Source of the DNA: Oceanihabitans sp. 2_MG-2023
GTDB taxonomy: Bacteria > Bacteroidota > Bacteroidia > Flavobacteriales > Flavobacteriaceae
NCBI RefSeq assembly: GCF_030547245.1
Contig: NZ_JAUOQT010000002.1
Span: forward strand, 372,001-436,000
Reading direction: 5' to 3'
DNA: 64,000 bases
The translations under genes and the position numbers were made by a program. Shown here one piece after another: positions 1 through 64,000 of this stretch (position 1 is its first letter; each line of letters starts with the position of its first letter). The notes under the pieces were generated by a model. It worked only from the letters and a program-made list of their open reading frames with translations. It did no database searches and was not told the origin of the DNA.

Positions 1-1933
1 CTCCAATACGTAATGTACCTGCTTGCACTAAGATTGTAGACACATATCCACGACCTTTATCTAAGAATGCTTCTACCACTGTACCTTGCGCTAATTTATC
101 TGGGTTTGCAGTTAACTCTAAAAGCTCTGCTTCTAAAAGTACTTTTTCTAAAAGTTCTTTTACACCTGTTCCCATTTTAGCAGAAATATCATGGGATTGA
201 ATTTTACCTCCCCAATCTTCTACTAGTAAGTTCATTTGCGCTAAACCACTTTTAATATTTTCTGGGTTTGCATCTGGTTTATCTATTTTATTAATTGCGA
301 AAACTATTGGCACTCCCGCTGCCTGTGCATGCGAAATTGCTTCTTTTGTTTGTGGCATGATATCATCATCTGCTGCTGCAACAATAATAGCGATATCTGT
401 TACTTGCGCTCCACGCGCACGCATTGCTGTAAAGGCTTCGTGACCTGGAGTATCTAAAAACGCTATTTTTTGCCCGTTATCTAAGGTTACACCATAAGCA
501 CCAATATGCTGTGTAATTCCTCCAGATTCACCAGCGATTACATTTTCTTTACGAATATAATCTAGAAGTGATGTTTTACCGTGATCAACGTGACCCATTA
601 CAGTTACAATTGGTGCACGTGGTTTTAAATCTTCTGGTTTATCGACAACTTCTTCAATAGACTCTTCGATATCTGCAGTAATAAATTCTACTTGATAACC
701 AAATTCGTCTGCAACTATAGAAAGTGTTTCGGCATCTAAACGTTGGTTCATAGTTACCATCATACCAAGTGACATACATGCTGATATAATTTGTGTAACT
801 TGAACATCCATCATGGTTGCTACTTCATTTGCAGTTACAAATTCGGTTACTTTAAGAATTTTGTTTTCTGCAGCTTCTATTTGTTGATCAATCTCCGTTT
901 GTTCTCTGTGTTGATCTCTTTTATCTCTTCTATATTTAGCACCTTTACCTTTATTAGATTTACCTTGTAGTTTTTCTAAGGTTTCACGTACTTGTTTTTT
1001 AACGTCTTCTTCACTTGGCTCTTCTTTAACAATATTTCTTCTTCCTTTGCCTTGCCCTGGTTTGTTTCCTTTAAATCTGTTGTTACCACCAGTATTTCCT
1101 CCAGATCTATTATCTCCTGGTTTAGAAATTCTACGACGTTTACGTTTATTATCTGAAGATTTATCGTCTTTCTTATTGTCTTCTTTTTTCTTTTTAGGTT
1201 TATTAAATTGGCTTAAATCAATTTTAGTACCTGAAATTTTAGGACCAGTAAGTTTTTGATATTTTGTTTCTACCTTTTCTTCCAGAATTGGTTGATCTTC
1301 TGTTTTGGTTTTTTCGGTTTTAGCTTCTTCTTTTTTTGTAGTTATTGGTTTTTCAACTTTATCTACTATTTCAGCTTTTTTAACTTTATCGACCTGAACT
1401 GGAGTTTCTACCTTTTCAACTTTAGCAGGCTTTTCTACTTCTGTTTGTTTGGTTTCCTTAGGTTTTTCTACTTCTATAGGTGTTGGAGCTACTTCTTCTT
1501 TAACCGTTTTTTCTTGCTTAACTTTTTCGGTCTTAGGTTTTGGTTCCTCTACAGCTTTTTTAGCTTTTGGATCTAAATCTATTTTACCAACTTGCTTTGG
1601 TCCAGACAGAGTAGATTTTGCTTTAACAATTTCTTGTTGTTTGGCTTCTTCTCGTTTGGTTTCAGCTTTTTGTTTTTCTTCTAATTCTTTCTCACGTTGA
1701 ACACGTAAAGCCTCTTTTTCTTTGAGTTTTGCTTCACTAACTTCTTGTGATGCCATTCTTTTGGTAGCATCTGTTTGAAATTCGTTTGAAAGAATTTGAT
1801 AAACTTCTTCTGAAATTTTTGTAGTAGGACGCTTCTCTATTTCGATGCTTTTAGATTCTAAAAAATCTACTGCACGATCGATAGAGATGTTAAGCTCGCG
1901 TAATACTTTATTTAATCTTACTGTTCCAGCCAT
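1..1933 (-). CDS. infB: Translation initiation factor IF-2, C-terminal part outside the window
   Basis: GTPase that places initiator tRNA on the 30S subunit and promotes subunit joining in the cytoplasm. The frame opens with [17 protein letters not shown] at 1933 and stays open to the left edge, giving about 644 residues. Residues 1-60 form the IF2 N-terminal helical domain. Residues 60-330 are a long Lys/Glu- and then Arg/Gly-rich linker, typical of Bacteroidetes IF-2. The G domain starts near residue 440, with GHVDHGKT at 447-454, DTPGHEAF and NKID. The beta-barrel and C-terminal domains lie outside the window. It is third in the rimP-nusA-infB operon, 29 bases behind nusA. The identity is certain; the gene is incomplete here only because the window ends. 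Confidence 0.97.
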
Positions 1934-1962
1934 AAATTGCTTGTAATATAACCTAAAATGTG

Positions 1963-3195
1963 TTAGTCTTCAAATTCTGCTTTAAGAATTCTAACAACTT
2001 CGTTTATTGTTTCTTCTTCTAAATCTGTACGTTTCACTAAATCTGCAACGTCTTGTTCTAGTACACTTTTTGCTGTGTCTAGTCCTGCTTTGCTAAATTC
2101 TTCTATAATCCACCCATCAATTTCATCTGAGAATTCACGTAATTCTACATCTTCCTCTGCTCCTTCTCTAAATACGTCAATTTCGTAACCCGTTAGTTTT
2201 CCAGCTAAACGTATGTTGTGTCCTCCACGACCAATAGCTTTACTTACTTCTTCTGGTTTTAAAATTGCTTCTGCTCTTTTGTTTTCTTCATCAATTTTAA
2301 TCGATGTTACTCGAGCTGGACTTAATGCTCTTGTAATATACAATTGTAAATTGTTTGTGTAATTAATTACATCTATATTTTCGTTTCCTAATTCACGAAC
2401 AATACCATGAATTCTAGATCCTTTCATACCTACACATGCTCCTACTGGATCTATTCTATCGTCATAAGAATCTACAGCTACTTTTGCTTTTTCGCCAGGA
2501 ATACGCACAACATTTTTAATTGTAATTAAACCGTCAAAAACTTCTGGGATTTCTTGCTCAAATAATTTTTCTAAAAATGCTGGTGCAGTTCTAGACATGA
2601 TTATTGCTGGCTTGTTTCCTTTTAACTCTGCGCTTTCAATGATTCCTTTTACGTTATCTCCTTTACGGAAAAAATCGGAAGGGATTTGCTTATCTTTTGG
2701 TAAGATAATTTCATTTCCTTCATCATCTAAAAGTATTACAGCTCTGTGACGAATATGGTGAACTTCTGCTGTATAAATTTCGCCTACTAATTCTTGAAAT
2801 TGCTTGTAAATATTAGTATTGTCGTGTTCGTGAATTTTAGATATTAAGTTTTGTCTTAATGCTAATATGGAACGACGCCCAAGGTCTATTAACTTTACCT
2901 CTTCGGATACATCTTCACCAACTTCAAAATCTGGTTCTATTTTTTGTGCTTCCGTTAACGATATTTCTTGATTTGGCTCTTCTACTTCACCATCTGCGAC
3001 TACAATTCTATTTCTCCAAATTTCTAAATCCCCTTTATCTGGGTTAATAATAATATCAAAATTATCATCATCTCCAAATTTCTTTTTTAAGGCGTTTCTA
3101 AAAACATCTTCTAAAATAGCCATTAAGGTTACACGATCTATTAATTTATCGTCTTTAAATTCTGAAAAAGAATCAATTAATGCAAGATTTTCCAT
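1963..3195 (-). CDS. nusA: Transcription termination/antitermination protein NusA
   Basis: RNA polymerase-binding factor that modulates pausing, termination and antitermination. Its 410 residues match the short Bacteroidetes form, which lacks the C-terminal acidic repeats of E. coli NusA. The order of domains is an N-terminal polymerase-binding domain (about 1-125), S1 domain (about 135-200, around [20 protein letters not shown]), KH1 ([14 protein letters not shown], near 275) and KH2 ([20 protein letters not shown], near 320-340), then an acidic tail. It starts 12 bases behind the rimP stop and is followed by infB, the classical operon order. The start [13 protein letters not shown] fits the family. 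Confidence 0.97.
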
Positions 3196-3207
3196 AACTC
3201 CTTTAAA

Positions 3208-3669
3208 TTAAAATTTAATCATAACTTTTGCTTCTACAATATTTTCGTAGGCAATATCTGCCTGTTTTTGGACTGTTACTTTACCTTTACCTACTGGTTT
3301 AGGCTCTCTGCTTTTCCATTGCAAAGTAATTTCATTTTCGGTAGCTTTTGTAAGCTTCCCTTCTATATTTTCTGTTTTTGTTTTAACTTCTAAAGACCTA
3401 CCAATGTTTTTGATGTACTGACGCTTATGTGACAAAGGAGAGGTTGCTCCTGCAGATGCTACTTCTATGGAGAAATCTACTTCTTCTCTGTCTAAATTAT
3501 TTTCAACAGCTCTACTTATAAAGATACAATCTTCTACAGTTACGCCATTATCGCCATCTAAAATTATTTTTATTGCGTTATCTGGTGCTATAGAAAACTC
3601 TATAAGGAAAAGATTCGGTTTTTCTTCTAAACCAGCTTCTAACAAGTCTTGTACTGTATTCTTAAACAT
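3208..3669 (-). CDS. rimP: Ribosome maturation factor RimP
   Basis: Assembly factor for the 30S ribosomal subunit. At 153 residues it has the usual length. The N-terminal alpha/beta domain includes the conserved DGDNGVTVEDCIFISRAVE stretch and the EVASAGATSPL motif (about residues 38-75). The C-terminal Sm-like barrel follows, beginning around the RQYIKNIGRSLEVKT stretch. It is the first gene of the rimP-nusA-infB operon. Upstream are a good promoter (3733-3764) and a strong hairpin whose T-run ends 10 bases before the ATG, so expression may be attenuated in the leader. Confidence 0.95.
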   Translation of the reverse strand: MFKNTVQDLLEAGLEEKPNLFLIEFSIAPDNAIKIILDGDNGVTVEDCIFISRAVENNLDREEVDFSIEVASAGATSPLSHKRQYIKNIGRSLEVKTKTENIEGKLTKATENEITLQWKSREPKPVGKGKVTVQKQADIAYENIVEAKVMIKF

Positions 3670-3680
3670 TTTTTGGTATA

Positions 3681-3705
3681 AAAAGAGGGGACTTTTCGTC
3701 CCCTC
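3681..3705 (-). terminator. Terminator-like hairpin in the rimP leader
   Basis: On the minus strand a perfect 8-bp GC-rich stem (GAGGGGAC, 5-base loop, GTCCCCTC; 3685-3705) is followed at once by TTTTT. It lies downstream of the predicted rimP promoter and just before the rimP ATG, so it sits inside the transcript rather than behind a gene. It looks like an intrinsic terminator or attenuator, or a structure masking the ribosome binding region. The structure is read directly; the regulatory role is inferred. Confidence 0.6.
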
Positions 3706-3732
3706 ATCTTTTTCTTTTTCGTTTCAACGCTG

Positions 3733-3764
3733 CAAATATACAATTTTTATCTTGAATTGCAAAA
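3733..3764 (-). promoter_or_regulatory. Bacteroidetes-type promoter for rimP-nusA-infB
   Basis: Read on the minus strand there is a -33 element TTTTG (3764-3760), a 19-base spacer and a -7 element TATATTTG (3740-3733). This matches the TTTG/TAnnTTTG consensus of the Bacteroidetes primary sigma factor. The expected transcription start is near 3726, leaving a leader of about 57 nt before rimP. GTTTCAAC (3721-3728) and its exact reverse complement GTTGAAAC (3768-3775) flank the promoter on both sides. Confidence 0.7.
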
Positions 3765-3775
3765 GTTGTTGAAAC

Positions 3776-4178
3776 AACAATAGTTATAATTTAAAGAATT
3801 TCTTTTTCTTCAAAAATCAAAACTACTTTCTAATCGCTCTCATTAACAATTACAAATGATCACTTGTTCTCTTTAACCTCTATAACTTATGAATTTTCAA
3901 CTTTTTAAAATATATTTTTACATTAAAAAATCAACCAGAAAAAACACGAATCTATTTAGTTGATAAAGTATCCCCTCAATGCCACTATCCATTTTACTTT
4001 TAATTATTCTAAATCGAACAGAAACGAAACTAAATAAGTTAAAAGAAAGTAAGTTACATATAAATGAAGCGGTTCTTTTTTTATAAAAAACCCATAAAAA
4101 TTTCTCAAAGCAAAAAAATGTCATTTATATTTCTTAAATTTAAGAAGCTATTCCTCTAAACTAAATTTTATAAATATT
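3776..4178. other. AT-rich intergenic region between rimP and the stress protein
   Basis: About 400 bases of very AT-rich sequence separate the divergent rimP operon and the universal stress gene. A minus-strand frame of 68 codons (3918-4124) encodes only low-complexity Phe/Lys-rich sequence and is not considered a gene. No RNA gene or convincing forward promoter was recognised. Confidence 0.5.
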
Positions 4179-5009
4179 ATGAAAAAAATACTTGTACCAA
4201 CAGACTTTTCAGATCAAGCAAATTACGCTCTTGAAGTTGCTGCGCAACTTGCAAAAAAAAATAATGGTGAAATCTTCTTACTTCATATGCTAGATTTACC
4301 TTTAAATCAAATACCTGAACTTGGAGGAGATACAGCAGGAAACATCCCAGAAGCAATGTTTTTTATGAAATTGGCACACAAAAAATTTGAAGAAATTTTA
4401 GAGCAAGATTTTTTAAAAGGAATAACAGTACATGAAACCGTTAACTTTCATCAAACCTTTGATGGAATAAAAAAAACCTGCAAAGAAAACAATGTTGACA
4501 TGATAATAATGGGCTCCCATGGAGCTAGTGGCTTAAAAGAAATGTTTATTGGCTCGAATACAGAAAAAGTAGTACGTTCTTCTGATGTTCCAGTTCTTGT
4601 AATTAAAAATGATCATAAAAATTTTACTGTGAATGATTTTGTATTTGCTTCAGACTTTAAGAATGACAGTAAGGAGACTTACAAACAAGCGATTGAGTTT
4701 GCTCAACTTTTTAATTCTAAAATCCATTTATTATTTGTTAATACACCAAATAGATTTACAACTACCGCTACAGCCAACACAAGAATCTTAGAATTTATTG
4801 AAGACTATGACTTTACTAATTATAAGATCAACATCTTTAATGACGAATCTGTAGAAAAAGGAATTTTAAATTTTTCGCACATTATTGGTGCAGATTTAAT
4901 AGGAATAAGCACACATGGTAGACAAGGAATTGCACATTTTTTCAACGGAAGTATTAGCGAGGATCTTGTAAATCATGCTAAACGCCCTGTAATTACTTTT
5001 AAGATATAA
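4179..5009 (+). CDS. Universal stress protein with two Usp domains
   Basis: Cytoplasmic nucleotide-binding stress protein of the UspA superfamily. Its 276 residues hold two tandem Usp domains. The first (1-145) opens with KKILVPTDFSDQANYALEVA and ends with the ATP-binding pattern GSHGASGLKEMFIGSNTEKV. The second (about 150-276) carries GISTHGRQGIAHFFNGSISE. Both keep the G-x2-G-x9-G(S/T) signature, so nucleotide binding is likely in both halves. It stands alone, divergent from rimP and followed by the tRNA on the other strand. The physiological trigger cannot be read from the sequence. Confidence 0.93.
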   Translation: MKKILVPTDFSDQANYALEVAAQLAKKNNGEIFLLHMLDLPLNQIPELGGDTAGNIPEAMFFMKLAHKKFEEILEQDFLKGITVHETVNFHQTFDGIKKTCKENNVDMIIMGSHGASGLKEMFIGSNTEKVVRSSDVPVLVIKNDHKNFTVNDFVFASDFKNDSKETYKQAIEFAQLFNSKIHLLFVNTPNRFTTTATANTRILEFIEDYDFTNYKINIFNDESVEKGILNFSHIIGADLIGISTHGRQGIAHFFNGSISEDLVNHAKRPVITFKI

Positions 5010-5114
5010 TTTACAAATCATTGAAACAAAAAGGATTTCACTAAAAGAAAGTCTTTTTTATTAGCTCTTTATAACTGTGCGCTAAGCACTAATTTCTAGC
5101 TTACCATATACTAA

Positions 5115-5150
5115 AAACAAAAAAATCCTTACTTATTTAAAGTAAGGATT
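5115..5150 (-). terminator. Intrinsic terminator of tRNA-Gln
   Basis: A perfect 11-bp stem AATCCTTACTT (5124-5134) / AAGTAAGGATT (5140-5150) with a 5-base loop. On the minus strand it is followed by a T-rich tract (TTTTTGTTTTT). It lies 15 bases behind the 3' end of tRNA-Gln. Confidence 0.8.
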
Positions 5151-5164
5151 AATTTAATTAATGT

Positions 5165-5236
5165 TGGCCCACTAGGGCTCGAACCTAGACTCTTCTGCAC
5201 CAAAAACAGACGTGTTGCCAGTTACACCATGGGCCA
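5165..5236 (-). tRNA. tRNA-Gln (anticodon TTG)
   Basis: The 72-nt minus-strand sequence folds as a full cloverleaf. The acceptor stem is TGGCCCA/TGGGCCA (7 bp), the D arm GTGT/ACAC, the anticodon stem TCTGT/GCAGA with loop TTTTGGT, and the T arm CTAGG-TTCGAGC-CCTAG. The anticodon TTG at positions 34-36 reads CAA (and CAG by wobble), so the tRNA carries glutamine. CCA is not encoded. It has its own promoter (5256-5286) and terminator (5115-5150), so it is a single-gene transcription unit. Confidence 0.97.
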
Positions 5237-5255
5237 ATATCTCAAAACGAGATTG

Positions 5256-5286
5256 CAAATTTAACACAAAGTTTTATTTGAGCAAA
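5256..5286 (-). promoter_or_regulatory. Promoter of tRNA-Gln
   Basis: On the minus strand: TTTG (5286-5283), a 19-base spacer and TAAATTTG (5263-5256), an exact match to the TAnnTTTG -7 consensus of Bacteroidetes. The predicted start of transcription lies about 12 nt ahead of the tRNA 5' end. Confidence 0.75.
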
Positions 5287-5459
5287 CTTTTTTAAAGAAA
5301 AAAAATTAAAATTTCATCTTTCTTTTAAAACACTAATATAACCGATATTTCACTTCTGTAATTTAGCCCATAATCTTTAGCAATTTAGTTATGAAAACCT
5401 TAAAATCTATGCTCATTTCATATTTATTATTAAATTCGCCATGTTAACAAGATAGATAC

Positions 5460-8400
5460 ATGAAACAATTCAATTTTAAAAAATGGAACACCATTTTAGG
5501 CTGGTTTTCTTTTTTAATAGCTTTAATAACATATAGCCTAACTGTTGAGCCTACAGTTAGTTTTTGGGATGCTGGCGAATACATTTTAACTGCTTCAAAA
5601 TTACAAGTAGGACATCCTCCTGGAGCGCCACTATTTCAAATGCTTGGTGCTTTTTTCTCGATATTTGCTTTAGAACCTTCACAAATTGGATTACTAATGA
5701 ATATGATGAGTGCTGTATCTAGTGCTTTTACTATTTTATTTATGTTCTGGACCATTAGTCTTCTACTAAAAAAACTAGTTGCTAATAATACCGAGTTAAG
5801 CAAAAATCAATCTGTAGCTATTTTAGGTTCTGCTCTTGTTGGTAGTTTAGCTTTCACATTTACAGATTCTTTTTGGTTTAACGCTGTAGAAACAGAAGTG
5901 TATGCTATGGCTACTTTAATTATGTCTATTTTATTTTGGCTAGGCTTACGCTGGGAACAAGAAATGGATGCTCCTAGAGGTAACCGCTGGCTAATTTTAA
6001 TTGCTTTTACAATTGGACTTTCATTTGGTGTACACTTTATGGGGTTACTTACTATTCCTGCAATCGGGCTTATTTACTATTTTAAAAACTACAAAGAAAT
6101 TACTGTCAAAAGTTTTATAGTTGCTAACATTGTTACTGTTGCAATTCTTCTTTTTATATTTAAACTTTTAGCACCTAACATCTTAAGATTCTTTAGTGTT
6201 TTAGAAATTTTCTTTGTGAACTCAATCGGTCTTCCTTTTAATTCTGGATCTATTATTGCCGCATTACTTTTAATTGCATTAGTTTATTTTGGATTACAAT
6301 ACACCAGAAAGAAAAATTACAAGCATTTAAATACAGGTATTTTATGCTTGACATTTATAGTTATTGGTTTTTCTTCTTGGACCATGCTTCCTATTCGAGC
6401 TAATGCAAATGTGGTTATTAACGAAAATAACCCCTCTAGTGCTAGAGAACTATTAGCCTATTATAACTTAGAACAATATCCAGAAACACACTTGTTTTAT
6501 GGTCCACAATTTACAGATCAATATTCTGGTTTAGATACAATTGAACCTTACGTAGACGACAAACCTAAATACGAAAAAGACTTAGCAAAGGGAGAATATG
6601 TAATTGTAAACGATTACAAAAAAGCGAAGCAAAACTATAATCATGAGCACGCTTCTATTCTGCCAAGAATGTGGAGTGCAGAAAATGCAGAAAACTACTT
6701 AATGTTTACTGGTATTTTAGATTTTAAACTAAAACCAGAATACCAATTAGAAAATGAATTGCGTAAATCTATTTCAGATTTTCGATCAGATTTATCTCAA
6801 GGGTTAATTGATTATGAAGATTACAATAATTTTTTAAAGCAATTTGGCCCACAATATCTTGACATTGAAAAACCTTCCTTAATGAGCAACATTGTTTACA
6901 TGTTTGAATATCAATTAGGTTACATGTATTGGCGTTATTTTATGTGGAATTTCACAGGAAGACAAGATGATATGCAAGGCGAATATGACAACCATGGAAA
7001 CTGGATTAGTGGTATTAATTTTATCGACTCTTGGCACTTAGATCAATCGCAAGAAAACCTACCTGGAGACATTAAAAACAATAAGGCTAGAAACACGTAT
7101 TACTTCTTTCCATTAATTCTTGGGTTAATTGGCTTGTTCTTTCTTTTTAATAAAGACAAAAAATTATTTTGGACCATGCTTGTGTTCTTCCTTTTTACAG
7201 GATTAGCAATTCAAGTATACACTAATGTAAGACCATTTGAACCTCGTGAACGAGACTACTCTGTAGTTGGATCATTCTATGTATTTGCTTTATGGATTGG
7301 TTTTGGCGTTTATGCAATTTATGATGCGCTCAAAAAGTATGCATCCTCAAAAATGCTAGCCCCAGGAATCACATTGATTTGCTTAATTTTAGTTCCAGGA
7401 ATTTTAGCCGCAAACAATTGGGATGATCATGACAGATCCGGAAAATATACAGCTAAAGCAATGGCCAAGATGTACTTAGACTCTTGTGATGAAAATGCTA
7501 TTCTATTCTCTATTGGAGATAATGATACTTTTGCGCTTTGGTATGCACAAGAAATTGAAGGTTACAGAACAGATGTTCGTGTGGTTAACACCAGTCTTTT
7601 TCAAACCGATTGGTATATAGACCAAATGAAACGTAAAGCCTATGACAGTGACCCAATTCCATCACATTTTACACACGACCAATACAAACATGGTACTCGA
7701 GATTATGTGATGAAAAGACAAATTTCTCAAGACACTATGATGATTAAAGATTTTTTAGATTTTATTGGAAGTGAAAACCCAAAAACTAAATTTAAATATA
7801 TTTTACAACAACAACAAGAAAACCCTAATGATTACCCAAGTCAATTAGTAAACTCAAATTATTTCCCTGTAGAAGATGTTGTTATTCCTGTAAACAAAGA
7901 GAATGCTTTAAAACATGGAATTGTAAAAGCGAAGGACGCTGAAAAAATTGAAGATCATATTCAAATTAAAATTACAGATGGTGCACTTTATAAAAACCGT
8001 CTTTTAATGCTAGATATTGTTGCCTACAACGATTGGAAAAGACCTATTTACTTTACTGGCGGTGCTTTTGCTGAAGATGATTACATCTGGATGAAAGATT
8101 ACCTTCAATTAGATGGTATGTGCTATAAATTAACACCTATTAAAACTCCTGTAGACAGAGCAAACCCTTTTGACATGGGAAGAGTAGATAGTGAAAAAAT
8201 GTATAACATTGTTAAAAAATGGGATTGGGGAAATAGCAACAGTCCAGACATTTATCATGACGTTGAAACTAGAACAAACTCCATTACCTATAGAGGAAAT
8301 CTAGCACGTTTAATAGAGCAATTTATAAACGAAGACAAACCAGATAAAGCCGAAGAAATTGCCGATTTAGCAATGGATAAAATGCCTGTAGATTATTTTG

Positions 8401-8768
8401 GTTACTATACCTTATTGGAACCTTATATAAGTGCTTATTATGAAGTTGATGCAAAAGAAAAAGCACGAAAACTCTTTAAAGATGTAAGTATTAAATATCA
8501 AGAAAACCTAACCTATTACAGTACTTTAGAGCAAAGTAAACAACGTGAATTAGGCGAACTTATTATTACAGATATTGAGCGCTATAAGGCACTTGTAGAT
8601 GTTGTTTTAGATTATGATGATGAATTAGCAAAAACAGAAGCGAAAACCTTTACTAACTTCTTACAGCTGTTTGATCATTTCAACGCAGGAATTCCTGATG
8701 AAACGACAAGAAGACAAGAAAAAGACATAGATTTGCATCAAAAAGATACCGTTATAGCACCAGAATAA
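5460..8768 (+). CDS. GT117 (DUF2723) family membrane glycosyltransferase-like protein
   Basis: Large polytopic inner-membrane protein of the DUF2723 family, which is classed as glycosyltransferase family 117 and is found almost only in Bacteroidetes. The family resembles the protein O-mannosyltransferase fold; its substrate is not established. Among 1102 residues, the N-terminal half has about a dozen hydrophobic helices. The conserved early loop TVSFWDAGEYILTASKLQVG (residues 30-49) holds the acidic residues expected at a GT-C active site, followed by GHPPGAPLFQM. The soluble C-terminal half (about 640-1102) is probably periplasmic and ends in helical, TPR-like sequence. It is followed after 12 bases by a deacetylase, suggesting an operon. 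Confidence 0.88.
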   Translation: MKQFNFKKWNTILGWFSFLIALITYSLTVEPTVSFWDAGEYILTASKLQVGHPPGAPLFQMLGAFFSIFALEPSQIGLLMNMMSAVSSAFTILFMFWTISLLLKKLVANNTELSKNQSVAILGSALVGSLAFTFTDSFWFNAVETEVYAMATLIMSILFWLGLRWEQEMDAPRGNRWLILIAFTIGLSFGVHFMGLLTIPAIGLIYYFKNYKEITVKSFIVANIVTVAILLFIFKLLAPNILRFFSVLEIFFVNSIGLPFNSGSIIAALLLIALVYFGLQYTRKKNYKHLNTGILCLTFIVIGFSSWTMLPIRANANVVINENNPSSARELLAYYNLEQYPETHLFYGPQFTDQYSGLDTIEPYVDDKPKYEKDLAKGEYVIVNDYKKAKQNYNHEHASILPRMWSAENAENYLMFTGILDFKLKPEYQLENELRKSISDFRSDLSQGLIDYEDYNNFLKQFGPQYLDIEKPSLMSNIVYMFEYQLGYMYWRYFMWNFTGRQDDMQGEYDNHGNWISGINFIDSWHLDQSQENLPGDIKNNKARNTYYFFPLILGLIGLFFLFNKDKKLFWTMLVFFLFTGLAIQVYTNVRPFEPRERDYSVVGSFYVFALWIGFGVYAIYDALKKYASSKMLAPGITLICLILVPGILAANNWDDHDRSGKYTAKAMAKMYLDSCDENAILFSIGDNDTFALWYAQEIEGYRTDVRVVNTSLFQTDWYIDQMKRKAYDSDPIPSHFTHDQYKHGTRDYVMKRQISQDTMMIKDFLDFIGSENPKTKFKYILQQQQENPNDYPSQLVNSNYFPVEDVVIPVNKENALKHGIVKAKDAEKIEDHIQIKITDGALYKNRLLMLDIVAYNDWKRPIYFTGGAFAEDDYIWMKDYLQLDGMCYKLTPIKTPVDRANPFDMGRVDSEKMYNIVKKWDWGNSNSPDIYHDVETRTNSITYRGNLARLIEQFINEDKPDKAEEIADLAMDKMPVDYFGYYTLLEPYISAYYEVDAKEKARKLFKDVSIKYQENLTYYSTLEQSKQRELGELIITDIERYKALVDVVLDYDDELAKTEAKTFTNFLQLFDHFNAGIPDETTRRQEKDIDLHQKDTVIAPE

Positions 8769-8780
8769 GATCTGGAAAAC

Positions 8781-9419
8781 ATGAATTTTACTCCTGTAAA
8801 AACACCTTTAATTGTTCAGAAGCTATTTTCTAAGTATACATGGAAAATAGCTTCTAATACTAAAGAAATTTACCTAACTTTTGATGATGGCCCAACACCA
8901 GAAATAACAAACTGGGTTTTAGACCTATTGAAACAGTACAATGCAAAAGCAACTTTTTTTTGTATTGGAAACAATATAGAAAAGCATCCCGAAATATTTC
9001 AAGACATAATAACGCAAGGTCACACCATAGGAAACCACACACACAATCATGTAAAAGGTTGGAAGACTTCGGTTATAGATTATTTAGAAAATGTACAACT
9101 TGCTCAAAATGTAATTCATTCTAAAATAAAATCTAATACCAAATTATTTCGTCCTCCATACGGACAAATAACACCAAAACAAGGAACAGCACTAATAAAT
9201 ATTGGATATAAAATAATTATGTGGACTGTACTATCTATAGATTGGGACAGCTCTATTTCTAGAAAAACAAGCTTAAAAAATGTGATCACAAAAGCTAAAT
9301 CTGGAAATATTATTGTGTTTCATGATAGCATTAAAGCCTCCAAAAACATGCAATATGCATTGCCTAAGGTATTAGAACATTTTAGTAAAAAAGGATATCT
9401 TTTTAAAAGTATTTCTTAA
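8781..9419 (+). CDS. Polysaccharide deacetylase (NodB domain)
   Basis: Metal-dependent carbohydrate esterase 4 enzyme that would remove N- or O-acetyl groups from a glycan such as peptidoglycan or a surface polymer. At 212 residues it is a bare NodB domain. Visible motifs are TFDDGPTP (Asp35, Asp36; catalytic base and metal ligand), HTIGNHTHNH with the metal-binding His86-x3-His90, RPPYGQ and the late motif IIVFHDS. No clear signal peptide is seen, which is odd for an enzyme expected outside the cytoplasm. It lies 12 bases behind the GT117 gene. Its stop codon directly abuts that of the convergent thioredoxin-fold gene. Confidence 0.93.
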   Translation: MNFTPVKTPLIVQKLFSKYTWKIASNTKEIYLTFDDGPTPEITNWVLDLLKQYNAKATFFCIGNNIEKHPEIFQDIITQGHTIGNHTHNHVKGWKTSVIDYLENVQLAQNVIHSKIKSNTKLFRPPYGQITPKQGTALINIGYKIIMWTVLSIDWDSSISRKTSLKNVITKAKSGNIIVFHDSIKASKNMQYALPKVLEHFSKKGYLFKSIS

Positions 9420-9719
9420 TTAAACATACTCTTGAATTAAACCAATAAGTGTATCAGAATCTTGTTCTCCTGTTTGCCTCCATTTCATTTCGCCATTTTT
9501 GTAGATAATTAGAGTAGGCGAACTCTTCACTCGTAGTGCTTCTGCGAGTTCTTGATTTTTATGCACATCTATTTTAATCACTTTTGCCTTATCTCCAAGA
9601 GCAGCAGCTACATCACGCAATACTGCGTGCATATCATGAGATTGTTCATCAACTGCAAAAAAGTCTAATAGTACAGGGATTTCAACATCTATAAGTTCTC
9701 CAAATTTTGACATACGCAA
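9420..9719 (-). CDS. Thioredoxin-fold protein without the CxxC active site
   Basis: A 99-residue protein with the complete thioredoxin outline: strand VPVLLDFFA-like (residues 14-22), the DVHKNQELAEALRVKSSPTL segment with the cis-proline, then IIYKNGE. At the position of WCGPC it reads VDEQSH, so both redox cysteines are absent and no cysteine occurs in the protein. It is therefore unlikely to be a dithiol oxidoreductase and may act as a binding or chaperone module. The start could be ATG at 9719 or the ATG two codons later (MSKFGEL). The next minus-strand gene upstream is the metallophosphoesterase, 67 bases away. Confidence 0.85.
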   Translation of the reverse strand: MRMSKFGELIDVEIPVLLDFFAVDEQSHDMHAVLRDVAAALGDKAKVIKIDVHKNQELAEALRVKSSPTLIIYKNGEMKWRQTGEQDSDTLIGLIQEYV

Positions 9720-9786
9720 TAGTTTTTGGTAAAATATGGTATAGTAAAAATAACTATTTTATATTAAATATAACATTTATTGATAA

Positions 9787-11079
9787 TTATGCACTAATTG
9801 TACCACGTTTTAATTCAATAACTGTAATTTCTGGCCAAATACCAACACGGCCTGGAAAAGCTAAAAAACCAAAACCTCTATTAATATACAGGTATTGTCC
9901 TGCTTCTTTATATAAACCTGCCCATTTAGGATAGCGATATTTTACGGGACTCCATTTAAAATTTAAAAAAGGAATCTCGATACCAAATTGCATACCATGT
10001 GTGTGTCCAGATAAAGTTAAATGAATTTTCTTTTCAAAATCAATAATATTCGTTTCATCTAAGACTTTATCCAACAAGTACCTGTCTGTTTTATTAACCT
10101 CAACTTCTTTAAAATCGAAGTGTGAAGGATCGTGAGATAATAAAATATTAAACCCATTATCTTCAACGTTTTTTGTTGCTTCTTTTAAGCTTCCTCTTTT
10201 TGGAAAATGTCTAGATGCTCCCCAATTTTCTACACCAAGAATATTAATTTTTTCACCCCCCTTTTCGATGGTTCGGCTTTCATTCAGCAATAAATCAAAA
10301 CCAATTTGCTTATGTATCTCTCCTAATTTTCTATGGTTTTCTTCTATTTCTTCCTTTGTTTTATAAGCATAATAGCCATAATCATGGTTTCCTAAAACCG
10401 AAAACAATCCATCTTTTGCCTCTAGTTTATTAAAAGTATCTATCCAAGGATGCATTTCTTCCGCAACAGCGTTTACCAAATCTCCTGTAAATAAAATAGC
10501 ATCACTTTGCTGCTCATTGATTAAATTAACAGCATATTCTATTTTCTCTTTATTATCAAAACTTCCAGAGTGAATATCGCTAATTTGAGTAATTTTATAA
10601 CCATCAAAAGCTTCTGGCAAATCATCGAAAACAATCTGTTGTTTTATTACTTTAAAATTATATTTCCCTTTAAACACACCATAAACAAAACCAGCAAAAG
10701 GGATAGCTGCAACACCTAACGCTATTTGACTAATAAACTTTCTTCGAGAAGGGATAGCCTCTTTAAGACTACTATCGTGTTGAAAATAATTAAAAAGTGT
10801 TTGAAAAACCCTTAAAATATCTTCCAAAAAAAGAAAGGCAAACACAAAAAGTTTTGGAACTACAAAAGTTAAAAACAAAGCAATAGCATAACCTGTGTTT
10901 AAACTAAACCTACTCTCTTTTCCTGCAAAAGTAATTTGGTAAAAAAACACCGTACAAATTATAGCAAACAACACCCAAAAACCAATAAGAATCATTTTGT
11001 TTTTTGTTAATGTTCGTAAAGCAAAAAAAGTATACAGTTCTAGGATAAAAACTAGAAGAAAAGGAATTATAAATCGCAT
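9787..11079 (-). CDS. Membrane-anchored calcineurin-like metallophosphoesterase (YkuE/YaeI type)
   Basis: The 430 residues begin with three or four hydrophobic helices (about 1-100), then a positively charged stretch and another hydrophobic segment near 120, and then a calcineurin-like phosphoesterase domain (about 145-425). The five metal-binding blocks are visible: QISDIHSGS, FTGDLVNAV, LGNHDYGYY, ILLSHDPSHF and LSGHTHGMQFG. Family members hydrolyse phosphodiesters or phosphomonoesters, and some act on UDP-diacylglucosamine or phospholipids. The substrate here is unknown. A -7 element (11099-11106) lies just upstream. Confidence 0.92.
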   Translation of the reverse strand: MRFIIPFLLVFILELYTFFALRTLTKNKMILIGFWVLFAIICTVFFYQITFAGKESRFSLNTGYAIALFLTFVVPKLFVFAFLFLEDILRVFQTLFNYFQHDSSLKEAIPSRRKFISQIALGVAAIPFAGFVYGVFKGKYNFKVIKQQIVFDDLPEAFDGYKITQISDIHSGSFDNKEKIEYAVNLINEQQSDAILFTGDLVNAVAEEMHPWIDTFNKLEAKDGLFSVLGNHDYGYYAYKTKEEIEENHRKLGEIHKQIGFDLLLNESRTIEKGGEKINILGVENWGASRHFPKRGSLKEATKNVEDNGFNILLSHDPSHFDFKEVEVNKTDRYLLDKVLDETNIIDFEKKIHLTLSGHTHGMQFGIEIPFLNFKWSPVKYRYPKWAGLYKEAGQYLYINRGFGFLAFPGRVGIWPEITVIELKRGTISA

Positions 11080-11098
11080 TTTAGTTTATTAAGTCTTG

Positions 11099-11106
11099 CA
11101 AAGATA
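11099..11106 (-). promoter_or_regulatory. -7 promoter element of the metallophosphoesterase gene
   Basis: On the minus strand TATCTTTG matches the TAnnTTTG consensus, 19 bases ahead of the ATG at 11079. No convincing TTTG -33 box is seen at the proper distance. Confidence 0.45.
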
Positions 11107-11277
11107 ATTTATATAAAAATGAAATCTACTTAAGAACGTGTTAATAAACCTTGTTATATTTTAATTTTAAAGACTAAAATCGGCAATAAATAACCATACA
11201 AAAACAATACATACCATAGAAATCAGGAATTTTAAAACTTATTTTAATTACATTTAGCCAACTAATTAATTAAACAT

Positions 11278-12942
11278 ATGAATAATCAAAACAACAAATC
11301 GGCATTAACAACCTTAGTTACAGTATTCTTTTTCTGGGGATTTATAGCTGCTTCTAATGGTGTATTTATACCTTTTTGTAAAACCTATTTTAATATTGAC
11401 CAATTTCAATCGCAATTAGTAGATTTTGCTTTTTATGGTGCATATTATTTAGGCGCATTATTCTTATTTGTTTTATCTAGTTCTATAAAAAAAGACATAC
11501 TAAATTCTTGGGGTTATAAGAATGGTATTGTTTATGGATTACTCCTTTCAGCTGTTGGTGCTTTTGTAATGTTTCCTGCAACTTTGGGAGCCGAACAAGG
11601 TCAAACACAAATTTTTTATTTTGTTTTAATTGCTCTATTTATTGTTGGGTTAGGTTTTTCGTTACAACAAACAGCTGCTAACCCATTTGCAATTGCTCTT
11701 GGTGATCCAGAAACAGGATCTCACAGACTTAATTTAGCAGGAGGAATAAACTCTTTTGGAACTACCATTGGACCAATTGTAGTGGCATTTATAATTTTTG
11801 GTTCGGCACCATTATCTGGTGAAGAATTAACTACTATGATTAAAAATAACGAAATTAAACTAACTACAATTCAAGGGCTATATATGGGTGTAGGGTTATT
11901 GTTTTTAGCTGCAGCAGCTTTATTTCATTTTTCAAAAAAACTACCTGCTTTAAAATCGGAAACCGCTTTTGAACCTGCTAATAAAGCGAAAAATACTCTT
12001 CTCGTTTTAACGATAATAATCATTGCTTGTTTTGGATATATTTTTAGCACTTACACAAGTGGGGAAGTATCTTCGGAAACTTTAGAACACAAAAGATTAA
12101 TATTATTAATAATTGCTTTATTGGCTGTTATTGGAAGTCTTGTTTTTGCATACTCAAGTTCTTCAAAAAAAGCTGAAGGTTGGGGAGCAATGAAATACCC
12201 ACAACTTGTATTAGGCATGCTGGCTATCTTTACCTACGTTGGAGTAGAAGTTACAATAGGTAGTAATTTAGGCGAATTATTAAAACAAGCAATACATGGA
12301 ACAAGCTTAAACGCATTAGGCTTACCAACATTAAATGATGGACAATTAGCGCCTTACATTTCTCTATACTGGGGAGGATTAATGGTTGGCCGTTGGGTTG
12401 GTGCTATAACAGTTTTTAACCCTAGTAAAGGACTAAAAAAAGCTTTATTAATTATAATACCTTACATCGCTTTTGGAGTCATTCTACTAGTTAACTTTGG
12501 CAAATACTCGCTAGATCAAATTTTCTTTTTTGCGATTTGCATTGCGGTACAAATTGTTGGTTTCTTTTTAGCCAAAGACAATCCTGTAAAAACATTAAAA
12601 CTATTTAGCCTTTTTGGCGTTATTGCTATATTAATAGGTTTGTTTTCTTCAGGTAATATTGCATTATTTGCTTTCTTATCTGGCGGATTATTTTGCTCTA
12701 TCATGTGGCCTTGCATTTTTACACTTAGTATTGCTGGCTTAGGGAAATACACATCGCAAGGTTCTGCATTTTTAATTATGATGATTCTTGGTGGCGCTAT
12801 TATTCCACCGCTACAAGGTAAACTGGCAGATGTTTTTAATATTCAATCTTCGTATTGGATTGCTGCATTATGTTTTGCTTATTTATTATTTTATGCATTT
12901 AGAACAAAAACGGTTTTAGATAAACAGGGTGTTACATATTAA
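11278..12942 (+). CDS. FHS-family sugar:proton symporter (FucP/GluP-like MFS transporter)
   Basis: Inner-membrane major facilitator of the fucose-galactose-glucose:H+ symporter family. Typical early motifs are [19 protein letters not shown] (residues 17-36) and [20 protein letters not shown] (about 129-148), followed by [12 protein letters not shown]. The C-terminal half has [11 protein letters not shown] and ends with [14 protein letters not shown]. At 554 residues it is longer than FucP-type proteins of about 430. The excess is a central stretch (about 235-300) with two extra hydrophobic segments between the six-helix halves. The sugar transported cannot be told from the sequence. It stands alone, 125 bases ahead of the response regulator. 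Confidence 0.9.
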
Positions 12943-13067
12943 TAATTTAATTTAAAAAAAAACTAAATAACTGGTTTTGATATTTTTACATAGAAATTAT
13001 TTATAAATTACAAATAACTTTAGTTTCCATTTTTATAAATTTACATTAAAATTGAAATAGAATTTGT

Positions 13068-13682
13068 ATGCCAGCTATTCGAATATTAATTATTGAAGAT
13101 GACCCTATTATTGCTGAAGATATTAAGGACATGCTTACAAGTGTAAACTATCAAATTTCTGGTATCGCTTACGATATGGAAGAAGCATTACATTGCATTG
13201 AAAAAACAAAACCAGATGTTGTTTTATTAGATATAAATTTAGAAGGAAATTATGAAGGTTTCCAAATTGCAGAACATATTAATAAAACCCGTAAAATTCC
13301 TTTTCTTTATTTAACATCTTACTCTGGAAAAGAAATAATAAATCAAGCTAAACAAACTTTGCCAATGGGCTACATCGTAAAGCCATTTAATGAGCAAGAA
13401 TTATTTACAAGTATTGAAATTGCTTTTTATAATTTTTCAAAATTTATTCTTCCTTTAAAACTGGATAGAGAAGTCATTAATAAACTAGTTACAACGCCAC
13501 TAACACAAAAAGAGTTTGATGTTTTAAAAGGAATATATGATGGTAAAAACAACCAACAATTAGCAGACGATCAATTTATAAGTATCAATACCATAAAAAC
13601 ACATGTTAAAAATATTTACGAAAAACTAAATACGCATACACGTCTGGAAACTATAAACCTATTAAATAACTTACTTCGTTAA
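13068..13682 (+). CDS. Response regulator, receiver plus LuxR-type DNA-binding domain
   Basis: Cytoplasmic transcription regulator of 204 residues. The receiver domain (1-125) has the acidic pocket IIEDDP, the phospho-acceptor Asp55 in VVLLDINLEG, the Thr/Ser position in LYLTSYSG and Lys in YIVKPFNEQEL. The C-terminal GerE/LuxR helix-turn-helix (about 145-204) reads PLTQKEFDVLKGI, then NTIKTHVKNIYEKL. It converges on the sensor kinase gene at 13671-15608, with a 12-base overlap of the two 3' ends. Their facing arrangement and matching families suggest a cognate pair, although each needs its own promoter. Targets are unknown. Confidence 0.93.
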   Translation: MPAIRILIIEDDPIIAEDIKDMLTSVNYQISGIAYDMEEALHCIEKTKPDVVLLDINLEGNYEGFQIAEHINKTRKIPFLYLTSYSGKEIINQAKQTLPMGYIVKPFNEQELFTSIEIAFYNFSKFILPLKLDREVINKLVTTPLTQKEFDVLKGIYDGKNNQQLADDQFISINTIKTHVKNIYEKLNTHTRLETINLLNNLLR

Positions 13683-15608
13683 CTTTTTAGGAATCTTTAA
13701 TACCACTTCCGTACCGTTTTTGTTATCTATTTTTAGAGTAGCTTTTAATTTTTGAACAAACGATTTAATTAATCGTTGCCCAAATGTTTCTGTTGATTTT
13801 TCTAAGGTAATTGCTTCATTAATACCAACGCCATTATCTTTAACGGATAACTCATAAGTGTTAGCATATTCATTCATTACAATTTTAATTTCAGGTTTTG
13901 CATCTATTTCGCCTTCAAAAGCATGCTTTAGAGAATTGGTTATTAATTCATTCACAATTAAACCTATAGGCACAACAGATTCAATCTCCATGTCTATTTC
14001 TTTTGCTTGAATAGTAACTTGTATTTCCTTTTCTGCTTTTTTGTACGAGTTTAATATACTATTTACAAGCTCTTCGAAATACTCTTGAATATTTACTAAA
14101 GTTAAATCTTTACCTGCATACAAATTTTTGTGTAAAATCGCCATAGACTGCACTCGATTTCTTCCATTTTGTAATACTTCAAAAGCTTTTTCATCATTTA
14201 CATATTTAGATTGTAGATTAAGTAAACTAGAAATCATTTGTAAATTATTTTTTACACGATGATGCGTTTCATGCAATAGTAATTCGCGATCTTTTAGTGC
14301 TTTGGTAATAATTTGATTTTTTGTTTTTATTTTATCATACATTTTATAAAGACTAAACACTGCAATGGTTAGTAACAACAACACAATAAAAGTACCAATA
14401 GATATTGTTCTTGTTCTAGAAAATTTAGCTTCAGAAACTTCCTTCTCTTTATTTAACAATTCTATTTTAACATCTTGTTTTTGTTTTTTATATAAGGCCT
14501 CTTTTTCTGCTATAATTTCAATAGACTCATTAGAGTAAATAGAATCGCTAATCTTTTTAAAAGACTTAAAATCGATTAAAGCTTCTTTATAATTTCCACT
14601 TTTTTCATAAGCTTCCGATAATAGCTGATATGCCGTTTGTTGTTGGTATAGTGATTCATGCTCGTCATATTTAAACACATCTTTTAAATGAGAAATCGCC
14701 TGGGGATACTTTTTTAATTTAATAAGAATGTCACCCATATTTAATTTAGACTCACATAAATTATAGGTACTGCTTAAGTTTTCTCTAATTTTCAATGCTT
14801 TAAAATGTTCTGAATACGCTTCTTCTAATCTACCTTGCTCCTGACGTAAAAGCCCTAAAAAGTCATGATGAAACCCCATTTCTCGTAGTGTAGGAAATAC
14901 TTTATTGAGTTCTTTTTGTTTCATTAAATGCATTTCTGCTTTGTCAAATTCACCTAATTTAGTAAACAACAAACCCAAATTAGCATTGGTTCCCGCCATT
15001 CCGGAGCTATCTTGTAACGTTACGAACTGCTGCAATGCTTTTAGATATTGTTCTTTACTTTTTTCTAACTGATCTATATTCATATAAAAACCAGCCAACG
15101 AATTATTAATTCTAGCTTTTTGCTCGGCAGTTCCAATACTATCGTAAATTTTAGCAGCTTCAATTAAATGGTTTTGAGAAACCACATTATTACCTAAATA
15201 CATATTTAAGGTACCTATAAAATGTCCACTAGTTGCAATATCTAAAGCGTCTTTATGCGTTTTAGAAAAATTATAAATATTTTGATAATAGTTAAGCGCT
15301 GTAGCATAATCCCCATGCCATCTACTGCTTGCAGCAAAAATGTAATTATTACGTCTTATTTCAATACTATCTTTTTCTAGAATAAATTCACTTTGTAACT
15401 GGTTGGCTATTTTTTTTGCCAATTCAGGATCGCGTTGCACTAAATATTCTCCCAATACAAAGAGAGCTTCTTTTTTTTCTTTTTTAATGGTGCTTGTATT
15501 AATTACAGATTGCAAACTATCCTGGTAGCCATCTGGTTTTGCATCTTGCGCATAAGACAAGAAACAAGTTAGCATACAAGAATAAAAGAGTATTAAGGAA
15601 AATTTCAT
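13671..15608 (-). CDS. TPR-containing sensor histidine kinase of the HisKA_2 type
   Basis: A 645-residue membrane kinase with a signal peptide (1-20, cleavage after LSYA). A periplasmic sensor region of tetratricopeptide repeats follows (about 45-360). Then come a coiled coil, one membrane helix (about 401-421), a HisKA_2 phospho-acceptor region with ETHHRVKNNLQMISSLL (acceptor probably His450), and a HATPase domain with the N box IVNELITNSLKHAF and the G box DNGVGI. TPR-HisKA_2 kinases paired with LuxR regulators are common in Flavobacteriaceae. The convergent neighbour at 13068-13682 is the likely partner. The signal sensed is unknown. Confidence 0.92.
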   Translation of the reverse strand: MKFSLILFYSCMLTCFLSYAQDAKPDGYQDSLQSVINTSTIKKEKKEALFVLGEYLVQRDPELAKKIANQLQSEFILEKDSIEIRRNNYIFAASSRWHGDYATALNYYQNIYNFSKTHKDALDIATSGHFIGTLNMYLGNNVVSQNHLIEAAKIYDSIGTAEQKARINNSLAGFYMNIDQLEKSKEQYLKALQQFVTLQDSSGMAGTNANLGLLFTKLGEFDKAEMHLMKQKELNKVFPTLREMGFHHDFLGLLRQEQGRLEEAYSEHFKALKIRENLSSTYNLCESKLNMGDILIKLKKYPQAISHLKDVFKYDEHESLYQQQTAYQLLSEAYEKSGNYKEALIDFKSFKKISDSIYSNESIEIIAEKEALYKKQKQDVKIELLNKEKEVSEAKFSRTRTISIGTFIVLLLLTIAVFSLYKMYDKIKTKNQIITKALKDRELLLHETHHRVKNNLQMISSLLNLQSKYVNDEKAFEVLQNGRNRVQSMAILHKNLYAGKDLTLVNIQEYFEELVNSILNSYKKAEKEIQVTIQAKEIDMEIESVVPIGLIVNELITNSLKHAFEGEIDAKPEIKIVMNEYANTYELSVKDNGVGINEAITLEKSTETFGQRLIKSFVQKLKATLKIDNKNGTEVVLKIPKKLTK

Positions 15609-15629
15609 TTGCTTTTAATCATTAGGACA

Positions 15630-15637
15630 CAAAAGTA
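15630..15637 (-). promoter_or_regulatory. -7 promoter element of the sensor kinase gene
   Basis: On the minus strand TACTTTTG matches TAnnTTTG, 21 bases ahead of the kinase ATG at 15608. A -33 box is not evident. Confidence 0.45.
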
Positions 15638-15963
15638 CAACATCTTGTTTTCTAAAAAATCACCCATTAGGATGAAAAAACATTCTTAATAAAACACGAA
15701 TTTTACAACATCGAAAAACGAACATTCAGAAACTAAATTTATGCTATGCTATAAACAAGTTATAAAACATGAAGATGCTATTAATCGAAATGGTTGAAGT
15801 GAATTTAACTATTTTTTAAAGAAGAAAGCTACTTAAAACAGTGGCTTTCTTTTAAAAAAACACCAGCTATACAAAATACATAACCAACTATACAATAAGG
15901 AGTAAATCTACTTCACAAAAATATATAAACAACTTATATTTAGCACTTTTAAAACACTAAACC
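15638..15963. other. Intergenic region with a hairpin, between the kinase and the repeat protein
   Basis: About 325 bases without a gene between two divergent genes. It holds an 11-bp stem with one G:T pair, AAGAAAGCTAC (15822-15832) / GTGGCTTTCTT (15841-15851), with an 8-base loop and AT-rich flanks. It looks like a weak terminator or a leader structure. A copy of GATGCTATTAATC (15774-15786) also occurs 18877-18889 (one mismatch) and at 29368-29380. No RNA family was recognised. Confidence 0.4.
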
Positions 15964-18867
15964 ATGAAAAAACTATACTTTTTATTAAGCACCATACTAA
16001 TAACACAATTTGCAGTTTCTCAGCCTGCAAATGACGATTGCGCTAATGCAGAATTTATAAACGTTACAACCGATTTTACTGCTGTTAATTTTGAGATTAG
16101 TACCGCAGTAATTAATAACGAGGTTGGATGCGATGGAGATACAGCAGCTGATTTTGCAGATATTTGGTATGATTTCAATATGCCTATAAATGGAAATATA
16201 TTCATTGACGGAACAAGTTCGTGGAATCGTTTTGCACTTTATGATACTTGTGGCGGCACACAAATACAATGTGGTACTGCCGATGAACTGTATTCTGGTT
16301 TAACAGCGGGAACAAATTATAAATTACGTGTTTATAGAACAGCAGCTCTAGCAACCAACACTTCCTACTTAAACTTTTCAATAAAAGCATATCCAGAAGT
16401 AGCAAACGACGATTGCGCTTCTGCACAAACACTAACCGTTACTACAGAGGAAACTATTGTTAATTTTGAAATTGGCGGTGCAACCGTAAATAATGAAGAA
16501 GGGTGTACGGGAACGACAAGTGATTATATAGATATTTGGTATGATTTTAACATGCCTGTTAACGGAAACTTATTTATTGCAGGAACAACTTCATGGAATA
16601 GTTTCGCACTTTATGATACTTGTGGTGGCACACAAATACAATGTGGCTCTTCCGACGAACTGTATTCTGGTTTAACAGCGGGAACAAATTACAAATTACG
16701 CCTTTTTAGAACGGTTGCACTTGCAGACAACACCTACTTAAATTTTTCTATAAAAGCATACCCTGAAGTAGCAAACGACGATTGCGCTTCCGCAGAAAAT
16801 ATTACCGTAACGACAGAGGAAACTATTGTAGATTTTGAAATTGGTGGTGCAACCATAAATAATGAAGAAGGATGTGCTGGAACGACAAATGACTATGTAG
16901 ATCTTTGGTATGATTTTAACATGCCTGTTAACGGAAACGTATTTATTGCAGGAACTAGTACTTGGAACAACTTTGCATTATATGATACTTGTGGTGGTAC
17001 GCAAATACAATGTGGTTCTTCCGATGAACTGTATTCTGGTTTAACAGCGGGAACAAATTATAAATTACGCCTTTTTAGAACCGTTGCACTTGCAGACAAC
17101 ACCTACTTAAATTTTTCTATAAAAGCATACCCTGAAGCAACAAATGACGATTGTGCTTCTGCCGAAAACATTACCATAACCACAGAGGAAACTACTGTCG
17201 ATTTTGAAATTGGAGGGGCAACCATAAATAATGAAGAGGGATGTATTGGAACGACAAGTGACTATGTAGATATTTGGTACGATTTTAACATGCCTTTTAA
17301 CGGAAACGTATTTGTTGCAGGAGCAAGTACCTGGAACAACTTTGCTCTATATGATGCTTGTGGTGGTACACAAATACAATGTGGTTCTTCCGATGAATTA
17401 TATTCTAGTTTAACAGCGGGAACAAATTATAAATTACGCCTTTTTAGAACCGTTGCACTTGCAGACAATACTTACTTAAGTTTTTCTATAAAAGCATATC
17501 CGGAAGCATTAAACGACGATTGTGCTTCTGCACAAACATTAACCGTTACTACAGAGGAAACTACTGTCGATTTTGAAATTGCAGGGGCAACCATAAATAA
17601 TGAAGAAGGATGTACAGGAACAACAAATGACTATGTAGATATTTGGTATGATTTTACTATGCCAGTAAACGGGAATTTATATATTGAAGGAGCCATTAAC
17701 TGGAATAACTTTGCTCTATATGATGCTTGTGGTGGCACACAAATACATTGTGGATCTACTAACGAATTAATTGGAAACCTAAGCTCAGGAACAAACTACA
17801 AACTTCGTGTATTTAGAACTATAGCCAATGCAGAGAACAATTACTTAGCATTTACTATACAGGCATACGAAAATGTAACCAACGACGATTGCGCTTCCGC
17901 GGAAGACATTACCGTAACAACAACAGAAACTACCATAGATTTCGAAATTGGAGGAGCAACCATAAACAACGAAGTTGGTTGCAGTGGAACCGTAGATGAC
18001 TATGTAGATATTTGGTACAATTTCACCATGCCAGTAAACGGAAACCTTTATGTAGATGCAAGTATCAATTGGAACCAATTAGCGCTTTATGATTCTTGCG
18101 GAGGCACACAAATTCAATGTGATGATACCAACCAACTTTTTACAGGATTAAGCGCTACAGTAGATTATAAATTGAGACTTTTTAGAACAGAAAATAGCGC
18201 AGATAACACCTACCGAAGCTTTACTATTCAAGCATTCGAAATAATTAATAACGACGATTGCGCTTCTGCAGAAAACATTATTGTTACCGAAACACCAACT
18301 ACTGTAAACTTCGGTATTGGTGGCGCCACTATTAATAATGAAATAGGCTGCACTGGAACTACCGCTCAAGATTACGCAGATGTTTGGTATGATTTCACAA
18401 TGCCAATTGACGGTTATATACTTATTGACGGTAATATAGGATGGAATAACTTTGCACTTTATGATGCATGCAACGGAAATGAATTAGGTTGTTTTTCTAA
18501 TGAAGGTACTATTGGAGGATTAATAAACGGAACCGAATACAAGCTTCGTGTTTTTAGAACCTTAGCTCTTGCAGACAATGAATCTTATAAAAACTTTACC
18601 ATTCAAAGCACAAAAACATTAAGTACAAACATATCTTCTTTAGAGAATACTATACATGTATATCCTAATCCCGCAGATACTGTAATTACCATTTCTAATA
18701 TCAATAACACTTCTATTTCTTCTATTGAGTTATTTAATATGCTAGGAAAAAAAGTACTTAAAACAAAATCGGAAACGATAGATGTTAGTAGTTTTCAAAC
18801 AGGAATCTATCTACTAAAAATAGAAACCGAAAAAGGACAAGTAACCAAAAAAATTATGATTCAATAA
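15964..18867 (+). CDS. Secreted protein of seven 123-residue repeats with a type IX sorting tail
   Basis: A 967-residue exported protein. A signal peptide (1-19, ...QFAVSQ) is followed by seven tandem repeats that each open with NDDCA and contain WYDF-x-MP-x-NG, ALYDxCGG and YKLR(V/L)FRT. Each repeat therefore looks like a small beta-sandwich with conserved cysteines, probably similar to the bacterial pre-peptidase C-terminal or carbohydrate-binding folds. The C-terminus (about 893-967) is a type A type IX secretion sorting domain: VYPNPADTVITIS, LFNMLGKKVL, YLLKIETEKGQVTKKIMIQ. It is therefore probably surface-attached or secreted; binding or adhesion is an inference. No catalytic motif is seen. 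A bidirectional terminator follows. Confidence 0.9.
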   Translation: MKKLYFLLSTILITQFAVSQPANDDCANAEFINVTTDFTAVNFEISTAVINNEVGCDGDTAADFADIWYDFNMPINGNIFIDGTSSWNRFALYDTCGGTQIQCGTADELYSGLTAGTNYKLRVYRTAALATNTSYLNFSIKAYPEVANDDCASAQTLTVTTEETIVNFEIGGATVNNEEGCTGTTSDYIDIWYDFNMPVNGNLFIAGTTSWNSFALYDTCGGTQIQCGSSDELYSGLTAGTNYKLRLFRTVALADNTYLNFSIKAYPEVANDDCASAENITVTTEETIVDFEIGGATINNEEGCAGTTNDYVDLWYDFNMPVNGNVFIAGTSTWNNFALYDTCGGTQIQCGSSDELYSGLTAGTNYKLRLFRTVALADNTYLNFSIKAYPEATNDDCASAENITITTEETTVDFEIGGATINNEEGCIGTTSDYVDIWYDFNMPFNGNVFVAGASTWNNFALYDACGGTQIQCGSSDELYSSLTAGTNYKLRLFRTVALADNTYLSFSIKAYPEALNDDCASAQTLTVTTEETTVDFEIAGATINNEEGCTGTTNDYVDIWYDFTMPVNGNLYIEGAINWNNFALYDACGGTQIHCGSTNELIGNLSSGTNYKLRVFRTIANAENNYLAFTIQAYENVTNDDCASAEDITVTTTETTIDFEIGGATINNEVGCSGTVDDYVDIWYNFTMPVNGNLYVDASINWNQLALYDSCGGTQIQCDDTNQLFTGLSATVDYKLRLFRTENSADNTYRSFTIQAFEIINNDDCASAENIIVTETPTTVNFGIGGATINNEIGCTGTTAQDYADVWYDFTMPIDGYILIDGNIGWNNFALYDACNGNELGCFSNEGTIGGLINGTEYKLRVFRTLALADNESYKNFTIQSTKTLSTNISSLENTIHVYPNPADTVITISNINNTSISSIELFNMLGKKVLKTKSETIDVSSFQTGIYLLKIETEKGQVTKKIMIQ
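16030..18618 (+). repeat. Seven tandem 369-base coding repeats
   Basis: Unit starts, marked by the NDDC codons, are at 16030, 16405, 16774, 17143, 17512, 17881 and 18250. The first unit is 375 bases; units two to six are exactly 369 bases. Units two, three and four are nearly identical over long stretches at DNA level, which indicates recent duplication or gene conversion. Units one and seven are the most diverged. Confidence 0.93.
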
Positions 18868-18891
18868 AACATTAAAGACGCTATTAATCGG

Positions 18892-18930
18892 AAAAAAGAG
18901 GTAATTAGGTAACTAATACGCCTCTTTTTT
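18892..18930. terminator. Bidirectional terminator between the repeat protein and aldehyde dehydrogenase
   Basis: AAAAAAGAGG (18892-18901) pairs with CCTCTTTTTT (18921-18930), and an inner ATTAG/CTAAT pairing extends the stem. The A-run on one side and the T-run on the other make it usable in both directions between the two convergent genes. Confidence 0.8.
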
Positions 18931-18932
18931 AT

Positions 18933-20342
18933 TTAAAACCATTTTAGTGTTACGTCTATAATTTTTTGCTTAAAACTAGTGTAAGGCGGAAATAATAATT
19001 CAATAGAACCTTTGGTATGTTGCTTTAATACCGAACGCATATTAGAAAACTCTTGGAAGCCAAAAACACCATGTGCTTTACCAATCCCGCTATTATTACT
19101 CCCTCCAAAAGGTAAATTATGGTTTGAGTATTGCAGCACATTATTATTAATAGCTGTACTTCCTGCTCTTGTATTTTTTATAGCGTGATTAATATTTTTC
19201 TTGCTTTTACTATATATGTAAAGTGCCAAAGGTTTTTCTTTAGCATTAATATAGTCTATTGCTTCGTCTAGAATTGTATATGTTTTTATAGGAAGAATAG
19301 GCCCAAAAATCTCGTCTTGCAAAAGGGAAGCATCTTCTGGTAAATTGGAAATTATTGTAGGCGCAATAAAATTATCTTCAGAAGCTATTTGCCCACCAAT
19401 TTCAAAAGTTGCATTATTCGACCTTGCATTCTCTAAATGTGCTTCTAAACGTTTAAAATGTTTCACATTAACAATACGACAAAGCGAATCGGAAGCCGAA
19501 GTATCTTCGGTAAAAAACGACTTTAATTGCTCCCTTAATTCAGCTACAAAATTATCTTTTACAGATTCTTGTATTAAAATATAATCTGGAGCAATACAGG
19601 TTTGTCCACTATTTACAAATTTCCCCCAAGCAATTCTTTTTGCAGCAGTTTTTAAGTTTGCGGTTTCGTCTATAATGGTTGGTGATTTACCGCCAAGCTC
19701 TAAAGTCACGGAAGACAAGTGTGATGAAGCAGATTTCATTACTATTTTTCCAACCTGTGGAGATCCAGTAAAAAAGATATGGTTAAATGGTAGTTTTAAT
19801 AATTCGGTAGAAACGTCGACCTCTCCTTCTACCAAAGCAATTTCATTTTCATTAAAAAGTGTAGCAACAATCTCGGCCATAACAGCAGAGATATGTGGTG
19901 TCATTTCACTAGGCTTAATAATTACGGAATTACCTGCTGAAATAGCAGAAACCAACGGTCCGAAAGTTAAGTTTAGTGGAAAATTCCAAGGCGAAATAAG
20001 CAAACAAACCCCTTTTGGCTCGTATACATACCAAGAAGAAGACCCAATTAAAGCCATTGGCGTATCCACTTTTTGGCGTTTCATCCAAGATTTCAAGTTG
20101 CTCTTCGCGAATTTAATTTCTCCAAGAACAGGATAAATTTCTGTTAAATCGGTTTCGGCAAAAGGTTTTTTAAAATCGGCATGCAAAGCCAAACGAATTT
20201 TATCTTTATACGTAACCTCAATAGCCTTTTTTAAGGCATTTAACTTTTTAATACGTTGCTTATAGGTTGTATTTCCTATATTAAATTGATTCGCTTTTTG
20301 TTTATTAAATACATCTGAAAATCTATTCGCCGTATCCTTCAT
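18933..20342 (-). CDS. Aldehyde dehydrogenase (class 3-like)
   Basis: NAD(P)-dependent oxidation of an aldehyde to a carboxylate in the cytoplasm. The 469 residues are the short ALDH3-like length. Visible signatures are ISPWNFPLNLTFGPLVSAIS (about 116-135), KPSEMTPH, FTGSPQVGK, LELGGKSP with the general-base Glu215, NSGQTC with catalytic Cys249, and EIFGPILP. Its ATG overlaps the cyanophycin synthetase stop by one base (TAATG), so it is probably translated from the same transcript. Its part in cyanophycin, arginine or aspartate metabolism is not known. Family members often handle fatty or aromatic aldehydes. Confidence 0.93.
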   Translation of the reverse strand: MKDTANRFSDVFNKQKANQFNIGNTTYKQRIKKLNALKKAIEVTYKDKIRLALHADFKKPFAETDLTEIYPVLGEIKFAKSNLKSWMKRQKVDTPMALIGSSSWYVYEPKGVCLLISPWNFPLNLTFGPLVSAISAGNSVIIKPSEMTPHISAVMAEIVATLFNENEIALVEGEVDVSTELLKLPFNHIFFTGSPQVGKIVMKSASSHLSSVTLELGGKSPTIIDETANLKTAAKRIAWGKFVNSGQTCIAPDYILIQESVKDNFVAELREQLKSFFTEDTSASDSLCRIVNVKHFKRLEAHLENARSNNATFEIGGQIASEDNFIAPTIISNLPEDASLLQDEIFGPILPIKTYTILDEAIDYINAKEKPLALYIYSKSKKNINHAIKNTRAGSTAINNNVLQYSNHNLPFGGSNNSGIGKAHGVFGFQEFSNMRSVLKQHTKGSIELLFPPYTSFKQKIIDVTLKWF

Positions 20343-22984
20343 TAATCTGCATAGTTTAGTTCGCCATTAGCCTCTTGTTCTTTAAACTTTTTTACCAATT
20401 CTAAAGCATCCGGAATCACATCACTACACAAAATAATTAGCGAACCTTTTACTGCGTTTTTAACCGCAAATTTAATCGCTTCTTTTTCCGATGGAATGAT
20501 GGTTGTTTTCTTATTCGGATCTTTCATTTTAATACCATCATCTAGCATTTTAATAAGTTCTTCTTCTGTTTTTCCGCGTAAGCGTTTGTCTTGACGAATA
20601 ATTATTTCATCAAACATTTCGGCAGCAATACTACCCATTTCATTATTATCTTCTACTCTTCTATCTCCAATTCCTGCAATAATTCCAACTTTTACAGTAG
20701 CATCTAGCTCGTCTGTAAACTTTTGTAAAGCACGCATTCCTGCTGGATTATGTGCATAATCTAATAGGATTGAAAAATTATTGAATTCGAATAAATTTAA
20801 ACGTCCAGGTGTTTGTGAAGCCGAAGGTATAAAAGTTTCTAATGCTGCTTTCATATCTTCAATACTAATGCCTTGTACATGGGCAGCAAGTACAGCTCCT
20901 AGTACATTTTGAATCATAAATTTTGCTTTCCCACCATAGGTTAATGGAATATTTACTGCTTCCATGATGCGCATTTTCCATTCGCCTCTACAAATAGTAA
21001 CCCAACCATTTTCGTAAATCGCAGTGATTCCATTTAAGCGTTGTAAAGCTTTAATTCTTGGATTGTTTTCATCCATAGAAAACAAGGCCACATTACAATT
21101 CACATTGCGTCGCATATCGTAAACCAAATCGTCATCTGCATTTAAAATGGCATAGCCATCTGGTAAAACGGTTTCTGGAATTACCGCTTTTACTTTAGCT
21201 AATTGCTCGATGGTATGAATACCTTTTAAGCCTAAATGATCTGCAGCTACATTAGTTACTACCGCAACATCACACTTTTTAAAACCTAATCCGGCGCGAA
21301 GCAATCCGCCTCTTGCACATTCTAAAACGGCAAAGTTTACAGTAGGATCTTTTAATACAAATTCTGCACTTGCAGGACCTGTACAATCCCCGGTCATGAG
21401 TAATCTATTTTGTATGTATACACCATCACTTGTGGTATAGCCAACACGATGACCGTTCATCTTCGCAATATGCGCAATTAATCTTGTTGTTGTCGTTTTT
21501 CCATTGGTTCCAGATGTAGCAATAATTGGAATACGTCCAGTATCTCCTTTCTGTGGAAATAATTTATCAATTACAGGAGCAGCAACATTTCTTGGCAATC
21601 CAGAGGTTGGTGCTAAATGCATTCTAAATCCTGGACCAGCATTAACTTCTAAAACAGCACCACCAGTTTCGGATAAAGGTTTTGTAATATCTGTGGTCAT
21701 AATATCAATTCCACAAATATCTAAATCTATAATTTTAGAAATACGTTCTGCCATACTTACGTTTGCAGGATGAATAATATCTGTAATATCTTCAGCTGTT
21801 CCACCTGTGCTTAGGTTTGCTGTATCTTTTAAGATAAGTCTTTCCCCTGCTGGCAAAACCGATTCTAAAGTATATCCAGCATCTTTTATAATGGTTTGTG
21901 TGAGCTCGTTGGTAGTAATTTTGGTTAATACATTTTCATGTCCAAAACCACGACGCGGATCGCTATTTACTTTGTCTATTAATTCTTGAACCGTTGATTT
22001 TCCATCACCAATAACATGCGCAGGAGTTCTAATAGCTCCAGCAACCAAAACATTATTTATAACTAGTAATCTATAATCTTCACCAACAATAAATTTTTCG
22101 ACAATTATCGCACCACTTTTAGAGCTATCTTTTGCATGATGAAAAGCAGTTAAAGCATCTTCATAATTATTAATATTTACTGTAATACCACGACCGTGAT
22201 TTCCATCTATAGGCTTAATCACTAATGGATAACCAACATATTTACAGGCTTCTTCTAAACTACGCTCGCGTCTAATAATATCACCTCGAGGCACTTCTAC
22301 CTCAGCTTGTTCTAACAAGTATTTTGTATCTTCTTTATCGCATGCTAATTCCACACCAATACTACTTGTTTCACTAGTTACAGTGGCCTGAATACGTTTT
22401 TGATTCGCACCATACCCTAATTGGCAAAGGGAGTATTTATTTAAGCGTATCCAAGGAATTCCTCGTGCTTCAGCTTCTTCCACAATTGACCCTGTACTAG
22501 GACCTAATCTTTCCGACTCTCTAAGCTCGCGCATTTCTTGAATATCTTCTGTTAAATCATACGTTTCGCCAGCAATTAATGCTTCGCAAATTCGTACTGC
22601 AGATTTTGCAGCAAATCGCCCAACAGATTCTTCAATATAGGAAAACACAACGCTATAGACACCTTCTTCTCCATATCCCCTAGTTCTTCCAAAACCAGTA
22701 TCCATTCCTGCTAAGGTTTGTATTTCTAAAGCAATATGCTCAATAATATGTCCCATCCAAGTACCTTCATCTACTCGCATAAAAAAACCACCTTCGCAAC
22801 CTTCCGAACATCGATGCGAATACATACTAGGAAACATGGCTTTTAATCTTTCTGGAAATCCATCTATTTTATTCGATGGCAATTCTTCCATTTCTTCAAG
22901 ATCTAAAACCATTACAATTAATTTGTGACGTCTTACAGACCAGTAGTTTGGCCCTCTCATGGCGTTAATTTCGCGTATCTTCAT
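20342..22984 (-). CDS. cphA: Cyanophycin synthetase
   Basis: ATP-dependent, non-ribosomal polymerase that builds cyanophycin, a poly-aspartate backbone with arginine side chains used to store nitrogen. At 880 residues it matches CphA1. The N-terminal domain (1-160) carries the conserved HIIEHIALEIQTLAG segment. The ATP-grasp domain (about 215-475) has KPIDGNHGRG (257-266) and LEVNAGPGFRMH. The Mur-ligase-like domain has the P-loop SGTNGKTTTT (491-500), then ECARGGLLRAGLGF, and a C-terminal LDYAHNPAG. Both ATP-dependent active sites therefore look intact. It is the first gene of a unit with aldehyde dehydrogenase and divergent from cyanophycinase. Confidence 0.96.
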   Translation of the reverse strand: MKIREINAMRGPNYWSVRRHKLIVMVLDLEEMEELPSNKIDGFPERLKAMFPSMYSHRCSEGCEGGFFMRVDEGTWMGHIIEHIALEIQTLAGMDTGFGRTRGYGEEGVYSVVFSYIEESVGRFAAKSAVRICEALIAGETYDLTEDIQEMRELRESERLGPSTGSIVEEAEARGIPWIRLNKYSLCQLGYGANQKRIQATVTSETSSIGVELACDKEDTKYLLEQAEVEVPRGDIIRRERSLEEACKYVGYPLVIKPIDGNHGRGITVNINNYEDALTAFHHAKDSSKSGAIIVEKFIVGEDYRLLVINNVLVAGAIRTPAHVIGDGKSTVQELIDKVNSDPRRGFGHENVLTKITTNELTQTIIKDAGYTLESVLPAGERLILKDTANLSTGGTAEDITDIIHPANVSMAERISKIIDLDICGIDIMTTDITKPLSETGGAVLEVNAGPGFRMHLAPTSGLPRNVAAPVIDKLFPQKGDTGRIPIIATSGTNGKTTTTRLIAHIAKMNGHRVGYTTSDGVYIQNRLLMTGDCTGPASAEFVLKDPTVNFAVLECARGGLLRAGLGFKKCDVAVVTNVAADHLGLKGIHTIEQLAKVKAVIPETVLPDGYAILNADDDLVYDMRRNVNCNVALFSMDENNPRIKALQRLNGITAIYENGWVTICRGEWKMRIMEAVNIPLTYGGKAKFMIQNVLGAVLAAHVQGISIEDMKAALETFIPSASQTPGRLNLFEFNNFSILLDYAHNPAGMRALQKFTDELDATVKVGIIAGIGDRRVEDNNEMGSIAAEMFDEIIIRQDKRLRGKTEEELIKMLDDGIKMKDPNKKTTIIPSEKEAIKFAVKNAVKGSLIILCSDVIPDALELVKKFKEQEANGELNYAD

Positions 22985-23053
22985 GCAAGGTTAGGTTTAA
23001 GTTAGTTTATGTGAAAGATTATAAATATATACAAATTCTGCAAAAAATTAGTC

Positions 23054-23061
23054 TATTTTTG
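23054..23061 (+). promoter_or_regulatory. -7 promoter element of the cyanophycinase gene
   Basis: TATTTTTG matches TAnnTTTG and lies 26 bases ahead of the ATG at 23088, in the 103-base divergent region shared with cyanophycin synthetase. A TTTG -33 box at the proper distance is not evident. Confidence 0.45.
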
Positions 23062-23087
23062 CACTTTAAAATTTTAAGGAAAAATAG

Positions 23088-23948
23088 ATGCATCGATTTA
23101 ACGGAACGTTAATTCCTATTGGAGGAAATGAAGATAAAGGTATTGAAGAAAACGAAATGTATACCCTCGAATTTATTGACGAAGGTATTTTATTTCATGT
23201 AGTTAAAGAGGCTGGAGGAATAGATGCAAATATTGTTGTTATACCTACAGCATCTAGTATTCCTGTTGAAGTAGGCGAAAATTACATGGAAGCCTTTACC
23301 ACTTTAGGTTGTAAAAATGTAACTATACTGGATATAAGAAGTAAAGAAGATTCTGAAAAACAAGACGCTATACATTTAATACAAAACGCAAATTGCGTAA
23401 TGTTTTCTGGTGGCGATCAATCTAAAATCACTGATAAAATTGGAGGCACAACCATACACACTATTTTAACAGAACGCTACAAAAACGAAAAAGGTTTTGT
23501 AATTGCAGGTACCAGTGCGGGAGCCATGATGATGTCTAACGAAATGATTGCTGGAGGAAGCGCATCGGAAGCATTTATTAAAGGTGCGGTAACCATGTAC
23601 AAGGGACTGGCTTTAATTCCGGAATTAATTATTGACACTCATTTTATTAAACGAGGTCGTTTTGGTCGTGTGTCGGAAGCAGTTGCACAATTCCCAAAAC
23701 TTGTAGGTATTGGTTTAGCAGAGGACACAGGATTAATTATTAAAAACGGTAGACTACGAGTAATTGGCTCTGGAATGGTAATTGTTTTTGATGGTAGAAA
23801 AATAAAACACAACAACCACAAGCGTTTAAAAGAAGGCACACCAATGTCTTTAACCAATTTAAAAACACACATTTTATCTAATGGTGACCGTTTTAACATT
23901 AAAAACAAAAAGGTAAAAGTATTACCTATTGAAGCACCTTTTATCTGA
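23088..23948 (+). CDS. cphB: Cyanophycinase
   Basis: Serine exopeptidase of family S51 that cuts cyanophycin into beta-Asp-Arg dipeptides. At 286 residues it has the normal length. Key features are IPTASSIPVEVGENY (53-67), the MFSGGDQSKI loop (105-114), the nucleophile elbow AGTSAGAMMMS with Ser143, IDTHFIKRGRFGR with the likely catalytic His, and GLAEDTGLII. It lacks a signal peptide, so it acts in the cytoplasm, where the polymer is stored. It is transcribed away from cphA. The next gene in the degradation path, isoaspartyl peptidase, lies at 24224-25153. Confidence 0.95.
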   Translation: MHRFNGTLIPIGGNEDKGIEENEMYTLEFIDEGILFHVVKEAGGIDANIVVIPTASSIPVEVGENYMEAFTTLGCKNVTILDIRSKEDSEKQDAIHLIQNANCVMFSGGDQSKITDKIGGTTIHTILTERYKNEKGFVIAGTSAGAMMMSNEMIAGGSASEAFIKGAVTMYKGLALIPELIIDTHFIKRGRFGRVSEAVAQFPKLVGIGLAEDTGLIIKNGRLRVIGSGMVIVFDGRKIKHNNHKRLKEGTPMSLTNLKTHILSNGDRFNIKNKKVKVLPIEAPFI

Positions 23949-23981
23949 ACTCCAACACTTGTAGAAGCTTAATGTTTTTTT

Positions 23982-24061
23982 GGGCGTTACCTAAAGGTCG
24001 CGCTTTCCGCTTTATCTTTTTTAAGAAAAATAAAAAAGGATGTCGCTGCAATCCCTAACGC
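23982..24061. repeat. Structured dispersed element, first of two
   Basis: An 80-base non-coding block begins GGGCGTTA and ends CCCTAACGC, giving a 6-bp terminal inverted repeat (GCGTTA/TAACGC). An internal hairpin pairs 24014-24023 with 24031-24041 around an A-rich loop, with one bulged G. It is more GC-rich than its surroundings. I recall elements with these ends in many Flavobacteriaceae genomes, but no comparison was run. Confidence 0.6.
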
Positions 24062-24092
24062 AAACCACCTCGTCTTTAATTTTACTTATTGG

Positions 24093-24208
24093 TTCTCGAT
24101 ACAAAATTGTAAAAAAAACAATTTCACTCGAACTGAAAATAAAACTAAATTAGCATCTTACTTGTCACTTCGAGTGCTTTGCGAAGCATGAGTAAACAGT
24201 ATCGAGAA
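24093..24208. repeat. Nested inverted-repeat element, second of two
   Basis: A 116-base block bounded by a perfect 10-bp inverted repeat, TTCTCGATAC (24093-24102) and GTATCGAGAA (24199-24208). Inside it lies a perfect 8-bp inverted repeat, CACTCGAA (24125-24132) and TTCGAGTG (24169-24176). Smaller hairpins sit between them: AAATTGT/ACAATTT at 24104-24124 and CTTCG/CGAAG at 24168-24186. The whole can fold as one long imperfect hairpin. It lies between the convergent ends of cphB and the isoaspartyl peptidase and resembles a REP- or MITE-like unit. Confidence 0.65.
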
Positions 24209-24223
24209 GTCAATAATAATGTA

Positions 24224-25153
24224 TTATTTATAAATAGAAACTTCCTCTTGACCAGTAGAAGATTTACTAGCACGATACATACCTTCGGTATTAAAAGGCA
24301 TTGCAATATTCCCTTTGGCATCTACAGCAATAAGACCACCATCGCCTTTTATTTCTAGAATACGTTTGTTTATTACTTCGTTAGATGCGTCTTCTAAACT
24401 CATTTCTTTATGTTCCATTAAACAGGCAACATCATAAGCAACCACACCACGAATAAAAAACTCTCCACTTCCTGTACAGGAAATTGCACACGTTTTATTA
24501 TTCGCATAATTACCAGCACCAATCATAGGGCTATCTCCTACTCTTCCCCATTTTTTATTGGTCATTCCTCCTGTAGAAGTTGCTGCTGCAATATTACCAT
24601 CCTTATCACATGCAACAGCACCAACAGTTCCAAATTTAGAATCTTTCTTCTTCGCATGATCTAACTGAAAACTATCGGTATCTTTAATTTCTATCCACTG
24701 TTTATGTCTAAATGCATCGTAAAAATACGAGGCATCTTCAATAGTGTAATCTAGCTCTTTTGCAAACTGCATTGCTCCTGCTCCTGCCAGAAAAACATGC
24801 TCACTTTTTTCCATAACGTCACGAGCCAATGCAACCGGATTTTTAATTCCAGTAATTAAACTTACTGCTCCTGCATTTAAAGTTTTTCCATCCATAATAG
24901 ACGCATCCATTTCATGAGATTCGGTTGCTGTAAAGACGGACCCTTTTCCTGCATTAAATAATGGTGAATCTTCTAAAACAACAACTGCTTTTTCTACAGC
25001 TTCAGTTGCTGTACCATTATTTTCTAACACCTTATATCCTGCATCTAAAGCTAATTGTAAAGCGGCTTTATATTTCGCTTCCAATGCTGGTGTCATCATT
25101 CCTTTTACTAAAGTTCCTGCCCCACCATGAATGGCAATTGAAAATGTATTCAT
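24224..25153 (-). CDS. iaaA: Isoaspartyl peptidase / plant-type L-asparaginase
   Basis: N-terminal nucleophile hydrolase that splits beta-aspartyl dipeptides, here most likely the beta-Asp-Arg released by cyanophycinase, and may also act on asparagine. The 309 residues begin SIAIHGGAGT. They contain LFNAGKGSVFT and EMDASIMDG (substrate region), and the autoprocessing site KFGTVGAVACD, where Thr176 would become the new N-terminal nucleophile of the beta subunit. TSTGGMTNKKWGRVGDSP, IGAGNYAN and GSGEFFIRG follow. No signal peptide is seen. It is convergent with cphB, so the two degradative genes are separate transcription units. Confidence 0.94.
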   Translation of the reverse strand: MNTFSIAIHGGAGTLVKGMMTPALEAKYKAALQLALDAGYKVLENNGTATEAVEKAVVVLEDSPLFNAGKGSVFTATESHEMDASIMDGKTLNAGAVSLITGIKNPVALARDVMEKSEHVFLAGAGAMQFAKELDYTIEDASYFYDAFRHKQWIEIKDTDSFQLDHAKKKDSKFGTVGAVACDKDGNIAAATSTGGMTNKKWGRVGDSPMIGAGNYANNKTCAISCTGSGEFFIRGVVAYDVACLMEHKEMSLEDASNEVINKRILEIKGDGGLIAVDAKGNIAMPFNTEGMYRASKSSTGQEEVSIYK

Positions 25154-25220
25154 TTATTTTATTTTTATTGGAAAAATAGAAATTGAAATTCTAAATAGAA
25201 ATTAGTTTATTTAATAAGTT

Positions 25221-25228
25221 CAAAATTA
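25221..25228 (-). promoter_or_regulatory. -7 promoter element of the isoaspartyl peptidase gene
   Basis: On the minus strand TAATTTTG matches TAnnTTTG, about 70 bases ahead of the ATG at 25153. No clear -33 box is visible. Confidence 0.35.
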
Positions 25229-25255
25229 GTATTTTAGTCTTTTTATTAACATTTA

Positions 25256-28200
25256 ATGCTATATAATCCAACCTGTTTTTTATTAAAAATTACAAAAAAA
25301 ATCAAATTTACATTTTTTTTATGTTTAGTTGGTATATTTACTCACGCTCAAAATTTAACATTTAAACATTTAGGTTTAAAGGAAGGCTTGCCCCAAGAAA
25401 CTATTCTTTGCTTAACTCAAGACCAAAAAGGGTTTTACTGGCTTGGCACTTCGGATGGCATCGTACGTTTTGATGGTCATGATTTTTACATTCCTCAACC
25501 AGACACAAATTCAGGACTAGATATTGCAGGATATAGAATTGGTGCCATATTAGCAAAAGATAAAAACATATATATTGGTACAGGACAAAATGGACTAGTA
25601 GTGTATAATATTAATGAGGAGTCTACCACACAACTCCTAGATCCAGATAGTAACTGTACAAGAATTATTAAACATGACTCTATAATACTAGCTGCTTTTT
25701 ACAATAAAGGTGTAGCAGTAATTACCAGTGGAAAATCGAAATTCATACCATTTAACATAGAAAACCCAAAAGAAATTACAGGGCTTTCTATTTTAAACAA
25801 TACCGTTTATTTGAGCACAAAAAATGGCGATATTTATAGTTTTTCATCTAATAACATCTTAGAGAATGAAACTATTAAACTGAATAAAATAGCCAAAACC
25901 AACGATCCCATAACAAATATTGAAATACTAGATCAGCGCCTTTTTGTTTATACCACCAATGGCATTCTAACTCTAAACAGCACCAATAATACCGTTAAAA
26001 AAATACCAAGTTCTGACTCTAGCATTTCATTAGATCTTAATATTAATACCATAAAAAAAATAAATAATATTTATTATATAGGATCTAACAATGGTCTAAT
26101 TACTGCATATCTAGTAGATGAAAAATTTCAAATAATTAATCAATATAAAGCGAATAAAAAAGATAATTTAAACACAGTATCTTTCGATAATATTTATGCA
26201 TTACACGCAGATAATAAAGGAAACTTAATCATTGGTAGTTTTAATTTAGAAATGACATCGACTACTAAAGATGAAGTTTTTAAAAACCCAACTAATTTAT
26301 TTAACGTTAACGACCCATCTGTATTTGCCGTAATAGATACGAAGAATTATTTGTTTACTGCAACTTCAAGCGGGCTTGTTATTTCAGATAATAAAGACCT
26401 ATCAAAATTCAAAACATTCCCTAGTTATAGAGCAAGAGGCTTTGTAAAAGATCATTTAAATAATTTATGGATTGCTACTGGTAAAGGCGCATTTATAATC
26501 AATCTCGATACCATAAACCTCGAAAACCCTAACTTTATTGAACTACCTTCTAAAACAGGAAATGCGTCGCATTTACCATCAAACAACATTAGGAGTATTT
26601 ATAAAGATTCTGCTAATACAATTTGGGTAACATCCTATAGCGATGGGTTTAGTAAATTTATTGGAAATGTTAAAAATAACTCATTCGAATTTATCAACTA
26701 TAACACCGACCAATTCCCTTCTCGCTTAACCATATCAATGATAGAAGACAGCTATGGAATGTATTGGATGACTACTCAAAAAGGGCTTAGTTCTTTTAAT
26801 TTCAATTCGGGTAATTTAAACCTTTTAAAAAATTATGATGAATCTAATGGTTTAGCAACAAGAGGTGTATTGAGTGCTTTTGAAGACAGTAGCAAAACAC
26901 TCTGGATTGCAACAAGAAAAGGCTTAAGTAAATATAATAGAAAAAGAGATGAATTCACTTCTTTTGGTAAACGCGACGGATTAAGCAATACATTTATTTA
27001 TAACATTAACGAAGACGACCTTGGCAACTTATGGCTATCTACCAATGGAGGTCTTTTTAGATTTAATAAGAGTACAAAGGAATTTACAAATTACAATCCT
27101 AAAGATGGTGTACAAAGTACGGAGTTTAATCTTGGTGCTGTTTATAAAAACAAAAACAATGGTTTTCTATATTTTGGTGGTATTAATGGCGTAAATATCT
27201 TTGATCCAAAGCAAATCTATAAACTAGATAAAGAAGGACAACTTAACTTTACACAATTAAAAATAAAAGACAAAACAGTTTCTCCTAACGAATCTTCTGT
27301 AATATCTAGTAGCATTATTAATGCTAAGCATATTGAATTAAACCATAATGATTTCCCCATAAATTTAAGTTTTTCAGGGTTAGACTTTAGACCAAATAGC
27401 AATATAAAATACGTTTACAAACTTCTTCCTGATGATACAGATTGGAATGCTTTAGATTATAAAAACTATATTCAATTTATATCGCTGGCACCCAAAAAGT
27501 ACACCCTTCAAATACAAGGTAAATCGCGAAACGACTTATGGCAAAAACAGCCTTTACAACTCACCATTAATGTAAATCCACCATGGTATAAGAGTAATTT
27601 AGCATACCTAACTTATTTACTTTTCTTTTTAGGAATCGTTTATGCTTTTTATAAATTAAGTTTACAGCGTCAAATTGCGGGTCAAGAATCCATTCGTTTA
27701 CAGGAATTAGATAGTTTAAAATCGCGTTTTATCACCAACATTACGCACGAATTTAGAACACCTCTAACTATTATACTTGGCTATCTAGATAATTTAAAAG
27801 AGCAATTCTTAGAAAAAGACGATGTAACTACATCGCTAAACACCATAGAGCAAAACAGCAATAGTTTGCTTAATTTGGTCAATCAAATGTTAGATTTAGC
27901 TAAATTAGAAAAAGGGCAACTCAACATAAATCTTATCCAAAATGATATCGTTGCATTTTCATCACATATTACAAATAGTTTTTTAAGCATTGCTAAAGAC
28001 AAACAGATTAAACTGAATTTTAATTCCAATCCAGAAAAAATAATAATGGATTTTGATGCCGAAAAAATGCGTCAGATTCTCACCAACCTTATTTCTAATG
28101 CTTTAAAATTTTCACCTGAAGATTCCGAATTAAAAATTCACATTAATAAATTAAAAAATAGCACACTACAAATCCTGATTATGGACGAAGGTTATGGAAT

Positions 28201-29239
28201 TCCTGAAGAGGAACTACCTTTAATTTTTGATCGCTTTTTTCAAGTCGAGAACAACGAGCATAAAATATCGCAAGGCACAGGTATTGGATTGGCTTTAACA
28301 AAAGAATTGGTAGAACTATTTAAAGGCTCTATAAGTGTAAAATCTACATTAGGAACTGGAACTACATTTACAATTACACTACCAATAACAAATAATGTAG
28401 AAGAAAAATCAATTGAATTAAATAACAAGCAATTATCTATTGGCACAGTAGTACCGCAACTTAATGATATTATTGTTAATGACGACTCTAATACGGTGTT
28501 AATAATTGAAGACAATGTAGACATGGCTCGTTACATCGCCTCCTGTTTACAACCAGATTATAAAGTTAGTTTTGCGAAAAATGGTAAAGAAGGGTTAAAA
28601 CTTGCAGAAACAACCATACCAGATGTGGTAGTAACCGATGTCATGATGCCAATTATGGACGGATTTGAACTCACTCAAAAACTACAAGCCAATACTAAAA
28701 CCAACCACATCCCAATTATAATGTTAACCTCTAAAGCGATGCAAGAGGATAAATTGGAAGGTATTACAAGTGGTGTAGACGCATATTTAACCAAACCTTT
28801 TCAAAAAGAAGAATTACGACTTCGCATGAAAATGTTAATTACAAAACGAAAACAACTACAAAAAACCTATTCTATACCTACTATTTTAGAGCAAAAAGAA
28901 GAACAACCTAAACCTATAGATAAAAACATTATCTTCCTAAATAAAGCTATTGAAAGCGTTCATAAACATTTAGATAATTCAAATTTTGGAGCAGCCGAAT
29001 TAGCAAAATTTATGCTAATGAGCGACTCCCAACTCTATCGAAAACTAAAAGCAATTTCAAATACCAGTACAGCCATTTTTATTAGAAAAGTACGATTAGA
29101 AAAAGCTAAAGAATTACTAAAAACCTCCAATTTAACTGTTTCTGAAATAGCTTATGCCTCGGGGTTTAACGATCCCAATTGGTTTAGTAAAGCTTTTAAA
29201 GAAGAATTTCATAAAAGCCCAACAAGTTTCCGTAACTAA
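25256..29239 (+). CDS. Hybrid two-component system regulator with propeller sensor (HTCS)
   Basis: One-protein signalling chain of 1327 residues. An N-terminal signal/anchor (about 12-31) precedes two periplasmic seven-bladed propeller regions of regulator repeats (about 35-690; motifs such as LPQETILCLTQDQKGFYWLG and GTSDGIVRFDG). Next come a Y_Y_Y domain (about 695-775), a membrane helix (about 785-800), HisKA with ITHEFRTPLT (His831), HATPase (DEGYGIPEEELPLIFDRFFQ, GTGIGLALTKELV), a receiver domain with Asp1128 in VVTDVMMPIMDGFEL, and a C-terminal AraC helix-turn-helix (about 1230-1327). Such HTCS proteins normally sense glycan fragments and switch on polysaccharide utilisation loci. No susC/susD pair is present here, so the target is open. 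Confidence 0.95.
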   Translation: MLYNPTCFLLKITKKIKFTFFLCLVGIFTHAQNLTFKHLGLKEGLPQETILCLTQDQKGFYWLGTSDGIVRFDGHDFYIPQPDTNSGLDIAGYRIGAILAKDKNIYIGTGQNGLVVYNINEESTTQLLDPDSNCTRIIKHDSIILAAFYNKGVAVITSGKSKFIPFNIENPKEITGLSILNNTVYLSTKNGDIYSFSSNNILENETIKLNKIAKTNDPITNIEILDQRLFVYTTNGILTLNSTNNTVKKIPSSDSSISLDLNINTIKKINNIYYIGSNNGLITAYLVDEKFQIINQYKANKKDNLNTVSFDNIYALHADNKGNLIIGSFNLEMTSTTKDEVFKNPTNLFNVNDPSVFAVIDTKNYLFTATSSGLVISDNKDLSKFKTFPSYRARGFVKDHLNNLWIATGKGAFIINLDTINLENPNFIELPSKTGNASHLPSNNIRSIYKDSANTIWVTSYSDGFSKFIGNVKNNSFEFINYNTDQFPSRLTISMIEDSYGMYWMTTQKGLSSFNFNSGNLNLLKNYDESNGLATRGVLSAFEDSSKTLWIATRKGLSKYNRKRDEFTSFGKRDGLSNTFIYNINEDDLGNLWLSTNGGLFRFNKSTKEFTNYNPKDGVQSTEFNLGAVYKNKNNGFLYFGGINGVNIFDPKQIYKLDKEGQLNFTQLKIKDKTVSPNESSVISSSIINAKHIELNHNDFPINLSFSGLDFRPNSNIKYVYKLLPDDTDWNALDYKNYIQFISLAPKKYTLQIQGKSRNDLWQKQPLQLTINVNPPWYKSNLAYLTYLLFFLGIVYAFYKLSLQRQIAGQESIRLQELDSLKSRFITNITHEFRTPLTIILGYLDNLKEQFLEKDDVTTSLNTIEQNSNSLLNLVNQMLDLAKLEKGQLNINLIQNDIVAFSSHITNSFLSIAKDKQIKLNFNSNPEKIIMDFDAEKMRQILTNLISNALKFSPEDSELKIHINKLKNSTLQILIMDEGYGIPEEELPLIFDRFFQVENNEHKISQGTGIGLALTKELVELFKGSISVKSTLGTGTTFTITLPITNNVEEKSIELNNKQLSIGTVVPQLNDIIVNDDSNTVLIIEDNVDMARYIASCLQPDYKVSFAKNGKEGLKLAETTIPDVVVTDVMMPIMDGFELTQKLQANTKTNHIPIIMLTSKAMQEDKLEGITSGVDAYLTKPFQKEELRLRMKMLITKRKQLQKTYSIPTILEQKEEQPKPIDKNIIFLNKAIESVHKHLDNSNFGAAELAKFMLMSDSQLYRKLKAISNTSTAIFIRKVRLEKAKELLKTSNLTVSEIAYASGFNDPNWFSKAFKEEFHKSPTSFRN

Positions 29240-29273
29240 CTGATTATTAGTAATCAACAAATAATCATGCAAG

Positions 29274-29301
29274 AATAACACATGTTATTTTTCTTCCTTT
29301 T
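29274..29301 (+). terminator. Possible terminator of the HTCS gene
   Basis: A short stem AATAAC/GTTATT (29274-29279, 29284-29289) is followed by TTTCTTCCTTTT. Just upstream is another small palindrome TGATTA/TAATCA (29241-29256). Both stems are only 6 bp and AT-rich, so this is weak evidence. Confidence 0.3.
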
Positions 29302-29396
29302 GACAAAATACTCCCTGTTTTTGAAAAAATAATCTAGACCCTTTTTTGAGTTTTGTAATAGGTTTGTGATGCTATTAATCATTAAATCTTTATTGG

Positions 29397-29594
29397 ATGA
29401 AAACATCAACACTTCTCCTCTCCTTTTTAATAATAAACTCCAGTGTTTTGGCTGGTCATATTTCTATTCAATTCATAGGGAGTCTCAATCCATTTATTCC
29501 TGAAGGAAGCGAACTGTTACTTGGAATAAGTTTTTACGTCCATTCTTTTATAAAAGACGTCAGAAACGTGTTTGATGCAAACGTAACACTTTAA
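29397..29594 (+). CDS. Possible small exported protein, 65 residues
   Basis: A frame of 65 codons starts MKTSTLLLSFLIINSSVLAG, which has the charge and hydrophobic pattern of a signal peptide. The short remainder (HISIQFIGSLNPFIPEGSEL and a tail) has no recognised domain. A -7-like TAGGTTTG (29359-29366) lies 30 bases ahead, and the LRR gene follows 28 bases after the stop. It could be a real small secreted protein, the decayed start of a larger surface gene, or chance. I do not recognise the family. Confidence 0.28.
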   Translation: MKTSTLLLSFLIINSSVLAGHISIQFIGSLNPFIPEGSELLLGISFYVHSFIKDVRNVFDANVTL

Positions 29595-29622
29595 GGATAA
29601 CAAAAAATAGTAAACCAACATT

Positions 29623-32600
29623 ATGAAAAAAACTACCTTATTATCCATTATTACTTTTTTATTATCTGTTATTGCTTTTGGACAAAACACTTACGTGCCA
29701 GACGATAATTTTGAACAGGCATTGATTGATTTAGGCTATGACTCTGGACCATTAAATGATTATGTACCAACTGCAAATATTAATACGGTTACCATTTTAA
29801 CTATACCATATAATAGTATTTCCGACCTAGCTGGTATAGAAGGCTTTGTAGCATTACAAGAATTAAGTTGTTTTGGAAATGTGATAACAAGTTTAGATAT
29901 AACTCAAAATACGGCTTTAACAATATTAAATTGTTACGGTAATAATTTAACAAATATAGATCTTAGTAATAATACTGCGTTAACACAATTATATTGTCAT
30001 TCAAATTATCTTACCAATTTAGACCTAAGCAACAATACGGCTTTAACTTATTTAAATTCTCGTAATAATAATTTAACAAGTTTAGATGTAAATAATAATA
30101 CGGCTTTACAAACTTTAGCTTGTGATAATAATTATTTAACAAGTTTAGATGTAAGTAATAATACCGCTTTAACAGATTTAAATTGTGCTAATAATATTTT
30201 AACAAATTTAAATGTTAAAAACAGTAATAATATAAATTTTACAGATTTTGATGCCACAAACAATCCAAGCTTAGCTTGTGTTGAAGTAGATGATGTAACC
30301 TACAGTACAACAAACTGGACAGATATTGATGCATCTAGTAGTTTTAGTACAGATTGCTATCCATTTACCTATATTCCTGATGATAATTTTGAACAAGTCT
30401 TAATAGATTTAGGGTATGATACTGCGCTTGACAATTATGTAATAACAGCAAATATTAATTTCCTTACTAATTTAAATGTAAATAATAAAAACATTGCAGA
30501 CCTAACTGGTATTGAAGATTTTGTAGCACTACAAGATTTACGTTGTTTTGGAAATGTACTAACAAGTTTAGACATAACTCATAATACGGCTTTAACTAAT
30601 TTAAGATGCGGATCAAACTTACTTACAGAATTAGATGTTAGCCAAAATCTACTACTAGAAGATTTACGTTGTGGTTCAAACCAAATAACACAATTAAATA
30701 TTCAATTTAATACAGCTTTAACAAGCTTAGTTTGCTCATCTAATCAACTTGAAAATTTAAATGCAGATAATGGAAACTACATTAATGTTTCTACTTTTAA
30801 TGCTACAAACAATCCAAATCTTATTTGTATACAAGTTGATAATGCTAGTTATAGTTCAACAAACTGGACAAGTATTGATACTCAAACCTCTTTTAGTGAA
30901 AACTGCCATTTTAATGAAACTTATGTTCCAGATGATAATTTTGAACAAGCCTTAATAAATTTAGGTTATGATACCGTACTTGATAATTATGTGCTTAATG
31001 CAAATATTAATACACTTACAACTTTAAATGTAAGTTATTATAACATTTCAAACCTTACTGGTATTAAAAGTTTTAGTGCTTTAACAGAATTAGATTGTAC
31101 CTATAATGATTTAACCAGTTTAGATCTTAGTAACTGTACGGCTTTAAAAAACCTATATTGTTATGAAAATGATTTAACCACTATAACCACTAGTAACTGT
31201 ACGGCTTTAAAAAAATTACATTGTTATAATAATAATTTAACAGCTTTAGATGTTAGTAACAATACGGCTTTACAAACTTTATATTGTTATAATAATGACT
31301 TAACCAGTTTAGATATTAGTACCAATACAGCTTTACAATATTTTTGGTGTTATAATAATAATTTAACAACTTTAGATGTTAGTAACAATACAGCTATAAC
31401 AGATTTTAATTGTTCTAGTAATAATTTAACAAGTTTAGATGTTACTAACAATACAGCTTTAGTAGCGTTAAGATGTTCTAGTAATAATTTAACAACTTTA
31501 GATATTAGTAATAATACAGCTTTAATAGCTTTAAGTTGTTCTAGTAATAATTTAACAAGATTACATGCTAGAAACGGAAATAATTTAAATTTCACAGAGT
31601 TCTTCGCCCAAAACAATACAAGTTTAACCTGTATTGAAGTAGACAATGCTATATGGAGTACTGCAAACTGGACAAGTATTGATGCTTCAAGTAGTTTTAG
31701 TTCCAACTGTCATTATGACGACACATACGTACCAGATGATAATTTTGAACAAGCCTTAATAGATTTAGGTTATGACTCTGGTGTGCTTGATGACTATGTA
31801 TCAACTTCTATTATAGAAACTATTACATCTTTAAACATCAATAATAAAAACATTACAGACTTAACTGGAATTGAAGATTTTGTGGTATTAACAAATTTAA
31901 ATTGTGCTGCTAATACTTTAACAAATTTAGATCTAAGCAATAATACCACATTAATAAATTTATTTTGTTACAATAATAATTTAACAAGCATAAATATTAG
32001 TAATAATACAGCTTTAACAAATTTACGTTGTTACAATAATAATTTAACAAGTATAGATATTAGCAACAACACAGCTTTAACAGATTTAAGGTGTTATAGC
32101 AATAATTTAACAAATTTAGATGTAAGCAACAATACAGCTTTAACAGATTTAAATTGTTATAGTAATGATTTAACCAATATAGATGTAAGCAATAATACAG
32201 CTTTAACAGATTTAAATTGCTCCTATAATGATTTACATTTTTTAGATGTAAAAAACGGGAACAATACAAATATTACATATTTTAATGCCACAAACAATCC
32301 AAATTTAACTTGTATTGAAGTAGATGACTCTATATGGAGTACTACAAACTGGACAAATATTGATGTTGCAACTAGTTTTAGTGAAGATTGTTTTACATCT
32401 ACTCTATATACCTTTATTCCAGATAATAACTTTGAACAAGTCTTAATAGATTTAGGTTATGATTCTTTTTTAGATAATTATGTGCTTACCGCAAATGTTG
32501 AAACACTTACTAATTTAGACGTAAATAATAAAAACATTTCAGACCTTACAGGTATTGAAGATTTTGTTGTATTAACAGATTTAAATTGTTCCAATAATAA

Positions 32601-34107
32601 TTTAACAAGTCTAGATATTAGTTACAATACAGCTTTAACAGATTTAAGTTGTTATGACAATGATTTAACAAGTTTAGATCTAAGTAACAATACGGCTTTA
32701 ACTTATTTAATTTGTTCCAATAATGATTTAACAAGTTTAAATGTTAGTAACAATAATGCTCTAATAAATTTAAGTTGTCATAGCAATAATTTAACAAGTT
32801 TAGATGTAAGTAACTGTATAGCTTTAACAGATTTAAACTGTTATGATAATAATTTAACAAGTTTAGATGTAAGCAACTGTATAGCTTTAACAGATTTAGA
32901 TTGTTATGATAATAATTTAATAAGTTTAGATCTAAGTAACTGTACGATTTTACAAGATTTAAACTGTTATGACAATAATTTAACAAGCTTAGATGTAAGC
33001 AACTGTATAGCTTTAACAGATTTAAATTGTTATAACAATAGTTTAGCAAGTTTAAATCTTAGTAATAATACTGCTTTACAAGATTTAAGTTGTTATAACA
33101 ACAGTTTAACAAGTTTAGATCTTAGTAATAATTTGGCGTTACAAGATTTAAGTTGTTCCGGTAATAATTTAACAAGTTTAGATCTTAGTAATAATACTGT
33201 TTTACAAGATTTAATTTGTGCTAATAATTATTTAACAAGCATAAATGTTAAAAACGGAAATAACACCAATATTTACAATTTTTATACATTAAACAATCCA
33301 GATTTAACCTGTATACAAGTAGATGATGCTACTTACAGTGCTACATACTGGTCAGATATTGATGCTCAAACTTCATTTAGTGAAGATTGTAATTATAATA
33401 CCGTTGTACTATCTCCAAAACTATTTTTACAAGGTGCTTATAACAATGGTATAATGCTAGATGATTTAAGAAGCAATAACTACCTACCAACAACAAGCCC
33501 TTATGTAGATGCTACAGTATGTTATTATTGTTACTATGGAGCTTTTGACATCACAGGAAATGATGCAATAATAGATTGGGTTTGGATAGAACTTAGAGAC
33601 GCATCAGATGTTTCAATAGTTGTTGCACAAACCTCTGCATTATTACAAGCAGATGGAGATGTTGTTGCTTTAGATGGTTTTACACCACTTACTATTCAAG
33701 CACCTTTTGGCGACTATTACATCATGCTTTCGCATCGCAATCATTTAGGTGTTCTTAGCGCAAACACCTACAACCTAAGTTTAACAAACACCTCTATTGA
33801 TTTTACCAATAATATAAACCTAATTACAGGAGGCACCAATGGTATTGCTACAATGAATGATGGCAAATTAGCTCTTTATGCAGGAGACTTTGATGGAGAT
33901 GGACAAATACAAAACTCAGACAAAAATAATGTAGAACCATTAAGAGGCACTAACGGATATACCAATGCAGATATAGACATGAATTCTGAAGTGCAAAACT
34001 CAGACATTCAAAACAAACTAAATCCAAATATTGGCAAAGGAGAACAATACACCAGCAGAGTAGCACTTAAACTGTTTGCAAAAAGGAATAAAACTATTAA
34101 TAAATAA
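29623..34107 (+). CDS. Giant secreted leucine-rich repeat protein with C-terminal dockerin-like module
   Basis: Exported protein of 1494 residues with a signal peptide (1-20, ...SVIAFGQ). Five modules start near residues 24, 250, 434, 702 and 931, each opening with a cap of the (Y/F)(V/I)PD(D/N)NFEQ(A/V)LI type. Each contains LRR units of about 21 residues (LTSLDVSNNTALTDLNCYDN type) and closes with a LTCIEVDD...W...ID...SF...C cap. Residues 1260-1415 form a beta-sandwich-like module (IDWVWIELRDASD; LSHRNHLGVLSA). Residues 1422-1472 hold two calcium-loop repeats, DFDGDGQIQNSD and DIDMNSEVQNSD, like type I dockerins. There is no type IX sorting domain. The next gene encodes a cohesin-like protein with one. 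LRRs suggest binding to protein or surface partners. Confidence 0.9.
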   Translation: MKKTTLLSIITFLLSVIAFGQNTYVPDDNFEQALIDLGYDSGPLNDYVPTANINTVTILTIPYNSISDLAGIEGFVALQELSCFGNVITSLDITQNTALTILNCYGNNLTNIDLSNNTALTQLYCHSNYLTNLDLSNNTALTYLNSRNNNLTSLDVNNNTALQTLACDNNYLTSLDVSNNTALTDLNCANNILTNLNVKNSNNINFTDFDATNNPSLACVEVDDVTYSTTNWTDIDASSSFSTDCYPFTYIPDDNFEQVLIDLGYDTALDNYVITANINFLTNLNVNNKNIADLTGIEDFVALQDLRCFGNVLTSLDITHNTALTNLRCGSNLLTELDVSQNLLLEDLRCGSNQITQLNIQFNTALTSLVCSSNQLENLNADNGNYINVSTFNATNNPNLICIQVDNASYSSTNWTSIDTQTSFSENCHFNETYVPDDNFEQALINLGYDTVLDNYVLNANINTLTTLNVSYYNISNLTGIKSFSALTELDCTYNDLTSLDLSNCTALKNLYCYENDLTTITTSNCTALKKLHCYNNNLTALDVSNNTALQTLYCYNNDLTSLDISTNTALQYFWCYNNNLTTLDVSNNTAITDFNCSSNNLTSLDVTNNTALVALRCSSNNLTTLDISNNTALIALSCSSNNLTRLHARNGNNLNFTEFFAQNNTSLTCIEVDNAIWSTANWTSIDASSSFSSNCHYDDTYVPDDNFEQALIDLGYDSGVLDDYVSTSIIETITSLNINNKNITDLTGIEDFVVLTNLNCAANTLTNLDLSNNTTLINLFCYNNNLTSINISNNTALTNLRCYNNNLTSIDISNNTALTDLRCYSNNLTNLDVSNNTALTDLNCYSNDLTNIDVSNNTALTDLNCSYNDLHFLDVKNGNNTNITYFNATNNPNLTCIEVDDSIWSTTNWTNIDVATSFSEDCFTSTLYTFIPDNNFEQVLIDLGYDSFLDNYVLTANVETLTNLDVNNKNISDLTGIEDFVVLTDLNCSNNNLTSLDISYNTALTDLSCYDNDLTSLDLSNNTALTYLICSNNDLTSLNVSNNNALINLSCHSNNLTSLDVSNCIALTDLNCYDNNLTSLDVSNCIALTDLDCYDNNLISLDLSNCTILQDLNCYDNNLTSLDVSNCIALTDLNCYNNSLASLNLSNNTALQDLSCYNNSLTSLDLSNNLALQDLSCSGNNLTSLDLSNNTVLQDLICANNYLTSINVKNGNNTNIYNFYTLNNPDLTCIQVDDATYSATYWSDIDAQTSFSEDCNYNTVVLSPKLFLQGAYNNGIMLDDLRSNNYLPTTSPYVDATVCYYCYYGAFDITGNDAIIDWVWIELRDASDVSIVVAQTSALLQADGDVVALDGFTPLTIQAPFGDYYIMLSHRNHLGVLSANTYNLSLTNTSIDFTNNINLITGGTNGIATMNDGKLALYAGDFDGDGQIQNSDKNNVEPLRGTNGYTNADIDMNSEVQNSDIQNKLNPNIGKGEQYTSRVALKLFAKRNKTINK
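29692..33390 (+). repeat. Five tandem LRR modules built from 63-base units
   Basis: Module starts lie at 29692, 30370, 30922, 31726 and 32413, with lengths of about 678, 552, 804, 687 and 978 bases. The length differences reflect different numbers of 21-codon units, with module 5 holding the most. The DNA is strongly repetitive (for example TTAACAAGTTTAGATGT recurs many times), which allows gain or loss of units by slippage and creates misleading long frames on the opposite strand. Confidence 0.92.
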
Positions 34108-34118
34108 AACCATAAATC

Positions 34119-34994
34119 ATGAAAAAAAAATACATCAAAAATTTAATTCTATTATTTACACTTTTTACAATCTGCTCTACCTATGCACAAGATATTAACT
34201 TCACGTTTGCTAATGCACAAAACACCAACGATGGAGTTGATGATTTTTACGAAGTAGATGTATTAATACAAACCATTAATGGCAGCGGGACATTTAAACT
34301 AGGTTCTGGACAATTATACTTTGTCTATAATACAGATGCTTTTGGAGAAAACGTGCAAGCTAATTCAAATATTGAAATCACACAACCAAATGCAGACGCA
34401 TACATCTGTGGTCAATATGTAGATGCTGCAGCTGCAGATATTTATGGCGTTTTTACAATTAATGACAACACAACATCTAGAGTCTCTTGGGCATTTTCGC
34501 AAGTTTTTAGTGCTTCTACTTTTGCAAATGATAATATTACCGAAACACCTCAAAAACTAATACACTTAAAACTTAAATATGAAGATGTTTCACAAAGCCC
34601 AATGCTTACATTTGAAGATGGCGATGTCTATGACGACCAATTTTATACGGCTTGTGGACCAACAGGCGGACCTTTTGAAGCTGCAAATTGCGGAGATTCT
34701 CCAGGAATTCAAATAGTAAATGATTATTACAATAGTACAGATGCAACACTTTCTACTAATCCTAATTTAAACAAAGAAAACAGTATCTCTATTTACCCAA
34801 ATCCAACCTCAGATGTTATTAATATTTCCACTTTAAATACAATTAAAAATATACAATTATTTGACTTTTTAGGGAAACGCATTTTAGAATCTAGTCAATC
34901 TCAAATAGATTTATCCTCATTTAACTCTGGATTATATATACTTAAAATACAAACAGATCAAGGAGAAATTACTAAAAAGGTAATAAAAAATTAA
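34119..34994 (+). CDS. Surface protein with a cohesin-like domain and type IX sorting tail
   Basis: A 291-residue exported protein with a signal peptide (1-23, ...CSTYAQ). Residues 24-195 look like an all-beta sandwich of the cohesin or carbohydrate-binding type: FYEVDVLIQTI, then GSGQLYFVYNTDAFGENV and QKLIHLKLKYED. The last 75 residues are a type A sorting domain (ISIYPNPTSDVINIS, LFDFLGKRIL, GLYILKIQTDQGEITKKVIKN). It begins 11 bases after the LRR-dockerin gene, so the two are co-expressed. It might anchor the LRR protein, which lacks its own sorting domain. The cohesin assignment rests on layout and context, not on a search. Confidence 0.8.
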   Translation: MKKKYIKNLILLFTLFTICSTYAQDINFTFANAQNTNDGVDDFYEVDVLIQTINGSGTFKLGSGQLYFVYNTDAFGENVQANSNIEITQPNADAYICGQYVDAAAADIYGVFTINDNTTSRVSWAFSQVFSASTFANDNITETPQKLIHLKLKYEDVSQSPMLTFEDGDVYDDQFYTACGPTGGPFEAANCGDSPGIQIVNDYYNSTDATLSTNPNLNKENSISIYPNPTSDVINISTLNTIKNIQLFDFLGKRILESSQSQIDLSSFNSGLYILKIQTDQGEITKKVIKN

Positions 34995-35020
34995 TCCAAA
35001 ATCCCTATTATATTCATTTT

Positions 35021-35066
35021 AAAAGAGGAACAGAAAAGCATCGCCTTATTTGTTCCTCTTTTTTTA
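35021..35066 (+). terminator. Terminator after the cohesin-like gene
   Basis: A perfect 12-bp stem AAAAGAGGAACA (35021-35032) / TGTTCCTCTTTT (35051-35062) with an 18-base loop is followed by more T residues. It separates the LRR/cohesin-like unit from polA. Confidence 0.8.
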
Positions 35067-35118
35067 TAATCCCTTTTCATTGTTAACAAAATTTCAAGCA
35101 AACCTAATTTAAGTTTTG

Positions 35119-35126
35119 TAGTTTTG
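35119..35126 (+). promoter_or_regulatory. Possible -7 promoter element of polA
   Basis: TAGTTTTG fits TAnnTTTG and lies 21 bases ahead of the chosen polA start at 35148. No TTTG box is seen 17-23 bases upstream, so support is partial. Confidence 0.35.
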
Positions 35127-35147
35127 GTAATCTATAAAACAATAATT

Positions 35148-37997
35148 ATGTCACAACAAAAACGCCTATTTCTTGTAGATGCTTACGCTTTAATCTTTAG
35201 AGGGTATTATGCCTTTATAAAAAACCCAAGAATCAATTCTAAAGGCGAAGACACTTCTGCTATTATGGGATTTATGAACTCGCTTTTAGACGTTATTAAA
35301 CGAGAAAGACCAGACCATTTAGCCGTATGTTTTGATAAAGGCGGAAGTGCAGATCGTGTAGAAATGTTTGAAGCATACAAAGCCAATAGAGACGCTACTC
35401 CAGAAGGTATAAAAACGGCTGTTCCATATATTTATGAAATCTTAAAAGCCATGCATATTCCAATCATGGTAAAAGAAGGTTTTGAAGCAGATGATGTGAT
35501 TGGAACTTTAGCAAAAAAAGCCGAAAAAGAAGGCTACCAAACCTTTATGGTTACTCCAGATAAGGATTTTGCGCAATTGGTTTCCGAAAATATATTTATG
35601 TATCGACCTGTTTTTGGTGGTGGTTATGAAACTTGGGGAATACCAGAAGTCCAAAAGAAATTTGAGGTTACAGATCCGTTACAAGTGATTGATTTTTTAG
35701 GAATGATGGGAGATGCCAGCGATAATATTCCAGGGCTTCCTGGAGTTGGAGAAAAAACAGCCAAGAAATTCCTAGCTGCTTATGGTAGTATGGAAAACCT
35801 TTTTGCAAATTCGCACGAGCTTAAAGGAAAAATGAAAGAAAAGGTAGAAGCCAATCAAGAACTTGGATTGCTTTCTAAAAAACTAGCGACCATCATGCTA
35901 GATGTTCCTGTGGAGTTTGATGCTAAGGATTTTGAAATGTCGGAACCAGATATTCCTAAAGTGACCGAAATTTTTCAGGAATTAGAATTTAGACGTTTAA
36001 TCGATAATTTCTTAAAAACATTTTCAGCGGAAGCAATTGCTACGCCTACCGAAATAGTTTCCAAAAAAGAAGCACCAAAAGTAACACCAAAAGAAGCAGA
36101 AAATGCTGGAGCTGGGCAATTCTCTTTATTTGGAGGCGACCCAAATTCCGCGGAAGCGAAAACAGAAACCAATGCATTTGTACGTAAAACCGCAGAAACA
36201 GCCTCGCATTTTTACCAAAGTATAGCGCCAGGAATGGCTACAAAATTATTTATTAAAAACTTAATGAACCAAACTAGCGTGTGTTTTGATACCGAAACCA
36301 CAGGCTTAAATCCCTTAACCGCCGAACTAGTAGGTATTTCATTTTCTTGGGAAACTGGTAAAGGGTTCTATATTCCATTTCCAGAAGAAAGAGAGGAAGC
36401 ACAAGCTATCATCGAATTATTACGATGCTTTTTTGAAGCAGAAAACATTCAGAAAATTGGTCAGAATTTAAAATACGATATCAAAGTACTTGCAAAATAT
36501 AACATACAAGTAAAAGGACAACTGTTTGACACCATGTTAGCGCATTATTTAATTAATCCAGACATGCGACATAATATGGATGTGCTGGCAGAAACCTACC
36601 TGAATTACACGCCAATTTCGATTACCGAATTGATTGGCAAAAAAGGCAAAAACCAATTGTCTATGCGTGAGGTTCCCTTAGACAAGCAAACCGAATATGC
36701 TGTAGAAGACGCAGATATTACGTTACAGTTAAAAGAGCATTTTGAAAAAGAATTAGGAGAAGCCAACACACAAAAATTATTTGATGACATAGAAGTGCCT
36801 TTATTACGCGTTTTGGCTGCTATGGAATTAGAAGGTATTAATCTAGATGTTCCTTTTTTAAATTCGCTTTCGGAAGACTTAAACAAAGACATTGAAACCT
36901 TAGTTTCTAAAATCTACGAAGTTGCCGGCGAAGAATTCAATATAGCCTCACCAAAGCAATTAGGAATCGTTTTATTTGAAAAACTAAAACTGGTAGATAA
37001 GCCTAAAAAAACAAAAACAGGACAGTATAAAACGGGAGAAGATATTTTATCTGCTTTAGCCAAAGACCACGAAATTATTAGAAATATATTAGAGTATCGC
37101 GGTTTAGCAAAACTAAAAAGCACCTATGTAGACGCTTTACCTTTACAGGTAGAAGAAGCTACAGGAAGAGTACATACCGATTATATGCAAACCGTTGCTG
37201 CAACAGGACGTTTAAGTAGCAACAACCCAAACTTACAGAATATTCCTATTCGTACCAAACGTGGTCGCCAAGTACGAAAAGCATTTATACCACGCAGTGA
37301 AGAATACACCTTATTAGCTGCCGATTATAGCCAGATAGAACTACGTATTATTGCTGCGCTTAGTAAAGAAGAAACCATGATTGAGGCCTTTAAAAACGGA
37401 GAGGATATTCATGCCTCTACAGCTTCTAGGGTTTTTGGTGTGCCTCTTGAAGAAGTTACCAGAGAGCAACGTAGCAATGCAAAAACAGTAAACTTCGGGA
37501 TTATTTATGGCGTTTCTGCCTTTGGGTTGAGTAACCAAACCGATTTATCACGTGGGGAAGCCAAAGAACTTATTGATACTTATTATGAAACCTACCCGAA
37601 ACTAAAAAAATACATGAGTGCTCAGGTAGATTTTGCTAGAGATCATGGGTATGTAAAAACGGTTTTAGACAGAAGACGTTATCTAAAAGATATTCATTCT
37701 AGAAACGCTATGGTTAGAAGTGCTGCAGAGCGTAATGCCGTGAATGCACCAATTCAAGGATCTGCTGCAGATATTATTAAAATTGCCATGATTAATATTT
37801 ATAACAAATTAGAGGCTGGTAATTATAAAACTAAAATGCTATTACAAGTACATGATGAATTGGTTTTTGATGTCTATAAACCCGAACTGGAAGCAATGAA
37901 AACCCTAATTAAAACCGAAATGGAAAATGCATTTGTAATGGATGTTCCGTTGGATGTGGAGGTGGATACTGGGCTGAATTGGCTGGAGGCGCATTAA
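35148..37997 (+). CDS. polA: DNA polymerase I
   Basis: Replication and repair polymerase with 5' nuclease, proofreading and polymerase domains. From MSQQKRLFLVDAYALIFRG it has 949 residues. The 5'-3' exonuclease (1-290) shows VCFDKGGSADR and EADDVIGTLAKKAE. The 3'-5' exonuclease (about 370-560) retains its acidic residues in CFDTETTGLNPL, so proofreading is likely active. The polymerase domain has DYSQIELRIIAAL (motif A), RSNAKTVNFGIIYGVSAFGL (motif B) and QVHDELVFDV (motif C). A frame extends eight codons further upstream to 35124, but the family begins at the chosen Met and the -7 element lies within that extension. Confidence 0.96.
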   Translation: MSQQKRLFLVDAYALIFRGYYAFIKNPRINSKGEDTSAIMGFMNSLLDVIKRERPDHLAVCFDKGGSADRVEMFEAYKANRDATPEGIKTAVPYIYEILKAMHIPIMVKEGFEADDVIGTLAKKAEKEGYQTFMVTPDKDFAQLVSENIFMYRPVFGGGYETWGIPEVQKKFEVTDPLQVIDFLGMMGDASDNIPGLPGVGEKTAKKFLAAYGSMENLFANSHELKGKMKEKVEANQELGLLSKKLATIMLDVPVEFDAKDFEMSEPDIPKVTEIFQELEFRRLIDNFLKTFSAEAIATPTEIVSKKEAPKVTPKEAENAGAGQFSLFGGDPNSAEAKTETNAFVRKTAETASHFYQSIAPGMATKLFIKNLMNQTSVCFDTETTGLNPLTAELVGISFSWETGKGFYIPFPEEREEAQAIIELLRCFFEAENIQKIGQNLKYDIKVLAKYNIQVKGQLFDTMLAHYLINPDMRHNMDVLAETYLNYTPISITELIGKKGKNQLSMREVPLDKQTEYAVEDADITLQLKEHFEKELGEANTQKLFDDIEVPLLRVLAAMELEGINLDVPFLNSLSEDLNKDIETLVSKIYEVAGEEFNIASPKQLGIVLFEKLKLVDKPKKTKTGQYKTGEDILSALAKDHEIIRNILEYRGLAKLKSTYVDALPLQVEEATGRVHTDYMQTVAATGRLSSNNPNLQNIPIRTKRGRQVRKAFIPRSEEYTLLAADYSQIELRIIAALSKEETMIEAFKNGEDIHASTASRVFGVPLEEVTREQRSNAKTVNFGIIYGVSAFGLSNQTDLSRGEAKELIDTYYETYPKLKKYMSAQVDFARDHGYVKTVLDRRRYLKDIHSRNAMVRSAAERNAVNAPIQGSAADIIKIAMINIYNKLEAGNYKTKMLLQVHDELVFDVYKPELEAMKTLIKTEMENAFVMDVPLDVEVDTGLNWLEAH

Positions 37998-38001
37998 ATA
38001 C
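37993..38001 (+). repeat. Left copy of a 9-base direct repeat flanking the McrBC module
   Basis: ATTAAATAC, overlapping the polA stop codon, is repeated exactly at 42252-42260, overlapping the stop codon of the second McrBC gene. It could be a target duplication or chance in AT-rich DNA. Confidence 0.4.
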
Positions 38002-38051
38002 GACTCTTATTTAAGCAAAGTAATTTATTATAATTAATAAAAAAGAAGAAT

Positions 38052-39941
38052 ATGCTATTCGATGAAGTAAGCCTTGAACATATAGAAAAAGCAGTTAATC
38101 ATTTCAGGAAAAATGGTATACCACATGGACTTAGTACTTCAAAGTTTTATGATGTAGAAATTGATGGAACTTTATTCCCTCCTAAACCAATAATGGCGAT
38201 TGCAAATTATTTCGCTACAGGAAAATCTATTGACAATTACTTTTCTGGAGGCAAAGGTACTCCATGTTTTGCTGCATTTGAAAGATTAAAAATTAAAATA
38301 CTACCTAAATCAAATAATACAGATATGCCTAAAGCATATGAAATCCTAAATGAATTTCTAAAACAGGCAAAAACAGATAATTTAAAAACGAAGCATTACT
38401 TAAAAGCATATCGAAACACAAAAGTAAAAGTGAGTTTCGGTCAAGGAAATACAGCTAAAATTCCATGGGTTTCTTTTCTTAAAGACCCCTTTACGACTAG
38501 TGATGGAATTTACCCTGTTTATTTATATTACAAAAATATAAACAAGCTAATACTTGCTTATGGTAGAAGTGAAACAAATAAACCAATTGTTGAATGGAAC
38601 ATTAATAATAGTCTAAGTATCTCAGATTTTTTTAAAGAAAATAATTTTGAAAAACCAGACAGATATGGAGACTCTCATGTTTTCAAGGTTTATGATGTAA
38701 ATAACCTACCTGAAGAAAGAATATTAAATCAAGATTTAGACGTAATCATTGAAAAATATTCGAATTTAGGTGAGAAAAAAAACTTCCGAAACAATACATT
38801 TCTAACTAGGAATTTTGAAAAAGAAAAATTTGAAGAACATTGCAAAAACTCTGGTTTAAACTACAAACCAGACCTAATCACAAGATACATTGCATCCTTA
38901 GCAACAAAGCCTTTTGTTTTATTAAGTGGCTTATCAGGTTCAGGAAAAACAAAATTAGCACAAGCTTTTGCGCAATGGATTTGTGAAAGTGAAGAGCAAT
39001 ACACATTAATTCCAGTAGGAGCAGATTGGACGAATAGAGAACCTCTTTTAGGTTACCCAAATGCATTAAAAGACAATGAATATGTAAAGCCAGATAATGA
39101 TGCTTTAGATTTATTATTGCGAGCTAAAGATGATGAAACTAAACCTTATTTTTTAATTTTAGATGAAATGAACTTAAGTCATGTAGAGCGTTATTTTGCA
39201 GACTTTTTAAGCACCATGGAATCTAAAAACTCCATTCCATTACACAAAATTGATAACGAGGTTAACAAGATACCAAAAACAATAAAATTACCTAAAAACT
39301 TATTTATTGTTGGTACGGTGAACATAGATGAAACTACCTACATGTTTAGTCCAAAAGTATTGGATAGAGCAAATACTATTGAGTTTAGAGTTAGTGATAC
39401 AGACATTTCAGGTTTTCTTAAAAATCCAAATGACATAGATTTAGACAAGCTAAACGGTAAAGGTGCTAATATGGCTATAAACTTTGTAGATATTGCAAAG
39501 AGCAAAAAAGAAAAAGATGATAATACAACATACCAACTTAAGGATTCGCAACAAGGAATCATAAATGACCTTTTTAAAGAGTTGCAAAAATCTGGTGCAG
39601 AGTTTGGTTATAGAACAGCTTTTGAAATTTCTAAATTGATTTACAAACTAGAAGAGTTTGGGTTATCTAATGAGAATGACAAATTAGATATAGCCATTAT
39701 GCAAAAAATGCTACCAAAGCTTCATGGTTCGAGAACAAAACTTACTAGAACTCTTAAACCATTAGCAAAGCTATGTTTAGTAGATGTAAATGATAAATTT
39801 GATAAAGAATATTTTGAAAACTTTGGAAATATTGAATTTAAAAAAGATGTAAACATTAAGTACAAATTATCCTTTGAGAAGATTATGCGTATGTATAAAA
39901 ATGCCGTTGAAAATGGATTTGCAAGTTATGCTGAAGCTTAA
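38052..39941 (+). CDS. McrB-type AAA+ restriction motor with ScoMcrA-like head domain
   Basis: NTP-driven specificity and translocation subunit of a modification-dependent (type IV, McrBC) restriction system. Of 629 residues, 1-85 (PHGLSTSKFYDVEIDGTLFP, then PKPIMAIANYFATG) resemble the N-terminal head domain of ScoMcrA. Residues 90-220 resemble the MrcB N-terminal domain (DUF3578), with GQGNTAKIPWVSFL and GIYPVYLYY. The AAA+ domain (about 280-480) has Walker A GLSGSGKT (293-300), Walker B FLILDEMN (367-374) and GTVNIDET (near 423). The N-terminal domains should read the modified base; which one cannot be told. Five bases separate it from the nuclease gene. Confidence 0.9.
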   Translation: MLFDEVSLEHIEKAVNHFRKNGIPHGLSTSKFYDVEIDGTLFPPKPIMAIANYFATGKSIDNYFSGGKGTPCFAAFERLKIKILPKSNNTDMPKAYEILNEFLKQAKTDNLKTKHYLKAYRNTKVKVSFGQGNTAKIPWVSFLKDPFTTSDGIYPVYLYYKNINKLILAYGRSETNKPIVEWNINNSLSISDFFKENNFEKPDRYGDSHVFKVYDVNNLPEERILNQDLDVIIEKYSNLGEKKNFRNNTFLTRNFEKEKFEEHCKNSGLNYKPDLITRYIASLATKPFVLLSGLSGSGKTKLAQAFAQWICESEEQYTLIPVGADWTNREPLLGYPNALKDNEYVKPDNDALDLLLRAKDDETKPYFLILDEMNLSHVERYFADFLSTMESKNSIPLHKIDNEVNKIPKTIKLPKNLFIVGTVNIDETTYMFSPKVLDRANTIEFRVSDTDISGFLKNPNDIDLDKLNGKGANMAINFVDIAKSKKEKDDNTTYQLKDSQQGIINDLFKELQKSGAEFGYRTAFEISKLIYKLEEFGLSNENDKLDIAIMQKMLPKLHGSRTKLTRTLKPLAKLCLVDVNDKFDKEYFENFGNIEFKKDVNIKYKLSFEKIMRMYKNAVENGFASYAEA

Positions 39942-39946
39942 AATAA

Positions 39947-42256
39947 ATGGCCAAAGAAAAACACATATCTATCCCATTATCTAACATAGCAGAAGATTTA
40001 GAACTACATATTTTTCCTGAAGGAAAAAGTAAAGTTTTTAAAATTGAAGAAGCAGAGGCAATTGAATTTGGTGAATTTCCATATCAAATATTGGAAAGCC
40101 AAAGCTATGAATATGCGTTTAATAAAAAAGGTTATCGATTAAGTTGTGACAATAAAAGCATTGTAAAACAATCGCATAGAGAAAAATTCTCTGGCAAAAT
40201 TAATCCAAGTTTTTATGTGGGAACATTAAAACTCAACATTACACACAAAGAGAAAGAATTAAAAAAGAAACACACTTTTTTGGAAGTGAAAGCCACCAAA
40301 TTTAATTCTGATAATATAGATAAAAGTTATAGGGAGAATTATAGGTATATGCTTGAGGATATTACCGAAAAATGCACAGAACTTCTTCTACAAGTTAACT
40401 CCCCTATTCAACAACATTTTGAAACTGATTTTAACAAAAAAAGCGAAAGTCTATATCAACAATTTAGTTTTGTTAATTCTATAATTGGAAGCATAGAGTT
40501 TGAAGAAGCCATACAGAAAATAATAAGCTCACCAAAAACGGATTGGGCTGACAATGAGGAGCTAGCAGATATTAGAAGTGTAAAGAAATTTACAAGAACT
40601 ACGATCAAACAATTAGTAAGTAGAGGAAATAGAATATCATTACCTAATTCTCATCCCTTATTTGATAAACCACTGAAAAACTTACCATCACATATTATCA
40701 ATAACAGAAAAGTAGAAATTATTGATAATGCAGAAAACAGATTTATTAAACATGCACTACAGACTTATCTTCACTTTAGTGAAAAATGTTTAAATAAATT
40801 TAAAAACGAAACTCGCGCACACAAAGAAGCTAAATATTTAACGACTAAATTAGAATTGCACTTAAATAACTCGTTTTTCAAACAAGTTTCAAGACCAACA
40901 AGTTTAAATTTTAACAGTCCTGTTTTACAAAGAAAAAGTGGTTACAGAGAAATTCTAAAATCTTGGCTGAAGTTTGATTTAGCAGCAAAACTGACTTGGA
41001 CTGGTGGTGAAGATGTTTACAATGCTGGCAAAAGAGATATTTCTAAACTATATGAATATTGGTTGTTTTTTATGTTGTATGATTTATTTAAAAGTAAATT
41101 TCCAATAGAAAACATTGAACATGATGGTAATCCTTACCATAGTTTAATAAGGAAGACAGACAAGAGTTTAAATTTCATTATAAAATCTGGTACTCATACT
41201 GCTTTTAGTGGCATTAGTGAATTTGAAAACAGAAAGCTAAATGTTCGTTTTTCGTATAATCAAACTTTCAAAGGCGATACAAAACTATCTGAGAAGATAG
41301 AAGGAAGTTACACTAAAAACATGTATCCTGATTACACTTTGTCTTTTTGGCCTGCAGATACAACAGATGAAGAAGCAGAAGAAAAAGAGTTAATAGTTCA
41401 TATTCACTTTGATGCAAAATACAAAGTAAATTATTCTGGAGCTATTGATGATACCAGAGAAACAGAAGAAGAATCAGAAAGAAAAGGAGACTATAAGAAT
41501 GTAGATTTATTTAAAATGCATGCTTATAAAGATGCCATAAGAAGAACAGGAGGCGCATACATTCTCTATCCTGGAAATAGTAAAGGAGATATGAAACGAG
41601 GGTTTCATGAAATAATACCAGGTTTAGGCGCATTTGCTCTAAGACCTAGTCTAAATAATAATGGAATAGCAGAGCTAAGCGATTTTATTGATAAAATAAT
41701 TAGTCATCTTTTAAATAGAACATCTCAAAGAGAAAACATTGCTTCAAAAACTTACGACATTATTAAAGGCGGAAAACCAAAGCCCTTAAACGAACCACTT
41801 CCGGAATATATACATGGCAAAAAACTAATTCCTGATGATACTTATGTTCTAGTTGGTTATTGTAAATCAGAGGAACACCTAAAATGGATTGAAGATAAAT
41901 CTCTATATAATTTTAGAATGTATTCCAATAGAGGTGCATTAAAATTGAATAAGGAAACTTTAAACGCAAAATATTTATTACTTCACATGAAAGGGGATAC
42001 GTTTTCCTCAAGGCTATATACAATAAAGAAAACGGAATTTAGAGTAACGAATAAAGCTACATTAAATAGATTAAATTACCCAGGCCCTAAACAGAATAGC
42101 TATTTAGTTATTGGTATAGAAAAATGTATTGATAAAGAATTTACTAATATTTCATGGAATTTTAAAAAATTAAAAAACTATAAATCAGGAAGAGCTTCTG
42201 CAATACCTTTTACTGCTAACCTAACTGATTTTATTCAACAAAAAATAGTTGATTAA
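39947..42256 (+). CDS. McrC-type nuclease, DUF2357 and PD-(D/E)XK domains
   Basis: Predicted nuclease subunit partnering the McrB-type motor. Of 769 residues, the N-terminal half is a DUF2357-like region (about 60-330, with YRYMLEDITEKC and RFIKHALQTYLHF). The C-terminal part is a DUF524-type PD-(D/E)XK nuclease. Likely catalytic residues are Asp462 in YPDYTL, then Asp489 and Lys491 in HFDAKYKV. About 120 residues after the nuclease core (DTYVLVGYC..., FRMYSNRGA) may be an additional EVE-like or interaction domain, which is uncertain. The active site looks intact. It is translated with the preceding gene and ends at the right copy of the 9-base repeat. Confidence 0.88.
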   Translation: MAKEKHISIPLSNIAEDLELHIFPEGKSKVFKIEEAEAIEFGEFPYQILESQSYEYAFNKKGYRLSCDNKSIVKQSHREKFSGKINPSFYVGTLKLNITHKEKELKKKHTFLEVKATKFNSDNIDKSYRENYRYMLEDITEKCTELLLQVNSPIQQHFETDFNKKSESLYQQFSFVNSIIGSIEFEEAIQKIISSPKTDWADNEELADIRSVKKFTRTTIKQLVSRGNRISLPNSHPLFDKPLKNLPSHIINNRKVEIIDNAENRFIKHALQTYLHFSEKCLNKFKNETRAHKEAKYLTTKLELHLNNSFFKQVSRPTSLNFNSPVLQRKSGYREILKSWLKFDLAAKLTWTGGEDVYNAGKRDISKLYEYWLFFMLYDLFKSKFPIENIEHDGNPYHSLIRKTDKSLNFIIKSGTHTAFSGISEFENRKLNVRFSYNQTFKGDTKLSEKIEGSYTKNMYPDYTLSFWPADTTDEEAEEKELIVHIHFDAKYKVNYSGAIDDTRETEEESERKGDYKNVDLFKMHAYKDAIRRTGGAYILYPGNSKGDMKRGFHEIIPGLGAFALRPSLNNNGIAELSDFIDKIISHLLNRTSQRENIASKTYDIIKGGKPKPLNEPLPEYIHGKKLIPDDTYVLVGYCKSEEHLKWIEDKSLYNFRMYSNRGALKLNKETLNAKYLLLHMKGDTFSSRLYTIKKTEFRVTNKATLNRLNYPGPKQNSYLVIGIEKCIDKEFTNISWNFKKLKNYKSGRASAIPFTANLTDFIQQKIVD

Positions 42257-42260
42257 ATAC
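42252..42260 (+). repeat. Right copy of the 9-base direct repeat
   Basis: ATTAAATAC, identical to 37993-38001. The 232 bases that follow up to 42492 hold no recognised gene, only an AT-rich stretch with a 15-codon minus-strand fragment (42260-42330 region). Confidence 0.4.
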
Positions 42261-42492
42261 TTATAACTAAACACCAATCAACTCCCAAAGCACCACCATT
42301 TCTTCCTCAATCCCAATTTAGATCGTATTTTTATCCAATACAGTTATCACGTTTATAAAAACTACTTCAGTTAGTTGTTCTTCTATTCTTAAATTAATTC
42401 TCACCAAAAACTTTCTTTACCCTCTCAATTAAAAACCATAACTTAGCATTTCATAAAACCTACTACGTTTAAACACGTATAAAAATGCATTT

Positions 42493-43398
42493 TTGGAAAG
42501 TTTAAAAGCCATATTATATTTTTCTATTTTTAATTATCCGTTGACTAAAGACGAGATTTTTAAATTTTCAAAAACGGAAAAAAAGGAAAATTTAGAAACA
42601 GATTTACAAGCCTTAGAAATAAAAAAAGTAATCAAAAATGTAGATGGTTATTATATATACAAAGATCCAAATAGTATTGTAAACCGAAGACTAAAAGGAA
42701 ACCAACACGCGAAACAGGTACTACCAAAAGCTTTTAAAAGAGGGCAATTTATTGCTAAGTTCCCCTATGTAGAAAGCGTGAGTTTATCTGGTGGACTTTC
42801 TAAAGGGTATTATGATGATGATGGTGATTTTGACTTTTTTATTATCACAAAAGATAAACGGTTATGGATAGCTAGAACATTACTAATAATCTATAAAAAA
42901 GTATTTCTACGTAATAATAAAAAACACTTTTGTGTAAACTATTTTATAAGTAATACACATTTAGAAATTCATGAAAAAAACCTTTTTACAGCAACAGAAT
43001 TAATGACTTTAATTCCTGTAACTGGTAAAACAATTTTTAAAAAATTTATAGCTAATAATACTTGGCCAAAAACCTATTTACCTAATATTACCATTACTAA
43101 TTTAGAGACTATAAAAGAGGTGAAAAAACCTATATTAACGAAGAGTATAGAGGCTTTATTTAACACAAAATTAGGTAATACACTTGAAGCTTTTTTTAGA
43201 AAATTAACTTTAAATAAATGGAAAAAGAAATTTACTTCTCTAAGTAAAAAAGAACTTGAAATTGCTATGAAATCTACAACTGATGTATCGAAACATCATC
43301 CGCAGAACTTTCAGAAAAAAGTAATTCATGCTTTAAATAAAAAATATTTAGAAGTACAAGAGCAACACGATATAATACTAGAACCAGAACATGACTGA
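42493..43398 (+). CDS. Nucleotidyltransferase-fold protein with N-terminal winged-helix-like region
   Basis: A 301-residue cytoplasmic protein that opens the radical SAM/methyltransferase unit. Residues 1-55 (AILYFSIFNYPLTKDEIFKF) look like a winged helix. Residues 95-120 hold the nucleotidyltransferase signature: VSLSGGLSKGYYDDDGDFDFFII has the Gly-Ser-like loop and the Asp-x-Asp metal residues. Its substrate is unknown; this family often sits with glycan or glycolipid genes. No in-frame ATG exists between the upstream stop at 42454 and the conserved N-terminus, so TTG at 42493 is the likely start. It overlaps the next gene by eight bases, so translation is probably coupled. Confidence 0.8.
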   Translation: MESLKAILYFSIFNYPLTKDEIFKFSKTEKKENLETDLQALEIKKVIKNVDGYYIYKDPNSIVNRRLKGNQHAKQVLPKAFKRGQFIAKFPYVESVSLSGGLSKGYYDDDGDFDFFIITKDKRLWIARTLLIIYKKVFLRNNKKHFCVNYFISNTHLEIHEKNLFTATELMTLIPVTGKTIFKKFIANNTWPKTYLPNITITNLETIKEVKKPILTKSIEALFNTKLGNTLEAFFRKLTLNKWKKKFTSLSKKELEIAMKSTTDVSKHHPQNFQKKVIHALNKKYLEVQEQHDIILEPEHD

Positions 43399-44824
43399 TA
43401 TTGTATTTTCACATTCGTATTATTATAAATTTGATGCCAAACAATGGAAAAACAAAACCCCTTTTCCGCCTTTAGGTACTATTTATGCAGCTTCCTATTT
43501 AAGAGAAAATGGGTACTCGGTTAGTCTTTTTGATGCAAACCTTTTAGAAGACCCAAAAACAATAAAACCATTTTTAGAAAAACAACAAGCTAAAACATTT
43601 GTACTTTACGATGATGGCTTTAATTATTTAACAAAAATGTGCTTAACCAAAATGCGTGAAGCAGCTTTTGAAATGATTAAAATTGCCAAAAATCAAGATT
43701 GTAAAGTGATTGTTTGTAGTTCAGATGCTACAGATCACTATGAAAAATACTTAGCTGCTGGAGCCAATTTTATAATTCAAGGAGAAGGTGAAGTCAGTTT
43801 AAAAGAATTAGTAGATGCCTTATCTAAAAACGATGATACAACTACAATTCAAGGTCTAGTTTACAAACAAAACAATGAAATTGTAAAAACGCCAAAACGC
43901 ATAGTTACTAAAAACCTAGACGAATTCCCACTTCCTGCATGGGACTTGGTAGATATAGATGCGTATAAAAATGTATGGAAACAAAGTGGTAGCAAATTCA
44001 CATTAAACATTGCAACTACAAGAGGCTGCCCTTACAAATGTAATTGGTGTGCAAAACCTATTTATGGTAATCGCTATAATTCACATTCGCCAGAATACAT
44101 CACTAAACACATTAAATACCTTAGCGAAACTTATGATGTGCAGCGCTTTTGGATGTGTGATGACATTTTTGGATTGAAACCAAATTGGGTTCAAAAATTT
44201 AATATCGCACTAAAAAAAGAAAAGCTTTCTATTTCCTATTACATACAAAGTCGTGTCGATTTATTATTAAAGGAAGATACTATTGATGCTTTGGCAGAAA
44301 GTGGCCTAGAAGAAGTTTGGGTTGGCGCAGAAAGTGGCTCACAAGCGATTTTAGACGCCATGGATAAAGACACCAAAGTCGAACAAATTTACGAAGCAAC
44401 TAGATTATTAAAAGAAAAAAACATTCGTGTTGCATTCTTTATTCAGTTTGGCTATTTAAACGAAACGAGAGAAGATATTGCTAAAACTATTAGCATGATT
44501 AAAGATTTGATTCCAGATAATATTGGCGTTTCGGTTTCGTATCCTTTACCTGGAACCAAATTTTACGACATGGTAAAAGAAGATCTAAAACTAAAAGCAA
44601 ATTGGACAGATTCGGATGATCTTGCCATGCTTTTTAAAGGTACTTATAGTTCTGCATTTTACAAAAAACTACAACGTTATGTGCATAAAGAATATCGCAT
44701 AAGCCAAGGTTTACATCACTTAAAACACTTCCACTTAAAAAAATACAAATCCATATTTAAGTTAGGTTTTTATGTACCAAGCGCCTTCATAGATAAGCTA
44801 ATTTTAAAAAAGCTAGCAAAATAA
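43391..44824 (+). CDS. Cobalamin-binding-type radical SAM protein, first copy
   Basis: Predicted class B radical SAM enzyme, a family that includes methyltransferases and ring-forming enzymes. The 477 residues have an N-terminal Rossmann-like domain (1-150; PFPPLGTIYAASYLREN and the GEGE turn) where cobalamin would bind. The radical SAM barrel follows, with ATTRGCPYKCNWCAKP (Cys213, Cys217, Cys220 binding the 4Fe-4S cluster) and WVGAESGSQAILDAMDKDT. The DxHxxG histidine of the classical B12 site is not obvious. The substrate is unknown. It is similar in layout to the copy at 46573-47958, and both sit beside SAM methyltransferases. Confidence 0.9.
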   Translation: MTDIVFSHSYYYKFDAKQWKNKTPFPPLGTIYAASYLRENGYSVSLFDANLLEDPKTIKPFLEKQQAKTFVLYDDGFNYLTKMCLTKMREAAFEMIKIAKNQDCKVIVCSSDATDHYEKYLAAGANFIIQGEGEVSLKELVDALSKNDDTTTIQGLVYKQNNEIVKTPKRIVTKNLDEFPLPAWDLVDIDAYKNVWKQSGSKFTLNIATTRGCPYKCNWCAKPIYGNRYNSHSPEYITKHIKYLSETYDVQRFWMCDDIFGLKPNWVQKFNIALKKEKLSISYYIQSRVDLLLKEDTIDALAESGLEEVWVGAESGSQAILDAMDKDTKVEQIYEATRLLKEKNIRVAFFIQFGYLNETREDIAKTISMIKDLIPDNIGVSVSYPLPGTKFYDMVKEDLKLKANWTDSDDLAMLFKGTYSSAFYKKLQRYVHKEYRISQGLHHLKHFHLKKYKSIFKLGFYVPSAFIDKLILKKLAK

Positions 44825-44830
44825 AGGTTT

Positions 44831-45769
44831 ATGAACTGGAAAGTAAAAGCGCTACTCCAAAAAACATTATCGTTTACAAAACTTGGTGATGCACTAAATC
44901 ATATTCCAGCAACTTTAAATAAAAACTATCACTACAATGTTGCTATATACCAAACCTATGAGTGTATACGAAAATTTAGTTACTGCTCCATAGACCTTAG
45001 TAAAAACAAAACCGCTTTAGATTTTGGTACTGGATATTCTTTAATTTCATCCATTGTATTGTCCTTATTAGGTTTTCAAAAAATTATTACTGTAGACATT
45101 ACAAAAGACATTTCATTTTCTACTTTAAAAAAACAAGTCCATTATTTAGACCATCCAGAAGCTTTAAAATTAATTGTGTCTAAAAGTATTTACACAAAAA
45201 AAGAAATTCTAGAAAAAATAAACACGATTAAAAAAGCCACTCGATTAGAAGCTGTTTTCAACCTAGGAAATATTGAATATATCGCTCCATACACTTTTAA
45301 AACGCTGTATAAATATTCTAAAAAAATCGATTATATTGCATCACAAGTTGTTTTAGAACATGTTCCTCGAGAGATTTTAGAGCAACTATTTAAATTCAAA
45401 AAAGAAGTTTTACAGAAAGATCAATTTTGTGTGCATACTATTAACTTTATAGATCACTTTACAAATCCTGGCTTTTTTCAAGATTCTTCTATTTCTGAGT
45501 TTAACTTTTTAAAATACTCCAATAAATATTGGAAGTTTTGGGCAGGAAACTCGATAGCATATACCAATAGGCTATCCTATTTATATTACCTTGAGCTTTG
45601 TAAAAAAGAGAATTTAAAGGTATTGGATTTTATTGGCGAAAATTATAAAGAGAAAATAAAATTAGAGGTAACACAAATACATTCCGATATTTTAAGAAAC
45701 TACAATCCTAAAATAAACATCGAAGATATAATGAAATACCAAAGAGGAACTTTAATAATTTCAAAGTAA
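44831..45769 (+). CDS. Predicted SAM-dependent methyltransferase (divergent)
   Basis: A 312-residue protein with a glycine-rich SAM-binding turn ALDFGTGYSLISSIVLSLLG (about 58-77) and an acidic end of strand 2 (VDITKD). The stretch DYIASQVVLEHVPREILEQL resembles strand 4 and the VLEHV motif of class I methyltransferases. The region following (HTINFIDHFTNPGFFQD) is typical of putative sugar O-methyltransferases. The acceptor is unknown. It lies six bases behind the first radical SAM gene and four ahead of the next methyltransferase, inside the eight-gene unit. Confidence 0.78.
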   Translation: MNWKVKALLQKTLSFTKLGDALNHIPATLNKNYHYNVAIYQTYECIRKFSYCSIDLSKNKTALDFGTGYSLISSIVLSLLGFQKIITVDITKDISFSTLKKQVHYLDHPEALKLIVSKSIYTKKEILEKINTIKKATRLEAVFNLGNIEYIAPYTFKTLYKYSKKIDYIASQVVLEHVPREILEQLFKFKKEVLQKDQFCVHTINFIDHFTNPGFFQDSSISEFNFLKYSNKYWKFWAGNSIAYTNRLSYLYYLELCKKENLKVLDFIGENYKEKIKLEVTQIHSDILRNYNPKINIEDIMKYQRGTLIISK

Positions 45770-45772
45770 GAA

Positions 45773-46573
45773 ATGAAAGCAGATTTTGACATAGCAGCAA
45801 ATAAATACGATGATATTTTTACATTTTCCAATATTGGTAAAGCACAACGTAATCTAGTATTTAAAAATGTAGATCCATATCTTCATTCCGAAAAAAACCT
45901 TTCAATTCTAGAAATTAATTGTGGCACTGGAGAAGATGCTATTCAATTTGCTAAACTTGACCACGAAGTACATGCTACAGATATTTCTGAAGGGATGATT
46001 AATGTAGCAAAAGCCAAAACGAAACTTAAAAACATAACATTTACTGTTCAAGATATTAATACCATAACCGAACAAACCTTTACTAAAAAGTTTGATATTA
46101 TTTTTTCTAATTTCGGTGGCTTAAACTGTTTATCTAAAATACAATTGGAAGATTTTTTCAATACCGCTAATACATTATTAAATCCTAACGGAAAATTAAT
46201 ACTAGTATTAATGCCAAAACAATGCATTTGGGAACAAATCTATTTTTCATTAAAAGGAGATTTTAAAAAAGCAAAAAGAAGAAATACAGATAAAAGCGTA
46301 GATGCGAATGTGGATGGTATATTTGTAAAAACATGGTACTACAATCCAAAAGACATTTTATCTTTAACAAGCACTTTATTTAAAAAAGAAAAAATAAAAC
46401 CCATTGGAATTACGATTCCTCCTTCTTATCTTGAAAATTCAATTTTGGCAAAAAATCCTTTATTATCTATTTTTAAAAGTATTGATAGTGTAATTACAGG
46501 AGAATTCTGGGCAAAATATGCAGATCATTTTTATATAGAACTATCAACAAAAGCGAAACACAACCAAGCATAA
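45773..46573 (+). CDS. Class I SAM-dependent methyltransferase
   Basis: The 266-residue protein has a canonical methyltransferase_11/25 domain: motif I ILEINCGTGEDAIQFAKLD (about 43-61), the acidic strand-2 end VHATDISEGMINVAKAK, and motif IV FDIIFSNFGGLNCLSK (about 110-125). The C-terminal third is an acceptor-specific part (IWEQIYFSLKGDFKKAKRR). The substrate is unknown. Its stop overlaps the ATG of the following radical SAM gene by one base, showing translational coupling. Confidence 0.9.
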   Translation: MKADFDIAANKYDDIFTFSNIGKAQRNLVFKNVDPYLHSEKNLSILEINCGTGEDAIQFAKLDHEVHATDISEGMINVAKAKTKLKNITFTVQDINTITEQTFTKKFDIIFSNFGGLNCLSKIQLEDFFNTANTLLNPNGKLILVLMPKQCIWEQIYFSLKGDFKKAKRRNTDKSVDANVDGIFVKTWYYNPKDILSLTSTLFKKEKIKPIGITIPPSYLENSILAKNPLLSIFKSIDSVITGEFWAKYADHFYIELSTKAKHNQA

Positions 46574-47958
46574 TGAGCATTATATTAACACATGCCTATT
46601 ATTTATTCGAAGACCCAAAAGAGCAACTAATCATGAGGCCTTATGCACCGTTAGGCCTATTATATATTTCTGCTTATTTAAATGAAAATCATATAGAAAA
46701 CCACTTGTATGACACTACCTTTTACTCCAAAGAAGAACAATTAAATTTTATTGAAAAAAAACAGCCGAAAGCCATTGCAATTTACACCAATTTGATGACT
46801 AAAATTAATGTTATCAAACTAGTAAATATCTTAAAAAAGGATGCCAAATACGGTTTCCCAAAAATTATTTTAGGCGGACCAGATATTACCTATAATTGCG
46901 AAAACTACCTCAACACAGGAGTCGACTTTTTAATTATTGGGGAAGGTGAACAAACAACATTAGAGCTATATCAAGCTATTGCTAATAATAAAAATTATAG
47001 CGACATACCAGGAATTGCTTATTTAGAAAATGGAAGTGTTAAAAAAACAGCACCAAGAGTAAAAATGAAAAGTCTCGAGCTTTTACCGTTACCAAATAGA
47101 GCGGCAATTCCAGTAGAAAAATACTTAGACACCTGGAAAACACATCATGGAAAAAGCTCCATGACTATTAGCACACAACGCGGTTGCCCTTATACTTGTA
47201 AATGGTGTAGCACTGCGGTATACGGACAAAGTTACCGAAGAAGACCTGCAAACATGGTTGCTCAAGAGTTAAAAATGCTGAAAGAAACCTATAGCCCAGA
47301 TAGTATTTGGTTTGTAGACGATGTATTTACCGTTAGCCATAAATGGATTAAAAGTTTTCACGAAGAAGTATTAAAACAAGATGCAATTATTCCTTTTGAA
47401 TGTATCACAAGAGCAGAAAGATTAGACGATGAAATATTGCAATTACTAAAAGAAGCTGGTTGTTTTAGAATTTGGATTGGTGCCGAATCTGGTTCTCAAA
47501 AAATTATCGATGCCATGGATCGTCGTGTAGACGTTAATGTGGTAAAAGAAGCCATTCAAAAAACCAATGCTTTAGGCATAGAAACTGGTACTTTTATTAT
47601 GGTTGGATATCCTGGAGAAGACGAAGAAGACATTAGAGAAACCATCTCCTATTTAAAAGCAGCAAACCCAACACATTTTACAATTACTATTGCATATCCT
47701 ATAAAAGGAACTTCATTATACAATGAAATTGAAAACAAAATAACCGTACAACCAAACTGGGAAACAACAACAGATCGAGAAATAGATTTTAAAAGAACCT
47801 ACTCTCGAAAATATTATGATTTTGCCGTAAGACGAATTGTTAATGAAGTAAACTACAATAAAGAATTACTAAAAGGAAAAGAAAAAAACAGACTCTCTTC
47901 TTTGAAGCTGAAAACAAAATCTATTATAGCAAAAACAGGAATGAAACTATATAAATAA
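46573..47958 (+). CDS. Cobalamin-binding-type radical SAM protein, second copy
   Basis: The 461 residues have the same layout as the enzyme at 43391-44824: an N-terminal B12-type domain (1-145; RPYAPLGLLYISAYLNENH, IILGGPDITYNCENY, IIGEGE), the cluster motif STQRGCPYTCKWCSTA (Cys205, Cys209, Cys212), and WIGAESGSQKIIDAMDRRVD in the barrel. It follows one methyltransferase by overlap and precedes another by two bases. The paralogous pair may act in sequence on one scaffold. C-methylation of a sugar or lipid is a reasonable inference, not shown. Confidence 0.9.
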   Translation: MSIILTHAYYLFEDPKEQLIMRPYAPLGLLYISAYLNENHIENHLYDTTFYSKEEQLNFIEKKQPKAIAIYTNLMTKINVIKLVNILKKDAKYGFPKIILGGPDITYNCENYLNTGVDFLIIGEGEQTTLELYQAIANNKNYSDIPGIAYLENGSVKKTAPRVKMKSLELLPLPNRAAIPVEKYLDTWKTHHGKSSMTISTQRGCPYTCKWCSTAVYGQSYRRRPANMVAQELKMLKETYSPDSIWFVDDVFTVSHKWIKSFHEEVLKQDAIIPFECITRAERLDDEILQLLKEAGCFRIWIGAESGSQKIIDAMDRRVDVNVVKEAIQKTNALGIETGTFIMVGYPGEDEEDIRETISYLKAANPTHFTITIAYPIKGTSLYNEIENKITVQPNWETTTDREIDFKRTYSRKYYDFAVRRIVNEVNYNKELLKGKEKNRLSSLKLKTKSIIAKTGMKLYK

Positions 47959-47960
47959 TC

Positions 47961-48719
47961 ATGAATTTCACTCCTTTAAAAACAAAAAACAATGTACTAT
48001 ATTTAACAGAAGAACTTTCTAGTTTTTCTAATATTTACATCGCAGTAAGAGAAAAAGAAAACCGCATTCTTACCGACAATGAAGTGGCGATTCTACCCTA
48101 TTTAAATCGTTACGAATGGCCATTACGAGAAAAATCTACCGAGCGCTTTATCCAATATATTTCACTTAAAAAAAAGCCTTTAAACATACTAGACCTTGGT
48201 TGTGGTAACGGATGGTTTTCTCATAAAATAGCATGTATAAATGCAAGCAACAATATTCTAGGTTTAGATGTAAACAAAGAAGAGCTTGAGCAAGCATCTC
48301 GTATTTTTAAAAAAGATAATTTACAATTTGCTTATGGCGATATTTTTACGATTTCCAAAAACTATAAAACAAGCTTTGATGTTATAACGCTTAATGGATG
48401 CATACAATATTTTCAAGATTTTAATTTATTATTGCAAGCATTAGTACAACTATTAAAACCGAACGGGGAAATTCATATAATAGATAGTCCCTTTTACAAG
48501 AAAGAAGAACTCGTCGTTGCAAAAAAACGAACAATACAATATTATACACAATTAGGCTTTCCAGAAATGGCATCGCACTATTTTCATCATGAAATAGATA
48601 AATTAGATCGGTTTACTATCTTATATCAAAAAAAAACGAACATTCTAAACAAGATACTCGGTAAAAAAGACTCGCCTTTTTCTTGGTATCGATATTCTAA
48701 ATCAAAGCATGAACAGTAA
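47961..48719 (+). CDS. Class I SAM-dependent methyltransferase
   Basis: The 252-residue protein has motif I ILDLGCGNGWFSHKIACI (about 75-92), LGLDVNKEELEQASRIF (strand 2) and DVITLNGCIQYFQDFNLLLQ (motif IV). An N-terminal extension (YEWPLREKSTERFIQYI) resembles methyltransferases of natural-product and glycolipid clusters. The acceptor is unknown. It is the last methyltransferase of the unit and lies eight bases ahead of the first SGNH gene. Confidence 0.9.
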   Translation: MNFTPLKTKNNVLYLTEELSSFSNIYIAVREKENRILTDNEVAILPYLNRYEWPLREKSTERFIQYISLKKKPLNILDLGCGNGWFSHKIACINASNNILGLDVNKEELEQASRIFKKDNLQFAYGDIFTISKNYKTSFDVITLNGCIQYFQDFNLLLQALVQLLKPNGEIHIIDSPFYKKEELVVAKKRTIQYYTQLGFPEMASHYFHHEIDKLDRFTILYQKKTNILNKILGKKDSPFSWYRYSKSKHEQ

Positions 48720-48727
48720 TAACTAAA

Positions 48728-49813
48728 ATGAAATATTTAAAAATAACATTCTTAAAAAAATTAGCCTTTTCAGGACTTGTTTTTATCATTTTATTAGTAA
48801 TTGCTGAAGTTGTACTTTCTTGGTTTAAAATACTACCTAATGATTATTATACCAACACACCAAATACGAGCCAAAAATATAATGAAAACCCAAGTAAAAT
48901 TGATGGGATTTCAGGATTTTACGAGATAGGATACGATGCTCTAGGTTCGCGATCTGTTTCAGATTATGCAAAGGCAAAACATAAGATTGTTGCTATTGGC
49001 GGAAGCACAACAATATGCTCTGTATTAACTCAAGAAAAAACATGGACTGCTTTATTGGATAAAAAACTAGGAGACTCTTATTGGGTTGGCAACTTTGCTA
49101 GAAGCGGAAATAGTAGTAACCACCATATACTTCAATTACAACACCTTCTGGATAAACCCGAATTAAAAGACACAAAAACAATATTGATGCTAGTTGGAGT
49201 AAATGATTGTCGAGGATACTTAATCGCTCCAGATAAGTATATGCACATGCCAGATTTAGAAGTTAAAAAAAGTGCTTTTATGCATATTCCAAATTCTGAA
49301 TTACCTTTTTTAAGAAAACTAACCTTATTTAAATTGGCTAAAAAAGCAAGACAGAGAATTCTCTTTTTAAGTAAACCTCAAAGGCCTCTTGATTATTTAG
49401 AAACGTTTGAAAACCAAACCAAACCCATTACTAAACTTCCAGAATTAACTGATGGTTTAAATCATTATGAACATAATTTAATAAAAATTATTAAAGAAAC
49501 TAGAAAACGAAATATTTCAATAATTTTCATGACCCAACCTACAATTTGGAAAAAAAACTTATCCGACAAATATAAAACCTTACTTGCAGCAAGAGCTCAT
49601 TACAATAAAACGCCCTTATATACAGGCAAAGCTTTAAATAAAATCATGACAATTTTTAATAAGCGTTTAATGACAGTGTGTGACACCTATAATGTACCAG
49701 TACTTGATTTACAATTACCAAAAAATCAAACTATCTTTTATGATGACATGCATTTTAATGAATCTGGAGCAGAAATTGTTGCAGAAAAAGTATACCAATT
49801 TTTAAAAAACTAA
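48728..49813 (+). CDS. Membrane-anchored SGNH/GDSL hydrolase-like protein, copy 1
   Basis: The 361-residue protein has one N-terminal membrane anchor (about 10-31, LAFSGLVFIILLVIAEVVLS) and a periplasmic SGNH domain. The blocks are AIGGSTTIC with nucleophile Ser93, GNFARSGNSSNHH, LVGVNDCRG (Asn block) and YDDMHFNESG with the Asp/His dyad. Such proteins act as esterases or as acyl transferases on surface polysaccharides. It is a tandem paralogue of the next gene, with the same anchor and Ser93 position. Which acyl group or glycan it uses is unknown. Confidence 0.88.
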   Translation: MKYLKITFLKKLAFSGLVFIILLVIAEVVLSWFKILPNDYYTNTPNTSQKYNENPSKIDGISGFYEIGYDALGSRSVSDYAKAKHKIVAIGGSTTICSVLTQEKTWTALLDKKLGDSYWVGNFARSGNSSNHHILQLQHLLDKPELKDTKTILMLVGVNDCRGYLIAPDKYMHMPDLEVKKSAFMHIPNSELPFLRKLTLFKLAKKARQRILFLSKPQRPLDYLETFENQTKPITKLPELTDGLNHYEHNLIKIIKETRKRNISIIFMTQPTIWKKNLSDKYKTLLAARAHYNKTPLYTGKALNKIMTIFNKRLMTVCDTYNVPVLDLQLPKNQTIFYDDMHFNESGAEIVAEKVYQFLKN

Positions 49814-49816
49814 CAC

Positions 49817-50929
49817 ATGAAATACATCACCATTCCTTCCTTTAAAAAACTAGCATTTATGGGACTTGTTTTTATCATTTTATTAATAATAGCCGAAATA
49901 GTACTCTCTTGGCTTAAAATATTTCCTGATGACTATTACACCATGACTCCAAATTCTGGTTTTACATGGACTATAACCCCAAATGAAATTATTGGTATTC
50001 AAGGGGATTCTGAAATTGCTTTCGATGCAATAGGAGCTCGATCAATTTCTAACCTAGAAGATAAAAAAAATAAAATAGTCGTTTTTGGAGGAAGTACTAC
50101 TGCATGTTTTGCTTTAACACAACAATTAACATGGCCAGCATTACTTGAAAAAAAATTAGGTGACACGTACTGGGTTGGTAATTTTGGTAGACCAGGAAAC
50201 AGTAGCAACCATCATACATTACAATTTAAACACATCTTAGAAAAACCAGAATTAAAAGAAGTTAAAACCGTTTTAATAATGCAAGGGGTTAATGACTTTG
50301 TAGGCTCACTAGTTTCTAAAGAAAGGTATATAAACTCAGACACCAAAACGCTTACTAAGTTCGCTTTTCAACACACACCTGAAGATCATCTTCCTTTTCA
50401 TAAAAAATTAACGCTATACAAACTAGCTGTAAGTGCTAAAAATAAAATAAAATTTCAGCTTAAACATAAAGAACACTTAACCAAAGCGGTAGCTTCTATA
50501 ACAAACTTAAGACATAATGCGGAACTAACTAATGAACTACCAGATGTAACAGAAAGTTTAAATCATTATGAAAAAAACACGTTGGAATTAATTCGTCTAG
50601 CGAAAGCAAAAGGAATACATTTAATTTTTATCCAACAAGCTACTATGTGGAAACCAGATTTAGAAGAAGAGTACGAAAAACTACTACTAACAAGTGGTTT
50701 TGAAAACAATAATGGTTTTTATAGCACTACAGCATTGTATCATGGCATGGAGATTTTTAACGAAAAATTAAAAAACATATGTAAGCAAAACAACGTAGAA
50801 TTTATAGATTTAGACTTACCAAAAACAACGGAATCTTTTTATGACGATTTCCATTTTAATGAATCTGGTGCAAGACTTGTTTCCGATCGAGTTTTTACAG
50901 CATTAACAACAAAAGGGCTTTTAAAATAA
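49817..50929 (+). CDS. Membrane-anchored SGNH/GDSL hydrolase-like protein, copy 2
   Basis: The 370-residue paralogue of the preceding gene starts three bases after its stop. The anchor LAFMGLVFIILLIIAEIVLS is nearly identical. The catalytic blocks are VFGGSTTACF with Ser93, GNFGRPGNSSNHH, MQGVNDFVG and YDDFHFNESG. A middle stretch (residues about 200-300) is more diverged and somewhat longer, which suggests a changed substrate. It is the last gene of the eight-gene forward unit and converges with the radical SAM gene at 50950-52368. Confidence 0.88.
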   Translation: MKYITIPSFKKLAFMGLVFIILLIIAEIVLSWLKIFPDDYYTMTPNSGFTWTITPNEIIGIQGDSEIAFDAIGARSISNLEDKKNKIVVFGGSTTACFALTQQLTWPALLEKKLGDTYWVGNFGRPGNSSNHHTLQFKHILEKPELKEVKTVLIMQGVNDFVGSLVSKERYINSDTKTLTKFAFQHTPEDHLPFHKKLTLYKLAVSAKNKIKFQLKHKEHLTKAVASITNLRHNAELTNELPDVTESLNHYEKNTLELIRLAKAKGIHLIFIQQATMWKPDLEEEYEKLLLTSGFENNNGFYSTTALYHGMEIFNEKLKNICKQNNVEFIDLDLPKTTESFYDDFHFNESGARLVSDRVFTALTTKGLLK

Positions 50930-50949
50930 TATAAAATCAATTATCGAGA

Positions 50950-52368
50950 TTATGCTAATTGTTGCTTCTTAAAAAAGGTGTCTACCAACTTCTTCTCGAC
51001 TGGGAAATTGAAGAATTTGTATTTACATCGCAACCTTGCCAATAGTTGTAAAGGCAAATAAATTACTTTTTGTTTAGAATAGGCAAATTTTAAGTAGAAT
51101 TTAAATTTTTCAAAAAAATCATACTTCTCTTTACTAACCCATGGGCCAGTAGAACCTACAAAATCAAAATCGGACCATTCATGCACTGTCTCTGGTAATT
51201 TATAACCTTGTTTCACTACATTATCTGTAATGGTTGTGCCTGGATATGGTTTAAAGTAAAAAATTGGAGTTCTAAAATTAGGATGCATACTATTTAACTC
51301 TAAAGCAACTTTAACCGTTTCTGTAATACTCTCGTCTGATTCTTCTGGAAACCCAACAATAAAAGGAAATTGAACAGCAATACCAATATCTCTGCAACGT
51401 TCGGCACACATATAAACTTGCTCTAATTTGATATCTTTTTTTAGCCAATCCATCATCACCTGCGAACCAGATTCAACACCAATTAACAATCTTCGTAATC
51501 CAGATTTTGCACAAATTTTAAAATCTTCAATCGTCATTCTCGAGCCTTGATCTGCTCGCATAGTAGCTGCCCAAGTAAAATTTAAGCCTTTTTCTATAAT
51601 ACGTTCCGATATTTCAATAACGCGATCTCGATAGGTAAAATAAGTCTCATCTTGTAAGTTAACATCGGTAAACTTATATTTTTTGTGCAATTCTTCTAAC
51701 TTATCCACCATAATTTCTGGCGAAACAGCAGTCCATTTTCTATTATACACAAATGGATCAGCACAAAAAGAGCATCTAAAAAAACATCCCGTAGAAGAAA
51801 TATAATCTAGTTGCCTTCTTCCTTTCTTCTCAAAATATTTCTCAACATCAATCAGTTCATAATTAACATTCGCAAAGGCATCCATTTTCACAATAGTTCT
51901 TGGAGGGTTTTTAATAATTTCACCTTCCGCATTACGATAGCATATTCCTTTTACAGCAGCTAAATCTGTATTATTATCGAAGGCATCCACCAATTCTTTA
52001 AATGCATCTTCTCCTTGCCCTTGTACGGTTACATCTATACTTATCTCATCTATTAACGTTTGCTTTGGAAATAGTGAAGTATGCCAACCTCCCCAAACAA
52101 TAGGTAAATCTTTTTTAAGTTTTTTTACAGCTTGTGTTACCGTTACCGCATCTTTTATAGGCTTTCCAGTAAGTACTGTTAAACCAAAACATATCGCATC
52201 ATCCAAATGACTTTTAATCGTTTCCATTGGGTTTTCATCAATTCTCCCATCAATAATTATCACCTCATATTTTTCTGGGTCTAATACAGATCCTACTGCT
52301 ATTAACGCCAGTGGCATATCAAAAAAAACGGCTATTGGATTGTATAAAAGAATTTTTTTTCGCTTCAA
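50950..52368 (-). CDS. Cobalamin-binding-type radical SAM protein, third copy
   Basis: The 472 residues have an N-terminal B12-type domain (1-145; MPLALIAVGSVLDPEKYEV, VWGGWHTSLFPKQTL with a His in the GGWHTS turn, QGQGEDAFKEL), then SSTGCFFRCSFCADPF (Cys195, Cys199, Cys202) and LLIGVESGSQVMMDWLKKD. The sequence differs clearly from the two forward copies, so it probably has a different role. It is on the opposite strand, behind a GT2 gene with a 34-base gap, and these two may form their own transcript. Confidence 0.9.
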   Translation of the reverse strand: MKRKKILLYNPIAVFFDMPLALIAVGSVLDPEKYEVIIIDGRIDENPMETIKSHLDDAICFGLTVLTGKPIKDAVTVTQAVKKLKKDLPIVWGGWHTSLFPKQTLIDEISIDVTVQGQGEDAFKELVDAFDNNTDLAAVKGICYRNAEGEIIKNPPRTIVKMDAFANVNYELIDVEKYFEKKGRRQLDYISSTGCFFRCSFCADPFVYNRKWTAVSPEIMVDKLEELHKKYKFTDVNLQDETYFTYRDRVIEISERIIEKGLNFTWAATMRADQGSRMTIEDFKICAKSGLRRLLIGVESGSQVMMDWLKKDIKLEQVYMCAERCRDIGIAVQFPFIVGFPEESDESITETVKVALELNSMHPNFRTPIFYFKPYPGTTITDNVVKQGYKLPETVHEWSDFDFVGSTGPWVSKEKYDFFEKFKFYLKFAYSKQKVIYLPLQLLARLRCKYKFFNFPVEKKLVDTFFKKQQLA

Positions 52369-52402
52369 AATGATCGTGTTTATTTGTTTTTAAAGATACT
52401 TA

Positions 52403-53143
52403 CTATTTAAATAATAAAAATGTCTTTATTTTCTTTTTATGTAAAAAATATTGCAGAGAAACTTTTAGGACTCCCAATCCATAAGTCATACTTCGATTAA
52501 AATTAATAGAGGAGCTTTCGCTGGAATATTTGGTAGGACAAGTAATCTCAGCAATTTCGAATCCTTTATTAAAAATTTGACAAAGCATCTGATTATCGAA
52601 AATAAAATCATCTGAATTATTCTCTAAAGACAATGCTAGTATCACTTCTTTAGAAAATGCACGAAAACCGGTATGGTATTCCGATAATTTTTGTCCGATA
52701 ACAATATTTTGAAATAAGGTTAAAAAACGATTTGCTATATATTTATACATTGGCATTCCTCCTCGTAAAGCGCCTTTACCCAAAATTCTAGACCCTAAAA
52801 CTACAGGGTAAACATTATTAGCAATTAAATATGCCATAGAATGAATAAGCTTTGGTGTGTATTGATAATCTGGGTGTAACATAATAACAATATCACCACC
52901 CAAAGACAATGCTTTATCATAACAACTTTTTTGATTTGCACCATAGCCTTTATTATGCTTGTGGTGTAAAACATGTTTTAAGCCTAAATTTTTAGCAATT
53001 TCTAGTGTTTTATCGGTGCTATGATCGTCTACTAAAACCACCTCATCTACAATATCAAAAGGAATTTCCTCGTATGTTTTTTGAAGTGTTTCCGAAGCAT
53101 TATAAGCTGGTAAAACAACAATTATTTTTTTTGAATTAATCAT
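52403..53143 (-). CDS. Glycosyltransferase family 2
   Basis: Cytoplasmic or membrane-associated GT-A transferase of 246 residues. Visible motifs are VVLPAYNASETLQKTYEEIP (nucleotide-sugar binding), VDEVVLVDDHSTDKTLEIA with the acidic cluster, NKGYGANQKSCYDKAL, and IVIMLHPDYQYTPKLI with DxD replaced by HPDYQY. The rest (FRAFSKEVILAL, DDFIFDNQML) fits dolichyl-phosphate-mannose-synthase-like GT2 enzymes. It would transfer a sugar to a lipid carrier or a growing glycan. It is divergent from the membrane glycosyltransferase at 53213. Confidence 0.92.
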   Translation of the reverse strand: MINSKKIIVVLPAYNASETLQKTYEEIPFDIVDEVVLVDDHSTDKTLEIAKNLGLKHVLHHKHNKGYGANQKSCYDKALSLGGDIVIMLHPDYQYTPKLIHSMAYLIANNVYPVVLGSRILGKGALRGGMPMYKYIANRFLTLFQNIVIGQKLSEYHTGFRAFSKEVILALSLENNSDDFIFDNQMLCQIFNKGFEIAEITCPTKYSSESSSINFNRSMTYGLGVLKVSLQYFLHKKKIKTFLLFK

Positions 53144-53212
53144 ATAATATCATCCAGTCGACAAAAAAAGAGTCGTTTTTTTTATCCTGGTCAATTTAAC
53201 AACTATATTTAT

Positions 53213-54676
53213 ATGCGCAAAACAAAACTACCATTGAAATTTCGAAAAATTACAAAACCTTCCAATTTAAATATTGTATTTATTGCAATTCCTTTATTAG
53301 GTATTTTAATTCTCCGATTTTTAAATTTTGATGGTCTTTATGGTCAGGATTCTTATGAATACCTTCGCTATACAAAAGCTATTCAATCCTATCTTTTAGG
53401 AGGGGAACATCCTGGAACGTTTTTTTGGCCAATTCTATATCCTTGTATTGCAGCTTTTTTTGGTTTCATTTTTGGCAGTGCTACTTTTGGTCTTCAATTT
53501 TTAAGTAGTATTAGTCTTTCTATTGGTTGTATTTATATATTAAAAACCATACAACTACTCTATCCAAAACAACAATATCCTTTTTTATACGTGCTTGTTT
53601 TTGGGCTTTTTTGCCCTTTCTTTTTTAAAATGGGGTTAATTGTTATGTCGGATGTAACTGCTGCTATGTGGATAGCCATTTGCTTTTATTACTTCTTTAA
53701 ATCACATAAACAACAAACGTCTTTAGTTCCTGTATTTTTATTTGCTACCTGTGCTTTAATAACGCGTTATGCTTCGTTAATGATTACCTTTCCTGTTATT
53801 TGTTATGCATTGTATTTAGCCATACAGCGAAAAGCTATAAAGCAAGTTATATATGCTATTTTATTAAGTGGCTTAGTATTTATTCCGTTTTTAGTATTAC
53901 AATGGAATGCTCTTTTTGAAGCTACTTCTAATTACTTTTTAAAATTGTGGTCTCCATCTTATTTCTTTAAATCTAGTTATACAACACAAGATGGATTTCA
54001 AAGCTATCCGTTCCCAAATGGATTATATGTACTGTACGTTATTTTTCATCCAGGGTTTATATTTATAGGTGTTCCATTACTGTTTGTGGCATTAAAAAAC
54101 TATAAAAAACAAATCGAATTCCCGCAGAAAATTCTTGGTATTTGCATTGCTTTATATCTAATTTTCTTAGCAGGAATACCGTTTCAAAATCCAAGAATCC
54201 TAGGCCTTATTTTTTCGTTAGTTTTAGTATTTCTATATCCTTACTTCTCTATACTTTTAAAAATACATTGGATAAAAAAATACGCTTTACCTTTTGCTGG
54301 ATTAGCATTTGCGCTTCAATTATTATTTTGGATGAGAACTTTTTCACCTATTTATAAAAGAACCTTATTAGAAAAAGAAATCGTATCAATGGTTGCTCCA
54401 TATCAAGGTAAGACTTTATATAGTTTTGATGTTGATCTTTCTTTACAAGGTAGAGGAATGCATTTTAATTACAAAAATCTATATTTAGAACGTTATACCG
54501 ATTTCAACACGAAAGACCTTGTGCTTTTTTATCCGGAAAAATTTGAAGTACAATGGAAAGATAAGAACCCAATAAAAAACTGGAATTACATTAAAGAACA
54601 TTACCAATTAAAAACATTAAAAGAAGATGTTAGTGGTTGGAAATTATATGAAATCATAACCAAAAAAGAAAACTAA
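53213..54676 (+). CDS. Multi-spanning GT39-like glycosyltransferase (GT-C type)
   Basis: The 487-residue polytopic membrane protein has about ten hydrophobic segments and a short soluble C-terminus. The first extracytoplasmic loop, LNFDGLYGQDSYEYLRYTKA (about 38-57), holds the acidic residues expected at the GT-C active site. Such enzymes use lipid-linked sugars on the outer face of the inner membrane. Sugar and acceptor are unknown. It leads a six-gene forward unit (53213-59668) with gaps of at most 25 bases. Confidence 0.82.
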   Translation: MRKTKLPLKFRKITKPSNLNIVFIAIPLLGILILRFLNFDGLYGQDSYEYLRYTKAIQSYLLGGEHPGTFFWPILYPCIAAFFGFIFGSATFGLQFLSSISLSIGCIYILKTIQLLYPKQQYPFLYVLVFGLFCPFFFKMGLIVMSDVTAAMWIAICFYYFFKSHKQQTSLVPVFLFATCALITRYASLMITFPVICYALYLAIQRKAIKQVIYAILLSGLVFIPFLVLQWNALFEATSNYFLKLWSPSYFFKSSYTTQDGFQSYPFPNGLYVLYVIFHPGFIFIGVPLLFVALKNYKKQIEFPQKILGICIALYLIFLAGIPFQNPRILGLIFSLVLVFLYPYFSILLKIHWIKKYALPFAGLAFALQLLFWMRTFSPIYKRTLLEKEIVSMVAPYQGKTLYSFDVDLSLQGRGMHFNYKNLYLERYTDFNTKDLVLFYPEKFEVQWKDKNPIKNWNYIKEHYQLKTLKEDVSGWKLYEIITKKEN

Positions 54677-54682
54677 ACACTT

Positions 54683-55669
54683 ATGCTTTGGATGCGAATA
54701 AAATATCGTTTGGGTTTACTTTATAAAATATTGCTATTTAAAATAGGTCTAAAAAAATGGCTGCTTAAAGATAGGTATGGTGAACGTATTTTAGTTTTTC
54801 ATGGTATTGATAGTATTGGAGAAACCAAATACAATAGTCGATTTATTTCTAAATTCTTTTTTGAAGCTTTTATAAAACACATTTCAACCCATTACAATGT
54901 AATTTCTTTAGATGATTTTTATGCCAAGAAATTCAAAAAAAACACGCTTAATATTGCTATTACTTTTGATGATGGTCTTCTCAACAATTACCAAAATGCA
55001 CTTCCTATATTAAAAAAATATAAAGTCCCTGCCTGTTTTTACATCACTACAATTCATGAAAAAGCGCCATATTTATGGGCCGATTTTTTAGATTTAGTTT
55101 CAATTCACACTAAAAAAGAAGAAATAGTATTCCAAAATAAAGCATATATAAAAAACCAGAAAAACGAATTTACACATCAAAATGTTTCCTTAAAAAACAT
55201 TGCCAAAACTATTACATACAAAGATATTGCATTGCTATATGATATTTTTAAAGAAGACTGGAACGCATTGCCCAAAGAAGAACTAAACGAATATTGGGAA
55301 TTAATGTCTCCCGATCAAATTAAAGAAATTGCAGACCACCCTTTATTCACCATTGGCTCGCATGCTGAAACACATGCAAGTTTGATAAATATTTCTGTAG
55401 CAACAGCAAAGGAAGAAATTTTACAAAGCAAAAAAAGTTTAGAAAACATTTGCCAACAACCTATTGAAGAATTTGCATTTCCTTTTGGCTATTACACCGA
55501 AGAATTAGCCAAATACTGTCTTGAAGTAGGATATAAAAAAGTATTATTGGTAGATTACAATATAAAATCTCATGCAGAAAATGAAGCATTAAAAAATCGT
55601 TTTGTCATGAATCCATACATTACTTTAGAACAGCAATTGGCTTGTTTACTAAAAGGTTCTTATTTTTAA
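54683..55669 (+). CDS. Polysaccharide deacetylase family protein
   Basis: The 328-residue carbohydrate esterase 4 enzyme has the NodB core in residues about 90-260. TFDDGLLNNY gives Asp96/Asp97, GSHAETHASL has the HxxxH metal motif, and the late motif AFPFGYYTEE replaces the usual RPPYG-type sequence. A 35-residue N-terminal hydrophobic/basic stretch (LGLLYKILLFKIGLKKWLL) may associate with the membrane. It lacks the GP of TFDDGP, as is common in surface-glycan deacetylases. It is second in the six-gene unit, with four bases to the next gene. Confidence 0.88.
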   Translation: MLWMRIKYRLGLLYKILLFKIGLKKWLLKDRYGERILVFHGIDSIGETKYNSRFISKFFFEAFIKHISTHYNVISLDDFYAKKFKKNTLNIAITFDDGLLNNYQNALPILKKYKVPACFYITTIHEKAPYLWADFLDLVSIHTKKEEIVFQNKAYIKNQKNEFTHQNVSLKNIAKTITYKDIALLYDIFKEDWNALPKEELNEYWELMSPDQIKEIADHPLFTIGSHAETHASLINISVATAKEEILQSKKSLENICQQPIEEFAFPFGYYTEELAKYCLEVGYKKVLLVDYNIKSHAENEALKNRFVMNPYITLEQQLACLLKGSYF

Positions 55670-55672
55670 AAT

Positions 55673-56599
55673 ATGATATTTAAAGAAATATACCGTCTAA
55701 AACGCGTAGATAACAGTGACTTTCCAGCTATTAAGGAGCTTTTTTGGAAAGTATTTAAAAAGAAAGTATCCTTAAGCTACTTACAAAACAAATACAATAC
55801 TTCATATTTGGGCGTAAAATATATCTGTAGCATTGCTTATCACAACAAAATCCCTGTTGCTTTTTACGGTGCAATTCCACAAAAATTCAAGAATAAGGAT
55901 TCCGAAATTCTAGTAGCTCATGCTTGCGATTCTTATACATTAGCAGCGCATCAACGAAAAGGGTTGCACTATGAACTAGCAAAACTTGCCTATGCTATTA
56001 TGAAGGAAAACAACATGAAATATGTGTATGCTTTTCATAGTGAAAACACTTATTATAGCACCAAAAAACTAGGTTGGAAAGAGCACAAACACATGCAACG
56101 ATTTCATATAAAAATCTTTACGTTACCTGTTGGGAAATTATTAAACAAATTGAATTCCACAAACCTATATAATCCTTTTTTTAAACAAAACGTTTCACAA
56201 GATGCCTTAAAAAAGTTAACTTCTAATGACAAAGAAAAATTTCAACTGCATGTTACACAAGATTTCATTAAGTATAAAAACAGCTTTAAAAGTCACTATT
56301 GCGTAGTACTAGAAGGATGTGTTTTTTGGTTGAAAATTCAAGCAATTATTCATGTTGGACAATTTTATGCGCCTTCTGAAAAAGCACTACAAAAAGCAAT
56401 TATAAAACTAAAACAAAGAGCATTTCTCTTAGGTATTAGCGAACTCCTTTTTCAAGTGGATTCAAATTCTATCATGGCAAAACAACTGCAAACAATTGTA
56501 CAACCTAAAGAATCTTGGCTAGTTGGATACTTAGATTTTGACCCGAAAATCAATTTAAAAGACTTTATATTTACCTATTCAGACTTAGACACTTTTTAG
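55673..56599 (+). CDS. GNAT-family acetyltransferase
   Basis: Predicted acyl-CoA-dependent N-acyltransferase of 308 residues. The N-terminal GNAT domain (about 5-150) carries VAHACDSYTLAAHQRKGLHY, with the QRKGLH pyrophosphate-binding loop, then YVYAFHSENTYYSTKKLGWK (strand 5 and the usual C-terminal features). The second half (about 185-308) is a further GNAT-like or specificity domain. In this locus it may acylate an amino sugar. The alternative of peptidoglycan-bridge (FemAB-like) activity cannot be excluded. Confidence 0.8.
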   Translation: MIFKEIYRLKRVDNSDFPAIKELFWKVFKKKVSLSYLQNKYNTSYLGVKYICSIAYHNKIPVAFYGAIPQKFKNKDSEILVAHACDSYTLAAHQRKGLHYELAKLAYAIMKENNMKYVYAFHSENTYYSTKKLGWKEHKHMQRFHIKIFTLPVGKLLNKLNSTNLYNPFFKQNVSQDALKKLTSNDKEKFQLHVTQDFIKYKNSFKSHYCVVLEGCVFWLKIQAIIHVGQFYAPSEKALQKAIIKLKQRAFLLGISELLFQVDSNSIMAKQLQTIVQPKESWLVGYLDFDPKINLKDFIFTYSDLDTF

Positions 56600-56600
56600 T

Positions 56601-57455
56601 ATGCAAGTACAGCTTAAAAATCATACATTTCAAATTGACCCAGGACAGAACAAACATTATTGGGCGCATATAAATGCTACAGACTGGGAACCTCATACCT
56701 TTGCTATTTTTAATAATTTTATAAACGAAAATTCTATTGTACTAGATATTGGCGCTTGGAGCGGTGTATTAACTTTATATGCTGCAAAAACTGCAAAAAT
56801 GGTTCACGCAATAGATCCTGACCCAGTATGCTTTAAGGAATTAAATAATAATGTGGCGTTAAATCTAGATGTTGCTAAAAAAATAAAAACCTATAAAACA
56901 GCTATTTCAGACAAAAAAGAAACCTTGCGTTTGTCTGCTCGTGAAACTTATGGCGCTTCGTCTAGCAGTATTTTAGAGCGTAAACGCGATACAGAAAATT
57001 CGCTAGAAATAGAAACTACAACCCTAGTTGATTTTTTAGAATCTGCCAAAATTGAACATATAGATTTCATTAAAATAGATGTTGAAGGTGCAGAGTTTAG
57101 AATTTTACCAACCATTAAAAAAGCATTAGAAAAAGTAAATTATCCAACCTTATACATTTCTTTTCATTATAGCTTTTTAAATGAAAACATGTATTTTAAA
57201 AATATTCCTTCTGCATTTTTTAATAAAGTATTATTACGCTTGGAAAACACATTTGGTTTTTCGCTATTTAAAAATAAAATCCGTAAAGAAACAACTAATC
57301 TTTATAACGATTTAAAAGCATACACTTACATTTACAAAACTAACGGAACACGCATCTCTTTTGAAAATTTAAAACAAAACCCTAAATTGATTAAAGAAAC
57401 GGACTTAGTGTTTTCTAATACAGAATGGCATTCCCTAGACACTATAAAACATTAA
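56601..57455 (+). CDS. FkbM family methyltransferase
   Basis: SAM-dependent O-methyltransferase of 284 residues. It has motif I VLDIGAWSGVLTLYAAKTA (about 49-67), IDPDPVCFKELNNNVALN (strand 2) and the FkbM signature IDFIKIDVEGAEFRILPTIK (about 151-170). The family methylates sugar hydroxyls and other secondary metabolites. It begins one base after the GNAT stop, so coupling is likely. Its target is probably a surface sugar, by context only. Confidence 0.92.
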   Translation: MQVQLKNHTFQIDPGQNKHYWAHINATDWEPHTFAIFNNFINENSIVLDIGAWSGVLTLYAAKTAKMVHAIDPDPVCFKELNNNVALNLDVAKKIKTYKTAISDKKETLRLSARETYGASSSSILERKRDTENSLEIETTTLVDFLESAKIEHIDFIKIDVEGAEFRILPTIKKALEKVNYPTLYISFHYSFLNENMYFKNIPSAFFNKVLLRLENTFGFSLFKNKIRKETTNLYNDLKAYTYIYKTNGTRISFENLKQNPKLIKETDLVFSNTEWHSLDTIKH

Positions 57456-57480
57456 TTTACAAAGAATAAGCAACGTTTTT

Positions 57481-58530
57481 TTGAAGGCAAAAAATCAACA
57501 TATCGTTTTTTTAACTCCAGGATTTGCAAGGTCTGAAAACGACTCTACGGTAATTCCTGCATTACAAGTGTATCTTAAAAGTATTAAACAAGCATTGCCT
57601 AATAGCAAAATGACATTGCTTTCCTTTCAATTTCCTTTTACTAAAAAACCTTATAAATGGAATGGCATTTCGGTGATTCCTTTACACGGAAAAAACAAGC
57701 GTATTTATAAATTATGGACTTGGAAAAAAGCTTTGCGAAAATTAAAAACTATGCATCATCATCATCCTATAACTACAATTCATAGCTTTTGGATTGGTGA
57801 ATGCGCAATGATAGGAACAAAATTTTCAACCAAATACAATATTCAACATATTGTAACTGCAATGGGACAAGATGCTAGTTTGGGCAACTCGTATGCAAAG
57901 CGATTACAAAACACTAACGCAACACTGGTTTCTCTCTCTAAAAACCATCAAGAGCTTATAACTAAAAACTATCAGCTAAAATCGAAGTGTATTCCTTGGG
58001 ATATTGATACATCTTCATTTCCTGAACTGCAAGAAAATACCATCGATATTTTAGGTGTTGGCTCCATTAATAGAGTAAAAAACTACACTAGTTTTATAAA
58101 GATAATTTCTAAATTGACACAAGAATTCCCTAACCTTAAAGTATCTATTATTGGTGAAGGAGAAGAGCGAAATAAGATAAACAAGCAAATCAAAGAAGCA
58201 GCGCTTGAGAATACAATTTCACTTCTTGGGGAGCTACCACGAGCGGAAGTTTTACAAAAAATGGCACAGGCAAAACTCTTTTTACATACAAGCTCTTATG
58301 AGTCTTTTGGCTTTGTTTTCTCTGAAGCATTATATTCAGGAATGCAAATTGTATCTAATAATGTTGGCATTGCAACAGCAATGGCTGAATGGGAAATTTG
58401 CACTACCGAAACAGAAATAATTACAGCTTGTAGTACACGAATACGCAATACCAAAAACAAAAAAAAGCGCGTACTTTTAAACGCAAAAAATGCTTGTGTA
58501 TCTTCATATTTAGATTTGTATCATGAATAG
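57481..58530 (+). CDS. Glycosyltransferase family 4
   Basis: GT-B retaining transferase of 349 residues. The N-terminal half begins HIVFLTPGFARSEND, with TTIHSFWIGECAMIG and VTAMGQDASLGN. The C-terminal GT4 domain has ILGVGSINRVKNYTSFIKII (about 189-208), VSIIGEGEERNKI and SSYESFGFVFSEALYSGMQI with the conserved Glu residues binding the nucleotide sugar. No in-frame ATG lies between the stop at 57445 and the conserved start, so TTG at 57481 is the likely initiator. It overlaps the flippase gene by eight bases. Confidence 0.9.
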   Translation: MKAKNQHIVFLTPGFARSENDSTVIPALQVYLKSIKQALPNSKMTLLSFQFPFTKKPYKWNGISVIPLHGKNKRIYKLWTWKKALRKLKTMHHHHPITTIHSFWIGECAMIGTKFSTKYNIQHIVTAMGQDASLGNSYAKRLQNTNATLVSLSKNHQELITKNYQLKSKCIPWDIDTSSFPELQENTIDILGVGSINRVKNYTSFIKIISKLTQEFPNLKVSIIGEGEERNKINKQIKEAALENTISLLGELPRAEVLQKMAQAKLFLHTSSYESFGFVFSEALYSGMQIVSNNVGIATAMAEWEICTTETEIITACSTRIRNTKNKKKRVLLNAKNACVSSYLDLYHE

Positions 58531-59668
58531 AATAATAACAATAGGACTAAATACTGCTCGAGGCTTTGCTAGTCCTGTGTTTAATTTTTTGATTGCCATT
58601 CTAGGAATTAAGTTTTTTGGCAAAGAAAACTGGGGAACATTGATTAATGTGATGCTTTGGATTTTCTTTATTGTATTTTCTATAGGCTGGGGTAATAGAG
58701 AATATCTAATTCGCGCATACAGCAAACAACCTTCTAAAATATATTACGCCTTTTACTCTAATTTATTTAGCAGAAGTTTACTCTTACCTTATGCATTGTT
58801 ATTGTTTATATTTTTCCCAAAAAACATAGCTTTACTTGCTGTTATAATGGTAATACTGATGCATTTATACAATGCAATGGATAGTCTAGTGGTATATCAC
58901 CAAGTATTTAGCGCACAGTTAATTGCCGAAGTTTTAAGTTTTACCACAATTATATGTGGTATCTTTTTAAGCACCTCCTTTAACTTAGAATCTTTTTTAC
59001 AATGGTATTGTCTTGCTTTTTTAACTAAAATAATATGCTTAATTATTGCGCTTAAACTCTGGAAAGAAAAATTATCTTTTACCATCTCTTTAAACGAACT
59101 TAAAGCTGGAGCATCTTTCTTCTTATTAGGCCTTAGCGGTTGGCTTGCTTCAAAAATAGATGTTTATATTATTGACTTTTATCTTCCTAAAGCACGTTTA
59201 TCTGAATATCAATTACTTATTACTGCTTTTTTAATGCTACAAGCTTTGTCTGCCTATTTAATTATTCCGTTTACAAAACATCTCTATCGCCTATCGGATG
59301 ATGTTGTAAAAAAAATGCAAAAAAAACTTTATATTATTGCCGTACCTTTGGTGAGTATTGGTTGCTTTGCTATATATATCGTAATGGAATACTTTGTGAA
59401 ATTACAACTCCATTCTTGGTATTATTGTATTGGAGGGCTGATTGCCTTGCCTTCATTCTTTTATACTTTAGACATTATGAAACTCATGAAAAAGCATCAA
59501 GAACGAAAAATAATCCTTGTAAACTGCATTGGATTTGTTGTTAATTTCATTCTTATCTTAATTCTAATTAGAACCTATGAAATATATGGTGTTTTATTAA
59601 GTGTTTGTATTTCGCAATGGGTAACACTGTTTATCTACAAGCTTACCGACAAAAAAAGCACAATCTAG
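58523..59668 (+). CDS. Wzx-like polysaccharide flippase
   Basis: Inner-membrane MOP-superfamily protein with about ten to twelve hydrophobic helices in 381 residues. It starts with FGKENWGTLINVMLW after the first membrane segment, as in O-antigen flippases, and has SGWLASKIDVYIIDFYLPKA (near 209) in the middle. It would move lipid-linked oligosaccharide across the membrane. It is shorter than most Wzx proteins of 420-480 residues. It is last in the six-gene unit, which fits the export step. No polymerase gene was recognised in the window. Confidence 0.82.
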   Translation: MNRIITIGLNTARGFASPVFNFLIAILGIKFFGKENWGTLINVMLWIFFIVFSIGWGNREYLIRAYSKQPSKIYYAFYSNLFSRSLLLPYALLLFIFFPKNIALLAVIMVILMHLYNAMDSLVVYHQVFSAQLIAEVLSFTTIICGIFLSTSFNLESFLQWYCLAFLTKIICLIIALKLWKEKLSFTISLNELKAGASFFLLGLSGWLASKIDVYIIDFYLPKARLSEYQLLITAFLMLQALSAYLIIPFTKHLYRLSDDVVKKMQKKLYIIAVPLVSIGCFAIYIVMEYFVKLQLHSWYYCIGGLIALPSFFYTLDIMKLMKKHQERKIILVNCIGFVVNFILILILIRTYEIYGVLLSVCISQWVTLFIYKLTDKKSTI

Positions 59669-59671
59669 TAA

Positions 59672-60508
59672 CTATTCTTTTTTTCGGCTAAAAAGATGTA
59701 AAACTTTACTAATAAAGTCATCATTTATTCCTAACAGTCCTTTTAACCAACTATAAAGTGCTATCATTTTTTTATCTAACCATATAAAAACGGACTTCAA
59801 ACCATCATCTGGTCTCGCTTTATAATTTGTAGATCTTCTTTTAAATGCACCCGGCTTTTCTTCGGTAAAATAATATAGTGCTATCGATTTTCGTGTTTCT
59901 CCTTCTGGGCAGGTAATTGGTTCTGGGAAACCATGATACGAATCTTCATCGGTATTAAAAATAGCAATCCTATTAAATATTGGCGCAATGGTAACTTTAC
60001 ATGCAGACATGTCTTTTTCCCATAATTCTAAATCTCCACCATAAGAAGCTTCCCATCCTTTATTAAGATAAACCAATACATTCACTCTTCTTCTCCAAGT
60101 TTTTTTATGTGGATGTACCGTAAAATCGGCATGAATATTTAAATAACCACCACGTTCACTTTGATGAATACCACCTCCTTCAATAGTCGTATCTGGAATA
60201 AGATTAGAAATTCCGGTAAGCGCCTCTAGGTAAGCTATAAATTTTTTTGAATTCAATTCGGCAATAAGACCATCTCTAATATACTCAGGTATTAAGTCTA
60301 GTTTATTTAGTCCATGCTTTTTTTCATTCACATGCACATAATGAATCCATCCTTCCTCCTTTATCTTTGGAAAAACTGCCAATGTTTTTTCTGCTGCTTT
60401 TTCCTCTAAAAAATCATCAAATACAATATGTGGATAAGGACTTGCTTTTTGATACTTTTCTTGATCGGCTAATAAGGATCCTTTCCATTTTTGATAATTA
60501 AATATCAT
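59672..60508 (-). CDS. 2-oxoglutarate/Fe(II)-dependent oxygenase (prolyl-4-hydroxylase-like)
   Basis: The 278-residue predicted dioxygenase has a double-stranded beta-helix core (about 110-215). NIHADF gives the iron ligands His126 and Asp128, SYHGFPEP gives His192, and Arg206 in GETRKSIALYYF would bind 2-oxoglutarate. LNIHADFTVHPHKKTWRRRV is typical of bacterial proline or sugar hydroxylases near glycan genes. The C-terminal tail (about 235-278) is basic and hydrophobic. It lies on the opposite strand between two forward genes. Its substrate is unknown; hydroxylation of a surface glycan or its precursor is inferred. Confidence 0.9.
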   Translation of the reverse strand: MIFNYQKWKGSLLADQEKYQKASPYPHIVFDDFLEEKAAEKTLAVFPKIKEEGWIHYVHVNEKKHGLNKLDLIPEYIRDGLIAELNSKKFIAYLEALTGISNLIPDTTIEGGGIHQSERGGYLNIHADFTVHPHKKTWRRRVNVLVYLNKGWEASYGGDLELWEKDMSACKVTIAPIFNRIAIFNTDEDSYHGFPEPITCPEGETRKSIALYYFTEEKPGAFKRRSTNYKARPDDGLKSVFIWLDKKMIALYSWLKGLLGINDDFISKVLHLFSRKKE

Positions 60509-60641
60509 ATAATAATATTGCGTTTTTAGGTGTATAAATGTACTAAATAAATTAATAATGCTACAATTACTTTTAGCTACAAATATTCGCTTTAAGTATA
60601 GACTCTGTTATATTTTTATTTACTTTGCGCAAACTTTTTTG

Positions 60642-61697
60642 ATGAAATTTTTACGTCTACTATCCATTAACGCTTTGGTATTACTGCTACTTCTTAGCAT
60701 TGTTGGAACGGTAGCTTATTATTCTCAGGTAAGAAGAATTAAAACCTTTTTTAAACTTACTGGAGAAAACCATGTTGCCTATTTACAATATGACTCTACA
60801 GCAATGTTTGTACACAAACCAAATATTAAAGTGTATGAAAACTGGGGGAAACCTAATCAAAAATTTAATGGAGAACGCAGAACCAACAATTTAGGGTTTA
60901 GGGAAGACCATGATATTTTAGAAAAAAAGGAAAACGAGTATCGTATTTTAGTAACTGGAGACTCCCATACAGATGGTGCATTACGATATAATAATCAGTC
61001 TTTTATTAATGTTTGGGAAAAACATTTAAACAAAGCAGATAGTGCAACTATTTATAATGGTATTAATGGTGGAACCGCATATTATACCTTTAGAAACTAC
61101 TTAGGCTTTATTAAAAAATATAGTTATTTAAAACCCGACATTTACCTTATTAATATCTTTACAGGAAACGATTTTAGGGAAACTTTTTTATATGAAGACA
61201 ACCGAACAAGTTTTAATACTATTTATAAAAATTTAAACTTGCGGTTAAAAAAGAGAATATTAGCTATAGGCGCTAAAAAATTTCCTTTAACACAAGGAAT
61301 AGATCAAACTTTATATTTTAAATCCTTTCCAACCGATAAAGAAAAAGCTTTAGTTATTGCAAAGAAATATCTATTAGCCATTAAACAGTTATGCGAAAAA
61401 GAAAATATTAGGCTTATTGTTACTTTATTGCCTTCAAAAACAGAAACGAATGCATCTTTTAAAGAAGAAATAAAGGCAAACTATACCATTAGCGAAAAAG
61501 ACATAAACACCAATTTATATATCACAAATTCTTTGATTACATGGCTAAATACCGAAGCTATTGAAAACTTCAATTTAACACCGGTTTTAAAACAAGCCAA
61601 TGAAAAAGTTTTTTGGGATCACGATCTTCATATCAATGATAATGGACACCGTATTATTGGAGAATATTTATTTAATAAAGTAATTATAGAAAACTAG
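60642..61697 (+). CDS. Membrane-anchored SGNH hydrolase-like protein
   Basis: From MKFLRLLSINALVLLLLLSI it has 351 residues with one N-terminal anchor and a periplasmic SGNH domain. LVTGDSHTDG has nucleophile Ser108, YNGINGGTAYYT has the Gly block, NIFTGNDFRETF has the Asn block and FWDHDLHINDNGHRII has Asp/His. An earlier ATG at 60558 would add 28 hydrophobic residues; the later start gives a normal anchor and is preferred. It is unlike the tandem pair at 48728-50929. It probably acts on an acyl group of the surface molecule. Confidence 0.87.
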   Translation: MKFLRLLSINALVLLLLLSIVGTVAYYSQVRRIKTFFKLTGENHVAYLQYDSTAMFVHKPNIKVYENWGKPNQKFNGERRTNNLGFREDHDILEKKENEYRILVTGDSHTDGALRYNNQSFINVWEKHLNKADSATIYNGINGGTAYYTFRNYLGFIKKYSYLKPDIYLINIFTGNDFRETFLYEDNRTSFNTIYKNLNLRLKKRILAIGAKKFPLTQGIDQTLYFKSFPTDKEKALVIAKKYLLAIKQLCEKENIRLIVTLLPSKTETNASFKEEIKANYTISEKDINTNLYITNSLITWLNTEAIENFNLTPVLKQANEKVFWDHDLHINDNGHRIIGEYLFNKVIIEN

Positions 61698-61710
61698 ACT
61701 TTCTTTTTTT

Positions 61711-63330
61711 TTAGTTTAATGAACTATCTAAACTAGCATCATAAATCACATATATCTTTCCTTTTCCAGGAAACCATTTAGTATAGCTGTGTTCACCAAC
61801 AATTACGTCATCTTTTTTTGGATTAAATACTAAAGTATATATAGGAATTATATTTTCCCACCATGCATCTTGTGTTTCCGAAAAATGATGCCAAGTCGTA
61901 AATTCTACACCACCTTGAATATGATTGATAGAAACTCCCTTTTCTTGCAATCCTTCTAATACTTGCCAACGTACGCGATTCCAAGATAAATAATCGTGTG
62001 TAGCAAACACCGAAAACCAAGTTAATACACCCAAAAATAGCATTGTAAAATATTTAGATGTTTTACTAAGACCTAGTTTCTTATCTCCAAATAAAAATAG
62101 AATAGTAACAGGAAATAAAGGCAGTAAATACCTATCATAAACACCCACAATAAGAAACGGACTTAAATACACAACTACAAATACAAAAGCAAGAATAACA
62201 ATAGGTGAAACTGTTTTTTTATAAAAAATAGCGAGTAGCATTATTCTGGATTTCAACAATAAAGCTACACTACAAAAAACACCAATTGCGGTAATTAGTA
62301 GCCAAAATAGACGTGGTGCTTTATTTGAAGGTGCTTGCGTAAAGTCACTAGTATTATCTACTATTAAAGTTGTTGGGCCCACTCCAAAGTCTATCCAAAT
62401 ATTATCCAAACTCGGAAGCACTTTATTCATTTTTACAATAAACACCATGACTAAAACTGTCCAAATCGTTATTGCTATTTTTACTCCTTTAAATGTATTG
62501 TTCTGAATATAAATAAAATATAATGGCGCCATTAAAAAGCCCAAATACGCCATACTTGTGAGAAGGTAGGTTGTTGTAAGCTTAATTAATTGGAAGTTTA
62601 TATTTTTAAGACTAGTTATTAACACATTAAACTTAGAATTGTATCGCTCTTGCAGTAAGCCATTAACTTCCATATAATAGGAAAACCATAAAGAAAAAAG
62701 AAGCAATATGAATAATGGAGCAACTGCTTTTATACTGTTTTTAAGTGTTATTTTTTTGGATAAAATTACTGTTAACAACCACACTATAGGAAAAACTATT
62801 GCTAATTGACGAATTAAAAAGGCCCAAATACATAAAAATAATGCCCAAATAATTGGCTGCCATTTATTTGTTTTTAAAGCTTTACTGGAAAAATAAAGAA
62901 TCCAGATAGTTAGGCAATAAAAAGGTACATCTGTCATAAATGAAAAAGAAAGCGACAGAAAAATAGGATTCACCATACACAAAACGGCAGTAAATAGCGA
63001 GATCCAACGCGAAACATTGGCCAGTTTACAAAGTTGATAAACGCCTAATATCGTTGCAAATCCCATTACTAATGTAGAAAAACGCAATATTGTAAACGAA
63101 AAACCAAAGATTTTAGTAAAAAAATAACCCCAATACACATGACTCACCAAAGTCATTTCGCCCCAATTATACAGTTTTAAAGAACCATCTTCATATAATG
63201 TTTTTACAGATTTCGCATAACACCAATCGTCATTTAATGGAAAATCACCAATCGGATTAATGACTAAAATAATGATAAGCCACAACAATAAAAGCCCGAA
63301 TTGATCTTGGTATTTTTTAAGGAATATCAT
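61711..63330 (-). CDS. ArnT/GT39-like membrane glycosyltransferase (GT-C type)
   Basis: The 539-residue polytopic inner-membrane enzyme has about a dozen helices. The first periplasmic loop GDFPLNDDWCYAKSVKTLYE (about 28-47) holds the acidic NDDW pair typical of dolichyl- or undecaprenyl-phosphate-sugar-dependent transferases. The C-terminal soluble part is about 100 residues. Sugar and acceptor are unknown. Its ATG overlaps the stop of the upstream SGNH gene by four bases (ATGA), so they are translationally coupled. Confidence 0.87.
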   Translation of the reverse strand: MIFLKKYQDQFGLLLLWLIIILVINPIGDFPLNDDWCYAKSVKTLYEDGSLKLYNWGEMTLVSHVYWGYFFTKIFGFSFTILRFSTLVMGFATILGVYQLCKLANVSRWISLFTAVLCMVNPIFLSLSFSFMTDVPFYCLTIWILYFSSKALKTNKWQPIIWALFLCIWAFLIRQLAIVFPIVWLLTVILSKKITLKNSIKAVAPLFILLLFSLWFSYYMEVNGLLQERYNSKFNVLITSLKNINFQLIKLTTTYLLTSMAYLGFLMAPLYFIYIQNNTFKGVKIAITIWTVLVMVFIVKMNKVLPSLDNIWIDFGVGPTTLIVDNTSDFTQAPSNKAPRLFWLLITAIGVFCSVALLLKSRIMLLAIFYKKTVSPIVILAFVFVVVYLSPFLIVGVYDRYLLPLFPVTILFLFGDKKLGLSKTSKYFTMLFLGVLTWFSVFATHDYLSWNRVRWQVLEGLQEKGVSINHIQGGVEFTTWHHFSETQDAWWENIIPIYTLVFNPKKDDVIVGEHSYTKWFPGKGKIYVIYDASLDSSLN

Positions 63331-64000
63331 TTGTTTTTATAATATGAAAAATACGATGAAATCTGTTCTTGCGCAAAGGCATTTCCTGATGGGCTCCAAT
63401 GACCATCACAGGATAAAAATAGTGCTTCATACTCCTCCTCTGAAAAACTTTCTGTTTGTGGCAATAAATCTAAATATTCTACATTTACTGCATCACACAC
63501 TTTCTTTAATTGCTCACCAAGCGGATTTTCTTTATGTTCTCGATACGCTTTTATTTCTTTAGCAATAGGAATAGTATACACCATTACCGGACGATCTCCT
63601 GCCAAACGTTTAATTTCTTCTATACAATATCGCATCCTAAGAAGTTGTGCTTCTGAAAAATTGAAATAACTAGGTACTTTAGAAGGAGCTAATAATTTAT
63701 CTTTTGGAATAGCTCGCACATTTCGCATCACACGATAGTAGCGATACATGTTATAAGAATACGTGTAATTCTTTAGTGCTTTATAAAGAAAACGTTGCCT
63801 TCTAGGTTGTGCTTTAGACTTATGAATGCTATCTGTATGATATACGAATTCATAATTTGGATAGGTATCTTTTAAAAATGGTCGATACCTGTTGCTACCA
63901 AAACGTAAACCAATTTCATAATCATCATCAATAAAATCATTGGCAGGCAAAATACTTACTAAAACTGCATCGTGCGTGTACTTTTTCGCTAAGGTATTAT
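63327..64000 (-). CDS. SGNH hydrolase-like protein, 5' end outside the window
   Basis: The frame is open to the right edge, so the N-terminus is missing; about 224 residues are visible. Reading from the edge, HDAVLVSILPANDFIDDD is the Asn-containing block, and DGHWSPSGNAF near the C-terminus has the Asp/His dyad. The nucleophile Ser block must lie beyond the window. An internal TTG at 63950 could be mistaken for a start, but the conserved block begins before it. It is coupled to the GT39-like gene and is the fourth SGNH protein of the locus. Confidence 0.85.
   Translation of the reverse strand, partial: NTLAKKYTHDAVLVSILPANDFIDDDYEIGLRFGSNRYRPFLKDTYPNYEFVYHTDSIHKSKAQPRRQRFLYKALKNYTYSYNMYRYYRVMRNVRAIPKDKLLAPSKVPSYFNFSEAQLLRMRYCIEEIKRLAGDRPVMVYTIPIAKEIKAYREHKENPLGEQLKKVCDAVNVEYLDLLPQTESFSEEEYEALFLSCDGHWSPSGNAFAQEQISSYFSYYKNK

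Follow-up and report, generated by a model that had tools for sequence, protein, structure and literature searches.

The gene pair

The window, by which we mean the whole stretch of 64,000 nucleotides of Oceanihabitans sp. 2_MG-2023 that was analysed, contains two genes which are separated by only 11 bp (Table 1). The first encodes an LRR protein (Pfam LRR_4, E 1.8e-35), here referred to as the putative cargo, which carries two EF-hand-type loops at its end and gives no match to Por_Secre_tail or CHU_C at E≤1 in the Pfam scan. Its partner, the putative anchor, carries the C-terminal sorting domain that is typical of T9SS clients (Por_Secre_tail, E 8.2e-16, 58.5 bits versus a cut-off of 27). 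This agrees with the sequence-only reading, which had described an LRR protein with two terminal calcium loops and without a T9SS tail, followed 11 bases later by a gene with a sorting tail. The conserved module ahead of the loops is an addition to that description. A further candidate for such a pair at 5460-9419 was rejected, as Pfam assigns the two genes to a TMEM260-like protein and a polysaccharide deacetylase, which are unrelated.

Table 1. Features of the gene pair and of the gene preceding it.
Feature	Position	Strand	Remarks
Hybrid two-component regulator	25256..29239	+	Reg_prop, Y_Y_Y, HisKA, HATPase_c, Response_reg, HTH_18
Putative cargo protein, 1494 aa	29623..34107	+	signal-peptide-like start, 5 LRR repeat blocks, display module, 2 calcium loops, without T9SS tail
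Conserved module of ~165 aa before the loops	33394..33885	+	FLQG..DWVWIELRDA..ALLQxDGDVV..HRNHLG; no Pfam match here at E≤1
Calcium-type loop 1, dockerin-like	33886..33921	+	DFDGDGQIQNSD
Calcium-type loop 2	33970..34005	+	DIDMNSEVQNSD; 28 residues after loop 1
Putative anchor protein, 291 aa	34119..34994	+	
Signal-peptide-like start of the anchor, 23 residues	34119..34187	+	by eye; counterpart stretch missing in natural fusions
Predicted cohesin-fold domain, residues 25-209	34191..34745	+	cohA HMM match
T9SS type A sorting tail (Por_Secre_tail / TIGR04183)	34791..34991	+	profile match; Foldseek match to T9SS substrate 8glk

The calcium-type loops of the putative cargo

Two loops of 12 residues with a spacing of 28 or 29 are present in 84/84 type-A proteins, where a single loop served to define type A and the search demanded D at position 1, D or E at position 12 and residues of certain sets at positions 3, 8 and 10. 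At the free position 5 all loops of these proteins have N, D or S, and position 11 is S or T in 59/84 and 72/84 for the two loops. Loops arising by chance were rejected, given the presence of both in every one of these relatives.

Type I dockerins are characterized by two calcium-loop repeats in tandem, with a helix after each. The same arrangement is found here, with the helices taken from a low-confidence model of a related protein, L079, in which residues 251-261 and 279-286 come after the loops. In the PDB, a loop profile made from 25 relatives matches the ScaB dockerin best (E 0.0012, with two stretches contributing that are not significant singly), and further down the dockerins of xylanase Y, CelS and endoglucanase SS are found among cyanovirins and calmodulins. 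Pfam Dockerin_1 (PF00404) matches the loop segments of 23/25 relatives at E≤1, mostly weakly (best 2.3e-5), and its cut-off is passed by one of four rescanned segments (L081, 23.8 versus 22.9). As a control, the same profile also responds at E≤1 in 9/14 control genomes, two of them above the cut-off. No Pfam match was obtained for the loop segment of the window itself. When the profile comprised the module plus the loops, the PDB search returned viral fusion proteins as chance matches and the ScaB dockerin at E 0.59.

The cohesin-like domain of the partner

The AlphaFold2 model of the partner domain (pLDDT 92.4, pTM 0.70) has the beta-sandwich fold of cohesins. Among the 22 Foldseek matches at E≤0.001 there are 14 cohesins, three T9SS C-terminal domains and five others; a C. 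perfringens GH84C cohesin construct ranks first (E 2.1e-7), and the TM-scores by target length of the cohesin matches lie between 0.28 and 0.61. The model of L079 likewise shows the cohesin fold, and its matches are led by cohesins, again with C. perfringens GH84C on top and including 3ul4, the OlpA cohesin-dockerin complex, and Archaeoglobus 2xdh. A non-cohesin fold in the second protein, which the sequence-only reading had named as evidence against its proposal, was therefore not seen with AlphaFold2 and Foldseek.

At the level of sequence profiles Pfam cohesin (PF00963) matches 0/40 sequences of the partner alignment at E≤1, the partner profile finds nothing among PDB sequences at E≤10, and genome G000 has no PF00963 match at E≤10. 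Only G162 and G436 passed the PF00963 cut-off among 16 genomes searched, and in the control the profile responds in 2/14 genomes, in one above the cut-off. In the distant genome G162 the above-cut-off cohesins are clustered with the module, one of them within the same protein. Such a system, if the pairing is right, is easily missed, since the socket has diverged too far for the standard profile.

Each of 49 ORFs contains one cohA domain (some represent the same gene twice and some are cut by locus ends). We also looked at the long partners L070, L077, L082 and L101, in which by eye Ig-like repeats separate the cohesin from the tail; a multi-cohesin scaffoldin hidden in such proteins was rejected by that domain count.

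Distribution, adjacency and subtypes

The own genome encodes two more proteins with module and loops, each with a T9SS-tailed partner downstream, at distances of 37 and 19 bp. The other own-genome protein that matches well beyond the tail (C23, 30% identity, residues 47-290) was set aside as a T9SS protein with no adjoining module. Module plus loops occur in 18/149 genomes of the same family and in 52/395 across the phylum. The co-occurrence of the two families, which the sequence-only reading had proposed as a check, is borne out: within the family the partner is present in 18/18 module-bearing but only 2/131 module-free genomes, where the 18/18 is partly built in because the partner profiles were partly made from module neighbours in the same genomes. 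Of the 18, 15 contributed rows to the profiles A4 and A10, and only G079, G113 and G085 were found without having done so. The absence of the partner from 129/131 module-free genomes is not built in by the construction of the profiles. A weak and partial match in G062 (E 8.4e-8, profile end only) was counted as a partner in a module-free genome; G070 contains a cohA gene and no module.

The set of module proteins was drawn from the loci up to L134. First those ORFs were dropped whose module match is shorter than 100 residues, then 2/166 with an open 3' end, and the rest was thinned to 150 distinct proteins by the last 150 residues. A T9SS tail is found in only three of them, all natural fusions to a cohesin-like domain, which leaves 147. 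A crude regular expression revealed a lipobox-like start in 0/108 module proteins that have their own start. Within 100 bp after the gene a T9SS-tailed ORF follows in 47/147 cases versus 3/301 for other ORFs of at least 250 aa, a baseline drawn from the same loci as the modules and not from whole genomes. No cohA or cohB ORF lies within 600 bp in 86/147, some of which are cut by locus ends; 25 of these adjoin another module gene, 8 a T9SS ORF of neither profile (L121 and L042 belong here) and 53 neither.

In 61 adjacent pairs with a partner that fits either profile the subtypes of loop and partner agree throughout (38 A-A, 23 B-B, 0 mismatches), an agreement that joint inheritance can also produce. 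The subtype B alignment was made from 20 neighbours, with L121 and L042 dropped as too different and L015 added. A profile comparison revealed no similarity between the A and B partner profiles (probability 0.3%), and subtype B retrieved only unrelated chains from the PDB.

Genome G096 has 34 matches to the codon pattern of the module (control 1), corresponding to ~33 modules, and four detected partners, one cohA and three cohB genes. Of its 24 distinct module proteins examined, 21 neither adjoin cohB nor are the single type-A protein. The loop regions of these 21 are 64-76% identical to the cohB-adjoining ones and at most 48% identical to those of any other genome. Judged from these sequences, dozens of cargos may share a single socket type in G096.

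Natural fusions

Three ORFs fuse the module, the loops, the cohesin domain and the T9SS tail. A simple read-through was rejected as their origin, as none of the three shows the anchor's signal peptide by eye (L065 is open at its 5' end). The model of the fusion L079 is of low confidence in the loop region (block means 46-57, pTM 0.51) and shows no confident interface.

The fusions bear on two other explanations of the pair. The two proteins might be co-transcribed and both extracellular without binding each other. In that case the loops would do no more than keep the C-terminal end of the LRR protein stable, and the ligand of the cohesin-like domain would be a glycan or some other molecule. 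The beta sandwich of cohesins resembles some carbohydrate-binding folds, and the lack of an interface in the fusion model and of a Pfam dockerin match for the loops in the window also fit such a view. We consider it unlikely, given that each protein resembles one half of a single known complex, that three ORFs contain both as a fusion, that the families co-occur across genomes and that the subtypes agree in all 61 pairs. Module and loops might instead be an export signal of another kind, with the partner as a helper and not an anchor; in favour of this, the module is conserved and occupies the C-terminal position typical of T9SS signals. That is hardly to be expected of a partner with a full T9SS tail and a cohesin fold, of loops which match dockerins and of fusions in which tail and module stand together.

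Comparison with known systems

The pair is not a cellulosome. With one cohA domain in every ORF counted, the several-cohesin scaffoldin of cellulosomes was not found, nor was any glycoside hydrolase in the 11 cargo proteins scanned with Pfam (that of the window, L014, L015, L026, L079 and six others). One of these 11 has an enzyme domain, an M60 peptidase. The cellulosome-like principle invoked by the sequence-only reading thus holds as a plug and a socket, but not beyond that, each anchor having a single cohesin-like domain.

The OlpA type is a single-cohesin cell-surface anchor of cellulosomes with S-layer-type anchoring. Cellulosomal cohesin-dockerin pairs of this type share with the pair described here a cargo whose C-terminal plug has duplicated loops, a socket with a cohesin fold on a protein anchored at the surface (both by prediction here) and, as G096 suggests, one socket type for many cargos. 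A T9SS tail takes the place of the S-layer-type anchor. In contrast to cellulosomal pairs, each partner protein has a single cohesin-like domain and is too distant for the Pfam cohesin profile, the cargo consists of LRR and other non-hydrolase proteins, and a module of ~165 aa stands before the loops.

Non-cellulosomal cohesins and dockerins, from C. perfringens glycoside hydrolases and from Archaeoglobus, were reportedly treated by Peer et al. in 2009. The relation to these is seen in the structural matches, with C. perfringens GH84C twice on top and Archaeoglobus 2xdh in the L079 list; they are, however, not known to include a T9SS anchor or such a paired cassette. The anchor belongs to the T9SS type A surface proteins by its tail, whereas the tail-less cargo would be a second-hand client of the T9SS.

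For Candidatus Stygibacter (Cloacimonadota) the available part of one report infers dockerin enzymes on a cohesin protein with a conserved C-terminal surface-attachment domain, citing a T9SS review, and describes a scaffoldin of 3755 aa with tandem cohesins and CBMs as well as GH18, GH57 and peptidase cargo (PMC8542988). As far as described there, dockerin cargo which is held (in our pair putatively) by a cohesin protein with a C-terminal attachment domain is common to both systems, while single-cohesin anchors, adjacent gene pairs and enzyme domains in only 1/11 cargos distinguish ours. According to the available part of their description, C. hutchinsonii and S. myxococcoides have machineries with neither dockerin nor scaffoldin (PMC6247017).

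Proposed function

The pair is probably a two-part surface display cassette, in which a T9SS-anchored single cohesin holds a tail-less dockerin cargo, perhaps after joint export. The two-part assembly put forward by the sequence-only reading is supported. The anchor would pass the outer membrane by the T9SS and be fixed at the surface through its C-terminal tail, its N-terminal domain being the cohesin that serves as a socket. Module and duplicated-loop dockerin of the LRR cargo, presumably loaded with calcium, would plug into it. Because the cargo has no tail, it would most likely bind the anchor already in the periplasm and be carried out piggyback. The cassette appears to recur in Bacteroidota with varied cargo, and we infer for the pair a location at the surface and a role in adhesion or recognition.

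In a variant of this reading the cargo gets to the surface independently, by another route, vesicles or lysis, and docks there from outside. Known cohesin-dockerin systems assemble outside the cell, and many module genes of G096 do not adjoin an anchor gene. We consider this variant less likely than joint export: a protein with a Sec signal alone would stop in the periplasm of a Gram-negative cell, 147/150 module proteins have no T9SS tail and none of 108 a lipobox-like start.

If the pairing is right, plug-and-socket display is widespread in the phylum, the clip-on principle of the cellulosome being used apart from cellulose, and the arrival at the surface of a class of secreted proteins that lack a T9SS tail would be accounted for. 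Passenger transport by the T9SS would then be directly testable in a two-gene system, and the agreeing subtypes of loop and socket might serve as new orthogonal protein clips. More tentatively, we suggest a widespread and so far unnoticed cohesin-dockerin system of Bacteroidota, in which the T9SS would export preassembled non-covalent complexes of a tail-bearing carrier and a tail-less cargo. In some genomes dozens of cargos would share one socket type, with regulator-like genes next to several of these cargos, and therefore the surface could be changed by switching the active cargo gene.

Upstream and downstream regions

The hybrid two-component regulator ends 383 bp upstream of the LRR gene and is a possible regulator of the pair. 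A promoter scan revealed 60 promoter-like sites versus 39.6 expected. The terminator scan lists no plus-strand terminator near 35000; by eye a T run and an inverted repeat that encloses a long loop can be made out at ~35020-35065.

The gene pair and its recurrence

The pair consists of an LRR protein without a T9SS tail, here called the cargo, and a shorter anchor protein encoded 11 bp downstream. Each of the five LRR blocks of the cargo starts like YVPDDNFEQ. The two calcium-type loops that the sequence-only reading had placed at the C-terminus of the cargo (the plug) are indeed present there, and the sorting tail, which it had assigned to the second protein only, is recognized in that protein as a Por_Secre_tail domain (E 8.2e-16). 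The conserved module of about 165 aa ahead of the loops has no Pfam match at E<=1.

Features of the window and of related loci
Feature	Location	Description
LRR cargo ORF, 1494 aa	window, 29623-34107	signal-peptide-like start, five LRR blocks, C-terminus without T9SS tail
Anchor ORF, 291 aa	window, 34119-34994	signal-peptide-like start; Por_Secre_tail
Hybrid two-component regulator	window, 383 bp upstream of the pair	
TMEM260-like gene, then polysaccharide deacetylase 12 bp on	window, 5460-9419	
T9SS protein, 967 aa	window, 15964-18867	seven GBD_T9SS_assoc (galactose-binding domain) stretches
Two neighbouring ORFs	window, 38052-42256	McrBC-type restriction pair by eye
cohA protein of genome G070	L122, 6045-7433	T9SS tail; no module detected in genome
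Cluster of genome G162	L155, 3283-13353	cohesins over the Pfam cut-off adjoining the module
G162 protein, 1854 aa		cohesin and T9SS tail
G162 gene, 257 aa	between the 1854-aa and 450-aa proteins	cohesin score 23.3 (cut-off 24.1); T9SS-type tail by eye
G162 protein, 450 aa		cohesin, module and loops; adaptor-like arrangement

The pair is real and recurring. The same genome, which comprises 3.69 Mb, encodes two further module proteins, one with BspA-type LRRs and the other with short GGNGDGFDNDDLL repeats, and T9SS-tailed partners of 274 and 269 aa follow their genes after 37 and 19 bp. Among 149 genomes sampled from the same family the module was identified in 18, a subtype A partner in nine and a subtype B partner in 13. 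The expected co-occurrence of the two families was found: a partner is encoded by 18/18 module-bearing genomes versus 2/131 genomes without module, the first figure being partly built in, because 15 of the 18 genomes (all except G079, G113 and G085) supplied rows of the partner profiles. The near absence of partners in the 131 module-free genomes is not built in. The two exceptions are G070, with a clear match to cohA (the profile of subtype A partners), and G062 with a weak partial hit. The G070 protein would be either an orphan socket or a socket for another kind of plug.

A scan of named genomes gave at least 583 pattern matches, of which 565 were confirmed as relatives. The best 80 of these 565, which represent 76 distinct loci, belong to Aquimarina, Tenacibaculum, Kordia, Winogradskyella, Bizionia, Dokdonia, Lacinutrix and other genera, as well as to Saprospiraceae, Chlorobiota and Bacteroidia MAGs. 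Phylum-wide, 52 of 395 genomes contain the module. Besides the own locus, the 19 best phylum-level loci (L136-L154) include four from the same family and 15 from outside; according to our own HMM the next gene on the same strand is T9SS-tailed in one of the former and in ten of the latter. All ten extra-family neighbours exceed the Pfam cut-off for Por_Secre_tail and lack any hit to Pfam cohesin at E<=1.

The partner domain

The second protein had been proposed to contain a cohesin-like sandwich, and structure prediction agrees with that. The AlphaFold2 model of the window's subtype A partner domain, calculated from 40 sequences, reached a pLDDT of 92.4 and a pTM of 0.70. In a Foldseek search against the PDB a cohesin-FN3 construct of C. 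perfringens GH84C ranked first (E 2.1e-7), and the 22 matches at E<=0.001 comprise 14 cohesins (TM-score by target length 0.28-0.61), three T9SS C-terminal domains and five other proteins. Pfam cohesin matched none of the 40 partner members at E<=1 and nothing in the own genome at E<=10, and the partner profile had no match among PDB sequences. The subtype A partner domain is therefore a predicted cohesin by fold, not by profile. Profile comparison gave no similarity between partners of subtypes A and B. Long Aquimarina anchors (L070, L077, L082) carry, by eye, a stalk-like series of Ig-like repeats between cohesin domain and T9SS tail.

Sequences over the Pfam cohesin cut-off do adjoin the module in G162, a distant member of the phylum, whose cluster also holds a module protein plus its partner. 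The same search of control genomes matched 2/14, one of them over the cut-off.

The calcium-type loops

Searched against the PDB, a profile of 25 loop segments has the ScaB dockerin as its top match, with a whole-sequence E of 0.0012 that is based on two stretches, neither of them significant alone. Below it, all at E > 0.003 and among the best 60 of 125 matches, are cyanovirins, hyalurononglucosaminidase, calmodulins and the dockerins of xylanase Y, CelS and endoglucanase SS. Pfam Dockerin_1 matched 23 of the 25 segments at E<=1, and one of four rescanned segments lies above the cut-off. As 9/14 control genomes also match at E<=1 (two over the cut-off), single weak hits carry little weight.

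All 84 type A proteins have two loops, mostly DxDxNGQ[IV]QN[ST]D, with a spacing of 28 (72 proteins) or 29 residues (12 proteins). Since the search itself demanded D at position 1, D/E at 12 and residue sets at 3, 8 and 10, the informative features are D and never E at position 12 throughout, N at 10 (77 and 78 of 84 in the two loops) and S/T at 11 (59 and 72 of 84). In dockerins, positions 10-11 contact the cohesin, and the symmetric halves permit two binding orientations. By analogy, both properties may apply to the type A loops.

Matching subtypes and natural fusions

Type B loops contain an insert, for example QYSGTTPD or RYLGPNND. Our sample of 150 distinct complete module proteins comprises 84 of type A and 66 of type B. 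For 61 of them a same-strand ORF matching cohA or cohB (the subtype B profile) lies no more than 600 bp away, with a median gap of 31 bp, and the subtypes always agree (38 A-A, 23 B-B, no mismatch). Joint inheritance can be part of the cause, but both subtypes are present within the own genome and within G096. The remainder are three fusions, 25 proteins beside another module gene, eight beside a T9SS ORF of neither profile and 53 beside neither, some of them truncated by locus ends. The eight include L121 and L042, with T9SS neighbours at 39 and 75 bp, which were too different to be included in profile B. Overall, 47/147 module proteins have a T9SS-tailed ORF no more than 100 bp downstream, versus 3/301 other ORFs of the same loci.

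Each of the fusions (L079, L090 and L065, the last with an open 5' end) unites the module, the two loops, the cohesin domain and the T9SS tail within one ORF, from which by eye the signal peptide of the anchor is missing. No other module protein among the 150 is T9SS-tailed, so the tail, where present, comes via the cohesin part. Cohesins also top the Foldseek matches of the L079 model. In this model (pTM 0.51) the confidence of the loop region averages 46-57 per block, 15 of 50 alignment rows reach the loops, and no complex is visible; the model speaks neither for nor against binding.

Proposed function

The pair is best explained as a T9SS-anchored cohesin-dockerin-type display pair with putative binding and a putative export route. 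The anchor is a T9SS client. By a crude test, a signal-peptide-like start is found in 95/108 module proteins with their own start versus 143/251 other ORFs, and a lipobox-like start in none of the 108; the cargo would therefore reach the periplasm, but it has no T9SS tail of its own. According to a review, folded proteins are transported by the T9SS (PMC9251779), which makes export of a preassembled cargo-anchor complex possible. The literature matches listed, as far as their text was available, contain no report of such piggyback export, and alternatively the cargo may dock onto the anchor from outside. Under either route of display, the repeat types of the cargo proteins (LRR, HYR, PKD or BNR) would fit a role in adhesion or recognition.

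Among the open-access journal papers listed as literature matches, no such T9SS-linked cohesin/dockerin pair is described. The closest described system among these matches is that of Ca. Stygibacter (PMC8542988); cohesin/dockerin-type parts are stated to be absent from the Bacteroidetes studied in PMC5831590 and PMC6247017, as well as for the capybara gut (PMC8810776) and for Fibrobacter (PMC6851124).

Many module proteins in G096

The G096 genome (99% complete) gave 34 matches to the HRNHLG codon pattern (control: 1), not each of them confirmed as a module, and contains one cohA and three cohB partner genes, more diverged sockets having possibly escaped detection. Of 24 distinct module proteins examined from this genome, two adjoin cohB and one, of type A, adjoins cohA. 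In the loop region the 21 others share 64-76% identity with the two that adjoin cohB, and no more than 48% with any from other genomes. The longest module proteins reach 2695 aa. In G096 (L127-L134) large module genes are interleaved with regulator-like genes (TPR, some with LuxR-type ends; 7TMR-DISM; Reg_prop/Y_Y_Y). Seven scanned neighbouring genes encode TPR proteins, one 7TMR-DISM and one Reg_prop/Y_Y_Y protein, and LuxR-type GerE is above the cut-off in one and below it in two.

At six loci (L018, L023, L026, L029, L136, L137) small module proteins of about 290-350 aa are encoded downstream of fibre-like genes; in this possible three-gene form they would link fibre and socket. Several have an N-terminal stretch like SIDSGGAS..YTIGEVNVQELS, and some of the fibre-like genes upstream have, by eye, an S74-chaperone-like end.
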